Assembly (NCBI GenBank): GCA_029204225.1
Contig: CM055113.1
Span: 24,773,571 to 24,837,570 of the forward strand
Length of the DNA stretch: 64,000 nt
Direction of reading: 5' to 3'
Source: Diphasiastrum complanatum
Taxonomy: Eukaryota; Streptophyta; Lycopodiopsida; Lycopodiales; Lycopodiaceae
The stretch's first letter is position 1. Each line of letters starts with the position of its first letter. Below are positions 1 to 64,000 of this stretch, piece after piece. The position numbers and the translations under genes are program-made. The notes below the pieces were generated by a model, which had not been told where the DNA came from, ran no database searches, and saw only the letters and a list, made by a program, of their open reading frames with translations.

Positions 1-297
1 ATTGGACTATATTCAAGCACGCCTCAATTTCCTATTGGACCTCACAAGGTTCCACCTATAAATCCTATTGGACCTCTTGGAATTCATCAAACAAAAGCTT
101 TACACTTGTCTACACTCTAATTGGCACGTGTTTAGCCTCTTACTCTATTTTGGCTCAATAGTGGCATTACAAGTGGAAATGCATAATTTGCCATCTATGC
201 CAAATTTATTCCTATCAACATCCTACACCTAGATGCTTGATGTAAAAAACATAAGACCCCTATATCTAACATAGATAATCTTTTTCAATTCTTCACA
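1..297 (-). repeat. copia-1 3' LTR, partial
   Basis: This stretch matches 4532-4828 almost base for base. Read on the minus strand it begins TGTGAAG, directly after a purine-rich tract at about 298-311, as a 3' LTR should. The outer end lies before the window start. Confidence 0.85.
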
Positions 298-311
298 CTC
301 CTCCTAAAAAA
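298..311 (-). other. Polypurine tract of copia-1
   Basis: On the minus strand the sequence reads TTAGGAGGAG and is followed immediately by the LTR start TGTGAAG. This is the expected plus-strand priming site of an LTR retrotransposon. Confidence 0.7.
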
Positions 312-315
312 TTAT

Positions 316-2880
316 CTATGAAGATTTGAGCATTGATCTTGATATAACTCCAAGATTAGATCTATGCTTGATGAAAGCACTTTTGCTCAAAGGCTTGGTG
401 AGTAGATCGGCAATACAAGAGGACGAGTTGACATGCTCCAAATAGATTTCTCCTCCAATAAGCTTTTCTCTCACAAAATGGTGTGCCACTTCTATGTGCT
501 TGCTTCTTGCATGAAATATGGGATTATTGGCAAGAGCTTGGGTCGAGATGTTATCACACTTGATCATTGGTAGATCATCCTCCTTGATGCACTTTAGCTC
601 CATTAATAACCTCTTGATCCAAAGCACTTCTTTGGTAGTTGTAGTGAGTGCTTTGTACTCGGCCTCACATGAAGAGAGAGATATAGTATCTTGCTTTTTG
701 GAAAGCCAAGATATTAGATTGCCTCCAAGAAAGATAGTGTATGCACTAATAGACTTTCGATCCATCTTGTCACTTGCAAAGTCCGAATCCGAGTAGCCAA
801 TAATGGATAGATCTTCACTTTTATAGAGTAGACCATAATCACAAGATGAAGATACATATCTTAGAATCCTCTTGGCCATCTTCCAATGATGGATCTTAGG
901 ATCTTGTATAAATTGACTCAATTTGTGCACACAAAAACTTAGATCGGGCCTAGTAATGGTAAGCCAAATCAAGGAGCCTACAAGACTCCTAAAAAGTGTG
1001 ATGTCCTCAAAGGATCTTTCATCACCTTTATTAGGATCTTTTACAATTTGCTCCATTGGAGTATCTATGCTCTTAGAATTTTCCATATGGAATTTTTTCA
1101 ACATAGAGTGAGCATATCTAGATTGGCATATAAAGACATGATTTTCATAAAAATCAATTTCTAGGCCTAGGATGTAATGCATCTCTCCTAGATCTTGCAT
1201 TTTAAACTCACATCCAAGTGCTAGCTTGGTTTCATCAACTAGCTTGATACAACTTCCACAAAGAATAATGTCATCAACATAAATTAGAAGAATGGCAATA
1301 TTGCTATCAACAAACTTTAGATACATGGAAGGATCATAGTCACTAAGCGTAGATCCTAGTGAGATAAGAAAAGAGTTAAGTCTTGAATACCATGATCTTG
1401 GTGCTTGCTTGAGTCCATGAAGACTTTTGAAGAGCAAGCACACTTTGGACTTATCCTTGATGAATCCTTGAGGTTGTTCCATATAGATCTCCTCCTCAAG
1501 ATAACCATTTAGAAAAGCATTGGATACATCTAATTGGAACACATTCCACTTGAAAAAACAAGCAAGAGAAATAAGAATTCTTATTGTCACCATCTTTGCA
1601 ATGGGTGCAAAGGTCTCCTCATAATCAAGACAATGGATTTGAGCAAATCCTTTGGCACATAATCTTGCTTTATGCTTGTTGATGGTGCCATCATGATTGA
1701 ACTTGATCCGAAATACCCACTTGCAACCAATCACATGCTTGTTGGATGGAGGATCTACAAGCTCCCAAGTATTGTTGGTGATCAATGCATCATACTCTTG
1801 CTTCATGGAATCATACCACTCCTTGGTATTGAGTGCCTCTTGTACATTCTTTGGCTCTTCATGAGAGACATAAAAAACATAATTAGTGGAATAAAGATCC
1901 ACTTGTTTGCCTTTGTCAACATATGAGAGCCTCTTAGGCTCGGATCTATCTCTCATGGATCTTCTTGGTGAAAAAATCCGAGGAGAGTCTTCTTCAAATC
2001 TCGACCCCATCACATCATGATTGTCTTCAAAATCTATAATTGATGATGCATCCATATATTTCTTGATCTCGGCCTCTTCAAATGATGAGTGTTGATCATC
2101 ATGAAAGACAACATCTCTACTTTCAATAACTTGAGAAGTAGAGAGTATAAAGACTCTATAGGCCTTCTTGGTGGATGAGTATCCAACCATGATCCCTTTG
2201 CATGCACTAGGATCTTCCTTCTTCCTTGTTTCCAAGGGAATATGGACAAAGCATAAGCATCCAGAAACTCTAAGGTGATCAACCTTAGGCTTCTTCAAAA
2301 ATAAGATTTCATATGGTGACTTTCCTCCAAGAGCTATATGTGGGAGCCTATTGCAAAGATAATTTGCACAATTAATGGCTTCTCCCCAAAAATCTTTGGG
2401 CAAAGATGCCTCAATTCTCATAGATTTTGCACATTCACATAGAGATCTATTCTTTCTCTCGGCCACTCCATTTTGAGATGGAGAGTAGGCACAAGAAAAC
2501 TCTCTTTTAATGCCTCCAAGCTCACAAAAAACTTGAAATTTATTGGAGATATATTCACCACCTCCATCACTTCTAAGAGCTTTAATCTTGAATGAGAATT
2601 GCTTCTCTACATAAGCTTTGAAAATTAGGAAATGATCAAACACCATAGATTTAGAAGCAAGAAGATATATCCAAGTGAATTTTGTGTAATCATCAATGAA
2701 AGTAACAAAACGAGTGGCTCCTCCCTTGCTTGTAGTTGATGAGAAATGCACATCCAAGTGGATTAACTCCAAAGGATGCTTGCTTTTGATAGAAGGTCTT
2801 GTAAATGGCTTTTTGAGATTTAGCAATAGCACAAGCCTCACAAGGCTTGATCTTCTTGGAGAGTGACTTTGGCAAGCCAA
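316..2880 (-). pseudogene. copia-1 pol: integrase, reverse transcriptase, RNase H
   Basis: This open frame encodes most of a copia pol protein. From its start come the integrase core with LDVH, RSDGGGEY and NGVAERKNR (the D, D and E residues), then the reverse transcriptase with KWVFRIKFN, QLDVSNAFLNG and YVDD, then RNase H with SDSDFAS, SSCEAEY and CDNIS. The C-terminus LTKPLSKSAF is typical of copia proteins. Within the frame I see no internal stop. It has no proper start: its true N-terminal part lies in another frame (2814-4080). The break coincides with a run of five T at 2810-2814, where one base appears lost relative to related copies. This is a recently inactivated element, not a host gene. 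Confidence 0.9.
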
Positions 2881-4080
2881 TAGCTTTGGCTTCTTTGATC
2901 ATAGAGAGCATGGATTTGTAGTTGGGATGTCCCAACCTCCTATGCCATAATTCCTCCATAGAGAGCTTGTTCACAAGAGCAACATTACAAGCATTCACAT
3001 ACTCATTTAGATCTAGTTTATAGATGCCACCAAGTCTAGATCCTAATGCAAGTATCTCATCATTCTTCTTGATAGTGCAAGTATCAACATTGAATTTTAC
3101 ATCAAGGACATTATCAAGCAATTGGCCAACACTAATAAGATTCTTGGTAAGCTTAGTTACATAAAGAACTCTAGAGAGAGAAAGAACTTTAGAGGATGCA
3201 AGCTTCAAGGGAATGTTCCCTATGCCTTCAATAGGACATTCAAAATCATTTGCAGTGTATATTGATTTCTTGACTCCATCATAAGGTGCAATAGAAGAGA
3301 AAGAGTCCTTGGAGCTACACATATGTGAAGAGGCTCCACTATCAATATACCATAGGCTGTCCTTCTTGAAAGGAGTAGATGAGAAACTAGAGACCATGAG
3401 AGATCCCTCTCCATCACTTGCAATAGTGTCTTCCTTCTCATTGGTAATATTGGCTTGCTTGAGTTGATTCTTCTTTTTGAAGCAATTGGTGGCATAATGA
3501 CATTTCTTGCCACAATAAAAGCACTTGATCGTCTTAGAAAGCTTGTCCATCCTCAAGAGCTTGTACTCTTGTCTTGATTCTTTTGAAATTAGCACACTTT
3601 GGGGAGCCTCCAAACTTGGTAGCTCCTCCTTAATGGCATAGGATTGGACAAGGTTATCAAATTCACTTCTCAAGTCATTGAGAATGACTTGAACTAGCTC
3701 ATTTTGATTGATGGAATCACCAATGCAAGCAAGCTCTCTATGAATATCTTTTACTCTCAAAACATAACTAGATGCACTCTCATCACGTTTTTGGCTACTT
3801 TGAAAGATTTGATTCCTAAGAGTGAGAAGCCTAGAGGTATTCTTAGCCTCATAGATAGTCTTGAGACATTCCCAAGCTTCTTTGACTATTGTACAAGTAT
3901 CTATCTCCCTCAATATCTCATTAGAGACATTCATCTTAATGTAGTGGAGAGCCATCCTAGCTCTCTTTTTGTATTTTTGAACCTCTTGAAGAACTTGTGG
4001 TTCTTCTTCAAGGCCAAGAACTATGTCCATCACGTCTTCAAGGATCAAGATGGACTCCATCCTCATTTTCCAAATTGAAT
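2814..4080 (-). pseudogene. copia-1 gag, protease and integrase zinc domain
   Basis: The frame begins abruptly at SYSIWKMRME, a motif normally about 20 residues inside copia Gag. The primer-binding site lies immediately upstream, so the leader and the Gag start are deleted. After the Gag domain come the zinc knuckle CFYCGKKCHYATNC (CX2CX4HX4C), the aspartic protease motif WYIDSGASSHM, and the integrase HHCC domain with WHRRLGHP and CEAC. Translation leaves frame near 2810-2814 and would end about 40 codons later at 2693. In an intact relative (10530-14480) the same domains are joined in a single frame. Confidence 0.88.
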
Positions 4081-4082
4081 AA

Positions 4083-4091
4083 CTGATACCA
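4083..4091 (-). other. Primer-binding site of copia-1, truncated
   Basis: On the minus strand TGGTATCAG directly follows the LTR end (AACA). It matches the first nine bases of the usual TGGTATCAGAGC site for initiator-Met tRNA. The match stops where the sequence runs straight into Gag coding sequence, so a deletion joined the two. Confidence 0.75.
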
Positions 4092-4828
4092 TGTTGAATT
4101 TCACACGTGTGGATTGTCCACAACATGTACTTGTGATCTCCTAAGGTGTGTAGATGCAACAAGATCAAGACTAGATTGAGATTCAAAATCAATCTTAGAT
4201 CCTATGGCAAAAACACACTACTACATGCATTCAATCACTTCCAACTCTCACTCACACGTGTGGAAAGTATTCAAAAAATAATCCAAGTAAAAACAAGCTG
4301 CTCTCTTCGGGTAGAGAGAGAAAATGCATCATGAGCCCTCGAGTAGAGAGAGAAAGCTAGAAATCCAATAACTCACAAAATCCATGAAATCACCAAATAA
4401 ATTAGATTCAAAATGAGGAGTACAATGATACTAGTAGGTCCATGAGCTACCACTATGCTTAACTATGATTGGACCATATTTTGTCACCTCTTGATCCTAT
4501 TGGATCATTGATCCATGCACCTCTTAATTCTATTGGACTATATTCAAGCACGCCTCAATTTTCTATTGGACCTCACAAGGTTCCACGTCTAAATCCTATT
4601 GGACCTCTTGGAATTCATCAAACAAAAGCTTTACACTTGTCTACACTCTAATTGGCACGTGTTTAGCCTCTTACTCTATTTTGGCTCAATAGTGGCATTA
4701 CAAGTGGAAATGCATAATTTGCCATCTATGCCAAATTTATTCCTATCAACATCCTACACCTAGATGCTTGATGTAAAAAACATAAGACCCCTATATCTAA
4801 CATAGATAATCTTTTTCAATTCTTCACA
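4092..4828 (-). repeat. copia-1 5' LTR, complete (737 bp)
   Basis: On the minus strand it begins TGTGAAG and ends TTCAACA, the TG...CA ends expected of an LTR. Its inner end abuts the primer-binding site. The outer part matches 1-297 and also 6002-6255. Confidence 0.85.
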
Positions 4829-5250
4829 CATTTGCCAGGATCGTACACTGATAAGATGTTTAAACAAAGGGATGAGAGTGTCAAGCTCTACATTTAGATT
4901 CATATGTTCACGAGTCTCATGTCACATGTCCAAGCAAGATAGATCCACCAGGAAGTGTATTCCTTTAGAGAATAGGGTTTGCATAGCATTGTCAAGGTTG
5001 GCCACTGGCAACACGTTGCAAATGATTTCTGATGTTTTTGGTGTTGGCATATCAACCTGCCATGAAATCGTAATGGAGTTTTGCCATAATGTGAAGCGCA
5101 CCATGCATTCGCTATGTATAAAATGGCCATCTGAAAATCGCATGAGTCAGTATGCATCAGAGTTTGAAGCCATCAAGGGTATTCATTTTGTTGTGGGTGC
5201 AATAGATGGGAGCCATATCCCCATAATTGGCCCCACACAAAATCTACAAG
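4829..5250 (+). pseudogene. PIF/Harbinger transposase, truncated copy 1
   Basis: This is a near-identical copy of the first part of the transposase at 6256-7464. It covers the helix-turn-helix region and the first catalytic Asp in VVGAIDGSHIP, then stops where an inverted LTR fragment begins at 5251. A one-base difference near 4871 puts the first few codons out of frame relative to copy 2. Its left junction with the copia-1 LTR has the same sequence as at 6255-6256, so LTR and transposase were already adjacent before the pair was duplicated. It has no function as it stands. Confidence 0.8.
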
Positions 5251-6002
5251 TGTAGCGCAGGCATCCCAAAGGGAGCCGGGAACCACGACTTAGCTTCCCA
5301 GCCTTCAACTCTTGCCATCCAAACCCACTTGACATACAAGCAGCCAACTCACCAACAACGATCAGACTTAAACAACTTGAAGTTCCGAAAACCAACATTG
5401 AGATCCAACCTGGCGCCATGCCAGATCGGGGGTTCCGATGTGGGTGACTTCCCTCTAAGCAAGCTGCCCGACATACATCAAACTTAACCAACTCGAAGCT
5501 TCGTTTCAAACGAGTAACATCCATTTCAAGCAAGCGGTCTGACTTACATTAGACTTAACCAACTGAAAGCTTCGTCACGAGCACTAGAAGCCAACCTGGC
5601 GCCACGCCAAACTGGACAGCCATAAACATGTAACATCCACCCAAGCAAGCCATCCAACTCAACCGACAGGTTAGAGCCCGTTCCCCAAGAGCTTAACCCA
5701 TTCACGTTCATGCAAGGAACACTCAGAACCACAAGTCGTGACAGATATGAAAACAACCAGTTCCTGGACCAAATTCTCCCGATAGCATACCGCTGGCGCC
5801 ACGGACCGAATGATCCCGACGGCATACGCTGACGTCCCGGGATACGACCCTCAGCTATGTGCCAAGTTAAAAATTTTGAAAGCGGCCTTACAACTGGCGC
5901 TTTTACCAAACACTGAAACCCAGAAGGTAATCAGAGTCAGTTTGAGGAAAATCCCACTTTATTGATAAATCTGAGAAGGTTACATTTCAAGTGTGTGACC
6001 GA
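5251..6002 (-). repeat. Fragment of GC-rich LTR family B, inverted
   Basis: Read on the minus strand this is the 3' two-thirds of the family B LTR, equivalent to about 8047-8800. It starts at the true LTR end (TGTAGCGCAGG on the plus strand) and is broken off at 6002 against a copia-1 LTR piece. It contains the GGCGCC-rich segments and the paired GGACC...GGTCC hairpins typical of this family. Confidence 0.8.
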
Positions 6003-6255
6003 CAAGGTTCCACCTCTAAATCCTATTGGACCTCTTGGAATTCATCAAACAAAAGCTTTACACTTGTCTACACTCTAATTGGCACGTGTTTAGCCTCTTA
6101 CTCTATTTTGGCTCAATAGTGGCATTACAAGTGGAAATGCATAATTTGCCATCTATGCCAAATTTATTCCTATCAACATCCTACACCTAGATGCTTGATG
6201 TAAAAAACATAAGACCCCTATATCTAACATAGATAATCTTTTTCAATTCTTCACA
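6002..6255 (-). repeat. copia-1 LTR, partial copy
   Basis: The stretch matches 4575-4828, the outer part of the copia-1 5' LTR. It ends at the same CTTCACA border and is followed by the same transposase sequence. It is the second copy of a duplicated LTR-transposase junction. Confidence 0.8.
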
Positions 6256-7464
6256 CATTTGCCAGGATCGTACACTGATAAGATGTTTAAACAAAGGATG
6301 AGAGTGTCAAGATCCACATTTAGATTCATATCTTCACGAGTCGCATGTCACATGTCCAAGCAAGATAGATCCACCAGGAAGTGTATTCCTTTAGAGAGTA
6401 GGGTTTGCATAGCATTGTCAAGGTTGGCCGCTGGCAACACGTTGCAAATGATTTCTGATGTTTTTGGTGTTGGCATATCAACCTGCCATGAAATCGTATT
6501 GGATTTTTGCCATAATGTGAAGCGCTCCATGCATTCGCTATGTATAAAATGGCCATCTGAAAATCGCATGAGTCAGTATGCATCAGAGTTTGAAGCCATC
6601 AAGGGTATTCATTTTGTTGTGGGTGCAATAGATGGGAGCCATATCCCCATAATTGGCCTCACACAAAATCCACAAGACTATTACAATAGAAAAGGGTTTC
6701 ATTCAATTCTTTTGCAAATTGTGGTGAATACATGTTGTCTAGTATTGGATTTTGATGTTGGTTGCGCAGGTAGTATGCACGATTGGTCTTTCTTCAAGCA
6801 ATCAAAAATTGGCCAGAGCTGTTCGGTTGGGAAACTAGGGAACTATTGCTTGGTTGGGGATGCAGCTTACCCACTAAGGGATTGGATGCTAAGTCCATTT
6901 AAAGGTCATAAGGACGGTTTGTCTATTGTTGAGTACAATTGGAATTATGCACAACCAAGCACTAGAATGGCAGTTGAGCGAGCATTTGGTATGTTGAAAT
7001 TCCAGGTGGAGAATTTTGCTCTAGCAAAATGACATGAAGCTGCAATATGTCCCTGATATGGTTGCAACCTGCTCGTCCTACATAATCTATGTATTATACA
7101 CAAAGATAGTTTTGATGAGACATGGGTGGCTGAGGCTGAGGCTGAGTTGAGGTTGATGAACATGTCTACAAACGATGGCAATGTCCAACAAAGGGAGGCC
7201 ATAAACTTTAGCTCTGAAGCATTGCATGAAGTCCAGAGATTGCGAACTACCAACGGAGAGGTTTTTCCAGGACAACATGATGAGGAGCACATGCAGGATA
7301 TTGACCACACTGGAGATAGTTCTTCTGAGAGTGAGAATTCAGATGAGGAAAGCTTCATTCGAGTGAGCACAGATAGACCAACATCAGTTGGGATACAACG
7401 ACGAGACAAACTAGCAGCCGTCTTGTATGCTAGGAGGCATATTCCCAATCAGCGATCTGAATAA
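6256..7464 (+). pseudogene. PIF/Harbinger (HARBI1-like) transposase, decayed
   Basis: The frame at 6259-7032 encodes a DDE endonuclease of the Harbinger type. A helix-turn-helix region (residues about 53-85) is followed by VGAIDGSHIP (D125), VGDAAYPLRDW (D201) and TRMAVERAFG (E240), so all three catalytic residues are present. The frame has no proper start and opens straight from the copia LTR border, so the N-terminus is lost. The C-terminal part is broken: a frameshift near 7003, a TAG at 7022-7024 in the continuing frame, and another frameshift near 7072. An acidic, serine-rich tail (DSSSESENSDEESF) then ends at 7464. Family B has inserted at 7599, in its 3' flank. I found no terminal inverted repeats or companion Myb-like gene. 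Confidence 0.88.
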
Positions 7465-7598
7465 GGTGAATATCATGTCTAGATGGCAGGTTAAATAGTA
7501 GTTTCATCAGTTTGCTCATTTCACATACTTTCTATTTGATGTCGACAATGTAGCTTGACTTGTTCACATATTGATTCCTACATTTAATATAGTATACA

Positions 7599-8800
7599 TG
7601 TTGTAAAGTTACCTTTACAAGCCTTACTTTCGGCGCCACTGGCATCAGCATTGTCCTCGGCGCCAGTAGCGCCCCTACTGTTCTCGGAGCCATTGTGACC
7701 AGAATCCAGCTGGCGCCAAGGTCCTATGGCTGATAATCTTTGATCGGTTCTAGCGAAGTCCAGAGAGCTCAGATCGATGCGCAATCACCTCACACGATCT
7801 AGGCATAATTAAAGGAAGCCTGGGGATCAATAAAATCTAGAGAGAGAAAATGACTTTCTAGAGAGAGAAAATGTGCTTTACCAGCCTGGGTAGAGTGCTT
7901 GGTATGAGGAGGGGTGCCGAATCCCACCAATACTATAGGGGAGTGCGGGTTGCAACTCAGGGCGTGCTCCAACCAAGTCTCAGCCTCCCTTGTTGGAATG
8001 TTGTCCTGGCACTCGCCTTGGCATGCCAGCTCCCCGGAGACTAGGGTCGGTCACACACTTGAAATGTAACCTTCTCAGATTTATCAATAAAGTGGGAATT
8101 TTCTCAAACTGACTCTGATTACCTTCTGGGTTTCAGTGTTCGGTAAAAGCGCCAGTTGTAAGGCCGCTTCAAAATTTTTAAGTTGGCACATAGCTGAGGG
8201 TCGTATCCTGGGACGCCAGCGGTATGTCGTCAGGACCATTCGGTCCCTGGCTCCAGCGGTATGCTATCGGGACCATTTGGTCCAGGAACTGGGTGTCTCC
8301 ATATCTGTCGCGGCTTGTGGTTCTGAGTGTTCCTTGCATGAACGTGAATGGGTTAAGCTCTTGGTGAACAGGCTCTAACCTGTCGGCTAAGTTGGATGGC
8401 TTGCTTGGGTGGAAGTTACCTGTTTATGGCTGTCCAGTCTGGGGCGTGGCGCCAAGCTGGCTTCCAGCGCTTGTGACGAAACTTTCAATTGGTTAAGTCT
8501 GATGTAAGTCAGATCGCTTGCTTGGAATGGATGTTACTCGTTTGTAACAAAGCTTCGAGTCCGTTAAGTTTGATGTATGTCGGGCAACTTGCTTGGAGGG
8601 AAATCACCCACATCGGGATCCCCGATCTGGCATGGCGCCAGGTTGGATCTCAATGTTGGTTTTTGGAACTTCAAGTTGGCTAAGTCTGCTCGTTGTTGGG
8701 GAGTTGGCTACTTGTATGTCAAGTGGGTTTGGATGGCAAGAGTTGAAGGCTGGGAAGCTAAGTCGTGGTTCCCGGCTCCCTTTGGAATGCCTGCGCTACA
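7599..8800 (+). repeat. Family B LTR 1, complete (1202 bp)
   Basis: It begins TGTTGTAAAG and ends GCGCTACA, and is followed by a primer-binding site at 8803. It contains several GGCGCC palindromes, a repeated CTAGAGAGAGAAAATG (7837-7873), AATAAA motifs (including one near 8085-8090), and two copies of a roughly 42-bp segment carrying GGACCATTYGGTCC hairpins (about 8213-8290). Confidence 0.88.
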
Positions 8801-9267
8801 TGTGGTATCAGAGCCGACTGGCTGATCAGCTATGCGGTTTGGGGTTCATCAAGAGAACTGTTGTGCAAGGTGTTGCCCACAGTGTAAGCACGGGTGCATC
8901 CACGGTCGGCAGAACGGGGGACTTGATGAGTCAAGGTGCTGCCTTTGAGGTGTAAGCAAGGTCAGTTCTCGCGGTTCGGGCCTGGCACTGTCTGCACGTA
9001 TGACAGATGAGGCAGTGTGCTGCCATTAGGTTGGTGTAAGCAAGGTCGGTGCCTTGTGGGGTGCGGGGCGACATATTCAAACTGTACGGGTTAACCATTG
9101 ATACATAGATGCTGCTCGAATTCGGGTGTAAAGCACGGGTGGTTAGCTGCTGGTGTGGGATAGCTGCCGATCGTTTAACTATAAGGGCTATCGACCAAAA
9201 AGTGGTGGGGCATGACTGAGGCAATGTGCTGCTTAATGGTGAAAGCACGGATAGTTGAAGGGTGTCC
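8801..9267 (+). other. Family B primer-binding site and leader
   Basis: TGGTATCAGAGCC at 8803-8815, two bases after the LTR, matches an initiator-Met tRNA primer site. The leader that follows is non-coding. It contains five degenerate copies of GTGTAAGCA followed by AGGTC or CGGGTG, near 8882, 8951, 9033, 9129 and 9239. The copia-2 insertion ends it at 9267 (TGTCC). Confidence 0.75.
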
Positions 9268-9920
9268 TGTGAAAAATTGTCAACTAGTAGTATTTTCCTA
9301 ACTTGAGATTTTGTAGGCCTATGGCCAAATAAAAGTTAGAGATAGGTTCATACATGTATGTAGAGGCCCAAAGTATGTGTACACTACTTTTGAGGTCACA
9401 TTAATTAGAGGAGGTCGAGTGTGGAGCTCTTCTATTGGCTCATAATTTGGTGCATTCCTATTTGACCAAATTTCTAGGTAGATGGGTGAATCCTATTGGA
9501 CCCCAATTTTAGCCTATCATAAGACAAGTGGCCAAGAGGCACTATGGCTGCTATAAATAGCCATCTCCACGAGTATGTACACATCTCATTTTCATTCTAT
9601 TGAATGAATGTTATGCTCTTTGAAGATCCATCTTCTTCTCTCTCACTTTTTTGTTCATATCTTGCATTCTAGCCACTAGAATTGTGATTTCTTTGTTGCT
9701 ATGGCTTCACACGTGTGAAATGCAGGTTGTAGGCTCTGAAGTACGGACAGGGACAGCAAGTTTCTGTTTGTGGAAGCTTATGATCAGATCTTGATGTTTA
9801 GTTGATGTTTAGTATGCTTAACATCACAATTTCTATCATTTTTTCAATCTAGATGTGCATAACTTCCATGGCCAAGATCTTTATGAAACTTTAGCATCTT
9901 TTGGATCTGAGTTTTTCACA
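9268..9920 (+). repeat. copia-2 5' LTR
   Basis: It begins TGTGAAAAATTG and ends TTTTTCACA, directly before the primer-binding site. It matches 14476-15128 throughout by eye and carries a TATA box at 9552-9559. Confidence 0.95.
9552..9559 (+). promoter_or_regulatory. TATA box in copia-2 5' LTR
   Basis: TATAAATA lies about 285 bp into the LTR, the usual place for the U3 promoter of a copia element. The transcript would start shortly downstream. The same box is at 14760-14767 in the 3' LTR and could drive read-out into family B sequence. Confidence 0.6.
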
Positions 9921-10529
9921 TGGTATCAGAGCATTAGGCGGCCAAATGTGCAGGTTTTGCCAGATTTAGAAGAGATTTGTGGGCGAGTTTGCTTTTGTAG
10001 CATTCCAATCAAGTTTCTAGCTAAAAATCTTGTTGATTTATGTGTAGAAATTGGATCTTTGTGATCAAAACATCATTTGTATGCATTTCAATTGAAGTAG
10101 GGCGAATTCCCTCTGTACTTATCAGAATAAGGAGACAAAATTTGTTTTGGAAAGAGGGAGATGCAAGATCCAACAAGATCCTATTAGTTTTCCATTCTAG
10201 CATATAGTTTTTTGATTCAATTTCTTGCTTCTTCATGTCAAAAACTTCAAAATTGATGTAACCCTCTGATTTTCAGTTTGCTGAATGATTCAAGAGTGTA
10301 TTTCAATCTTAGGAGTGAGGGAAAAGCAAGTATATTGAGGTTTGGTCTTGGTTTGATCAAGAAATCATAAAACTAGTGGCTAAAATTGAGGAAAAAGTGA
10401 GGAAAAGAGAGAAAAAGTAAGGTTTTAGGTTCCAAATCTTTGTGATTTCTTCTTGTGTTTCATTTGTTGATTCAAGAGAGTGCTTAGTGCATTGGAACAG
10501 GTCAAAGATCAGAGATCAATCATTGCAAC
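9921..10529 (+). other. copia-2 primer-binding site and 5' leader
   Basis: TGGTATCAGAGC at 9921-9932 matches the 3' end of initiator-Met tRNA. It is followed by about 597 nt of non-coding leader before the polyprotein ATG at 10530. The leader is the part deleted in copia-1. Confidence 0.85.
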
Positions 10530-13500
10530 ATGGCTACAAATGGAGGCTACATGTTGGAAAGCAATGATAGGCTTACCTCCCTCAACTATTCTACTTGGAA
10601 AGTAAGGATGGAGTCTTTGCTTGAGATGAATGAGTTGATGGATATTGTTGTAGGTGTGGAGGAGAGACCTTTGGCACCTCAAGAACAATTGAGGTATGAC
10701 AAGAGGGCAAAGAAAGCCCTTCACATGATCAAGATGAATGTGACAAATGAGCTTATCAAAGAGGTTGGTAAGTGCACATCATCTAGTGAAGCTTGGGAAG
10801 CCTTGAAGAAGGTTTATGAATCCAAGTCTACTTCTAGAGTGTTGACTTTAAGAAGGCAAATCTTTTCTTGTATGCAAAAGAAGAGTGAGAGTGGACATGC
10901 TTTTGTTTTGAGAGTTAAAGCATTGAATGATGAGTTAGCATGCATTAATGATGGCATAAATAATGAGGAGCTTGTTCAAGTGATTCTCAATGGCTTGTTG
11001 GATGATCATGCTAATCTTGTTCAAAGTTATGCTATCCAAAAATGTTTACCAAGTGTTGGAGACTTGCAAGAGGTCTTGTTGGCTGAAGAATTCAGGTTGC
11101 AAGCAAGAGTGGGAGCATCTTCTACATCTCAAGGAGGAGAAGAGGAGGCAATGTTCTCTAAAGGCAAGTTCAAGGGCAAAGGTAAAAGCAATTGGTCTAA
11201 AGGGCAAGACCAAGGTGAGCACTCTACTTTTGGCAAAAAGAAGGATAGATCTAAGCTAAAATGTTTCTATTGTGGAGTCAAAGGGCATTTTGCTAGTGAT
11301 TGTTTCAAGAAAAAGAGGGATCAAGGGGAAAAGCAAACCAATCTAACTATTGATGAGGGTGGGGATGAGCTTCTTTCAAATGATGCTTTTGTTATGTCAT
11401 CTTGCTTGTTGGCTAATCATGGAGACATTGATCCTTGGTGGATTGATAGTGGAGCCACTTCTCATATGACATATCATAAAGAGTATTTTTCATCTTTAAT
11501 GGCATTTGATGGTGATAGGAAGGTAATCTATACCGCAAATGATGGTGAGTGTACAATCAAGGGGATTGGCACAATTCCTATTTCACTTTCTACAAATAGG
11601 AATATAGAATTGAAAGATGTTTTGCTCATTCCATCCATTACCAAGAACTTACTTAGTGTAAGCCAAATGCTTGACAAAGGATTCAAAGTTGAGTTTGATG
11701 GTGATGCTTGCTTGATCAAAAAGGGGTGTAGTATCATTGCAAAAGGGAAAAGGCAAGGGAAATTGTTCAAGCTTGATGCATGTGTTGTTGCTAACCAAGT
11801 TGGATGCATGGCAAATGAACAAATGTCAATTCAAGAGGTATGGCATAAAAGGATGGGACATCTCAACTACAAGGCCTTGGAGGTAATAGCCAAAAAGGAG
11901 GTAGTAAGGGGACTTCCCAAGTCTCTTACTTGCTTGAATCATGTTTGTGAAGAATGTGCTTTGTCTAAATCACATAGATTGCCATATACTAGATCTATAT
12001 CTAGATCTAAGATGCCTTTTTCTCTCTTGCATTCGGATATTCATGGTGTTACTACAATTAGCAATGGAGGTGCTAAGATGTATGTAACTTTCATTGATGA
12101 TTTTAGTAGATTTTGTTGGGTTTATCTACTAAAGAGCAAGGATGAGGTGTTTGATGTGTTTGTCAAGTTCAAAGTTGCTATTGAGACTCAATTTACAACC
12201 AAAATCAAATGCTTGAGGAGCGACAATGGTGGTGAATACATTTCTAACAAATTCAAAGCCTTTTGCGATGAGCATGGGATCAAGAGGGAGTACACATGTC
12301 CAAGAACACCACAACAAAATGGAGTGGCCGAGAGGAAGAATAGAACCTTGTGTGAGAGTGCAAAGGCAATGAGATTGAATGCTAATCTTCCTAAACCTTT
12401 TTGGAGTGATGCTTTGTTGTGTGCAAATTTCCTATGCAATAGATGGCCAAGTGTTGTATTGGAAGGAAAAACCCCTTTTGAAGCTTTGTTTGGTATGAAG
12501 CCTAATGTCAAGTTTCTAAGAACTTTTGGATGCATTTGCTACTTCAACATTACTCTTGATGATAGAACTAAGGAGGATCCATCTTCAAGAAAGGGCATTT
12601 TTGTTGGTTATAGTGAAGTAAGCAAAGCATATAGGATTTATGTTCCTTCAATCAAGAAAGTGTTCACAAGTAGGGATGTCATTTTTGATGAAAGTAACAT
12701 TCCAAAAGTTGTTTCAAGTGATGATGGTGTTGTTGCAACTAATGTGCTTGATGACAATGGAGTTGATGACACATTGGATGTGGATGTTGAAGAAGCCTCT
12801 TCAAGTCAAATTCCAAGGAGAACTCCAAGGCATAAAGTGAAACCCTCAAGGCTCACTTATGATGGCAAAGGTAAGCAAGTGGTGGATGGATCCAACTATG
12901 CTTTCCTAACTTCTTTTGATGTACCTTCATGTGTAGATGAAGCAAGGCAAGAAGAGGAATGGATCCAAGCAATGGATCTTGAGTTTGAAGCACTTATGAA
13001 GAACAACACATGGAGATTGGTGGAGCTTCCAAAGGGCAAAAGTGCAATTGGATGCAAATGGATCTTCAAGGTAAAGACAAATCAAGATGGATCTATCAAC
13101 AAGTTGAAGGCAAGGTTGGTGGCTAAAGGTTATGCTCAAGAGCATGGCATTGACTATGAGGAAACCTTTGCACCCGTGGCAAAGATGGTGAGCATAAGAG
13201 TAATCATTTCCCTTGCAACTCTTTATGGATGGGATCTTTGGCAATTAGACATTTCTAATGCTTTCTTGAATGGTGATCTTGAAGAGGAAGTCTACATGGA
13301 GCAACCCGAGAGCTATGTTTCTCATAGCAAGCCTAATCATGTGTGTTTTCTACAAAAAAGTTTGTATGGTCTTAAGCAAGCACCAAGGAGTTGGTATGCT
13401 AGGCTTAACTCTTTTCTACTTTCTCAAAACTTCACTATGAGTGAGTATGATCATTCACTTTACTTTAGAATTAGTGCTAATGATGTTACAATCCTTCTAA

Positions 13501-14480
13501 TTTATGTGGATGACATTATTTTAAGTGGAGGGAACAAGGAAGATATAGAAGATATCAAGAAAGCACTAAAAAAGGAATTTGAAGTGCATGATCTTGGTCT
13601 TTTGAGCTATATCTTAGGAATAGAAGTAATTAGAACTTCTCAAATCACTTTTATTTCACAAGAGAAGTATGCTATTTCTATTCTCAATAGATTTCATATG
13701 GTAGATGCAAATCCTATTGATACACCTATGGAATCACATGTAAAGCTAACTATAAGAGGTAATGAAAGATCCTTCGAGGACATTACTCTCTATAGGAAGC
13801 TAATAGGTTCTCTTATATATCTAACCATCACAAGACCTGATTTATCTTATTGTGTTGGTAGATTAAGCCAATTCATGCAAGATCCTAGCATAGAACATTG
13901 GAAACTAGGAAAGAGGATCTTGAGATACATCTCGGGAACAAAAGATTTTGGCATTGTTTATAGAGGCTCATCACCTAACTTATTTGGTTTTTCAGATTCA
14001 GATTTTGCAGGAGACCTTATGGATAGAAAATCCATAAATGCACATGCTATTTTCATAGGTGATGGAGCTATCTCATGGATGTCGAAGAAACAAGCAACTA
14101 TATCACTTTCTTCTAGTGAGGCCGAGTACAAAGCTTTGACATCATGCACAAAGGAGATGGTGTGGATCAAGAGGATGATTATGGAGCTTCATTTGCTGGA
14201 TTTTTCAGAGAGTCCAATCATCTTTTGTGACAACCTTTCAGCCCAAAGTCTAGCAAGCAATCCGGTTTTCCATGCAAGGAGCAAACATATCGAGGTGGCT
14301 TACCATTTTGTGAGAGAACAAGTGTTGGCAAAAGAGATCAAGCTTGAACATGTCCCATCAAAGGAATGTGTGGCTGATATCTTTACCAAAGCATTGGGAA
14401 AGGACTTATTTTTCAAGCATAGAACAAGTCTTGGTGTACTTTCTAAATCTATGCTAAAACTAGTTGAAGAGGGAGTGTGA
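10530..14480 (+). CDS. copia-2 Gag-Pol polyprotein, 1316 aa, intact
   Basis: A single frame encodes the complete copia polyprotein. It holds Gag (about 15-220, with NYSTWKVRMES), a zinc knuckle C245/C248/H253/C258, aspartic protease WWIDSGATSH (D306), integrase HHCC (H439, H444, C473, C476), and an integrase core D503-D565-E601 with a spacing of 35 between the last two. Reverse transcriptase (about 831-1075) has QLDISNAFLNG and Y992-V-D-D, and RNase H has D1156, E1197 and D1234. All catalytic residues are present and no stop or frameshift is seen. The ATG follows a 597-nt leader. The last sense codon and stop (GTG TGA, 14475-14480) overlap the first bases of the 3' LTR, so the LTR supplies the stop. 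Gag and Pol share one frame; how their ratio is set is not visible. Confidence 0.95.
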   Translation: MATNGGYMLESNDRLTSLNYSTWKVRMESLLEMNELMDIVVGVEERPLAPQEQLRYDKRAKKALHMIKMNVTNELIKEVGKCTSSSEAWEALKKVYESKSTSRVLTLRRQIFSCMQKKSESGHAFVLRVKALNDELACINDGINNEELVQVILNGLLDDHANLVQSYAIQKCLPSVGDLQEVLLAEEFRLQARVGASSTSQGGEEEAMFSKGKFKGKGKSNWSKGQDQGEHSTFGKKKDRSKLKCFYCGVKGHFASDCFKKKRDQGEKQTNLTIDEGGDELLSNDAFVMSSCLLANHGDIDPWWIDSGATSHMTYHKEYFSSLMAFDGDRKVIYTANDGECTIKGIGTIPISLSTNRNIELKDVLLIPSITKNLLSVSQMLDKGFKVEFDGDACLIKKGCSIIAKGKRQGKLFKLDACVVANQVGCMANEQMSIQEVWHKRMGHLNYKALEVIAKKEVVRGLPKSLTCLNHVCEECALSKSHRLPYTRSISRSKMPFSLLHSDIHGVTTISNGGAKMYVTFIDDFSRFCWVYLLKSKDEVFDVFVKFKVAIETQFTTKIKCLRSDNGGEYISNKFKAFCDEHGIKREYTCPRTPQQNGVAERKNRTLCESAKAMRLNANLPKPFWSDALLCANFLCNRWPSVVLEGKTPFEALFGMKPNVKFLRTFGCICYFNITLDDRTKEDPSSRKGIFVGYSEVSKAYRIYVPSIKKVFTSRDVIFDESNIPKVVSSDDGVVATNVLDDNGVDDTLDVDVEEASSSQIPRRTPRHKVKPSRLTYDGKGKQVVDGSNYAFLTSFDVPSCVDEARQEEEWIQAMDLEFEALMKNNTWRLVELPKGKSAIGCKWIFKVKTNQDGSINKLKARLVAKGYAQEHGIDYEETFAPVAKMVSIRVIISLATLYGWDLWQLDISNAFLNGDLEEEVYMEQPESYVSHSKPNHVCFLQKSLYGLKQAPRSWYARLNSFLLSQNFTMSEYDHSLYFRISANDVTILLIYVDDIILSGGNKEDIEDIKKALKKEFEVHDLGLLSYILGIEVIRTSQITFISQEKYAISILNRFHMVDANPIDTPMESHVKLTIRGNERSFEDITLYRKLIGSLIYLTITRPDLSYCVGRLSQFMQDPSIEHWKLGKRILRYISGTKDFGIVYRGSSPNLFGFSDSDFAGDLMDRKSINAHAIFIGDGAISWMSKKQATISLSSSEAEYKALTSCTKEMVWIKRMIMELHLLDFSESPIIFCDNLSAQSLASNPVFHARSKHIEVAYHFVREQVLAKEIKLEHVPSKECVADIFTKALGKDLFFKHRTSLGVLSKSMLKLVEEGV

Positions 14481-15128
14481 AAAATTGTCAACTAGTAGTA
14501 TTTTCCTAACTTGAGATTTTGTAGGCCTATGGCCAAATAAAAGTTAGAGATAGGTTCATACATGTATGTAGAGGCCCAAAGTATGTGTACACTACTTTTG
14601 AGGTCACATTAATTAGAGGAGGTCGAGTGTGGAGCTCTTCTATTGGCTCATAATTTGGTGCATTCCTATTTGACCAAATTTCTAGGTAGATGGGTGAATC
14701 CTATTGGACCCCAATTTTAGCCTATCATAAGACAAGTGGCCAAGAGGCACTATGGCTGCTATAAATAGCCATCTCCACGAGTATGTACACATCTCATTTT
14801 CATTCTATTGAATGAATGTTATGCTCTTTGAAGATCCATCTTCTTCTCTCTCACTTTTTTGTTCATATCTTGCATTCTAGCCACTAGAATTGTGATTTCT
14901 TTGTTGCTATGGCTTCACACGTGTGAAATGCAGGTTGTAGGCTCTGAAGTACGGACAGGGACAGCAAGTTTCTGTTTGTGGAAGCTTATGATCAGATCTT
15001 GATGTTTAGTTGATGTTTAGTATGCTTAACATCACAATTTCTATCATTTTTTCAATCTAGATGTGCATAACTTCCATGGCCAAGATCTTTATGAAACTTT
15101 AGCATCTTTTGGATCTGAGTTTTTCACA
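14476..15128 (+). repeat. copia-2 3' LTR
   Basis: The 653-bp copy matches 9268-9920. It is preceded by the polypurine tract GAAGAGGGAG (14466-14475) and followed by the target duplication TGTCC (15129-15133). Confidence 0.95.
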
Positions 15129-15133
15129 TGTCC

Positions 15134-16965
15134 TATGTGGGCTGATTCTGTGATCGATTCGTATGGGTGCGGCCAGGCAAAGGTCCGTTGGCAGGACCAT
15201 CTCAAAGGGGGAACTTGTCTTTATTACTTGTTAGTAAACATGCCTGAGCGTGTTGCTTGTATGTATTCGTAGTGAGTCTTAGTACTCGTGCTTTGCCTGG
15301 TTTGCATACAAGGAGCTGATGGCTCGAGAAGGAACCTTTCTTTTGAAGGCTGATACCATCAAACAAAGAGGACTATAGAATCTGTGGGGCGGATTTGTAG
15401 TTCAAGTACTCACATGTGAACGGCAATGAAACGACTCAATGTTTGCAAAGGATGGATGGCTAGCCTGTTTCTTGGGTTAGTTTCATTTGCGACAATGCCC
15501 ACTGACGGCAAGTAGGAAGTCAAAAGTTGGAAAGGGCAATTTTAGGAGAGATCTTCTTTGGAGCAGTTGGTCTTCATTTTGGGACGGCCACCTTCGGAAC
15601 TGAAACTCACTGAGCATGGGTGATATCCAATGTCAGTTGGGTTTTTCCTCAAAAGGGAAAAGACTAGGATCCTCTTCAGAGATTGGCAACAAGTTGGATC
15701 GAGCCATAATCCTAGCAGATGGGAAGCAAAGTGTTGGAAAGGCTTTTTGTCCGAAGAACTCTACTCTAAGTCCAGTCAGCTGATATTATAAGCAAGAGAG
15801 GAACTACCACACACACCTCTCTCTTGGGCCAAATTCTGAATGAAAGTTGATCAGAACGGAGGCAAATTCAAGGTGACCTAGCCATACTCACATGAGGAGA
15901 CTGGCAAACTTTGGACCTAATAAGTTGACAAGTTTTTGTTGCGGAATGGAAAGTTTGTTATAGGCTTTCTCTGGACCAACAATGATGAGAAAACATATGA
16001 GTACCTGGCTTGTGTTACGTGTAAGGCAGCTGATCAATGAAGGAACTGTGAAAGTCGAGTCTTGCATTAGAGACTTGGTACTTCGAACGGACGCTAAGGG
16101 ACAGTTCGTGTTGAGATCGGACTATTGCAAACTTTGGGTGCATGTGTCTGATTCAAAGAGACCTACTTGAAGCCAAGCTCGATGTACACTTCTTGTTTTG
16201 ACTGTGAGGCAACTGACTAGTGATGGAATTGTGAAAGTCTTGTGTTGCGCGACGGACATGGTGCTTCAAACAAACTTGAAGAGATAGTTCGTATGCGGAT
16301 CAAACTGGTGCGACCCTTTGGCTCTCCACGAGGTCAATGGTTACATTTGGATTGATTCAAAGACAACTACTTCAAGCTAAGTGAGAGGTGCATTGTGGAG
16401 TACTCAAACTTTGCCTACCTCAAAGAGCCAAAAATGAAAAGTATCAAGATCAGGCTGGGACAAGGAGAGAAATCAAGGTGCAGAAGCAACAAGGCACGAA
16501 GTGGACCATAAAGTGGACAATCAAACGATAAATCCTTTGGCTCAGGGAACCCTGATACCTGTGCGGAATTGATTAAATCTGGAGCTCATGGAGCTCAACA
16601 CAAAGTGCATCAAGGACAAATCAGGATCTCAAAGGTGTTCCAATGTCAGAAGTCAGAAGCGACAAGGGCGAACATTTCACAGAAAGGCCTCTGTTACCAG
16701 TTAATAAGGTTCTTGGGTTTTACGAAAGTGATATAAAACCTACGCTTTTCCCAGACAAAGTGATATTTTAAAGTTAAGTAATTTTTCAGTACAAAGAGTT
16801 GAGCCTCTGACTTGTGGTGTGCCAGCTTCAATGTTAATAAAAAGGTGGCCAGTAAATTGAGTACTATGGCAAGTAGCTTAAATGTACAGTTATTTTAATT
16901 GGGAGACACCTTTATTTTAATCTGACATCTGATGAGGACATCAGATTTTATAAAGGTGGGGTGGA
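15134..16965 (+). other. Family B internal region, unit 1
   Basis: This is about 1.8 kb of non-coding sequence continuing the leader interrupted at 9267. It is nearly the same as 17838-19672. I see no gag, protease, integrase or RT motif. It ends with a hairpin (ATCTGATG, loop AGGA, CATCAGAT; 16927-16946) and a purine-rich tract AAAGGTGGGGTGGA (16952-16965), directly before the next LTR. Confidence 0.75.
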
Positions 16966-17837
16966 TGTTGTAAAGCTATTTTTACAAGCTTTACTTTCGG
17001 CGCCACTGGCGCCAACAGCGCCCCTGCTGCTCTCAGTGCCACTGTGACCAGAATCCAGCCGGTGCCAAGTTCCTATGGCTGAAAATCTTTGATCGGTTCT
17101 AGCGAAGTCCAAAGAGCTCAGATCGATGCGCAATCACCTCACACGATCTAGGCATGATTAAAGGAAGCCTGGGGATCAATAAAATCTAGAGAGAGAAAAT
17201 GACTTTCTAGAGAGATAAAAAATGTGCTTTACCAGCCTAGGTAGAGTGCTTGGTATGATGGGGGGTGCCGAATCCCACCAATACTATAGGAGAGTGCGGG
17301 TTGCGAGTCAGGGCGAGCTCCAACCAAGTCTCAGCCTCCCTTGCTGGAATGTTGTCCTGGCACTCGCCTTGGCATGCCAGCTCCCCGGAGACTAGGGTCG
17401 ATCACACACTTCAAATGTAACCTTCTCAGATTTATCAATAAAGTAGGATTTTCCTCAAACTGACTCTGATTACCTTCTGGGTTTCAATGTTCGGTAAAAG
17501 CACCAGTTGTAAGGCCGCTTCAAAATTTTTAAGTTGGCACATAGCTGAGGGTCGTATCCCGGGACGCCAGCGGTATGCCGTTGGGACCATTCGGTCCGTG
17601 GCGCTAGCGGTATGCTATGGGGACCATTTGGTCCAGGAACTGGTTGTCTCCATATCTGTTGCTACTTGTGGTTGTGAGTGTTCCTTGCATGAACGTGAAT
17701 GGGTTAAGCTCGTGGGCTCTAACCTGTCGGCTGAGTTGGATGGCTTGCTTGGGCGGAAGTTACCTGTTTATGGCTGTCCAGTCTGGCGTGGCGCAGGTTG
17801 GCTTCCAGCACTCGTGACGAAGCTTTCAGTTGGTTAA
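16966..17837 (+). repeat. Family B LTR 2, 3' end missing
   Basis: It starts with the same TGTTGTAAAG and follows the LTR 1 sequence until about the equivalent of 8494, then jumps into internal sequence (TGGGCTGATTC). The last roughly 300 bp of LTR, the primer-binding site and the leader are absent from the middle of the array. Confidence 0.82.
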
Positions 17838-19672
17838 GTGGGCTGATTCTGTGATCGATTAAGCGGCCAGGCAAAGGTCCGTTGGCAGGACCATCTCAAA
17901 GGGGGACCTTGTCTTTGTTACTTATTAGTAAACCTGCCTGAGTGTCTTGCTTGTATGTATTCGTGGTGAGTCTTAGTACTCGTGCTTTGTCTGGTTTGCA
18001 TGATTGCTTGTGATACAAGGAGCTGATGGCTCGAGAAGGAACCTTTCTTTTGAAGGCTGATACTATTAAACAAAGAAGACTATAGAATCTGTGAGGCGGA
18101 TTTGTAGTTCAAGTACTCGCACGTGAATGGCAACGAAAAGACTCAATGTTTGCAAAGGATGGATGACTAGCATGTTTCTTGGGTTAGTTTCATTTGCGAT
18201 AATGCCCACCAGACGCAAGCAGAAAGTCAAAAGTTGGAAAGGGCAATTTCAGGGGAGATCTTCTATGGAGCAGTTGGTCTTCATTTTGGGACGTCCACCT
18301 TCGGGACTGAAACTCACTGAGCATGGGTGATATCCATTGTCAGTTGGGTTTTTCCTCGAAAGGGGAAAGACTAGGATCCTCTTCAGAGATTGGCAACAAG
18401 TTGGATCGAGCCATAATCCTAGCAGATGGGAAGCAAAGTGTTGGAAAGGCTTTTTGTCCGAAGAACTCTACTCTAAGTCCGGTCAGCTGATATTATAAGC
18501 AAGAGGGGAAGTATCACACACACCTCTCTCTAGGGCCAAATTTTGAATGAAAGTTGATCAAAACGGAGGCAAATTCAAGGTGACCTAGCTATACTCACAC
18601 GAGGAGACTGGCGAACTTTGGACCTAATAAGTTGACAAGTTTTTGTTGCGGAATGGAAAGTTTGTTATAGGCTTTCTCTGGACCAACAATGATGAGAAAA
18701 CATATGAGTACCTGGCTTGTGTTACGTGTAAGGCAGCTGATCAATGAAGGAACTGTGAAAGTTGAGTCTTGCATTAGAGACTTGGTACTTCGAACGGACG
18801 CTAAGGGACAGTTCGTGTTGAGATCGGACTAGTGCAAACTTTGGGTGCATGTGTCTGATTCAAAGAGACCTACTTGAAGCCAAGCTTGGTGTACACTTCT
18901 TGTTTTGACTGTGAGGCAACTGACCAGTGATGGAATTGTGAAAGTCTTGCGTTGCGCGATGGACATGGTGCTTCAAACAAACTTGAAGAGATAGTTCGTA
19001 TGTGGGTCAAACTGGTGCGACCCTTTGGCTCTCCACGAGATCAATGGTTACATTTGGATTGATTCAGAGACAGCTACTTCAAGCTAAGTGAGAGGTGCAT
19101 TGCGGAGTACTCAAACTTTGCCTACCTCAAAGAGCCAAAAATGAAAAGTATCAAGATCAGACTGGGACAAGGAGAGAAATCAAGGTGTAGAAGCAACAAG
19201 GCACGGAGTGGACCATAAAGTGGGCAATCAAACGATAAATCCTTTGGCTCAGGGAGCCCTGATACCTGTGTGGAATCGATTGAATCTGGAGCTCAGGGAG
19301 CTCAACAGAAAGTGCATCAAGGACAAATCAGGAGATCAAAGGTGTTCCAATGTCAAAAGTCAGAAGCGACAGGGGCGAACATTTCACAGAAAGGCCTCTG
19401 TCACCAAATAATAAGGTTCTTGGGTTTTACGAAAGCGATATAAAACCTACGCTTTTCCTTGACAAAGTGATATTTTAAAGTTAAGTAATTTTTCAATACA
19501 AAGAGCTGAGCCTCCGACTTGTGGTGTGCCAGCTTCAATGTTAGTAAAAAAGTGGCCAATAAATTGAGTACTGTGCCAAGTAGCTTAAATGTACAGTTAT
19601 TTTAATTGGGAGACACCTTTATTTTAATCTGACATCTGATGAGGACATCAGATTCTATAAAGGTGGGGTGGA
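17838..19672 (+). other. Family B internal region, unit 2
   Basis: This is the second copy of the non-coding internal sequence, matching 15134-16965 with scattered substitutions. It keeps the same hairpin (19634-19653) and purine tract before the final LTR. It has no recognisable coding content. Confidence 0.75.
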
Positions 19673-20869
19673 TGTTGTAAAGCTACCTTTACAAGCTTTA
19701 CTTCCAGTGCCACTGGCGCTAGCATTGTCCGTGGCGCCAGCAGCGCCCCTGCTGCTCCCGGCGCTACTGTGACTAGAATCCAGCCGGCGCCAAGTTCCTA
19801 TGGGTGAAAATCTTTGATTGGTTCTAGCGAAGTCCAAAGAGCTTAGATCGATGTGCAATCACCTCACATGATCTAGGCATGATTAAAGGAAGCCTGGGGA
19901 TCAATAAAATATAGAGAGAGAAAATGACTTTCTAGAGAGAGAAAAATGTGCTTTACCAGCCTGGGTAGACTGCTTGGTATGAGGGGGGGTAATCCCACCA
20001 ATACTATAGGGGAGTGCGGGTTGCGACTCAGGGCGAGCTCCAACCAAGTCTCAGCCTCCCTTGCTGGAATGTTGTCCTGGCACTCGCCTTGGCATGCCAG
20101 CTCCCCGGAGACTAGGGTCGGTCACACACTTGAAATGTAACCTTCTCAGATTTATCAATAAAGTGGGATTTTTTTCAAACTAATTCTGATTACCTTCTGG
20201 GTTTCAATGTTCGGTAAAAGCGCCAGTTCTAAGGCCACTTAAAAATTTTTAAGCTGGCACATAGCTAAGGGTCGTATCCCGGGACGCCAGCGGTATGCCG
20301 TCGGGACCATTCGATTCATGGCGCCAGCGGTATGCTGTCGGGACCATTTGGTCCAGGACTTGGTTGTCTCCATATCTGTCGTGGCTTGTGGTTCTGAGTG
20401 CTCCTTGCATGAACGTGAATGGGTTAAGCTCTTGGGGAACGGGCTCTAACCTGTCGGCTAAGTTGGATGGCTTGCTTGGGCGGAAGTTACCTGTTTATGG
20501 CTGTCCAGTCTGGCGTGGCGCCAGGTTGGCTTCTAGCGCTTGTGACGAAGCTTTCAGTTGGTTAAGCCTGATGTAAGTCAGACCGCTTGCTTGGAATGGA
20601 TGTTACTCGTTTGTAACGAAGCTTGGAGTTGGTTAAGTTTGATGTATGTCGGGCGGCTTGCTTGGAGCGAAGTCACCCACATCGGGACCCCCGATCTGGC
20701 ATGGCACCAGGTTGGATCTCAATGTTGGTTTTCGGAACTTCAAGTTGGTTAAGTCTGATCGTTGTTGGCGAGTTGGCTGCTTGTATGTCAAGTGGGTTTG
20801 GATGGCAAGAGTTGAAGGCTGGGAAGCTAAGTTGTGGTTCCCGGCTCCCTTTGGGATGCCTGCGCTACA
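19673..20869 (+). repeat. Family B LTR 3, complete (1197 bp)
   Basis: It begins TGTTGTAAAG, ends GCGCTACA and is followed by the target duplication ATACA (20870-20874). It matches LTR 1 apart from scattered substitutions and small indels. Confidence 0.87.
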
Positions 20870-20874
20870 ATACA

Positions 20875-22636
<1,762 letters not shown>

Positions 22637-23034
22637 TAGACGATCATAATGGTGTCTCATGTAAGAGATCAGGTAAGATGTGTTTTCTTTTGAGTCTATG
22701 CACTCGTCTTTTTTACTCATGCAATCTGAACATGTAGTGTGGTTTAGAATTTTACCTTCTATACGTATGTAGATGCCCAAGGGTTCCAGCTTTAGTATTT
22801 GAATGTACAGTGTGTTGTAGAAGATACCGCTTTCCCAAATAGAAAGAATTATCAAGAAGCTCTTAGGCAGAATCAGGGTATGTTGACCTTTTCATTCACT
22901 ACCATTGTTGATTTTGTTCATACAGAAACGCCTACTTCCCTCCATATACTTGTGCTTCTTTGATTGGAACAGTATAGTACTTATAGTATTCGAAGGCAAT
23001 AGATCCCATCAAAATAATGCACATAAAAGCTTTT

Positions 23035-23928
23035 TGTTGTAGGTGTGGAGGGAAGACCTTTGGCACCACAAGAACAATTGAGGTATGATAGGAGTTCATG
23101 AGATCATTTGAATGTGACTAATGAACTTCTCAAGGAAGTTGGTAAGTGCACTACATCTAGTGAGGCTTGGGAATCTCTAAAGAAGGTTTTTGAGTCCAAG
23201 TATACATCAAGAGTCCTAACTCTTACGAGGCAAATCTTTGGAAGATTACAAAAGACGGATGAAAGTGCTCATACTTTTTTTTTTAGGGTTAAAGCATTCA
23301 ATGATGAGTTGGCGTGTATTGATGAAAGCATTAAGGAGATAGGACTTGTTCAAGTAGAGTAAGTTCTTAATGGCTTGTTGGATGATCATGCTAATATTGT
23401 TCAAAGTTTTGCTATTCAAAAGACATTTATAGGTATGGAGTACTTGTAAGAAATCTCAAGTTGGAGAGGAGGAGGCTATGTTCTCAAGTTGGAGAGGAGG
23501 AGGCTATGTTCTCAAAGGGCAAGTTCAAGGGCAAGAGTAAGGCCAAGTGGTGTAAAGGACAAGATCAAGGTGAGGCTTCTACTTTTGTTGGCAAGAAGAA
23601 AGATAGATCTAAGCTAAAATGTTTCTATTGTGGAATCAAAGGACATTTTGCTAGTGAGTGCTTCAAGAAAAAAAGAGATCAAGGTGAAACGCAAGGCAAT
23701 TTCATTTTTTATGAGGATGGTGTTAATGAGCAAAATTCAAGGGATTCTTTTTTTATGTCGTCTTGTTTTTTAACCAATGAAGGAGATATGGATCCATGGT
23801 GGATTGATAGTGGAGCAAAATTTCATATGGCATGTCACAAAGAGTACTTTCACTTCTTGGGTGCCTTATGAAGGAGAGAAGAAGGTCATCAACATGGCCA
23901 ATGGTGGTAAAGTTTTTATCAAGGTGCA
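23035..23928 (+). pseudogene. Ty1/copia gag-protease fragment, copia-2-like
   Basis: The sequence tracks copia-2 from VGVE.RPLAPQEQLRYD through MNVTNELLKEVGKCTTSSEAWE, the zinc knuckle CFYCGIKGHFASEC and the protease WWIDSGAKFHM. It carries several stops and frameshifts (for example at 23360 and near 23447) and a duplicated segment of about 28 bp at 23454-23511. The fragment ends in the protease region, at about 23928, where it meets the minus-strand copia-3 pol. Only an internal piece remains, with no LTRs. Confidence 0.88.
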
Positions 23929-25230
23929 TTACTTTTTTCTCATATACAAATAGGAATGCTTTCTACCTAGTTCAATAGGAGTATTCACTGGTTTGCAGTC
24001 CTGCAACCTAAACCTGTGCAGCAACTCTTTGACATACTTCACCTGTGTTAAACCCACTCCGTGTCCTTTTTGCCACACCTCTACTCCAAGGCAATAATGC
24101 ATCAGGCTGAGATCTGTCATCTCGAATTGTTCCATGAGGTCTTTCTTGATCATGTCTATCATCTCTTGATTATTTTCCGTAATAATCAAGTCATCAACAT
24201 AAAGAGCAATCAAAGCAACCATACCATCAAAGCATAAAACATATAGATTTGGATCAGAATGTGTTCTCACCATCCCCTTTGAACAAAAATAGGCATCAAT
24301 CCTGCTATACCACACACTTGGTGCTTGTTTGAGACCATAAAGTGCTTTCTTCAAGCGACATACTTTATTTTCCTGTCGCTTCGCTACAAAGCCTTTAGGT
24401 TGATCCATGAACACTTCTTCTTCTAACTCACCATTTAGAAAAGCAGATTTCACATCCATCTGATGCAAAGGCCAACCAAAATGTGAAGCTAAAGCAACAA
24501 GTAGACGTAGAGTATTCCACTTACAAATCGGTGCAAAGGTCTCCTCATAGTCGATGCCTTTACTTTGCGCATACCCTTTGATCACCAATATTGCCTTGTG
24601 CTTTGCTATACTTCCATCTGCATGATACTTAGTTCTGTATACCCATTTGCAACTTATGGGTTTCTTGCCAACTGGTGGTTCTACTAAGTCCCATGTGCTA
24701 TGCTTAGCAATTGACTCCATCATCTCTCCCATGGCCTTGACCCAAATGTCATCATCCTTCGCTTCACCATAAGTCAAAGGTTCTTTGCTTTGAATAATGC
24801 TAGATAAGAGAGCATAATTTGCTTCATACCTTTCAGGTTGTGTCTTCTCTCTTGTTGATCTTCGTAGCTCTCCCTGGCTAGATGATCCTGGAAAGTCATC
24901 CATGTCGCAGCTCTCCAACAATCTCTCAAACCACTTAGGGAGCTTCCTGTCAGGTGATCGGCTTCCTGGTGAAAATGTATTCGACGTTACATCATTCTCC
25001 TTGCGTTTATCACCTGCAACTTCAATCCTTCTTGCACCAAAAGGTTTGTCCCTACCTCTCCAACCTGTCTCTTGAGGTTGAGTAGTATCCTCATGTTCAT
25101 CACTCGGAAGGTCAATGAATGGATCATCATCAGGTGATATCCTCACTATACCATCTTTCCCACTGGATGTGTCTATCTTCCTAGAATCCTCGTCTTCATA
25201 CATCTTCGGATTCATCAAAGATAACATCAC
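23929..25230 (-). pseudogene. copia-3 reverse transcriptase region, truncated
   Basis: After a linker with RRSTREKTQPERY, the reverse transcriptase shows KPISCKWVYRTKYHADGS, YEETFAPICKW, HQMDVKSAFLNGELEEEV, YGLKQAP.VWYSRI and YVDDLIITE. The frame is open for 433 codons but ends in foreign sequence at the fragment border, so RNase H is lacking. It has no start of its own. Confidence 0.88.
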
Positions 25231-25319
25231 GGCTTATATGGATTGTGTTTCCACTGAATCAAAACATCTATAGCCCTTCACACGATCATCATATCCTAGG
25301 AATATGCATTTGATAGCTT

Positions 25320-26069
25320 TTACATCAAGTTTACGTCTTTCTTCCTTAGGAATGTGTACAAAGGCCTTACATCCAAAGATTTGCAATGGTTCACCTTTGG
25401 CTTCCTCTTCGTGAATGCTTCCTCAGGTGTTATCTTTGGTATGGCAATGGTAGGACTTCTATTCTGAAGATAGACTGCCGTGCTACATGCTTCTGACCAA
25501 AAATCTTTTGGTAGTTTCATCTCAGCTAGCATAGATTTGACACTTTCCACAATCGTACGATTCTTGCGTTCAGCTACACCATTGAGAGCAGGAGTATGAG
25601 CTTGCATAAATTGCCTTTTAATCCCACATTGATCACAAAGATCATTGAAGTCATTAGACTTGTACTCACCTCCACTATCTGATCTTAGGACTTTGATCTT
25701 CCTACCTGTCTGATTTTCGACCAATGCTTTGAAGCTCTTGAAGTTATCAAATGCATCTTATTTCTTCTTCAAGAAGTAGATCCATGTCTTACATGACATA
25801 TTATCAATAACGGTCATGAAATAGAAGGCTTTACCTAAGGACACGGTCCTCATAGGCCCGCATAAATCTGTGTGGATTAAATCCAGGATGTTCTTTGCTC
25901 TTGCAACACCTCCTTTATTGAACTTCTCTCGATGCTGCTTCCCATATACACAAGATTCGCACATCGATTTCAAGTGATCTTTTATGGTAGGCAATCCTGT
26001 TACCATCTCCAATTTTCTCATCAAACTGAGGCTTCCCAAGTCCAAGTGACCAAGCCTCTTATGCCACAA
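25320..26069 (-). pseudogene. copia-3 integrase, frameshifted
   Basis: Two overlapping pieces cover the integrase. One has the zinc domain, WHKRLGHLD and CESC, and the first Asp in LIHTDLCGPM (26069-25758). The other has RSDSGGEYKSNDF and NGVAERKNRT with the second Asp and the Glu (25724-25320). They are separated by a stop near 25758, and the C-terminus drops out of frame near 25380. Confidence 0.85.
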
Positions 26070-26197
26070 CTCAGTTTACGATGGAATGGATGATACAAGT
26101 CCATGTTGCTCCTTAATTGTAGTATTCCACCTGTACAATTTTGTATTGGGCTCTCTTACTCCATCCGCAATAACTTTGAACTTTTGGTTCACATCCT

Positions 26198-27422
26198 TCA
26201 CAAAGCAGCGATCATGGGGAATTCTACTTTCAACTTTTGATCAGTAACGACTCCAACATAAAGTAGATTTTTCTTCAAACCTGGTACATAAAGTACCTCC
26301 CTGATCATCCTACTTTTGCCATCAGGTAGTTGGATTGAAACGGTGCCTATCCCCTTGATCTTGCACACCTCACCATTTGCTTCTGAAACAGATGTTCCAT
26401 TATCCAACACTTCCAAGCTACTGAACCAATTCTTGTTACCTGTCATGTGTCTTGTGGCTCCCGAGTCAATATACCATGCTTGATCATCTTGATTAGATGA
26501 CAATGCAGATATGAATATGCTAGAGTCTTCAGTCTCACCCTCATCGACAAGGTTACCTGCTTGTTTTGGTTTTCCTTTGCCTTGTTCCACTAGGAATTTG
26601 CGACATTCACTCTTCCAATGGCCCTTTTTATCACAATGGAAGCACTTGCCTTTCTTTTTTGGTCTTACTGGAAGATCCCTCGTCCTCCTAAGACTTGGCA
26701 AATTGTTGTTTAGACTTCTTCTTGCCCTTGCCTTGTTTCTGGCATGTCGCAAGTGCTTGATCGTCAATATTTTGACATCTAGCTTTCACCATTTCTCACC
26801 GCTGTTCTTCCTGCATCAAGATTCCTGTGAGCTCGTCAAAGGTTGGCAATCTTTCTCTTGATGCTATTCTGCTCACAAACATCTGATAGGATTCTACAAT
26901 GCCGCACAATGCATTGTGCACCAGCTCCACATCACGTATGTGCTCACCAATAGAATGCAGTTCATCTCTCATTGTCTTGATTCTGGTCATGTACGTCTGA
27001 ATGTGCTCTCCTTGTTCCATGCGGGCACTATTCAACTTTGACTTCAGAAACATGATTCTTGACGGATTTGACGTCTCGAATTGCTCCTTTAGCACATCCC
27101 ATGCCTGTCTGGGTGTAACAACATCACAAATGTGGATAATGATGTGATCCTTCACTGACAAGTTAATGAAGGTCAAAGCTTTCCTCATCTTTTTATCGAA
27201 CACTTTGATATCCGGTTCATTTGGCGGCCTTCTCTCATTACTTGTGATGACTTCCCACACGTCTTTCTCCATCAGTACGTTTTTCATTTTGAATTTCCAC
27301 ACTGCATAGTTAGAAATCCTGTCCAATTTGCTACTTTCACTCAAAATGGACTCTCCCATATTTGTCATCGCAAAACTGCTTGAAGCTTCTGTCGTAGGCC
27401 AAAAACAGTATGTTGAGGCCAA
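26198..27422 (-). pseudogene. copia-3 gag and protease, frameshifted
   Basis: Gag occupies 27422-26796, with ISNYAVWKFKMKNVL, RQAWDVLKEQFET and a fairly complete UBN2-type domain. A break near 26780 separates it from the part with the zinc knuckle CFHCDKKGHWKSEC and the protease motif AWYIDSGATRHMTG (26767-26198). The likely start is near 27365 (MTNMGESIL). From 27423 to 27880 I see only unassigned sequence that may include leader. Confidence 0.83.
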
Positions 27423-28246
27423 AAGTGATGTTAGAAGTTGAAAATAATGACCTGCATTTTTTCCCTTACCAGGCCACTCGCCGCTTTTCCACCAATTTGA
27501 AAGCCAAATCGGCGTCGCCTTCCGAAATGCACTCAGTCGTCGACTCCCAACAACTTGCCCAATGAAATGGTGAAATCACTTAGGGCGCACTCCGAACACT
27601 TTCTTTGCCGCAATCACTTTGTTTTGCTGTACCGTACTTGCAGGTACAGTCCGGATGCCCTTCGTTTGGGGGTTATAGACTTTTGTTTGGGTCAAAACGG
27701 GCAAAGGACCCAAAAATAGGGACTTTTCTAGTTTTTGAACTGTTTCTTTACCTTGAAGAAACTTCACTCTTCACTTGTGAAGGGACCCAACTCCAATTTC
27801 AATATGAAAATTTTTAATGAAGTTGAAGGCCAAAATGCACTTCACTTCTTCAGGGCCCTCTTCAACAACCCTTCAGACTCTAGCACAAACTAGTAAGCAT
27901 GAAACATAAATCAAGACTCTGCTAATTAGGGTAGCATGAATTGGTAATCATGAAACATAAACGAATGGCATCAGAAACGCACACGCACACTCTAAACCCT
28001 AAAACCATAACACACATGAGGATAAAAAAAAAAAAGAACATAGTAGAGTGCTAATCAAATCTCCCGAACCGTACGGTTATATCGTATTCCAGAATGTCAC
28101 CACATGCTCCCTCCCTACGGCATTTGGGCTTTCTCATGGAACTTATCGTCCAACAAGAAACATCTCAGCCACGTCTTTATCGGAAGAAAACAAGGGCTAC
28201 ACACCTTCCTAGAATTGGGAGTGTTCGTTACATTTAACTCTTTCAT

Positions 28247-28249
<3 letters not shown>

Positions 28250-28320
<71 letters not shown>
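28250..28320. repeat. (CT)n microsatellite in array unit 1
   Basis: An uninterrupted CT run of about 71 bp between TTTCATGAT and CCAAATCTCTCG. The matching tract in unit 2 (28988-29007) is only about 20 bp. Confidence 0.95.
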
Positions 28321-28322
<2 letters not shown>

Positions 28323-29450
28323 AATCTCTCGCTCTCTATTTCTAAGCATGAAAACATAACCAATACACAACACATAAACTATGATCTTGTAAATTAAAAT
28401 AACAGGACTAGGTTAAGATCCTACAAATTAGAGTAGCACAAACTAGTAAGCATGAAACATAAATCAAGATTCTGCGAATTAGGGTAGCATGAATTGAAAA
28501 TCATGAAACATAAAAGAATGGCATCACACACTCACACGCACACTCTTAACCCTAAAATCATAACACACATGAGGATAAATAAAAGAAAAAACATAGTAGA
28601 GTGCTACTCAAAACTCCCGAACCGTACGGTTAGAAACATATATCAAAATTATCGGAATCAGGGTAGCATGAACTGGTAATCATGAAACATAAACAAATGG
28701 CATCACACACGCACACGCACACGCACACGCACACTCTAAACCCTAAAATCATAACACACACGAGGATAAAAAAAACAACATAGTAGATTCCTAACCAAAA
28801 CTCCCCAACCGTACGGTTATATCCTATTCCAGAATGTCACCAAATGCTCCCTCCCTATGGCGTTTGGGCTTTCTTATGGAAGTTATCGTCCAACAAAAAA
28901 CATTTGAACCACGTCTATATCAGAAGAAAACAAGGGCTACACACCTTGCTAGAATTGGGAGTGTTGGTTATCTTTAACTCCTTCATGATCTCTCTCTCTC
29001 TCTCTCCAAATCTCTCGCTCTCTATTTCTAAGCATGAAAACATAACCAATACACAACACATAAACTATGATCTTGTAAATTAAAATTACAGGACTAGGTT
29101 AAGATCCTACAAATTAGAATAGCACAAACTAGTAAGCATGAAACATAAATCAAGATTCTGCGAATTAGGGTAGCATGAACTGGTAATCATGAAACATAAA
29201 CGAATGGCATCACACACGCACACGCACACTCTAAACCCTAAAACTGTACGGTTATATCCTATTCTAGAATGTCACTACATGCTCCCTCCCTACGACGTTT
29301 GGGGTTTCTCGTTGAACTTATCGTCAAACAAGAAACATTTGATGCACACCTTTATCAGAAGAAAACAAGGGCTACACACCTTTCTAGAATTGGGAGTGTT
29401 GGTTACCTTTAACTCTTTCATGATCTCTCTGTCTCTGTCTCTCTCTCTCT

Positions 29451-29555
<105 letters not shown>

Positions 29556-29960
29556 AATCTCTCGCTCTCTATTTCTAAGCATGAAATCATAACCACACAA
29601 CACATAAACTATGATGTTGTAAATTAATATAACAGGACTAGGTTGAGATCCTACAAATCAAAGTAGCACATACTAGTAAGCATGAAACATAAATCAAGGT
29701 TCTGCAAATTAGAGTAGCATGAACTGGTAATCATGAAACATAAATGAATGGCATCACACGTGCACATGCACACTCTAAACTCTAAAACCATAACACACAC
29801 GAGAATAAAAAAAAAAACATAGTAGAGTGCTAATCAAAACTCCCGAACCATACGGTTATATCCTATTCTAGAATGTCACCACATGCTCCCTCCCTATGGT
29901 GTTTGGGCTTCCCGAACCGTACGGTTATATCCTATTCCAAAATGTCACCTACGCACCAAG

Positions 29961-30554
29961 GGAGAAACTCTTCCTCACATGGCTCTGGGGGAGGTTATAA
30001 TGAGATCCATGATAATTTGACCGTATTCACCCTGATTTTGATCTCATCATCAAGGTGACATGTTTTTGATTTGAGGTTCTCAATTCGGACTCTCGATTGG
30101 TGTCTCAAAGTAGGGAGATAGATCCTCATTAGGGAAAATATGGGCTCAAAATGGGCTCTTTAAAAAATTTCACTTTAGAGAGAGATTACGTAGAGAGAGA
30201 ATGCAAACTGGTAACTTTTGGTCGTCCTTTTTTGAGTTTTCGGCCTTGCCCGATGTTTAACTTGTATGGTTAACTTCAGACATTAGTTAGTTAATCTGGA
30301 GATGTAATAACTTCTCTGCATGCTCGTTTCAAAATTCGAGACTAGAGCTTTAAGGTTGTAAATCTTGATGTGTTAATTGCAAAAATTGAAGCGGGAGTGC
30401 AACGAGCATTTTTGAAATCTTTGTATGCTTACAATGAAATATGAGGCGGGACGATTTTTCAGCGCAACATAGACATTGCAAAAGTAAGGTATGCTAGATC
30501 TATTCAGTTTGACTTATTGTAGTGTGAAGCATTTATGGATTTTAGCTTTCAACA
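29961..30554 (+). other. No gene seen
   Basis: AT-rich sequence between the tandem array and a decayed coding region. Some of it (about 30420-30554) may be the 5' part of that coding region, but I cannot support a frame. Confidence 0.3.
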
Positions 30555-31846
30555 ATGGAAAGGTTCCATTTGCATGTTGCACTTCCTATGGAATGCACTC
30601 CAATTATTAAGAAAAATTCGAAAGCTGTAGAGAATGTTGCTGCTATAGTTAGAGAATTGAGAATGAATAATCATAAGAATATAGATTTGTGGGTGGATGG
30701 ATCAATTTATCCTAATGATCCAGCTACCAATTTGTGTCCAGATTTTAAGTCTGTAACTCATCTTCTCAGATTTGTATCCGAGCGGATTACTTGGATATTG
30801 TCAAAGGTTGTGTGATATTGGAATGCATAGTGTATCTTGTATTAATCAACAAATACAGTTTGCTAATCGACAATTGCAACGTGCAAGACCACAATTTCTT
30901 CATTATGTGCAACACACTAGTGCTGAAAACAATGCAATCAAGCATGCTATATCAGAGTTGAATGCTACAGTCACTACTCTTCAGGGATCAAACCTAGAAA
31001 TGTTAGAATCTATGGAGGAGTTGCGATCCGACAGTTTATAATCTGTTGTTGATATAAAAGTTATCAAAAAGACAATGATGATAAGATAAAGAAAGAGAGT
31101 ACCGATGAAGAATGTTGATGACTTATCTACACACAATGACAATCAGAAAAAATAGATTCGAGCATTTAAGTAAGTTTTCTTATAAACAGTTTATTTGATT
31201 TGTATTGGTCATACAAGTTTCATTTGCATTTAATAATATGCATTATCAATTTATTAAACATAATTTGAGTTTTATATGTTTGTTGCAGATCATATGTTTG
31301 GTGGCAAAGAACTATTTAACAGATTGTTCATGCATCGGATCTTCTTTAAGACATGTTTTACCAAGAAAGTCAGCAAGGCAATGATGAAAAATGCTCGGCT
31401 TGACAAAATGAAAAATGAAATTGCAGAGACTGTTGTGAATAAGGTTCAAACTTACTTGGATGCAAATGTGATACTAGGTGCATGTGATGTTTATGGAATT
31501 AGCAGAAATGCTTATTCTACTTTTTTTAGAGTAGTTAAAGAAGCCTTTTCTCAAGTGTGAAGAAAACATATCTTCCTCGTCCATATCAGGTAAGATTAGC
31601 AAGAAATTATTATAATGATGGAATTTTCAAAGTAGTTGGCCAACCACTTCATATAGCTCAGTTATATAAATCAGAATATGGAGAGTGCAATTACAACGAT
31701 TGCAATAATATTTTTCTTGATAGGGAAAGTATTCTAAAATACATTATTTGATTCTATAAACTAGACGAACATAAAGAAAATGGAAAGATCATTATTGTAA
31801 TAAAATTGGATGAAACCAACATTAGAGAAAATTTGGCCTTATAAGG
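30555..31846 (+). pseudogene. Decayed coding region of unknown family
   Basis: Several frames on one strand read like protein and follow one another. They are 30555-30815 (RELRMNNHKNIDLWVDGSIYPND), a shifted continuation 30810-31041 rich in Gln, Asn and Leu and possibly coiled coil, 31276-31560 (KVQTYLDANVILGACDVYG), and 31557-31846. The last reads YLPRPYQVRLARNYYND, passes one TGA at 31749-31751 and continues in frame with KIIIVIKLDETNIREN. A candidate intron with GTAAGT at 31170 and TTGCAG at 31283-31288 lies between the second and third pieces. I do not recognise the family. The frame breaks and the strand-specific coding look suggest a degraded mobile-element gene, but this is inference. 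Confidence 0.45.
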
Positions 31847-33020
31847 ATTGCCACATAGGATGACAATTTTTTGGCAATGTAAAATACTAAAATAAAATCT
31901 TTTTTTTTGCCCGCAGTCCTGGCCACACAGTCTTCGATGATTAGCTATTATGTGGGTAATATAGTATGTGACAAAAAAAAATCATAACTTTTGAACGACA
32001 ACTCGGATTGAGACAATTACAGTGCCATTAGGAAGCCCTTGACGAGAACTTTTCAATGACATCCAACATGACCCAGTTTCAAGCTACGATGAAGAAGTTA
32101 TGGCCAGTCATAGTTTTGGTTGGTCAACACTTGGTCAACCCAATACCTCTTTCAAGCGCAGTTGACCTGTGTGACAGCGTAATCTAATGGCATCGTAATC
32201 GTCTCAATTTGAGTTGTGGTTCAAATTTGAGTGTTTTGATTGGACCATGTGAAAGAAACTTTTGAGAAAAAAAATAAAAGGTATCTTTTTGAAAGGCCCC
32301 TTTTGTGCTCAAATTTTCTCTAATGAATCATCAAAGGTTAAAAGTTGGAACGAGTGAGTCTCACGTCGAGGACTTTTGAACAAGACATGCGTTGATTCGA
32401 TATTCCGTTGGAAGATGCTGATAACGCTTCATCGCGCGTGAATGATTATGATCGGGGTGTCAAAAATCAGGTGCGCATTGAATCCATATCGCATAAGAAG
32501 AGGCTGATATCACATCAGTGCACGAGAGGAGATTGTCCTCTTTGAAAGTATTTGCTTGCAACTCTCTGTCTTGAGGTGCAGACCTCTTTCTTAGCTGGGT
32601 TTTTTTCTTGGAAATAAAGGTTGTATCGTTTCTAATTCAAAATTTGGCCTTTGTAAAACTCTCAACGATTTCTTGGTGGGATGTATAATGTGAATCATCA
32701 TCATGCACAATCCAATTGAATCCATAACATGAATTCACATTCTTGTGAGCACTCGCTTTCATCAAACTTATATCATAATCTAGCACGCTAGCATCGATCT
32801 TGGTATTTTACTATTCTTCTCAGTAAACGCTTTCAAGAAAACTGAGCCACAATCATTTAAGCCTTCTTGAATGTCAATCATGCATCCACAATTCAGTTTC
32901 TTTCCAGCATCCTTCTTGACAGCAAAAAAAAAAATGTCACATTCTCATCAAAGTCCATCACTTTGAAGCTTCACTTATAATTATAGTCAATCTCAACAAA
33001 ATTGTCCAATTCACCGATTA
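31847..33020 (+). other. Non-coding, with a dispersed repeat
   Basis: The stretch 31980-32230 (TAACTTTTGAACGACAACTC...) resembles 44329-44400 and 44560-44690. They share an order of short blocks that includes GTGCC, CTTTCCAATG and TCTCAATTTGAGTTG. No open frame of interest is seen. Confidence 0.4.
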
Positions 33021-34294
33021 TAGTTCCTTCTCTACTGAGTTTCTTTGCATTCCCTTTGACTCTACTACACATATTTTCTCCCCAACACTTATAAAAATAA
33101 ATTTCACCCAAAGAGATCAATGGGGCAAGACAGAACTCAACAATAGTGGCAATGAGCCTTGATAAGTTAGCTTTTAGTTGATCATAGTCTATTAGTATCA
33201 TTTATTTGTGATGTAATATTAATCTCATGATATTATCAATACAAGCATCATCCACAACCGATCAATGTTTTCTTCTAGAGTGATTTATGATGTAATTGAA
33301 ACTATTTAAGATTATTTGTAATGGTCCTGATGACATGCGGCGAAAGTTGAGGACAACTATTTTGTTATTGACTCCACTAAGCATTGGACATATTAGTCAA
33401 GTGATAAATTTGTAGTTCCTCAACAATGTGAGCAAGTACATAAATGTGTTCAATTGCAAATAGTCACAATTATTGCCCTTTTTGTGCTAATTAGTTAATC
33501 TTCTATATATAAATTGTATATGTATATATGTGCTTGAGCTCAAGCAATTATAACATGCACTACTTTATTGGATGTGTGCTTCTTTGTGGACTACAAGAGA
33601 CTGTAATTTGGTAGGTGCAAAAGTTGTGCATGTGATGATTTTTATGGCAAGTAAAGAATGAAGTGATGATTGCAAATACTTTGTTTGCAAAATTATTGCT
33701 CATGAATGCTTGAAAGATATTGTGATGCGAGAGCTTGATAGTATAGTAAAGTGTGGTTTGAATGATACTCACATCTTTTCCTAACATTTTTATAACTTGT
33801 TACAAGGAAGAGCAATTTTCCATACACTAATATAAATAAACTAATGTGCACAAACTCCCATATTAATATGAACATAGATTATAGTTGCCCACACCTAAAT
33901 TTGGGCATCCTTGGGCATTTCTTTCTCTAAAAACTCTATTTCCTAGTTGGCACTTGTTATAAGGTCTTTTTTGAATTGAAAACTATTCATGGGTTGGTTG
34001 ATGAGGAGTCTTTTAAACTCGCTACCCAATGCTTTATAAGTTTATTAGAAGCTCTCAAATATATGGACATCCAAGTCCTATCCTAACGCCTTCCAACATG
34101 GGACTTATTGCTAGAATAGAAGTCAATTAGAAATTCATATATAAACTGCAGACTAGACAACTAAGATATGGACAACGTCATGACTTCTAATTAGCAAATT
34201 ACTTTATCAACATTTGGGGCTTGAACTTCAATCAAGCACAGTAGGAATGACTCTTTCAAATTTCCCGTCTGCAGAAGTAATTTTAATTTGTGGA
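33021..34294. repeat. Duplicated block, direct copy at 62213-64000
   Basis: The sequence matches 62213-62483 and 63043-64000 in the same orientation. The right-hand copy has about 560 extra bases (62484-63042) and lacks about 48 bases present here near 33668-33717. The block has no convincing gene. It leads into the inverted duplication that carries the chitinase copy. Confidence 0.85.
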
Positions 34295-34968
34295 CTACAA
34301 AACGATCATAGGTATACAATTGAATGCTGGTTGTGTATGTGATGATTTTATGGCAAGAAAGAATGAACGTGGATCGTGAATGATCTGCAAACAAATTGGT
34401 AGTTCGTGGATGTTGGCGATGATAGAAGTTAATAGCGATCAGCATCCTTTGAATGTTACTGTTTTTCGTAATCAGATAGAATATTTGTAATATTTGTAAG
34501 ATTTTGAGTTTATTTTGTGTGTTAGCCATATATTATAAGATGTTGCATCCAGTGTTTTCTGATCTGTAGTGGTAATGCAACAAATCTAAGATGAATTGGA
34601 ATGTAATGTCATTTGCAAAACATAAACCTTCATGTAAATTGTGAACGTGGAAAACCAACATGAAGTAGGAAATTCGCCTCTAGCATTTCTTATAGGTCGA
34701 GCTTTTCAGGGTACGTTTCTGGGCGACAAGCACGACTTATTTGGAAAAAAAAATTGTGAGTGCGATGCACTCCAATGCCTTGAGGCCAACACTCTGGTGG
34801 ACATCGTTGACAAGAATGAATGAATGGATGCCGTATGAATCTTCTGATTGAGCAGGAGTACATATTGATGGCATTATCCAACACCAAATTCCAATATGCA
34901 GAGCACGCATCGGTTAGTGTAAACGCATGGCAAGTGGCCTAGTCATTCCGGCTCTTTCAATATTTAGC

Positions 34969-35882
34969 TTAGGTAGAGAGAAAAGAAGCCACGGCCTGCT
35001 CCGTGCTGAAGCCACTTCCTTTGTCATTGTCCACGTTGAAGATCATGATGCCTGGGATGGTCAACTGCTGGGCGGCTCCAATGAAGTCGGATCCCTGCAG
35101 TCCTCTGCCAGCCGCCTCCACGCTAGGTAGCAGCTTGCTAGCATCGAAGCTGCCAGCCACAGTGTTGTATCTGCTTATGAAGTCGGATTGCGATGCCAAG
35201 CCATCAGCATAGAACTGATAGTTCACATAGTCTATGGAGGAGCCGAAGTTGGCAAAGAGGTCTTCGTAGATGGAGATAGTGGTTCAAAAGGGGCAATGGA
35301 GGCTATGGAAATAGTTCCAGAGCTCTTGAGCTGGGAGATGAGACCACCGATGCACGTGGTGAAGGTGGCAGAGGTGGGAAAGTTCTCGTAGTCGACGTCG
35401 ACGCCGTCCAGCGAGTACTCAGAGACGAGGTTGGAGATGGAGCTGACTGCATTGCTGATCCAAGTGTCGGTGCTGGGGGGGTCGTACCAGTCGACATTCC
35501 TGGTGGTGCCGTCTGAGAGGAATTGGGAGAAGCCTGCGAGGCTGACAAGAAGCTTGACGTTGGGATTGCTCTGTTTGAAGCTCTGTGCAGACTGAGGAGT
35601 GAGACTGGAAGCCCAAAAGGCATTAAAGTTACCATTCTGAGTGTTGCCCGATGCGTCTGCATCGATGGCGAAGGACAGCGGTAAGATGTATTGTAAGGAG
35701 GCAGAGATAGGGAGATCCGTGAACTGTAGGTCTGATGCTCCAGAGGCGCCAATGTAATCTACGATGAGGTTGCCGTGGCTGAATTGGAGGAGTGCACGAC
35801 CTCCTGCCCCAGGGAACTGTCTGAGCGCATAGGCCGCGTTGATGGCCATCATACATAGTATCATCAGGAGCACAGGTTGCAT
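34969..35882 (-). pseudogene. GH18 chitinase-like gene, copy 1, frameshifted
   Basis: This copy encodes the same protein as the intact genes at 55185 and 57333 up to SIASIAPF, then loses frame near 35284-35286 through a one-base deletion. The remaining 85 residues continue intact in another frame to the same stop. The signal peptide and the catalytic DGVDVDYE are retained, but the C-terminal third of the barrel would be lost. Other differences are few (for example S34F and Q155E). A TATATA at 35969-35974 lies about 90 bp upstream, as in copy 2. A short, truncated secreted product is possible; a working enzyme is unlikely. Confidence 0.92.
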
Positions 35883-36208
35883 AGCTGAAACCCGGGGAAG
35901 TTGAATTCCTCGCCTCTGTGCTATCGGAATAATTTCTGAATCAGCCTTTACTAGAGTAGTGCTGTATGTATATATGGTATGTTGACGAATTGTGGGCTCA
36001 CAGATGAGACGACGAGGGGATATGAATTATGAGATGGACCAGAGCAGTGCAGTGCAGTGCAATTATGCTTGGGAATTTGTGAATGACAGCCCATTTTATT
36101 TATATGGGCTCGTGAAGACTTGGGGCAGAGGAATTCGCGTCTAATGTTGTGGAATAGAGCAACTAAGTCAGTTGCTTGACATAGTCTATCCATTATTATA
36201 GGGGGCGT

Positions 36209-36344
36209 GTTGAAACTCCCATAAAGAAATATGCCTGAGGGCCTACCTTGCTGGGAGGGCCCTTGCCCGAGGGCGGGAGCCCGAGGGCAGGCCTCGACCA
36301 GCAGCGAGGAAGGCCCGAGTTGAAACTCCCATAAAGAAATATGC
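36209..36344. repeat. 84-bp GC-rich insertion between 26-bp direct repeats
   Basis: Two copies of the same 26 bases (36209-36234 and 36319-36344) enclose a GC-rich segment with two GCCCGAGGGC blocks. The corresponding place upstream of chitinase copy 2 (about 54829-54854) has a single copy and no insert, so this is an insertion with duplication of 26 target bases. Confidence 0.8.
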
Positions 36345-36783
36345 ACCAAGTTCACCTTACGTGAATGAATCTGCATTTGCGACTATTTTTTCAGCGTTAA
36401 GGAAAGAGCAAGGGTAGTCTCTTGCATGCGTCTAAGAATAAGAACATATGTGCCTCAATTTTGTTTTTTCCCAATTGGTTAAATGCTCGTTACCCAACTT
36501 GGGCAACATCACCTTTACCTCATTGCTTTTTGGCCTTGCCTTGCAAAAGGCAATAAATACTGTGTGTTGAGGTCGGTCAACCACGGAGTTTGATACAAAG
36601 TCAACGTTAAAGGATATTAATATGTGGTAGTGGTCTTAATTTTTAAGGCTGAACCATCATCAATTGAGGGCTACTAAAGTAACATGCATTGTTGCCATTT
36701 CAAATTTAGTACGTCGAAGTGCAAATTGCATGAGCAAAAAGCAAAAGTTTTTTATTATCTTTTGCATGATCCTAAGCAAAGGC

Positions 36784-36911
36784 AAATTTCGAATGTGATC
36801 CGTTCATAAACTTTATAAATATGTGTGTGTTGATTAGCTGCCAGGTCTAGCATTCTATTGTAAACCCTAAACCCAAAAAATTGTATATTGAAGGAGAAAA
36901 ATTGTCAAAGT

Positions 36912-36982
<71 letters not shown>

Positions 36983-38141
36983 TCATGATTTTCAGAAATT
37001 GAGCATATGAAGCAGCATGCTCTTGGAGCTGATCTTACTTCAAAATGAATCCCCACCTGTAGATGTCGTAGGGATAATATTGAGTGATATATATCTTCAA
37101 TAATCATATATGCAAAGATTACTGAAATATTTTGACCACTTAAGCCATGTGATGGACGTACTTGTGAACATGCATCAAAATCTCTTCTTGCTTTTTTTTA
37201 TCCCTCTAGTTTTAACTAATGCATGAGAATGTTGAAGAGCACTGTTTAAATCGACTGTAGGTGGAGTTACCCTTGTTGCAAGGGCCTGTTGAGGGTATGC
37301 ATGTCTTGTCGAACGAAGAAAATTGAAGCTAACCAATTATTTTGTGTTGAGATTTGTGTGTTAAATTTTCAACTTCAAGAGTAGTTCACTCTTCGGTTGA
37401 TGGAACCATCATCTACATGCCACTTGTAGATAGTACCGCTTCTTCTGGAACATTGATCTTATAAGAGCCAAGTGAGTAGCTAGTACCCAACTAACGATTG
37501 AATATGATTATTAATAGGCCCTGGTATGGAGCGGAGCATGTTATTCCCGTCTTGTATTTAGTTCAATATTCTGGTTGTACCAAGATTATAATGCGTAAAC
37601 TGAAATGAAATTTGGGTGTACATTTCTAAGTAACTTGAAATACTGGCAATGTGGCCAGTGTTTTTACATAGTCTGCAGAAATACACGGAGTTTGACAACA
37701 ATGTCATCTTTTTCACATTTTTCACCTATCGGGAATTGCGAGTAAATATGCAGAGTCGCATGTTTTGCATTTTCAAAGTGCCTCAAATGTTAAGGAAATG
37801 ACTATGGAAAAGTGTGGGGCAACCCTAAATCAGATTTAAGGACACTGTCGGGTTTTTCCCAAAATGCCAACACTGTCGCCTTTTTGCGACACCTTCGCCT
37901 GTGGCAATTTTAGTTCATTTTTGCAGAGTGACAATTTTGGTTCATTTATGCAGACAGACTGTTTATGGCCAATTTCCACCACTTATCAGCAATCAATTTA
38001 TGAGAAAAAACTGGATGGATGTCAGCGGACAGTAGCCAACTGGCGATCGCATTTGACGACCTAATTTCTTAGTATATATAGCTTTTCGTATTCATACATT
38101 ATCAAAGAAACTCAGAAGAAGTATTTGAATAGTTAGCTCGC

Positions 38142-38207
<66 letters not shown>

Positions 38208-38762
38208 CTGCGAGCTTGAACACTCTTGAGCATTCTAGCTCACGTCTTAGAGTTGTTTTAGAGATTGCTATTGCGTTACTGCTTATCATCATTGCACCTT
38301 TTTTAGACTTTCATTTTAGCTGCTAAGAGATAGCATAGAGTACATGGCTTTGATCCGCAATTTATTGTACTCATTTACTTCTGTTTCATTTTCATACTAA
38401 ATTAATACTATCTTTTATTGCGTTCAACTTCATCTCAGAATGTATGCGTTTATATAGTTCTTTTGCGACTAATTATTTATCTAGTGATTCGCAACAAATT
38501 ATTTGTCTGATAATTCAATGCATTATTGTTTGGCTTTATTGTATTGATGATTTCAAGGTTAGTTACTATAAGATCAAATGTGATTTATATCACTATTGTT
38601 TTGTTTGAAATTGATAGGCGTAGTCATGCATAGAGAAAGAGAAAGATAGTTAATTCCGCTGCACACGAAAAGATTTCTTTCTAGACATTCGAATTATTTT
38701 CATTCGAGTTCGTTTCTTTTCGAGTTCGACCTATCCTTCACACACCTATCTTTCACGCAATT
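36784..38762. other. No gene seen; two CT microsatellites
   Basis: CT runs lie at 36913-36979 and 38149-38203. The TATATATAGC at about 38071-38080 and the sequence up to 38762 may be LTR and leader of the copia relic that follows. I could not find its LTR ends or a primer-binding site. Confidence 0.5.
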
Positions 38763-41700
38763 ATGACATTGCATTCAAGCTTGCCCTCTACATATGAAAA
38801 CTGGGTGATGATCATATCGACACACTCAGATTTAACTCTTACTAGAGTTATCACTATGTTGCTACAAGAAGACAATAGAAGAAGTCAAGACGCTTTGTCT
38901 ACTTCCTCCTCTCAGGCTCTATATGTCAACAAAGGCTCTAAGCGATAGAAGCAGAAAAGCTCCAAGAAGGCTGCAATGAATCAGAAATAGACTCAAAGTC
39001 AAGAACAATCATCAAATCCCCAGTCGAAGAAGAAGATGTTTTGTAGGTATTGCAAGCGCAATAACCATGAAATCAAGGATTGCCGAATTCTCCAAGCGAA
39101 GAATGCAGCCAAGCAACTTGATCAACAAGGAAACGAAGTTTCATCATCTCCCCAGGTTGAAGTGGACGAAGGCGCATTCATGGTCAAAGATCAAAGCACA
39201 ATTTTGGATGATTCATGGTTTCTGGGTTCTAGAGCAACTCAACACATGACCAATCATCGTGAGATTTTCAACTCCTACATGCCTTACGGCACAAAGAAAT
39301 TTGTTCATCTTGGTGACAATAGTACTCACACTACTGAAGGTGAAGGTACTGTAAGATTACGATTCCAGCATAATCAGTTCAAATTACTATCAAAGGTCTT
39401 ATATGTTCCGAAACTCTCTACAAATATGTTATTAGTAAGTAGAATTACAGATTTAGGTCATAAGGTAGAAATCGAATCTGATCAATGCAAAATTATTGAT
39501 AGGAGTAATAAGGTCCTTGCACTCAGCAAGAGGCAGGATTACTTATATAGATTGGCACATTGTTATTTTGAGTCTAGTCAAATCTTGAAAACCTCTGTTC
39601 TAGTCAATAAAGCATTACTATGGCATCATCGCTTAGGACACTTGAATTATGCATATGTTTTGAACATGTCCAGACAATCCGTGGTTCTTGATCCCGACTA
39701 TCCTTCTGGTAAGGTCGATCTCCCTGTCTATCATAGCTGCATCTTTGGAAGGTAGGCTAAGATTCCTTTTAGATCAAACCACAGGCATGCAGCAAAAGAT
39801 CTATTAGATGTTGTTCATATAGATATATGTGGACCTATGCAAACTCCTTCATTTCTAGATGCAAAGTATTTCATTACTTTTATTGATGAATTCTCTAGAA
39901 GAACAACTGTTTATTTCATTAAACAGAAATGAGAGGCTTTCATCAAATTCAGACAATTCAAAGAGCATGCTAAGAATCAAACTGGAAAACGAATCAAAGC
40001 ACTAAGTTCAGATAACGGGAGAGAATACATCTCCACCGAACTCAAGGAGTATTGCCTTAACAACGACATTGAGCAACAATACATTACCTCCTATTCGCCT
40101 CAATCAAATGGTCTTGCTGAGAGAAAGAACAGAACCTTAGTTGAATCAACAAAGTGCATGTTATCACATGCGACACTTTTGAAGTCCTTATGAGCTGGAT
40201 TGTTTCAACAACAACCTATATTCAAAACAGATGTCCTACTAAAGCTCTCTCAGATAAAACACCATTCGAAGTTTGGACAGGTTCCAGACCTTCTTTATCA
40301 AACTTATGAGTTTTTGGATGTACTGCTTTTGTGCAGATTCCTCATGATCTCAGAAAGAAGCTCAACTTCTAGAGTATCAAATGTGTTTTCATCAACTACA
40401 TTACTTCAGATCAAGCCTACAACTTGTTTGATCCCATCGAGTTGAAGATATTCACTAGTTGGGATGTCATCTTCATTGAAGATCAGTTTCAAGACCTCAA
40501 AGGAAAATGAAGTCTCCATGTAGCCGACCTATCAGATTCTCTTGACACATTGAACTTTCCAGTTCCTCAGTCAACTATTCCCATTGAAGGTCCAAGCTCT
40601 TTTTCTTTTGACGAACAACAAATCAACGGTGAATTAGAAGTTGATGATGTTACAGATCAGCAACTACAGTATGACGGAAATGATCAACTTCCTCTATTAC
40701 CCAGAAGATCATCAAGGACTAGCAGATCACATGTGAGGTATATCAACGAGTCTGCAGCCTATCTTGTTTAGGAACCGATGACTGTCCAAGAGGCACTCAG
40801 TCAGCCCAATTCAGATCTTTGGAAAGAAGCTATGGATGAAGAGCATTCATCTCTTATCAAGAACCAGACATGGACAATTGTCAAATTACCTGCTAGCAAA
40901 CCCATAGTTGATTACAAATGGATTTTTAAAGTCAAGTACAATGCAGATGGAAGCATCAACAGGAGAAAGACACGACTTGTTGTCAGAGGATTTTCTCAGG
41001 TATACAACATCGATTACACTAAGACCTTCAATACAGTAGTCAAGGATTCTTCTATCTGACTTTTGCTATCATTTGCCACTGCAACATATTTGGAAATACA
41101 TCAAATGGATGTACAGACAACATATCTTAATGGAGTTATCGAAGAAGACATTTACATGGTGCAATCATGTGTGTAAATTCCATAAGGCAATTTATGGCTT
41201 GAAGCAATCTGCTCGAGCATGGTTTCAAAGGATCAATTCTTTTCTTATTGATCACGTCTACACACCTACCTCTTCAGATTCAAATGTTTATTTCAATGTA
41301 GTGCAGTAGTCTTTTACCGTTATCACTTTATACGTGGATGATACATTGCTTTTCAACAATAGTACTGATCTGATAAAAGAGGAGAAGATGATGCTATCTT
41401 TTGAATTCGACATGACCGATCTGGACGAAGCTCATTTCTGCCTTAGTATACAAATCCACAGAGACAAAAAATAGAAGGTGGTCTACATTACACAACAGAG
41501 GTACATCTACAACATGTTAGTCAGATATAATCTGATTAATTGCAAGTTAGCTCTCTCACCAATGGAACCAGGTCTCAAATTTTCAAAGGACTAGTGTCCC
41601 CAAACAATTCATGAGAAGTAGCAGATGCGTGAGTATTCTTACCATTCTATTATAGGATGTCTTATGTACGCCATCATCTGTACCATGCCAGACATAGCTT

Positions 41701-41830
41701 TTGCAGTCAGCTCTCTCAGTCAATTTATGACTAATCTTGGTGTAACACATTGGAAGGCTCTTATCAGAGTCATGAGATATCTTTGAGCCACATATATGAA
41801 CAACTTCTCCTGTTTTTGAGAGGACTCTTG
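38763..41830 (+). pseudogene. Ty1/copia relic copia-5, gag to RNase H, many stops
   Basis: In order I see Gag C-terminus (SSLPSTYENWV), a zinc knuckle CRYCKRNNHEIKDC and a protease remnant whose DSG is changed (FLGSRATQHMT). The integrase follows, with WHHRLGHLNY, VVHIDICGPMQTP, SSDNGREYIS and NGLAERKNRT. Reverse transcriptase pieces (YKWIFKVKYNADGSINRR, HQMDV, YVDDTLLF) come next, and RNase H begins (DIAFAVSSLSQFM) but is cut off. Stops and frameshifts occur throughout (for example at 38947, 39753 and 41057). Its closest relative here is the fragment at 52653-54477. It is an old, inactive insertion. Confidence 0.88.
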
Positions 41831-42286
41831 TGCTATTTTTTATGCAAGCACTAGCATTGATCAAAATCGCTCTCACTTTTTGTGCTACATATTCTAATTC
41901 ATAATGTGCATGTATATGTATTCTTTTACAAAAAAATATTTACATTTGGACATGTGCAACTTAAGTTTTCCTCTGCAAGGAAGGCATAGCCTCTGCAAAT
42001 GCCATCTTTCTTGTCGTCATCCCCCCGATGCTGCCACCAATCCCCTCCTCCTATGCAAGTTCTTGATCAAGCTGCTCCTCTTGCTCTTGATCAACATGCA
42101 CATGCAATTATAGGTACTTTGTGAAATTTGAATGCAATGCAATCCTATTTTAACTACACAAGTAATTTGTGAAAGTTTAATGCAATGTAATCCTATTTTA
42201 ACTAAAGAGTAGTTTCAACTAAAACCGTACGGTTTGGGAGTTTTGATTAGCACTCTACTATGTTCTTTCTTTTTTTAATCCTCGTG
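41831..42286. other. Non-coding; telobox repeat piece at the right end
   Basis: A segment of about 45 bp is repeated in tandem (near 42118-42155 and 42165-42200). The perfect palindrome AACCGTACGGTT at 42223-42234 begins an inverted piece of the telobox array unit that runs to 42316. Confidence 0.6.
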
Positions 42287-42305
42287 TGTGTTATGGTTTT
42301 AGGGT

Positions 42306-42773
42306 TTAGAGTGTGCTTATAAGAACATAAAGGTTTGGATCTGAATTTGTTCTTACAGACCCATGAGAAAGAAAGTAATTGTCAATGCGTCCATACCATG
42401 CGCGTGGCACTTGCTTAAGGCCATAAAGTACTTTGTGTAGTTTACATACCTTCTGCTCTTGCCCTTTTGCCATGAAGCCCAGTGGTTGGACCATGTAAAC
42501 TTCTTCCTCTAAGTCACCATTTAAAAATACAGACTTCACATCCATTTGATGGATCTTCCACCCAAAATGAGATGCTAAGGCAATGATAAGACATAGCAAA
42601 GTCCACTTAGCCACTGGAGCAAATGTCTCTTCATAGTCAATTCCTTTGCTTTGCTCATAACCCTTCACTACTAGGCGTGCCTTATGCTTTGCTATCGTGC
42701 CATCCGCATGAAACTTTGTTCTAAACACCCATTTGTTGTCAATGGGTTTCTTTCCAAGTGGTAGATCAACCAA
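42306..42773 (-). pseudogene. Copia reverse transcriptase fragment
   Basis: The frame reads GKKPIDNKWVFRTKFHADGT, YEETFAPVAKW, HQMDVKSVFLNGDLEEEVY and LYGLKQVPRAWYGRI, which are reverse transcriptase blocks. It is cut before YVDD, where the telobox repeat begins. It is close to copia-3 but not identical. Confidence 0.87.
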
Positions 42774-43990
42774 CTCCCATGTATCATGTTTGTGGATGGA
42801 TTATATCTCCTCTTCCATTGCCCTTTGCCACTCTTTGTGATCTTTTGCCTCATCAAAGGTTGATGGCTCTCAACACTTCAAATTGTCACTCATTAGGGCA
42901 TAGTTCACATGATAATAATCGGGAGACTTCCTTTCCCACGTTGATCTTCTCACTTCTCCTTGTGTGCTAGATCCTGGTTGATTTAGCTTTGCGTCCTTCA
43001 TGATCTTTTCATACCATTTTGGTATCTTAGATTCAGGTGATACACTATGTAGAGAGTATGTATCCCAAGGAGTGTCTAAGTAATGTCTTTTACTTCCAAC
43101 CATTTTCTCCTTTATTGCTCCTATTGGCAAGTACCTCCCCCCCCCCAGGCTCTTGAATAGGTGGTGTCCTTTCATACTCTTTGCAAACTCTTCAATGAAT
43201 GAGCTATGGCTGCTACTTATGGATCGATCTAGCTATTTTCTTTCTCCACGGCCAGTCGCGGTCTCCTAGTTACTGGGTCGCACTACCAGGGCGCCCATCC
43301 TCAGCTACTTATAGCTCTGAAAATGTCCTCCTACAAGGAGATATTCACGGTTTTGCTCTTTGAAACCCTAGCAGCTTTGAAGAGAAGGATATATTGGGCT
43401 TTACTCAGGCTTTCCCTGAGCTTTCACTTGCAACTCCTATCTGGCTGAGGTCGCCCTACAACAGACAATATTCTACTCCAAACTGCTCTTCAAACGGTGT
43501 TAAATTGGATTCAAACCAATCACACATGCCAAGCAACCCTTCAGAAGATTTTTCAGCTTCAATTTTTGCTTCCCTCTGATTCAGCTGACAATCCCCTGCC
43601 TCTGAATCTTCTTACAATTTTGAGCTATTCGACGAATCTCCACGGACTTGATTTTGTGCTTCCTAGCCAACAAACCATTGTGAATTCGTAGCCTTCTGTT
43701 CTTGTCCAGTGATTCAAGCCACCAAAGGCTCTGATACCAAGTTAAGAAACACAGTTTAAACACCCGACCGGATCAATCACCCCATCACAACGTCAAGTGC
43801 AACAAGACAAGACAACATAATTGCTCTCCACAACTTGTATATTCAACTAATTAGTAAGTACAAAGAAAAGTTTCTTAAAAGCACTCAAAGGGCTCGTAAA
43901 AGAAAGATGGCCCGATAACTCTAGAACTAAGCACACGTGGTGTCGTCGCAATAAGAAAGCACTGTATAAGTCGATCATTGCTATTTTAAC
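42317..43990 (-). mobile_element. Ty1/copia fragment (copia-3 lineage) between 30-bp direct repeats
   Basis: On the minus strand a primer-binding site TGGTATCAGAGCC lies at about 43728-43740, with probable LTR remnant to its right (43741-43990). Leader sequence, the linker region (43175-42870, GEVRRSTWERKSPDYY) and reverse transcriptase (42773-42317) follow. Gag, protease and integrase are missing, so leader is joined directly to the linker. The same 30 bases, including the telobox, lie at 42287-42316 and 43991-44020. The fragment therefore interrupts a copy of the telobox repeat and is bounded by a long direct duplication. Confidence 0.8.
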
Positions 43991-44055
43991 TGTGTTATGG
44001 TTTTAGGGTTTAGAGTGTGCGTGTGCGTGTGTGATGCCATTCGTTTATGTTTCAT

Positions 44056-44103
44056 GCCATCTTTGCAACTGGAGCAAAGGTCTCCTCATAATCAAGTCCA
44101 TAG
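44056..44103 (-). pseudogene. 48-bp copia reverse transcriptase relic
   Basis: Translated on the minus strand it reads GLDYEETFAPVAKM, a conserved reverse transcriptase block. It directly abuts the end of the inverted telobox repeat piece. Nothing else of the element is present. Confidence 0.75.
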
Positions 44104-45540
44104 ACCCTAGTTTTGTTATTTTAATTTTGAACTATTATAGGTATTGAGTCAAAGCTACAAGGGCAATACCAGCATATAAATAAATTTTCCATCTATAATT
44201 ATCCACATACCCTTAACCTAAGAATAGTGGTGAACACACAAGATCTAACACTATTCATGCAACGACAAGATGCTTAATGCAAGGTAACCATCCACAAAAC
44301 ATGCTGCAAACTGAAAAATTGGCGTAGCTGACTGCCTATAACTTTTGAATTGTAACTCAAAATTAGGTCATTCTGGTGCCGTTGCAAAGCTCTCGTCGAG
44401 CTCTTTCCAAAAAAAAAAAAAAAAAAAAAAAAGTTGAAGACTCTAATATCGGATCGACGCGCGCCCTTAGAATTTTACCGGGTCAAACTGGTCAACCACT
44501 CGTAGATCCGATATTATGTTGACCGTTGATTGTTTATCGCCCAAAACTTTGACTGATAATATCTCTTTAACCATATCTCAAAATTGGGTCATCTTGGATG
44601 CCGTTGAAAAGCTCTTGTCGAGGGCTTTCCAATGGCATTGTAATCATCTCAATTTGAGTTGTCTTTCAAAAGTTTGCATTTTCAATATCAGTTCAGCGTG
44701 TCCGACCCAACCATGATATTCCTGTTTCGGACTCCTGCGTGCAACATCCGATATCGCCTAGTTTCCGACTTTTCTGTCTGATATCGGTTTGGCGTGCCCG
44801 ACCTACATTCTACAGTTGCTGACTTTCTACGCGCGCGCTGATCCGATATTGGGTCCGCAAATGGCTCGCACGAAGCAAACAGAATAGAGATGTCCGAATG
44901 CAAGGAGGCCACCACGGAAATCCACCACCACCTCGTCATCCACCACCGCCTCCTAGGCCAAGGGGGCACGCCATGTGACCCGCCATGACTGAAGGATATC
45001 CGAATGATCTATGCGTGTGCTGAACTGATATTTGGACGTGAAATTCAAACGTAAAGTTTTCTTTATTATCATGTTTTAGAAATGATTGCCCTCGTAAGTT
45101 TCCGTGAACGTATCATATCTCTAGGGACGGAATTTGGTGGCCATTATTCTTCATTGACAGACCATTCATTACTTTTAGGCGCAGGTACCATGATGTAATA
45201 TTACTATTAGTGGACGTTTACAGCCCCGAATTATATGACAAATGTATGGCTGTTATTACAAGCACGCTTAATTAATTAATGCTTGAAGTTAGAGCTAGTT
45301 TTAACCACAGTAGTTAGAATGCGGACAGTACTGGAAATTCAAAAAACGCAACCAAATAGTACCGGTTTTCATTTTCTCTCTACCTAACCTCTCTCTAAAG
45401 TCAAATTTCTTAAAGGGCCCATTTTGAGCCCAAATTTCCCCTAATGCAACCAAACCACTTTTTGGCCACAATCTTTTACGATTGCTTTTCAACCTTCAGG
45501 ATGCATGCCTTCTAATGTGAACATTGAAGTCGAAATGGAT
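44104..45540. other. Non-coding; poly(A) tract and GATATC-rich repeats
   Basis: A run of about 24 A lies at 44409-44432. Between about 44445 and 44850 the words CCGATAT and GATATCGG recur with GCGTGYCCGACC in degenerate form. Segments near 44329 and 44560 resemble the dispersed repeat at 31980-32230. No gene is seen. Confidence 0.45.
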
Positions 45541-45559
45541 ACAATAGAACTCTTACCTC

Positions 45560-46042
45560 ATCGTTAAAGGAGATGGAAAGGAGATGCACCATTATTGGAA
45601 TTCATACCCAGTAGAGAGGTTGCAATGAACAAATTTGTTGCAATACGATGACCTCCAGATGAAGATGTTGTAGCATGAGCCTCATTCTGGATGGCAAAGG
45701 TTGTCGGAGTAGGGACCAATGCTGATGGTATGGCCACTTCACTCAAAGCATTATGGTATGAACCTAACTCCACTCGGAGACGTGGAAACAATCCAATTGA
45801 CAACAAAGAATTATACGAAGAGTATCTTTCAAAAGACTGGGTTTCAAACAATTTACGGTGTAGAAGATGTAGATATTAATGCTGTGATTTATGCATGGAA
45901 AACCAAGGCAAAAAAGATGGTAAAGAAACATGGATATGATGTCGAAAGATCAATATCTATTCCAAAAATCTCTCGAGCACACATCAAGGAGTATTTGTAC
46001 AAATTGGTTGGTGCATGTGCAGCTGATGTTGATGAGTACTAG
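45560..46042 (+). pseudogene. Decayed coding fragment, possible Tudor/Agenet-like module
   Basis: One frame reads PLLEFIPSREVAMNKFVAIR, a TGA, PPDEDVVA, a TGA, then SFWMAKVVGVGTNADGMA and LKALWYEPNSTRRRGNN. After a frameshift near 45840 it continues as IYGVEDVDINAVIYAWKTKA to a stop at 46040-46042. The pattern VAIR...PDED...FWMAKV...ALWYEP resembles small beta-barrel chromatin-reader or transposon modules of the Tudor/Agenet kind; that is inference. The first stop follows CGA as CGATGA, and both TGA codons could come from C-to-T change. I do not recognise a specific family. Confidence 0.4.
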
Positions 46043-46842
46043 GTTGAAGCTGTAAATTTTTTGATAGTTGCAGTTCTAGCCTAACAATTTTGTAAAAACC
46101 CGGTTTTTTGTATGCTAGGGTGGGCATGTCACCCCAAGTTAATTGTATTCCATGGCATGTGTATTGTAAGACCATGAGGAAGTTGTAATGTGGAAAGTTT
46201 AACGACTTTTAGAGATTCTAAAGGATCTAAATAGTTGATTTGAATTTGCAACCTTTAGGTTAGAATAATTTAGTCTAATTCAAGGTTAAACTTGTGCATA
46301 TTCTACTCTTTGGTTTTGGCAAATGCACGATGTGCAATATGATTGTACATTTTGGTTCAAGCTCTAAAATTGCACCAAAGAGGTGCACATTTTGTAATAG
46401 TCATTCAACAATCAGAAAGGAATCCTTGCCTATGTACATTTGCACATACTTTTCAATAAAAAAAATATTTTGCAATTTCGGTTACTTAATCCATGATGTG
46501 TCTTAATTGCAGTTTTGTGTTTCTTTTTGTGTTTTTTGCAAATTTAAAATGATCATGATGCTCTTACGAAATGATGTTTATTCTAATAGTGCATATTCTA
46601 ATAACATCTCAAATTAGTTTCTATCTCTCATTTCATGAACCTTAAAGTCTGCGCAACTAATTTGAAGATCCAATGTTATATGTCTCTTGAGATGTCATAA
46701 TTGTAGGTAGTGAATGTAATTTTCATAAGCGATACACTAAATTTATATATAAGAATATAAAATTAAAATCGAAATATCAAAACGAGTGTATTTAAATATG
46801 TGGTGAATGTGGAACCAAATTTCATTTCCATGTTCTATCCCA

Positions 46843-46913
<71 letters not shown>

Positions 46914-47422
46914 CAGAGGGGGGGGGCGGCAAAATCCTAAAAAAAGTCCAATTTTTTTGTCAAAGTCCAAATTAATTGATACTGTGTTATTAATGGCAAA
47001 GTGGAGCCACAATCCACACTCAAAGAAATCCCATAAGTAGAAGTGGGACTTTGTTCAAAGTGGATATAAGTGGTAAATGTCTAAGTGTTTAATGTCCCCT
47101 GGTACCAGCCCCTTTTCGGGCAAGGGGGAGCACTTGGATTTGTGGGCGGCTAGGCGGGGCATTTGGGGACGGGATCCCGAAACGCGGCTCACGGAAGGGG
47201 CCAAAGGCTCCATGATTTTGGTGCAACCTCTAAACCAGAAAGGTTAAGTTGCATCACGGTGCAACCTCTGAACCAGAAAGGTTAAGTTGTATCCGTTAAG
47301 GCCAACCGAATTCCTACACATTTATGTATCATTATATATAATTTGCTTAAGTTAAGTCCTCTACATGGCTCTTCAATTGCAAGTCATCCAGTTTTAGGAT
47401 AGAATGGAGCCATTTGACAGGG
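46043..47422. other. Non-coding; GA microsatellite and a GC-rich segment
   Basis: A GA run spans 46845-46905 and is followed by a G-run. Around 47100-47300 the sequence is GC-rich and contains two tandem copies of about 36 bp (47219-47254 and 47258-47293), each able to pair GCAAC with GTTGC. No gene is seen. Confidence 0.5.
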
Positions 47423-47645
47423 TCTCCTCATATTTTGTGATGAAGAACCAAAGCTTTGTAGCTATCTCATGCCATTTTGGATCCACACAATTTTTGCTTG
47501 TTATCTCTCTATCTTTCTCTCTCTAACTCATGTTGAGGCTAATGCTAATACACTGATATCTTGTACTTTTGCTCATTATTGATTTATTGCTATCATATTC
47601 TGATGTTTAGCATGCTAGATTGTGTTTAAGCCATATTTTGAACTA

Positions 47646-48335
47646 GGAGTCTTATAGGCTCCTTAATTTGGCTCACAATAACTAGACCTGACATAAGCTT
47701 TAGTGTTCATAAGTTGAGCCAGGCTATGCAAATTCCTACTATTTATCATTGGAAATAGCCAAGAGAGTACTTAGATGTACATCTTCAACTTTTGATTATG
47801 GTTTATTGTATAAAAGTGAAGATATTTCTATTGTTGGTTATTCAAACTTGGATTTTGCAAGTGATAGAGCAGATAGAAAATCTACAAGTGCTTATGTCAT
47901 ATATCTTGGAGGAAACTTGATATCTTGGCTTTCCAAAAAGCAAGATACTATGTTACTCCCATCGTGTGAAGCTGAGTATAAGGCACTCACTACAACAACA
48001 AAGGAAGTGCTTTCGATCAAGAGGTAACTAGTGGAGCTAAAGATAATCATGGAAGAGGACCTACCTATGATCATGTGTGACAACATTTCAGCCCAAGCCC
48101 TTGCCAACAACCCAATATTCCATGTAAGGAGCAAACACATCGAAGTTGCACATCACTTCGTGAGAGAGAAGCTCATTGGAGGGGAAATCTACTTGGAGCA
48201 CATCGACACATCATCTTGTATTGCTGATATGCTCACCAAATCTTTGAGCAAAAGTTCCTTCATCAAGAATAGAGCCAATCTTGGAGTAATACCAAGATCC
48301 ATGTTCAAGTAAATATAGATTGTTTTTAGGAGGAG
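47646..48335 (+). pseudogene. Copia RNase H fragment, array unit 1
   Basis: It starts inside the C-terminal part of reverse transcriptase (SLIWLT...RPD) and covers RNase H to the end of the polyprotein. There is a frameshift near 47752 and a TAA at 48028-48030, where unit 2 has TTA. The usual SDSDF reads SNLDF, so one active-site Asp is replaced by Asn. It ends at the polypurine tract AGGAGGAG before the LTR. Confidence 0.87.
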
Positions 48336-49017
48336 TGTTGAAATGGAAAAATAATCCATGTTGACTTTAGGCTTGCTACAAATATTGTACCATGCAAGTA
48401 TGTTGTTCATAAATGCAAAATGCCAAGTTTGGCCTAGATAAAACTCGAGCTACATGGATATGTCATATCTAGATTGATGAGTACAACTTGCATATAGTTT
48501 GTAGACATAGAATTAGCAAAATTATGCTTGTAGAAACTCGTGGCAATTCACATGCATTAATTGTAAGTGATCCATAGTGACATGCAAGGCATGCACAAAG
48601 TGTAATGGACACATGCATGATTATTTGTACATTTCTAGTTAGAACTAGCACACTTGGAAAAAGTTGGTAGAGTTTCATGCATGAGAAGTGACAAATGTCA
48701 CATAGACTCTAGTTTTCACTTTGGATGTAATTAAATGATGGATGGATGTGGTTCTACAGTGAGCTACCTCAAACTCCATAAATATGTGTAGCCCTCCTCA
48801 TATTTCGTGATGAAGAACCAAAGCTTTGTAGCTATCTCATGCCATTTTGGATCCACACAATTTTTGCCTGTTATCTCTCTACCTTTCTCTCTCTAACTCG
48901 TGTTGAGGCTAATGCTAATACACTGATATCTTGTGCTTTTGCTCATTATTGATTTATTGCTATCATATTCTGATGCTTAGCATGCTAGATTGTGATTAAG
49001 CCATATCTTTTGAACTA
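48336..49017 (+). repeat. Middle LTR of the copia array, 3' end missing
   Basis: It starts TGTTGAAATGG after the polypurine tract and matches the first 680 bp of 49708-50499. It then runs into pol at AACTAGGAGTC. About 110 bp of LTR end, the primer-binding site, the leader, gag and most of pol are absent at this junction. Confidence 0.85.
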
Positions 49018-49707
49018 GGAGTCTTATAGGCTCCTTAATTTGGCTCACAATAACTAGACCTGACATAAGCTTTCGTGTTCATAAGTTGAGCCAAGCTATG
49101 CAAATTCCTAATATTTATCATTGGAAAATGGCCAAGAGAGTACTTAGATATATATCTTCAACTTTGATTATGGTTTATTGTATAAAAGTGAAGATATTTC
49201 TAATGTTGGTTATTCAAACTTGGATTTTGCAAGTGATAGAGCAGATAGAAAATCTACAAGTGCTTATGTCATATATCTTGGAGGAAACTTGATATCTTGG
49301 CTTTCCAAAAAGCAAGATACTATGTTACTCTCATCGTGTGAAGCTGAGTATAAGGCACTCACTACAACAACAAAGGAAGTGCTTTCGATCAAGAGGTTAC
49401 TAGTGGAGCTAAAGATAATCATGGAAGAGGGCCTACCTATGATAATGTGTGACAACATTTCAGCCCAAGCCCTTGCCAACAACCCAATATTCCATGCAAG
49501 GAGCAAACACATCGAAGTTGCACATCACTTCGTGAGAGAGAAGCTCATTGGAGGGGAAATCTACTTGGAGCACATCGACACATCATCTTGTATTGCTGAT
49601 ATGCTCACCAAATCTTTGAGCAAAAGTTCCTTCATCAAGAATAGAGCCAATCTTGGAGTAATACCAAGATCCCTGTTCAAGTCAATATAGATTGTTTTTA
49701 GGAGGAG
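49018..49707 (+). pseudogene. Copia RNase H fragment, array unit 2
   Basis: Nearly the same as unit 1, it has the SNLDF change but an open frame of 170 codons (49178-49690) to the natural C-terminus. A one-base loss near 49165 separates this from the preceding reverse transcriptase remnant. Both units share the SNLDF mutation, so it predates the duplication. Confidence 0.87.
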
Positions 49708-50499
49708 TGTTGAAATGAAAAAATAATCCATCTTGACTTTAGGCTTGCTACAAATATTGTACCATGCAAGTATGTTGTTCATAAATGCAAAATGCCAAGT
49801 TTGGCCTAGATAGAACTCGAGCTACATGGATATGTCATATCTAGATTGATGAGTACAACTTGCATATAGTTTGTAGACATAGAATTAGCAAAATTATGCT
49901 TGTAGAAACTCGTGGCAATTCACATGCATCAATTGTAAGTGATCCATAATGACATGCAAGGCATGCACAAAGTGTAATGGACACATGCATGATTATTTGT
50001 ACATTTCTAGTTAGAACTAGCACACTTGGAAAAAGTTGGTAGAGTTTCATGCATGAGAAGTGACAAATGTCACATAGACTCTAGTTTTCACTTTGGATGT
50101 CATTAAATGATGGATGGATGTGGTTCTACCTTGAGCTACCTCAAACTCCATAAATATGTGTAGCTCTCCTCATATTTTGTGATGAAGAACCAAAGCTTTG
50201 TAGATATCTCATGCCATTTTGGATCCACACAATTTTTGCTTGTTATCTCTCTATCTTTCTCTCTCTAACTCGTGTTGAGGCTAATGCTAATACACTGATA
50301 TCTTTTACTTTTGCTCATTATTGATTTATTGCTATCATATTCTGATGCTTATCATGCTAGATTGTGATTAAGCCATATCTTCTTAACTAGATCTTGTTAG
50401 AATCAGGTTATTGTGCTAATCACAAAGCTTAATTAGATCCATCAGATCCATCATACTTGTGGGCATTCCCCACATGTGTGAAATCTGAAAATTTTGTCA
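49708..50499 (+). repeat. Terminal LTR of the copia array, complete (792 bp)
   Basis: It runs from TGTTGAAATG to TTTTGTCA, matching the LTR at 61304-62096 (793 bp) in both ends and length. Beyond 50499 the two loci diverge, which fixes the LTR end. Confidence 0.87.
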
Positions 50500-50758
50500 A
50501 ATGGGAGAACCTTGGCCACCGCTCCCAAGGTGTGAAGATCCCTAAAGTCTCCTGTAGCTCCTTAGCAGCCTCCCGTTGTTGTTTGACACGATTTGGATTT
50601 TCTAAGAATCTTTTTTTCACAAACTTCAAGTCTTCCTTGTGCTTTGATTCGGATGGTTTTTTTCGTTTTGAGATATATATGGCTTCAAGATATACTTTAA
50701 CTTCACTACATTCATGTGGTCTAACTTTCACTCTCAACACATTTCTCAGATAACTAAA
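50500..50758 (-). pseudogene. Fragment of an unknown coding sequence
   Basis: On the minus strand an open frame reads LRVKVRPHECSEVKVYLEAI, then a Lys-rich stretch (KHKEDLKFVKKRFLENPNRV), and runs into the LTR end at 50499. It has a protein-like composition and is not a copia domain. It has no ATG start; the preceding AG at about 50748-50749 could be a splice acceptor. I do not recognise it. It may be an exon of a host gene interrupted by the LTR element, or chance. Confidence 0.3.
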
Positions 50759-52100
50759 TTATGTTCATTGGATGCGGGTATCATAGTCTCAATCCCATGC
50801 ATCGTAGTCACACGAGTCTGATTGCGACGTCAATGGCCAGGACGAGGATGACTCAGCTGGATCTAATTATAATTAGGTATAATTCAATAATCCAATTTGT
50901 AATATATCTCTGTACTTGGAGCATTTATGTATGGATATATATTCGTTAAATTTAAGTTTCCTTCATCAATTTTTAAGTGATTATAATATAACTCAAATAA
51001 ATTTTGCAAATTTTTTTATTAACAATAATGAATGAACAAATGATTTTGCTTACCAACTTCATAAGAAGTGGTGCAAAAGAATGGAGTCCATTTTTAGGGC
51101 AGATTGGAGCAAGTAAACCGGTCCATTCGGTCCTAAAAAAAAAAAATTATTTTTAACCCTCAGAACAAGGTAAACTTTTGATAGAGATATAGCAAGGGAT
51201 ACCCCTCGGTATAATCCTCAGAATAGAGAGGCTCACCAATAGCTTGTTGGGAGGGATATACCGAGGGGCCTCGGTGTATGTCTCAGTATACGCATGCTAT
51301 AAACAACACAAAAATGAGGTGAAGAAGCCTCGATTACCGAGGCAATTATCGAGGATCTCGTACTGAGAGGCATACGATGTTTTCTCAAAAAAAAAAATCT
51401 TCATAAAAGTTTTGGTAATAGGGTGGTAAAATCCTCCAGAATGTTGTAGTGAGAGATATCTTCCATAAACATGAATGAGAGAAGAATGAGAAAGATGGGT
51501 TCGTCCCTCACTTGTAGCCTATTGCCCTATTTGGATCCTGTTACACAAGCTTATCAACTTATGGAAGTTTCTAGAGCTCTTCCAAACCCTAGATCTAACA
51601 ATAATAGATTCAATGTATGTAATGAACCAATATCAAGAGGTCTACATGCGACCTTGTCAACATGCCTAAGCTTTCAAAAATAATAAACTCACTATTCTTA
51701 GACCTTATTAACTTTATAAAGTCTATCTTTAAAATAAAAATGCATATTGGCCTCAAATTCAAATGAACTCAACATGACTAAACTAAACTAGTTGATATTT
51801 TTATTTGATTCTCCATGAACAAAATTTGAATTTCACATCTTGAAGAATCAATCATTCCATTGAATTTCTATTGAACTTTAGCCATGCTTCTGGACTCCCT
51901 GACTAAAACTACAAATCAAACAGAGTGAAGTTTAAATCAGTTATAATATCTTTCTCGTTGGAATTACAATTACCTCAAACGAGTCCTTTTTTTGATCTTG
52001 TGAAACCATTGAAACAATAGCCATGTAGTTCAAAGTTCAACGGAAATGGAAATTGTCATGAATGTGTTAGATTTCTTATGCTCAGTCTTAAACAAATCGT
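50759..52100. other. No gene seen; cluster of CCGAGG hairpins
   Basis: Between 51199 and 51380 the words CCGAGG and CCTCGG recur and form hairpins, for example ATACCGAGG-GG-CCTCGGTGTAT near 51258-51280 and GCCTCG-ATTAC-CGAGGC near 51330-51346. The rest is AT-rich and unassigned. Confidence 0.5.
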
Positions 52101-52652
52101 TCAAGTAATGAGCATCCTGAAAAACCGAAGGCCGACTATATATATAGCGGGCCTTCACATTTTTTCCCTTTGAGTTTTTTTGTGTCTTAAAACGTTTTTA
52201 AGACACCTTCGTTTTTTTTGCCTTTTTCACACCTTCGCAAAAAATGCGACACAGTGGCCATAACAAATATCCTAAGGGCGGTTACCAACCTTTGTACATA
52301 TACAAAACTAGACTAAATGGTAGTTAAGGCTTATAAGATATTTGTCTCTCGACACTTGTAAATATATATACTAGCTGAATCAAGCCATGTAAGTGTTCTT
52401 TTTCAATTAGAGTTATTTGTAGTCAGCGTTATCACGCTCAGCAAACTGAAGTTATTACTTCAAGCCATTGTAATCACTGTTGATATTAATCAGAGTGCAA
52501 TTTTTGTCTCACTACTATATTGTTCATTTGAGCAATTTGTATGAATCATTCTTCTTGAATATTTCTGCTGCTAACTATTGCGTTTCCGTTCCTACACACC
52601 TACGCTCAAGGCTTTGAGCTTCCATTGTCGGTCATCCCCACGTTTTATGACA
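52101..52652 (+). repeat. Probable copia-6 5' LTR (left end not resolved)
   Basis: The right end is fixed by the primer-binding site at 52653. A TATATATATAGC at about 52135-52147 is a plausible promoter. The left end cannot be set because no second LTR copy is present in the window. Confidence 0.5.
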
Positions 52653-54477
52653 TGGTATCAGAGCAGGCATTTCAGTAATCTGCATTTCTACTGCGGATTA
52701 TTAGTCTTATTTCTATCAAGACGTCTTTCTAGCAAACGCACAACCAACAATATTCCGACAATAGTTGTTTCTAACAACAATCTCGTTCAACCAGAATGGA
52801 TCCATCATCTAGTTCACCTCTCATCGACAAAGTCGATGGCTCGGGAAATTCAAAGTGAAGGTTATACTTTTAGCCAAAGAACTATGGGACATCGTTGATG
52901 ACACAGAGCTCAAACCAGAAGGAGATGCAACCAGCATCACCAAGTGGAGACTGAGGGATGGCAAAGCATTTGCCATGATCACCCTCAACATCAAAGATAC
53001 TCAGATCAGCCACATACGTACTACTCAAACTGCTAAGGATGCATGGGACATCCTAGCAACTCTCTATGACATCAGAGACGTTACTTCCAAGCTTCATCTC
53101 AGGAAGAAATTCTTCACCCTCAAAATGTCTGATGCAGATAGTGTTTTGAGTCATTTCAACACCTTAAAAAATCTTATGAAACAATTGACTGCAACTGGCT
53201 CAGTCATAGAAGATTCTGATGCACTCATGACTCTATTATCAAGTCTACCTGAAGCCTACTAAAATTGGGTAATGGCAATTTCTATCCAGGAGCACCTCAC
53301 TCTATAAAGAGTAATGTCGCTACTCCTACAAGAGGAGATCAGAAGATCAGCATTCTCCTTAAGCTCAAGATCAGATCCTCAAGCCCTATATTCAAAAAAT
53401 CAAAAGTTTAGATCCAAGATATCTACAAAGTCAGGCTATACTGACAAGAAGAACAACATGCAGTCTGGACCAAATTCCGGTTTAGGATTGAATTCAAGCT
53501 CTTCATCATTCCAACCAACGCAAAAACTTTTCTGCAGATACTGTAAGAGGACTGGCCACGAAATCAAGGACTGCCGAACTTTGAAATACAACAACGAAAA
53601 GAAGAAACAGTTGATTCAGAAGCGGCTATCTTTGCTACTCTTCTGAATCAACTGATATGCTGTGGCATTTCAGACTTGGCCATCTTAACTTCAACAGTAT
53701 TCAACAAATGTCAACTCAAACTCTAGTACAAGATATGTCTTTTATTAACAAGCCAACTTCTCTATGCCAAAGCTGTATTATCAACAAGCATGTAAGAAGT
53801 CCCTTCATTTCAGACTCAGTCAATACATCCAAGGTCTTGCTTGACCTTGTACATAGCGACATTTGTGACCCGATGCAGACTACTTCCACAAGGGGAGTTC
53901 TCTATTTTCTAATCTTCATTGACGACTTCTCTTGAAGGATTGCTACCTACTATATGAAGAACAAATCCGAAGCATTTAAGTTCTTCAAGCAGTTCAAGGC
54001 ATCTGCAGAAAATCAGACTCAAAGGAAGATCAAAGCTCTACACACAGATGGAAGGGGAGGGTATATCTCCACAGAATTCAAGGAGTTTTGCAAGGCCAGT
54101 GGAACACATCAACAATATACAACCAGCTACTCACCTCAGTCCAATGGTATAGCTGAACGGAAGAATCAGACACTCATCAAAAGTGCCAAGAGCGTGATGA
54201 CCCATGCCTCTCTTCCAAAGAAATTCTGGGTAGAAGCTGTCACTATAGCTGCCTATTTGCAGAATTGATCCATCACCAAAGCCCTGAATGGCAAGACACT
54301 TCATGAGGTGTGGACATGATCGAAACCATCACTTAGAAATATTCGAGTGTTTGGATGCATCGCTTTCGCTCAGATCCCTGAAGATCTAAGAAGAAAGCTG
54401 GATGATAAGAGCAGGAAAACGATCTTCATCGGCTATTCCCCAGACCACAAGGCATACAAGCTCTACAATTTGGATAC
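52653..54477 (+). pseudogene. Ty1/copia relic copia-6, gag to integrase
   Basis: The primer-binding site TGGTATCAGAGC (52653-52664) is followed by a Gag ATG at 52798. Gag continues with AWDILATLYDIRD and LLSSLPEAY, then comes the zinc knuckle CRYCKRTGHEIKDC. The protease is deleted: frame breaks near 53640 lead straight to the integrase zinc domain (WHFRLGHLNF, CQSC). The integrase core follows with LVHSDICDPM, HTDGRGGYIS and NGIAERKNQT, then its tail (IFIGYSPDHKAYKLYN). The relic is cut off at about 54477, where the duplicated chitinase block starts. Several stops make it inactive. Confidence 0.87.
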
Positions 54478-55092
54478 ATTTGCTTAGGATCATGCAAAAG
54501 GTAATAAATAGCTTTTGCTTTTTGCTCATGCAATTTGCACTTCGTCATACTAATTTTGAAATGGCAACAATGCATGCTACTTTAGTAGCCCTCAATTGAT
54601 GATGGTTCAGCCTTAAAAATTAAGACCACTACCACATATTAATATCCTTTAACATTGACTTTGTATCAAACTCCCTGGTTGACCAACCTCAACACATAGT
54701 ATTTATTGCCTTTGCAAGGCAAGGCCAAAAAGCAATGAGGTAAAGGTGATGTTGCCCAAGTTGGGTAACTAGCATTTAACCAATTGGGAAATGCAGATTC
54801 ATTCACGTAAGGTGAACTTGGTGCATATTTCTTTATGGGAGTTTCAACACGCCCCCTATAATAATGGATAGACTAAGTCAAGCAACTGACTTAGTTGCTC
54901 TGTTCCACAACATTACACGCGAATTCCTCTGCCCCAAGTCTTCACGAGCCCATATAAATAAAATGTGCTCTTCCCTACTGTCATTCACAAATTCCCAAGC
55001 ATAATTGCACTGCACTGCACTGCTCTGCTCCATCTCATAATTCATATCCCCTCGTCGTCTCATCTGTGAGCCCACAATTCGTCAACATACCA

Positions 55093-55098
55093 TATATA
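55093..55098 (+). promoter_or_regulatory. Probable TATA box of chitinase copy 2
   Basis: TATATA in CATATATACATACA lies about 90 bp before the ATG at 55185 and is identical in copy 1. In copy 3 the same place reads CATACATACATACA (57243-57256), so the box is lost there. Confidence 0.5.
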
Positions 55099-55184
55099 CA
55101 TACAGCACTACTCTAGTAAAGGCTGATTCAGAAATTATTCCGATGGCACAGAGGCGAGGAATTCAACTTCCCCGGGTTTCAGCT

Positions 55185-56099
55185 ATGCAACCTGTGCTGC
55201 TGATGATACTATGTATGATGGCCATCAACGCGGCCTATGCGCTCAGACAGTTCCCTGGGGCAGGAGGTCGTGCACTCCTCCAATCCAGCCACGGCAACCT
55301 CATCGTAGATTACATTGGCGCCTCTGGAGCATCAGACCTACAGTTCACGGATCTCCCTATCTCTGCCTCCCTACAATACATCTTACCGCTGTCCTTCGCC
55401 ATCGATGCAGACGCATCGGGCAACACTCAGAATGGTAACTTCAATGCCTTTTGGGCTTCCAGTCTCACTCCTCAGTCTGCACAGAGCTTCAAACAGAGCA
55501 ATCCCAACGTCAAGCTTCTTGTCAGCCTCGCAGGCTTCTCCCAATTCCTCTCAGACGGCACCACCAGGAATGTCGACTGGTACGACCCCCCCAGCACCGA
55601 CACTTGGATCAGCAATGCAGTCAGCTCCATCTCCAACCTCGTCTCTCAGTACTCGCTGGACGGCGTCGACGTCGACTACGAGAACTTCCCCACCTCTGCC
55701 ACCTTCACCACGTGCATCGGTGGTCTCATCTCCCAGCTCAAGAGCTCTGGAACTATTTCCATAGCCTCCATTGCCCCTTTTGGAGCCACTATCTCCATCT
55801 ACGCAGACCTCTTTGCCAACTTCGGCTCCTCCATAGACTACGTGAACTATCAGTTCTATGCTGATGGCTTGGCATCGCAATCCGACTTCATAAGCAGATA
55901 CAACACTGTGGCTGGCAGCTTCGATGCTAGCAAGCTGCTACCTAGCGTGGAGGCGGCTGGCCGAGGACTGCAGGGATCCGACTTCATTGGAGCCGCCCAG
56001 CAGTTGACCATCCCAGGCATCATGATCTTCAACGTGGACAATGACAAAGGAAGTGGCTTCAGCACGGAGCAGGCCGTGGCTTCTTTTCTCTCTACCTAA
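55185..56099 (+). CDS. Secreted GH18 chitinase-like protein, copy 2 (304 aa)
   Basis: The protein has a signal peptide (MQPVLLMILCMMAINAAYA, residues 1-19) followed by one GH18 barrel. The catalytic motif D159-G-V-D162-V-D164-Y-E166 is complete, with E166 as the acid. YIGA near the N-terminus, LPLSFAID and DYVNYQFY fit the tulip-bulb-chitinase type of plant GH18. Family members hydrolyse chitin or serve as storage or lectin-like proteins, so activity needs testing. The C-terminal strand reads GIMIFNVDND; the Trp often found there is absent. An upstream in-frame ATG exists at 55143, but copy 3 has it out of frame and copy 1 has ATA, so I chose 55185. No intron is visible. Secretion to the apoplast or vacuole is likely. 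Confidence 0.92.
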   Translation: MQPVLLMILCMMAINAAYALRQFPGAGGRALLQSSHGNLIVDYIGASGASDLQFTDLPISASLQYILPLSFAIDADASGNTQNGNFNAFWASSLTPQSAQSFKQSNPNVKLLVSLAGFSQFLSDGTTRNVDWYDPPSTDTWISNAVSSISNLVSQYSLDGVDVDYENFPTSATFTTCIGGLISQLKSSGTISIASIAPFGATISIYADLFANFGSSIDYVNYQFYADGLASQSDFISRYNTVAGSFDASKLLPSVEAAGRGLQGSDFIGAAQQLTIPGIMIFNVDNDKGSGFSTEQAVASFLST

Positions 56100-57205
56100 G
56101 CTAAATATTGAAAGAGCCGGAATGACATTGCCACTTGCCATGCGTTTACACTAACCGATGCGTGCTCCGCATATTGGAGTTTGGTGTTGGATAATGCCAA
56201 CAATATGTACTCCTGCTCAATCAGAAGATTCATACGGCATCCATTCATTCATTCTTGTCAACGATGTCCACCAGAGTGTTGGCCTCAAGGCATTGGAGTG
56301 CATCGCACTCACAATTTTTTTTCCAAATAAGTTGTGCTTGTCGCCCAGAAACGTACCCTGAAAAGCTCGACCTATAAGCAATGCTAGAGGCGAATTTCCT
56401 ACTTCATGTTGGTTTTCCACGTTCATAATTTATATGAAGGTTTATGCAATCATGCCCTCAAATGATTTTATTGTTATATCTTCGTTCCAGAACATTAACA
56501 ATATAGTGTTAGGAAACATAACAGAATTTGCACATGACATTACATTCCAATTCATCTACATCTACATAGATTTGTTGCATTACCACTACAGATCAGAAAA
56601 CACTCTATGCAACATCTTATAATATATGGCTAACACACAAAATAAGCTCAAAATCTTACAAATATTTTATCTGATTCCGAAAAACAGTAACATTCAAAGG
56701 ATGTTGATCGCTATTAACTTCTATCATCGCCAACATCCACGAACTACCAATTTGTTTGCAGATCATTCACGATCCACGTTCATTCTTTCTTGCCATAAAA
56801 TCATCACATACACAACCAGCATTCAATTGTATACCTATGATCCTTTTGTAGTCCACAAATTAAAAATACTTCTGCAGACGGGAAATTTGAAAGAGTCATT
56901 CCTACTGTGCTTGATTGAAGTTCAAGCCCCAAATGTTGATAAAGTAATTTGCTAATTAGAAGTCGTGACGTTGTCCATATCTTAGTTGTCTAGTCTGCAT
57001 TTTATATATGAATTTCTAATTGACTTCTATTCTAGCAATAAGTCCCATGTTGGAAGGCAGGGATAGGTTTTCTTCTATGCTCTCTCCTAAATGTGGCTTG
57101 ACCAGTTATTCTATGAGTTTTGGTTTCTTCATATCTTAATGTTCACTTTTACATTTCTCGACTATTAAGAATGCAAAACTTATTCACCTTCTCCCTAAAG
57201 GTTAA

Positions 57206-58443
57206 CTCGTCTCATCTGTGAGCCCACAATTCGTCAACATACCATACATACATACAACACTACTCTAGTAAAGGCTGATTCAGAAATTATTCCGATGGCA
57301 CAAAGGCGAGGAATTCACCCCGGGTTTCAGCTATGCAACCTGTGCTGCTGATGATACTATGTATGATGGCCATCAACGCGGCCTATGCGCTCAGACAGTT
57401 CCCTGGGGCAGGAGGTCGTGCACTCCTCCAATCCAGCCACGGCAACCTCATCGTAGATTACATTGGCGCCTCTGGAGCATCAGACCTACAGTTCACGGAT
57501 CTCCCTATCTCTGCCTCCCTACAATACATCTTACCGCTGTCCTTCGCCATCGATGCAGACGCATCGGGCAACACTCAGAATGGTAACTTCAATGCCTTTT
57601 GGGCTTCCAGTCTCACTCCTCAGTCTGCACAGAGCTTCAAACAGAGCAATCCCAACGTCAAGCTTCTTGTCAGCCTCGCAGGCTTCTCCCAATTCCTCTC
57701 AGACGGCACCACCAGGAATGTCGACTGGTACGACCCCCCCAGCACCGACACTTGGATCAGCAATGCAGTCAGCTCCATCTCCAACCTCGTCTCTCAGTAC
57801 TCGCTGGACGGCGTCGACGTCGACTACGAGAACTTCCCCACCTCTGCCACCTTCACCACGTGCATCGGTGGTCTCATCTCCCAGCTCAAGAGCTCTGGAA
57901 CTATTTCCATAGCCTCCATTGCCCCTTTTGGAGCCACTATCTCCATCTACGCAGACCTCTTTGCCAACTTCGGCTCCTCCATAGACTACGTGAACTATCA
58001 GTTCTATGCTGATGGCTTGGCATCGCAATCCGACTTCATAAGCAGATACAACACTGTGGCTGGCAGCTTCGATGCTAGCAAGCTGCTACCTAGCGTGGAG
58101 GCGGCTGGCCGAGGACTGCAGGGATCCGACTTCATTGGAGCCGCCCAGCAGTTGACCATCCCAGGCATCATGATCTTCAACGTGGACAATGACAAAGGAA
58201 GTGGCTTCAGCACGGAGCAGGCCGTGGCTTCTTTTCTCTCTACCTAAGCTAAATATTGAAAGAGCCGGAATGACATTGCCACTTGCCATGCGTTTACACT
58301 AACCGATGCGTGCTCTGCATATTGGAATTTGGTGTTGGATAATGCCATCAATATGTACTCCTGCTCAATCAGAAGATTCATACGGCATCCATTCATTCAT
58401 TCTTGTCAACGATGTCCACCAGAGTGTTGGCCTCAAGGCAGTG
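57206..58443 (+). repeat. Tandem duplicate of the chitinase gene (copy 3 unit)
   Basis: Similarity to copy 2 begins about 130 bp before the ATG (CGTCTCATCTGTGAG) and ends about 195 bp after the stop (GGCAKTGGAGTGC). The upstream sequence shared by copies 1 and 2 (54478-55055) is absent here. Confidence 0.88.
57333..58247 (+). CDS. Secreted GH18 chitinase-like protein, copy 3 (304 aa)
   Basis: The encoded protein is identical to copy 2, including the signal peptide and the catalytic D159-D162-D164-E166. By eye the coding DNA also shows no difference, whereas the flanks do. A four-base deletion just upstream puts the ATG at 57291 out of frame, which supports 57333 as the true start. The unit carries only about 130 bp of the ancestral upstream region, and its TATATA is changed to TACATA. 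Expression may therefore differ from copy 2 or depend on new upstream sequence at 57062-57205. The gene lies 1.2 kb downstream of copy 2 in the same direction. Confidence 0.92.
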   Translation: MQPVLLMILCMMAINAAYALRQFPGAGGRALLQSSHGNLIVDYIGASGASDLQFTDLPISASLQYILPLSFAIDADASGNTQNGNFNAFWASSLTPQSAQSFKQSNPNVKLLVSLAGFSQFLSDGTTRNVDWYDPPSTDTWISNAVSSISNLVSQYSLDGVDVDYENFPTSATFTTCIGGLISQLKSSGTISIASIAPFGATISIYADLFANFGSSIDYVNYQFYADGLASQSDFISRYNTVAGSFDASKLLPSVEAAGRGLQGSDFIGAAQQLTIPGIMIFNVDNDKGSGFSTEQAVASFLST

Positions 58444-58450
58444 GAGTGCT

Positions 58451-59371
58451 ATGCAACCTGTGCTACTGATGATACTATGTATGATGGCCATCAACGCTTG
58501 GTACATAGACAGTGGAGCCTCTTCACATATGTGCTGTTCAAAGGAGTCATTTGACTCAATCTTACCTTTCAAAGGACTCAAGAGATCTATTTACACAGCT
58601 AATGATCATGAGTGTCCAATAGAAGGAATTGGCAACATTCCATTGAAACTTGCTTCTTCAAAAGTTCTTGCACTTTCTAATGTTCTTTTCATTCCAAAAC
58701 TTACAAAGAACTTAATTAGTGTGGGAAAGTTGCTTGATAATGGTTGTGATGTAAAGTTGAACTCCACTACTTGTTTTATCAAGAGAAAAGATGAGATCCT
58801 TGCTGATGGAACTAGATGTGGTGGAATTTTTAAGTTGAATTCTTATGAGAATGCAAACCTTTGTGAAGTTGCTTTGTTATCTAAGGAGGAGCTGTGGCAT
58901 AGAAGGTTGGGACATCCTAACTTTACATCTATGTCTTCTATGGTTAAGAAGGAGAAGGCTATTGGTCTTCCAAAATCTCTTTCTAAAGGTTTCAAGCCTT
59001 GTGAGACTTGTGCCATTGCAAAGTCACACAGAAAGCCATATCAGAAGTCTTTTATAAAGACTACTTATCCATTGGAACTCATACATTTAGATGTACATTT
59101 TTCCTCTTCTAAAAGTATTGGTGGTGCAACATGTTTTGTCACCTTTATTGATGACTTTACTAGATACACTTGGTTGTATCTACTTTCTTCAAAGGCTATG
59201 GTTTTTTATCACTTTCTTATCTTAAAAGCTTATGTAGAAAAACAGTTTTCTTGCAAAGTTAAAGCTTTAAGATGCGATGGAGGAGGTGAATATATCTCCA
59301 ACAAGTTTCATTATTATTGTGAAGGTGAAGGAATAAAGAGAGAATTTTCTTGTGCCTATTCTGCATCCTAA
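58451..59371 (+). pseudogene. Chimera: chitinase signal peptide fused to copia protease-integrase
   Basis: The frame starts MQPVLLMILCMMAINA, the chitinase signal peptide (one silent base change), and passes without a break into WYIDSGASSHM, the copia aspartic protease. It then covers the rest of the protease, the integrase zinc domain (WHRRLGHPN, CETC) and the integrase core up to CAYSAS. There a TAA (59369-59371) replaces a codon that is Gln in related elements. The product would be 306 residues. An in-frame ATG at 58412 could add 13 residues. Gag is absent. The junction follows the chitinase copy 3 unit directly. Whether it is transcribed is unknown; a secreted copia protease is conceivable but unproven. 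Confidence 0.85.
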
Positions 59372-61286
59372 AATGGAGTAGCTGAGAGGAAAAATAGATC
59401 TTTATGTGAATGTGCTAAAGCAATTTGAGTAGCAGCTTCTTTTCCTATTGAATATTGGGGTGAAGCTATAAATTGTGCAAACTATTTGTTCAATAGATTA
59501 CCTCACAATGCTCTTGTTGGAAAAACACCTTTTGAAGTCTTGTTTCAGAAAAAACCTAAGGTAGATCACCTTAGAGTTTTTGGTTGTACTTGCTTTGTTA
59601 ATATGCCCTTGGAAACAAGGAAAAGAGATGATCCTAATTCTGTTAAAGGGATCATGGTTGGATATGCATCCAACAAGAAAGCTTACAGGATCTATGTTCA
59701 GAAGGATGAGTTCAAATATTCTCACAAAGATACTCCAATCATCACCCTTGAAGATCATCATGGAGAGATGGGGCCGAGATTTGAGGAGGAGTCACCTCGA
59801 ATTTTTTCACCAAGGAGATCTCAAAGAGAAAGATCCGAGCCTAGAAGGCTTACCTATAAAGATAGAGGAAAGCAAGCGGAAATCAACTCCACTAATTGTG
59901 CCTATTTTATTTCTCATGAGGAGCCGAAGGATGTATATGATGCTATCAACTCAAAGGAATGGTACCTTGCCATGAAGGAAGAATATGATGCTTTGATGGC
60001 CAATAATACATGGGAGCTTGTGAATCTTCCATCCAACAAGAATACCATTGGTTGCAAATGGGTTTTTCGACTATGTTTCTAATGCAATTCTAAATGGCTA
60101 TCTAGAAGAAGAGATCTATATGGATCAACCTATTGGGTTCATCCATGATGAGGGAAAAGTTTGCTTGCTCTTCAAAAGTTTATATGGATTAACGCAAGCT
60201 CCAAGGTCATGGTATTCTCGACTTAACACCTTTCTTGAGTCACTAGGATTTAATCTTAGTAACTATGATCCTTCCTTATATGTCAAGTTTTTTGATAAAG
60301 ATATTGTCATCCTTCTTATTTATGTTGATGATATCATTCTGACAGGAAGTTGTATCAAGTTAGTTGAGGAAACCAAGATTGCACTTGGAAAAGAGTTCAA
60401 GATGCAAGATCTTGGAAAAATTCACTATATTCTAGGATTAGAGATTGACTTTCTTAAAGATAAAGCTTTTGTATGTAAATCTAAGTACGCTCTTTCAATG
60501 TTAAAAAAGTTCAATATGTTGAATTGTAAGAGTATAGAAACACCTATGGAGCATAATGTAAATGACTCTAACAAAGGTGATGAAAGATCCTTCGAGGACA
60601 TCACACTTTTTAGAAGTCTTATAGGCTCCTTAATTTGGCTCACAATAGCTAGACCTGACATAAGCTTTAGTGTTCATAAATTGAGCCAGGCTATGCAAAA
60701 TCCTTCAGTTTATCATTGGAAAAAGGCCAAGAGAGTGCTTAGATATATATCTTCAACTTTTGATTTTGGTTTATTGTATAAAAGTGAGGATCTTTCTATT
60801 ATTGGTTATTCTGACTCGGATTTTGCAAGTGATAGAGCAGATCAAAAATCTACAAGTGCTTATGTCATATATCTTGGAGGAAACTTGATATCTTGGCCTT
60901 CCAAAAAACAAGATACTCTATCACTCTCATCATGTGAAGTTGAGTACAAGGCGCTCATTACAACAACAAAGGAACTGTTTTGGATCAAAAGGTTACTAGT
61001 GGAGATAAAGATAATTATGGAAGAAAATATACATATGATCATGTGTGACAACATTTCAGCTCAAGCCCTTGCCAACAACCCAATATTCCATGCAAGGAGC
61101 AAACATATCGAAGTTGCACATCACTTTGTGAGAGAGAAGCTCATTGGAGGTGAAATCAAATTGGAGCACATCGACACATCATCTTGCATTACAGATATGC
61201 TCACCAAACCTTTGAGCAAAAGTTCCTTCAACAAGCATAGAGCCAACCTTGGAGTTATACCAAGATCCATGTTCAAATCAATATAG
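59372..61286 (+). pseudogene. copia pol remainder: integrase end, RT (deleted), RNase H
   Basis: Coding continues past the TAA with NGVAERKNRSL, another stop at about 59426, and the integrase tail and linker to GCKWVFR near 60070. About 60 residues of reverse transcriptase are then missing, and the frame resumes with YVSNAILNGYLEEEIYMDQP, YGLTQAPRSWYSRL, YVDDIILTG and RNase H (YSDSDFAS, SSCEVEY, CDNIS). It ends at 61286 before the polypurine tract. This is the best-preserved copy of the lineage whose RNase H forms the array at 47423-50499. Confidence 0.9.
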
Positions 61287-61303
61287 ATCATTGTTAGGAG
61301 GAG

Positions 61304-62096
61304 TGTTAAAATTGAAAAACAATCCATATTGATTTCTTGGCTTGCTACAAATGTTGTACCATGCAAGTATGTAGCTCATTAATGCAAAATGCCAAGTTTG
61401 GCCTACATAGAACTCGAGCTACATGGTTATGTATTATCTAGTTTGATAAATGCAACTTGCATATAATTTGTAGACATAGAATTAGCATGATTATGCTTGC
61501 AGAAACTCGTGGCAACTCACATGCATTAATTGTAAGTGATCCATAGTGACATGCAAGGCATGCACAAAGTTTAATGGACACATGCATAATGATTTGGACA
61601 TTTCTAGTTAGACCTAGTACACTTGTAAACAGTTGGTAGAATTTCATGCGTGACAAGTGACAAATGTCACATAGACTCTAGATGTCACTTTAGATGTCAT
61701 TTTGGAATGGATAGATATGGTTCTACCTTGAGCTACCTCAATCTCCATAAATATGTGTAGCTCTCCCCACAATCAATGATGAAGAACCCAAGTTTTGTAG
61801 CTATCTCATGCCATTTTGGATCTAAACAAATATTGCTTGTTATCTCTCTAGATCTCTCTCTCTAACTCGTGTTGAGGCTAATGCTCATACACTGAAATCT
61901 TGTATTTTTTCATTCTTTGATTCATTGCTATTATATTCTGTTGATTAGCATGCTAGATTGTGGATTAGCCATTTCTTCTTAACTAGATTTTGTTGATCAA
62001 TCTAGAATCAAGTTATAGTGCCAATCACAAAGCTTAATTAAGATCAGTCACTCTTGTGGACATTTCCCACACGTGTGAATTCTGGAAATTTTGTCA
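61304..62096 (+). repeat. 3' LTR of the chimeric copia element (793 bp)
   Basis: It follows the polypurine tract TTAGGAGGAG and runs from TGTTAAAATTG to TTTTGTCA, matching 49708-50499. No 5' LTR exists: the left part of the element is replaced by the chitinase junction. Confidence 0.88.
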
Positions 62097-62212
62097 CTTA
62101 TGAGATATATAATCAGTTGTGATCTTTGTCACGATACAATTGATTTGGACATATTAGGTGTACTTCATGCACTGAGGGTAAGGAATCAATCATCAAAGCC
62201 TGACGGTTCGAA

Positions 62213-62674
62213 CATAGTTCCTTCTCTGTTGAGTTTCTTTGCATTCCCTTTGACTCGACTACACATATTTTTTCCACAACACTTATAAAAACAAATTCCA
62301 TCCAAAGAGATCAATGGGGCAAGACAAAACTCAACAATAGTGGCAATGTGCCTTGATAAGTTAGTTTTTAGTTGATCGTAGTCTATTAGTATCATTTATT
62401 TGTGATGTAATATTAATCTCATGATATTATCAATCCAAGCATCATCCATAGCCGATCGATGTTTTCTTCTAGAGTGATTTATGAAAACATTGAAAGGCTT
62501 TGTAAGGCGAAGGGTAAGGCATAGGGCAGCATGGTGGAAGGGTGGCTAGTGCAAGAATTCATAGTCTCTACCATGGAGGTCATTATATTCCTCATGTTTG
62601 GGAGAAGAAGAATGAAAAGAAGGATGATCTGTGTCTTTTTGGGAAAAGAAGGATGATTTGTGTTTTTTGGTGGG

Positions 62675-62705
<31 letters not shown>

Positions 62706-64000
62706 AAGTTGTAAGGGGATGCAATTTTAAAGTTAGCCATATCTAATAAACCACTCACATGCTTAACTAGTACTTATTATGTATTTTACATGTTCAACAC
62801 ATCTTGACATATATTATCAATCAAAATTATTTCACTGATACATTTCGTTATTTTTTTTTTAGTACCAAAATACAATATGCATGGACGACATTTTCTTGTG
62901 GAGCACATTGATAAAAATAGAAACACATATGACTGTGGAGTCACGACAAATATTACTCAAGGGAGTTGACCAAGCACGATATTGTGGGACGGTCAATGAT
63001 ATCTTGGAAATTGGATTTAGGCAATTCAAACTTTAAAAATTTGATGTAATTAAAACTATTTAAGATTATTTGTAATGGTCCTGATGACATGCGACGAAAG
63101 TTGAAGACAACTATTTTGTTATTGACTACACTAAGCTTTGGACATATTAGTCAAGTGATAAATTTGTAGTTCCTCAACAATGTGAGCAAGTACATAAATG
63201 TGTTCAATTGCAAATAGTCACAATTATTGCCCTTTTTGTGTTAATTAGTTAATCTTCTATATATAAATTGTATATGTATAGATGTACTTCAGCTCAAGCA
63301 ATTATAACATGCACTACCTTATTGAATGTGTGCTTCTTTGTGGACTACAAGAGACCGTAGGCATGCAATTTAGTAGGTGCAAAAGTTGTGCATGTGATGA
63401 TTTTTATGGCAAGTGAAGAATGAAGTGATGATATTGTGATGCGAGAGCTTGATAGTATAGTAAAGTGTGGTTTGAATGATACTCACATCTTTTCCTAACA
63501 TTTTTATAACTTGTTACAAGGAAGAGCAATTTTCCATACACTAATATAAATAAACTAATGTGCACAAACTCCCATATTAATATGAACATAGATTATAGTT
63601 GCCCACACCTAAATTTGGCCATCCTTGGGCATTTCTTTCTCTAAAAACTCTATTTCCTAGTTGGCACTTGTTATAAGGTCTTTTTTGAATTGAAAACTAT
63701 TCATGGGTTGGTTGATGAGGAGTCTTTTAAACTAGCTACCCAATGCTTTATAAGTTTATTAGAAGCTCTCAAATATATGGACATCCAAGTCCTATCCTAA
63801 CGCCTTCCAACATGGGACTTATTGCTAGAATAGAAGTCAATTAGAAATTCATATATAAAATGCAGACTAGACAACTAAGATATGGACAATGTCATGACTT
63901 CTAATTAGCAAATTACTTTAACAACATTTGGGGCTTGAACTTCAATCAAGCACAGTAGGAATGGCTCTTTCAAATTTCCCGTCTGCAGAAGTAATTTTAA
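62213..64000. repeat. Duplicated block matching 33021-34294
   Basis: The sequence matches 33021-33296 and 33297-34294 in direct orientation, with an extra segment at 62484-63042 that includes a GA microsatellite (62674-62701). The match is still running at the window end. No convincing gene is present. The short frames that align between the two copies differ at many amino acids. Confidence 0.85.

Follow-up and report, generated by a model that had tools for sequence, protein, structure and literature searches.

The window, by which we mean the whole stretch of 64,000 nucleotides analysed here, contains the signal peptide of a chitinase joined in frame to a copia protease, and the fusion is best read as an amplified chimeric pseudogene. 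We regard it as highly probable that an end-joined founder was multiplied by amplification of the chitinase cluster, that a second join occurred in the lineage of the window copy and one further locus (L009), and that the result is a neutral chimeric pseudogene. The junctions, the copy number, the grouping in one clade, the presence elsewhere of the insertion with its LTRs and target site duplication, and the neutral substitution pattern are directly supported.

The fused frame and its surroundings in the window

A repeat comparison within the window confirmed that the chitinase signal peptide recurs downstream of chitinase copy 3, as the original prediction had stated. The 50 nt at 58448-58497 are 49/50 identical to the chitinase sequence and match 55182-55231, 57330-57379 and, on the minus strand, 35885-35836, with E values of about 1e-18. 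They cover the codons M-Q-P-V-L-L-M-I-L-C-M-M-A-I-N of the signal peptide, and the join reads AAC GCT TGG TAC ATA GAC AGT GGA (N-A-W-Y-I-D-S-G) in frame; the GC of its Ala codon is common to chitinase and copia, and the T is derived from copia. The hydrophobic core of the window copy is identical to that of the chitinase (mean Kyte-Doolittle value of 3.15), after which the residues AAYALRQ of the chitinase are replaced by AWYIDSG in the fusion. The claimed open frame of 306 codons was also seen, running from the ATG at 58451 to the TAA at 59369-59371 inside the integrase core, and it extends to 319 codons when counted from the ATG at 58412. Pfam detects the full Pol_BBD profile (1-81/81) in this frame, followed by gag_pre-integrase and by an integrase core that reaches nearly to the stop. 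In viral contigs, no exact copy of the junction pattern was found, and a search of these contigs with the copia part matched 8 stretches, of which 0 were confirmed.

Chitinase copy 3 is 99.1% identical to copy 2 and is devoid of the TATA region. The two copies are identical over 915 coding bases (57333-58247 versus 55185-56099), whereas their flanks show 7 mismatches and a 4-bp gap, suggesting recent gene conversion. Owing to a 4-bp deletion within 57295-57345, the first ATG of copy 3 is not in frame; most fusion copies are shortened in the same way, and translation may therefore begin at the second ATG. The 148 bp ahead of copy 3 (57059-57206) gave a weak score against the copia LTR, with 20 of 300 shuffles scoring as well, and comparison with the 5' part of the copia relative in the window and with the copy 1 flank gave nothing better. 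Other repeats in the window include tandem units of ~1371 bp at 47423-50499, each composed of the LTR of a related copia and its RNase H end (the units being 96-97% alike over the 217 nt compared), a back-to-back direct repeat of ~2.7 kb at 15134-20566 (93% identical), and several repeated blocks of ~100-400 bp with TC runs between them at 27881-29910.

Table 1. Positions of the fusion, its chitinase and copia parts and related features in the window
Feature	Position	Strand	Details
Related copia	281..3352	-	75-79% identical; same Trp codon, immediately preceded by gag
Chitinase copy 1 with flanks	34621..36234	-	
Chitinase copy 2, stretch matching copy 3	55055..56301	+	TATA box at 54953; reference for the lost fusion promoter
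Chitinase copy 3 (GH18)	57207..58449	+	Coding 57333-58247; part of 5'UTR, about 200 nt of 3' flank
In-frame fused ORF	58412..59371	+	TAA inside integrase core
Secondary junction	58448..58449	+	2-bp GC common to chitinase 3' flank (GGAGTGC) and signal-peptide segment (CAGCTATG)
Chitinase signal-peptide segment	58448..58497	+	Remains of the fusion gene 5' end; repeat and genome comparison
Founder junction	58496..58497	+	2-bp GC common to chitinase (CAACGC) and native copia (GAGCTTGG)
Copia protease domain (Pol_BBD) with DSG motif	58499..58747	+	Pfam
GAG-pre-integrase and broken integrase core	58829..59371	+	Pfam
Remaining decayed pol (SH3, RVT_2)	59372..61286	+	~176 bp lost versus window relative near 60070
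3' LTR	61304..62096	+	793 bp, TG...CA
CTTAT target site duplication	62097..62101	+	5' partner present in L043, L044 and L045, missing here

The founder of the fusion copies and the second join

The fusion is not unique to the window. When positions 58400-58600 were compared with the source genome (1.74 Gb), the best 40 of 1521 candidates were scored. Two of them matched over the full length, including the window itself, a further 13 started at the signal peptide, and the remaining 25 matched copia alone. Allowing up to 3 mismatches, a search for a 30-nt junction pattern located 15 places in the whole source genome (12 exact and 3 with one mismatch), spread over contigs C22, C24, and C31; its reversed control was found at 0 places. 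Upstream of the junction, 12 of the 15 fusion copies have a chitinase TATA box at -260 to -274, and in these the chitinase promoter and 5'UTR continue into the signal peptide and then into copia. Their promoter DNA comprises the TATA box and about 470 bp further upstream. Among the 14 copies beyond the window (L009-L022), L014 has lost the TATA part and L009, like the window copy, everything before the signal peptide. The promoter in 12/15 copies implies a founder in which copia pol followed a chitinase promoter, 5'UTR, and signal peptide.

A tree was built from 14 fusion copies and 20 native copia copies, L012 being left out because only 117 bp of its copia remain. All 14 placed fusion copies, the window copy and L009 included, form one clade against the natives with a support of 0.947, which makes a single founder likely. 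The natives were drawn from the 25 copia-only matches and chosen as starting at GC, so natives without GC would be missed; all 20/20 read GGAGCTTGG where the fusion reads CAACGCTTGG, leaving the 2-bp GC as the overlap. As to the surroundings, a chitinase flank unit (query 62060-62560) has at least 40 matches in the source genome; among the matches listed, 36 lie over about 1.9 Mb of C22 (24.57-26.47 Mb), 3 on C24, and 1 on C31. Together with 41 signal-peptide segments on the same three contigs, these matches represent a large local amplification.

At two loci (L044 and L045) the original copia insertion still has both LTRs, and at a third (L043) a solo LTR is left of it. At all three, CTTAT precedes TGTTAAAATT, and behind the 3' LTR come CTTAT and the downstream flank also seen in the window. 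The paired LTRs and the target duplication are present in L044 and L045, and the window copy has the 3' side only. Among the matches listed in a search with the downstream flank, 16 were full-length, namely these three loci and 13 of the 15 fusion loci; the flank is absent from fusion copies L011 and L012. A search of the sequence before the insertion, 8.1 kb in L043 and 8.8 kb in L044, yielded no chitinase match. For L043, L044, and L045 alike, the first signal peptide in the same orientation is met only tens to hundreds of kb upstream, and no pre-fusion locus with both partners in order was found upstream of the three. The founder may therefore have arisen by a deletion, though not evidently a simple local one, or by an ectopic join. 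Of five loci examined for a clean empty site (L046-L050), none was clean.

These data are consistent with the following course of events. A copia of a multi-copy family would have inserted in the chitinase cluster with CTTAT as its target duplication. End joining with a 2-bp GC overlap in one unit would then have removed the 5' LTR and gag and attached the front of a chitinase gene, from promoter through 5'UTR to signal peptide, to pol immediately ahead of the protease, in frame by chance. The chimera could subsequently have been copied together with its surroundings to 15 places during growth of the cluster. The founder join was probably made once by end joining, although an overlap of 2 bp could arise by chance; the in-frame state may reflect a one-in-three chance and the long open frame would be inherited from copia. 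An accidental junction, one of the two options offered originally, is supported by the 2-bp overlap, the single founder clade, and the neutral change described below. End joining with short overlaps occurs in Arabidopsis and wheat (PMC10923293, PMC7156093), and joining by polymerase theta in Arabidopsis is reported to involve overlaps averaging 3 bp and some kb-sized deletions (PMC10923293); the proposed mechanism of the fusion fits these descriptions.

In the window copy and L009, the signal peptide is preceded by the 3' flank of a chitinase gene. This upstream, secondary junction is present in these 2 loci, which differ from each other by 0.7-1%. On the tree, L015 and L022 are their neighbours within the fusion clade, and this nested position indicates that their promoter was lost later. 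The sole mismatch of the window copy to the chitinase signal peptide creates CTACTG, which occurs in 6/15 fusion copies and in 0/26 other signal-peptide segments of the genome (41 segments in total at up to 3 mismatches, the 26 being counted whether or not they belong to whole chitinase genes). Its absence from these 26, copy 3 included, argues against a fresh copy from copy 3, and the scattering of the six CTACTG copies on the tree makes some conversion between copies likely. As judged from these comparisons, the window copy is a later derivative of a promoter-bearing fusion, whose promoter and 5'UTR have been replaced by the copy 3 flank. A second join with a GC overlap would have placed this flank before the signal peptide and removed the promoter, and both joins may be ascribed to microhomology-mediated end joining. 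The picture of a signal peptide copied to the site after copy 3 thus gives way to that of the front end of an older fusion, and the order of events is changed: the older fusion lost its promoter when it was joined to the copy 3 flank.

The break in the copy 3 flank falls at a hairpin. The native chitinase flank GGAGTGCATCGCACTC folds with an energy of -8.4 kcal/mol and z values of -3.6 (copy 2) and -2.8 (copy 1), and the homology of copy 3 stops right after the left arm, that is, at the loop or apex. In a random control, 18/6000 window points lay at the apex of an equally stable hairpin, in a test devised after the break had been seen.

An alternative reading of the window junction is a templated filler: while mending a break that separated a truncated copia from the copy 3 flank, polymerase theta would have used the signal peptide ~1.1 kb upstream as a template for 50 nt. 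GC overlaps at both ends and a template in cis and in the same orientation would suit it, and such fillers have been described in plants (PMC10923293, PMC7156093). However, the chitinase promoter and 5'UTR precede the same junction in 12/15 copies, the window copy lies inside the clade of these promoter-bearing copies, and CTACTG is shared with fusion copies and with none of the other segments, copy 3 included. The filler, made unnecessary by the 15 copies, is therefore very improbable, even if it fares best among the alternatives to the end-joined founder and second join.

Open frames and selection

Over 290 codons of 14 fusion copies, 15 synonymous, 49 non-synonymous, and 1 stop changes were counted, compared to a neutral expectation for the same mutation types of 14.9, 47.0, and 3.1, respectively. 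For the protease part alone, the corresponding counts were 5/12/0 against 4.4/11.9/0.8. Mean pairwise pN/pS was 1.08 over the 290 codons and 0.66 in the protease part alone. An omega of 0.3 is rejected over the 290 codons (P 5e-6). For the protease part, the rejection of 0.3 is weak (P 0.03), and an omega of 0.5 is not rejected (P 0.20). Accordingly, the 290 codons of the 14 copies give no sign of purifying selection on the fused protease, with the protease part alone allowing an omega of 0.5.

A frameshift or stop within the 290 codons is found in 5/14 fusion copies, 3 of which have the same indels. Compared to the natives, of which 3/20 are open over this length, the 9/14 open fusion copies are in excess (P 0.005); the natives are older (pS of 0.066 versus 0.016), which may explain their fewer open frames. 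One stop, at codon 249 of the protease-integrase frame, is common to six of the 20 natives (L024, L030, L032, L035, L038, and L041) and fusion copy L011, which sits on the tree among copies without that stop.

In 11/12 TATA-bearing copies, the usual chitinase ATG and the signal peptide are in different frames, so translation would need the second ATG. From this signal-peptide ATG, 7/12 TATA-bearing copies are open for at least 264 codons and 6/12 for at least 306 codons. The longest frame, that of L015, spans 565 codons; it contains protease, GAG-pre-integrase, integrase, and SH3 domains, and its predicted product is a truncated pol rather than a trimmed protease. The C-termini of the fusion frames vary among copies, and the integrase part is still attached to the protease.

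A functional gene for a secreted retropepsin under the chitinase promoter would be in keeping with the in-frame join, the unchanged hydrophobic core of the window copy, the DSG motif retained in 15/15 fusion copies, and the open frames of TATA-bearing copies and of fusion copies relative to natives. On the other side stand the neutral changes, the out-of-frame usual ATG, and a protease still linked to integrase with varied ends, and we consider such a gene highly improbable. The same slight chance is given to the prediction that some TATA-bearing sister copies are expressed together with the chitinases and yield a young secreted retropepsin-integrase; if true, an expressed TATA-bearing fusion would be a gene caught at birth, before selection is legible in its sequence. 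We infer instead that the 12 TATA-bearing copies are silent and that no protein is made from the fusion copies, and the fusion is real but probably non-functional, its copies drifting neutrally as a chimeric pseudogene. Of the proposed capture of a host secretion signal, the in-frame join is borne out by 15 copies of the junction, and the secreted aspartic protease is not: pN/pS is about 1 over the 290 codons, frames are broken in 5/14 copies, C-termini differ, the usual start is out of frame in nearly all TATA-bearing copies, and the window copy has lost its promoter.

Remaining alternatives and relation to known systems

A chimeric retrocopy would have formed if the copia reverse transcriptase had switched template to a chitinase mRNA. 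Copy 3 starts inside the presumed 5'UTR without a TATA box and the orientation is the same throughout, as could be expected from such an event. However, the TATA box and about 470 bp upstream of it, which are not expected in a transcript, are present in 12/15 fusion copies, and 13/15 have the 3' flank of a normal insertion; template switching is contradicted by the promoter DNA at the junction and is very improbable. An assembly artefact at the window junction could be suspected in a repetitive cluster, but with 15 founder junctions and a secondary junction in two slightly different loci it is, on the assembled sequence, just as unlikely.

The end-joined, amplified fusion can be compared with several known systems. 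Closest to copy 3 among GH18 plant chitinases of solved structure are 4rl3 (Chitinase A), 3sim, and 7xmh, matched over most of its length, whereas the fusion retains only the promoter, 5'UTR, and signal peptide. The copia part resembles Ty1/copia elements (PR-IN-RT) in its Pfam order in the window (Pol_BBD, gag_pre-integrase, rve, SH3, and RVT_2; up to SH3 in L015), and the insertion has a 793-bp LTR with TG...CA ends and a 5-bp target duplication. It differs from them in having a chitinase 5' end in place of the 5' LTR and gag, and in its broken frames.

In a domesticated retropepsin gene, a retroelement protease is placed behind a promoter and start region of the host, and the fusion shares this arrangement. 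In contrast to such a gene, it shows no sign of purifying selection over the 290 codons and has an integrase remnant attached. Among open-licence papers, none was found on a domesticated plant copia aspartic protease with a signal peptide, which is not proof of absence. In chimeric retrogenes made by template jumping, pieces of unrelated sequences are fused, as they are here (PMC2104539); the fusion differs from the retrogenes described there in including promoter DNA and is thus not RNA-based.

With chimeric gene-transposon pseudogenes arising by illegitimate recombination or microhomology-mediated end joining, the fusion shares the 2-bp overlaps, the loss of one element end, the local cluster, and the neutral drift; the differences are that the join is in frame at a signal peptide, lies at 15 places, and has a TATA box in 12. 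One cluster holds full-length, solo-LTR, fused, and secondarily rejoined versions of a single insertion. The case illustrates how a gene cluster and a retrotransposon can yield promoter-bearing, in-frame chimeras by chance and multiply them without visible selection. It also cautions that the in-frame fusion of a retroelement protease to a signal peptide of the host, even when present in 15 copies, does not by itself amount to evidence of a new gene.
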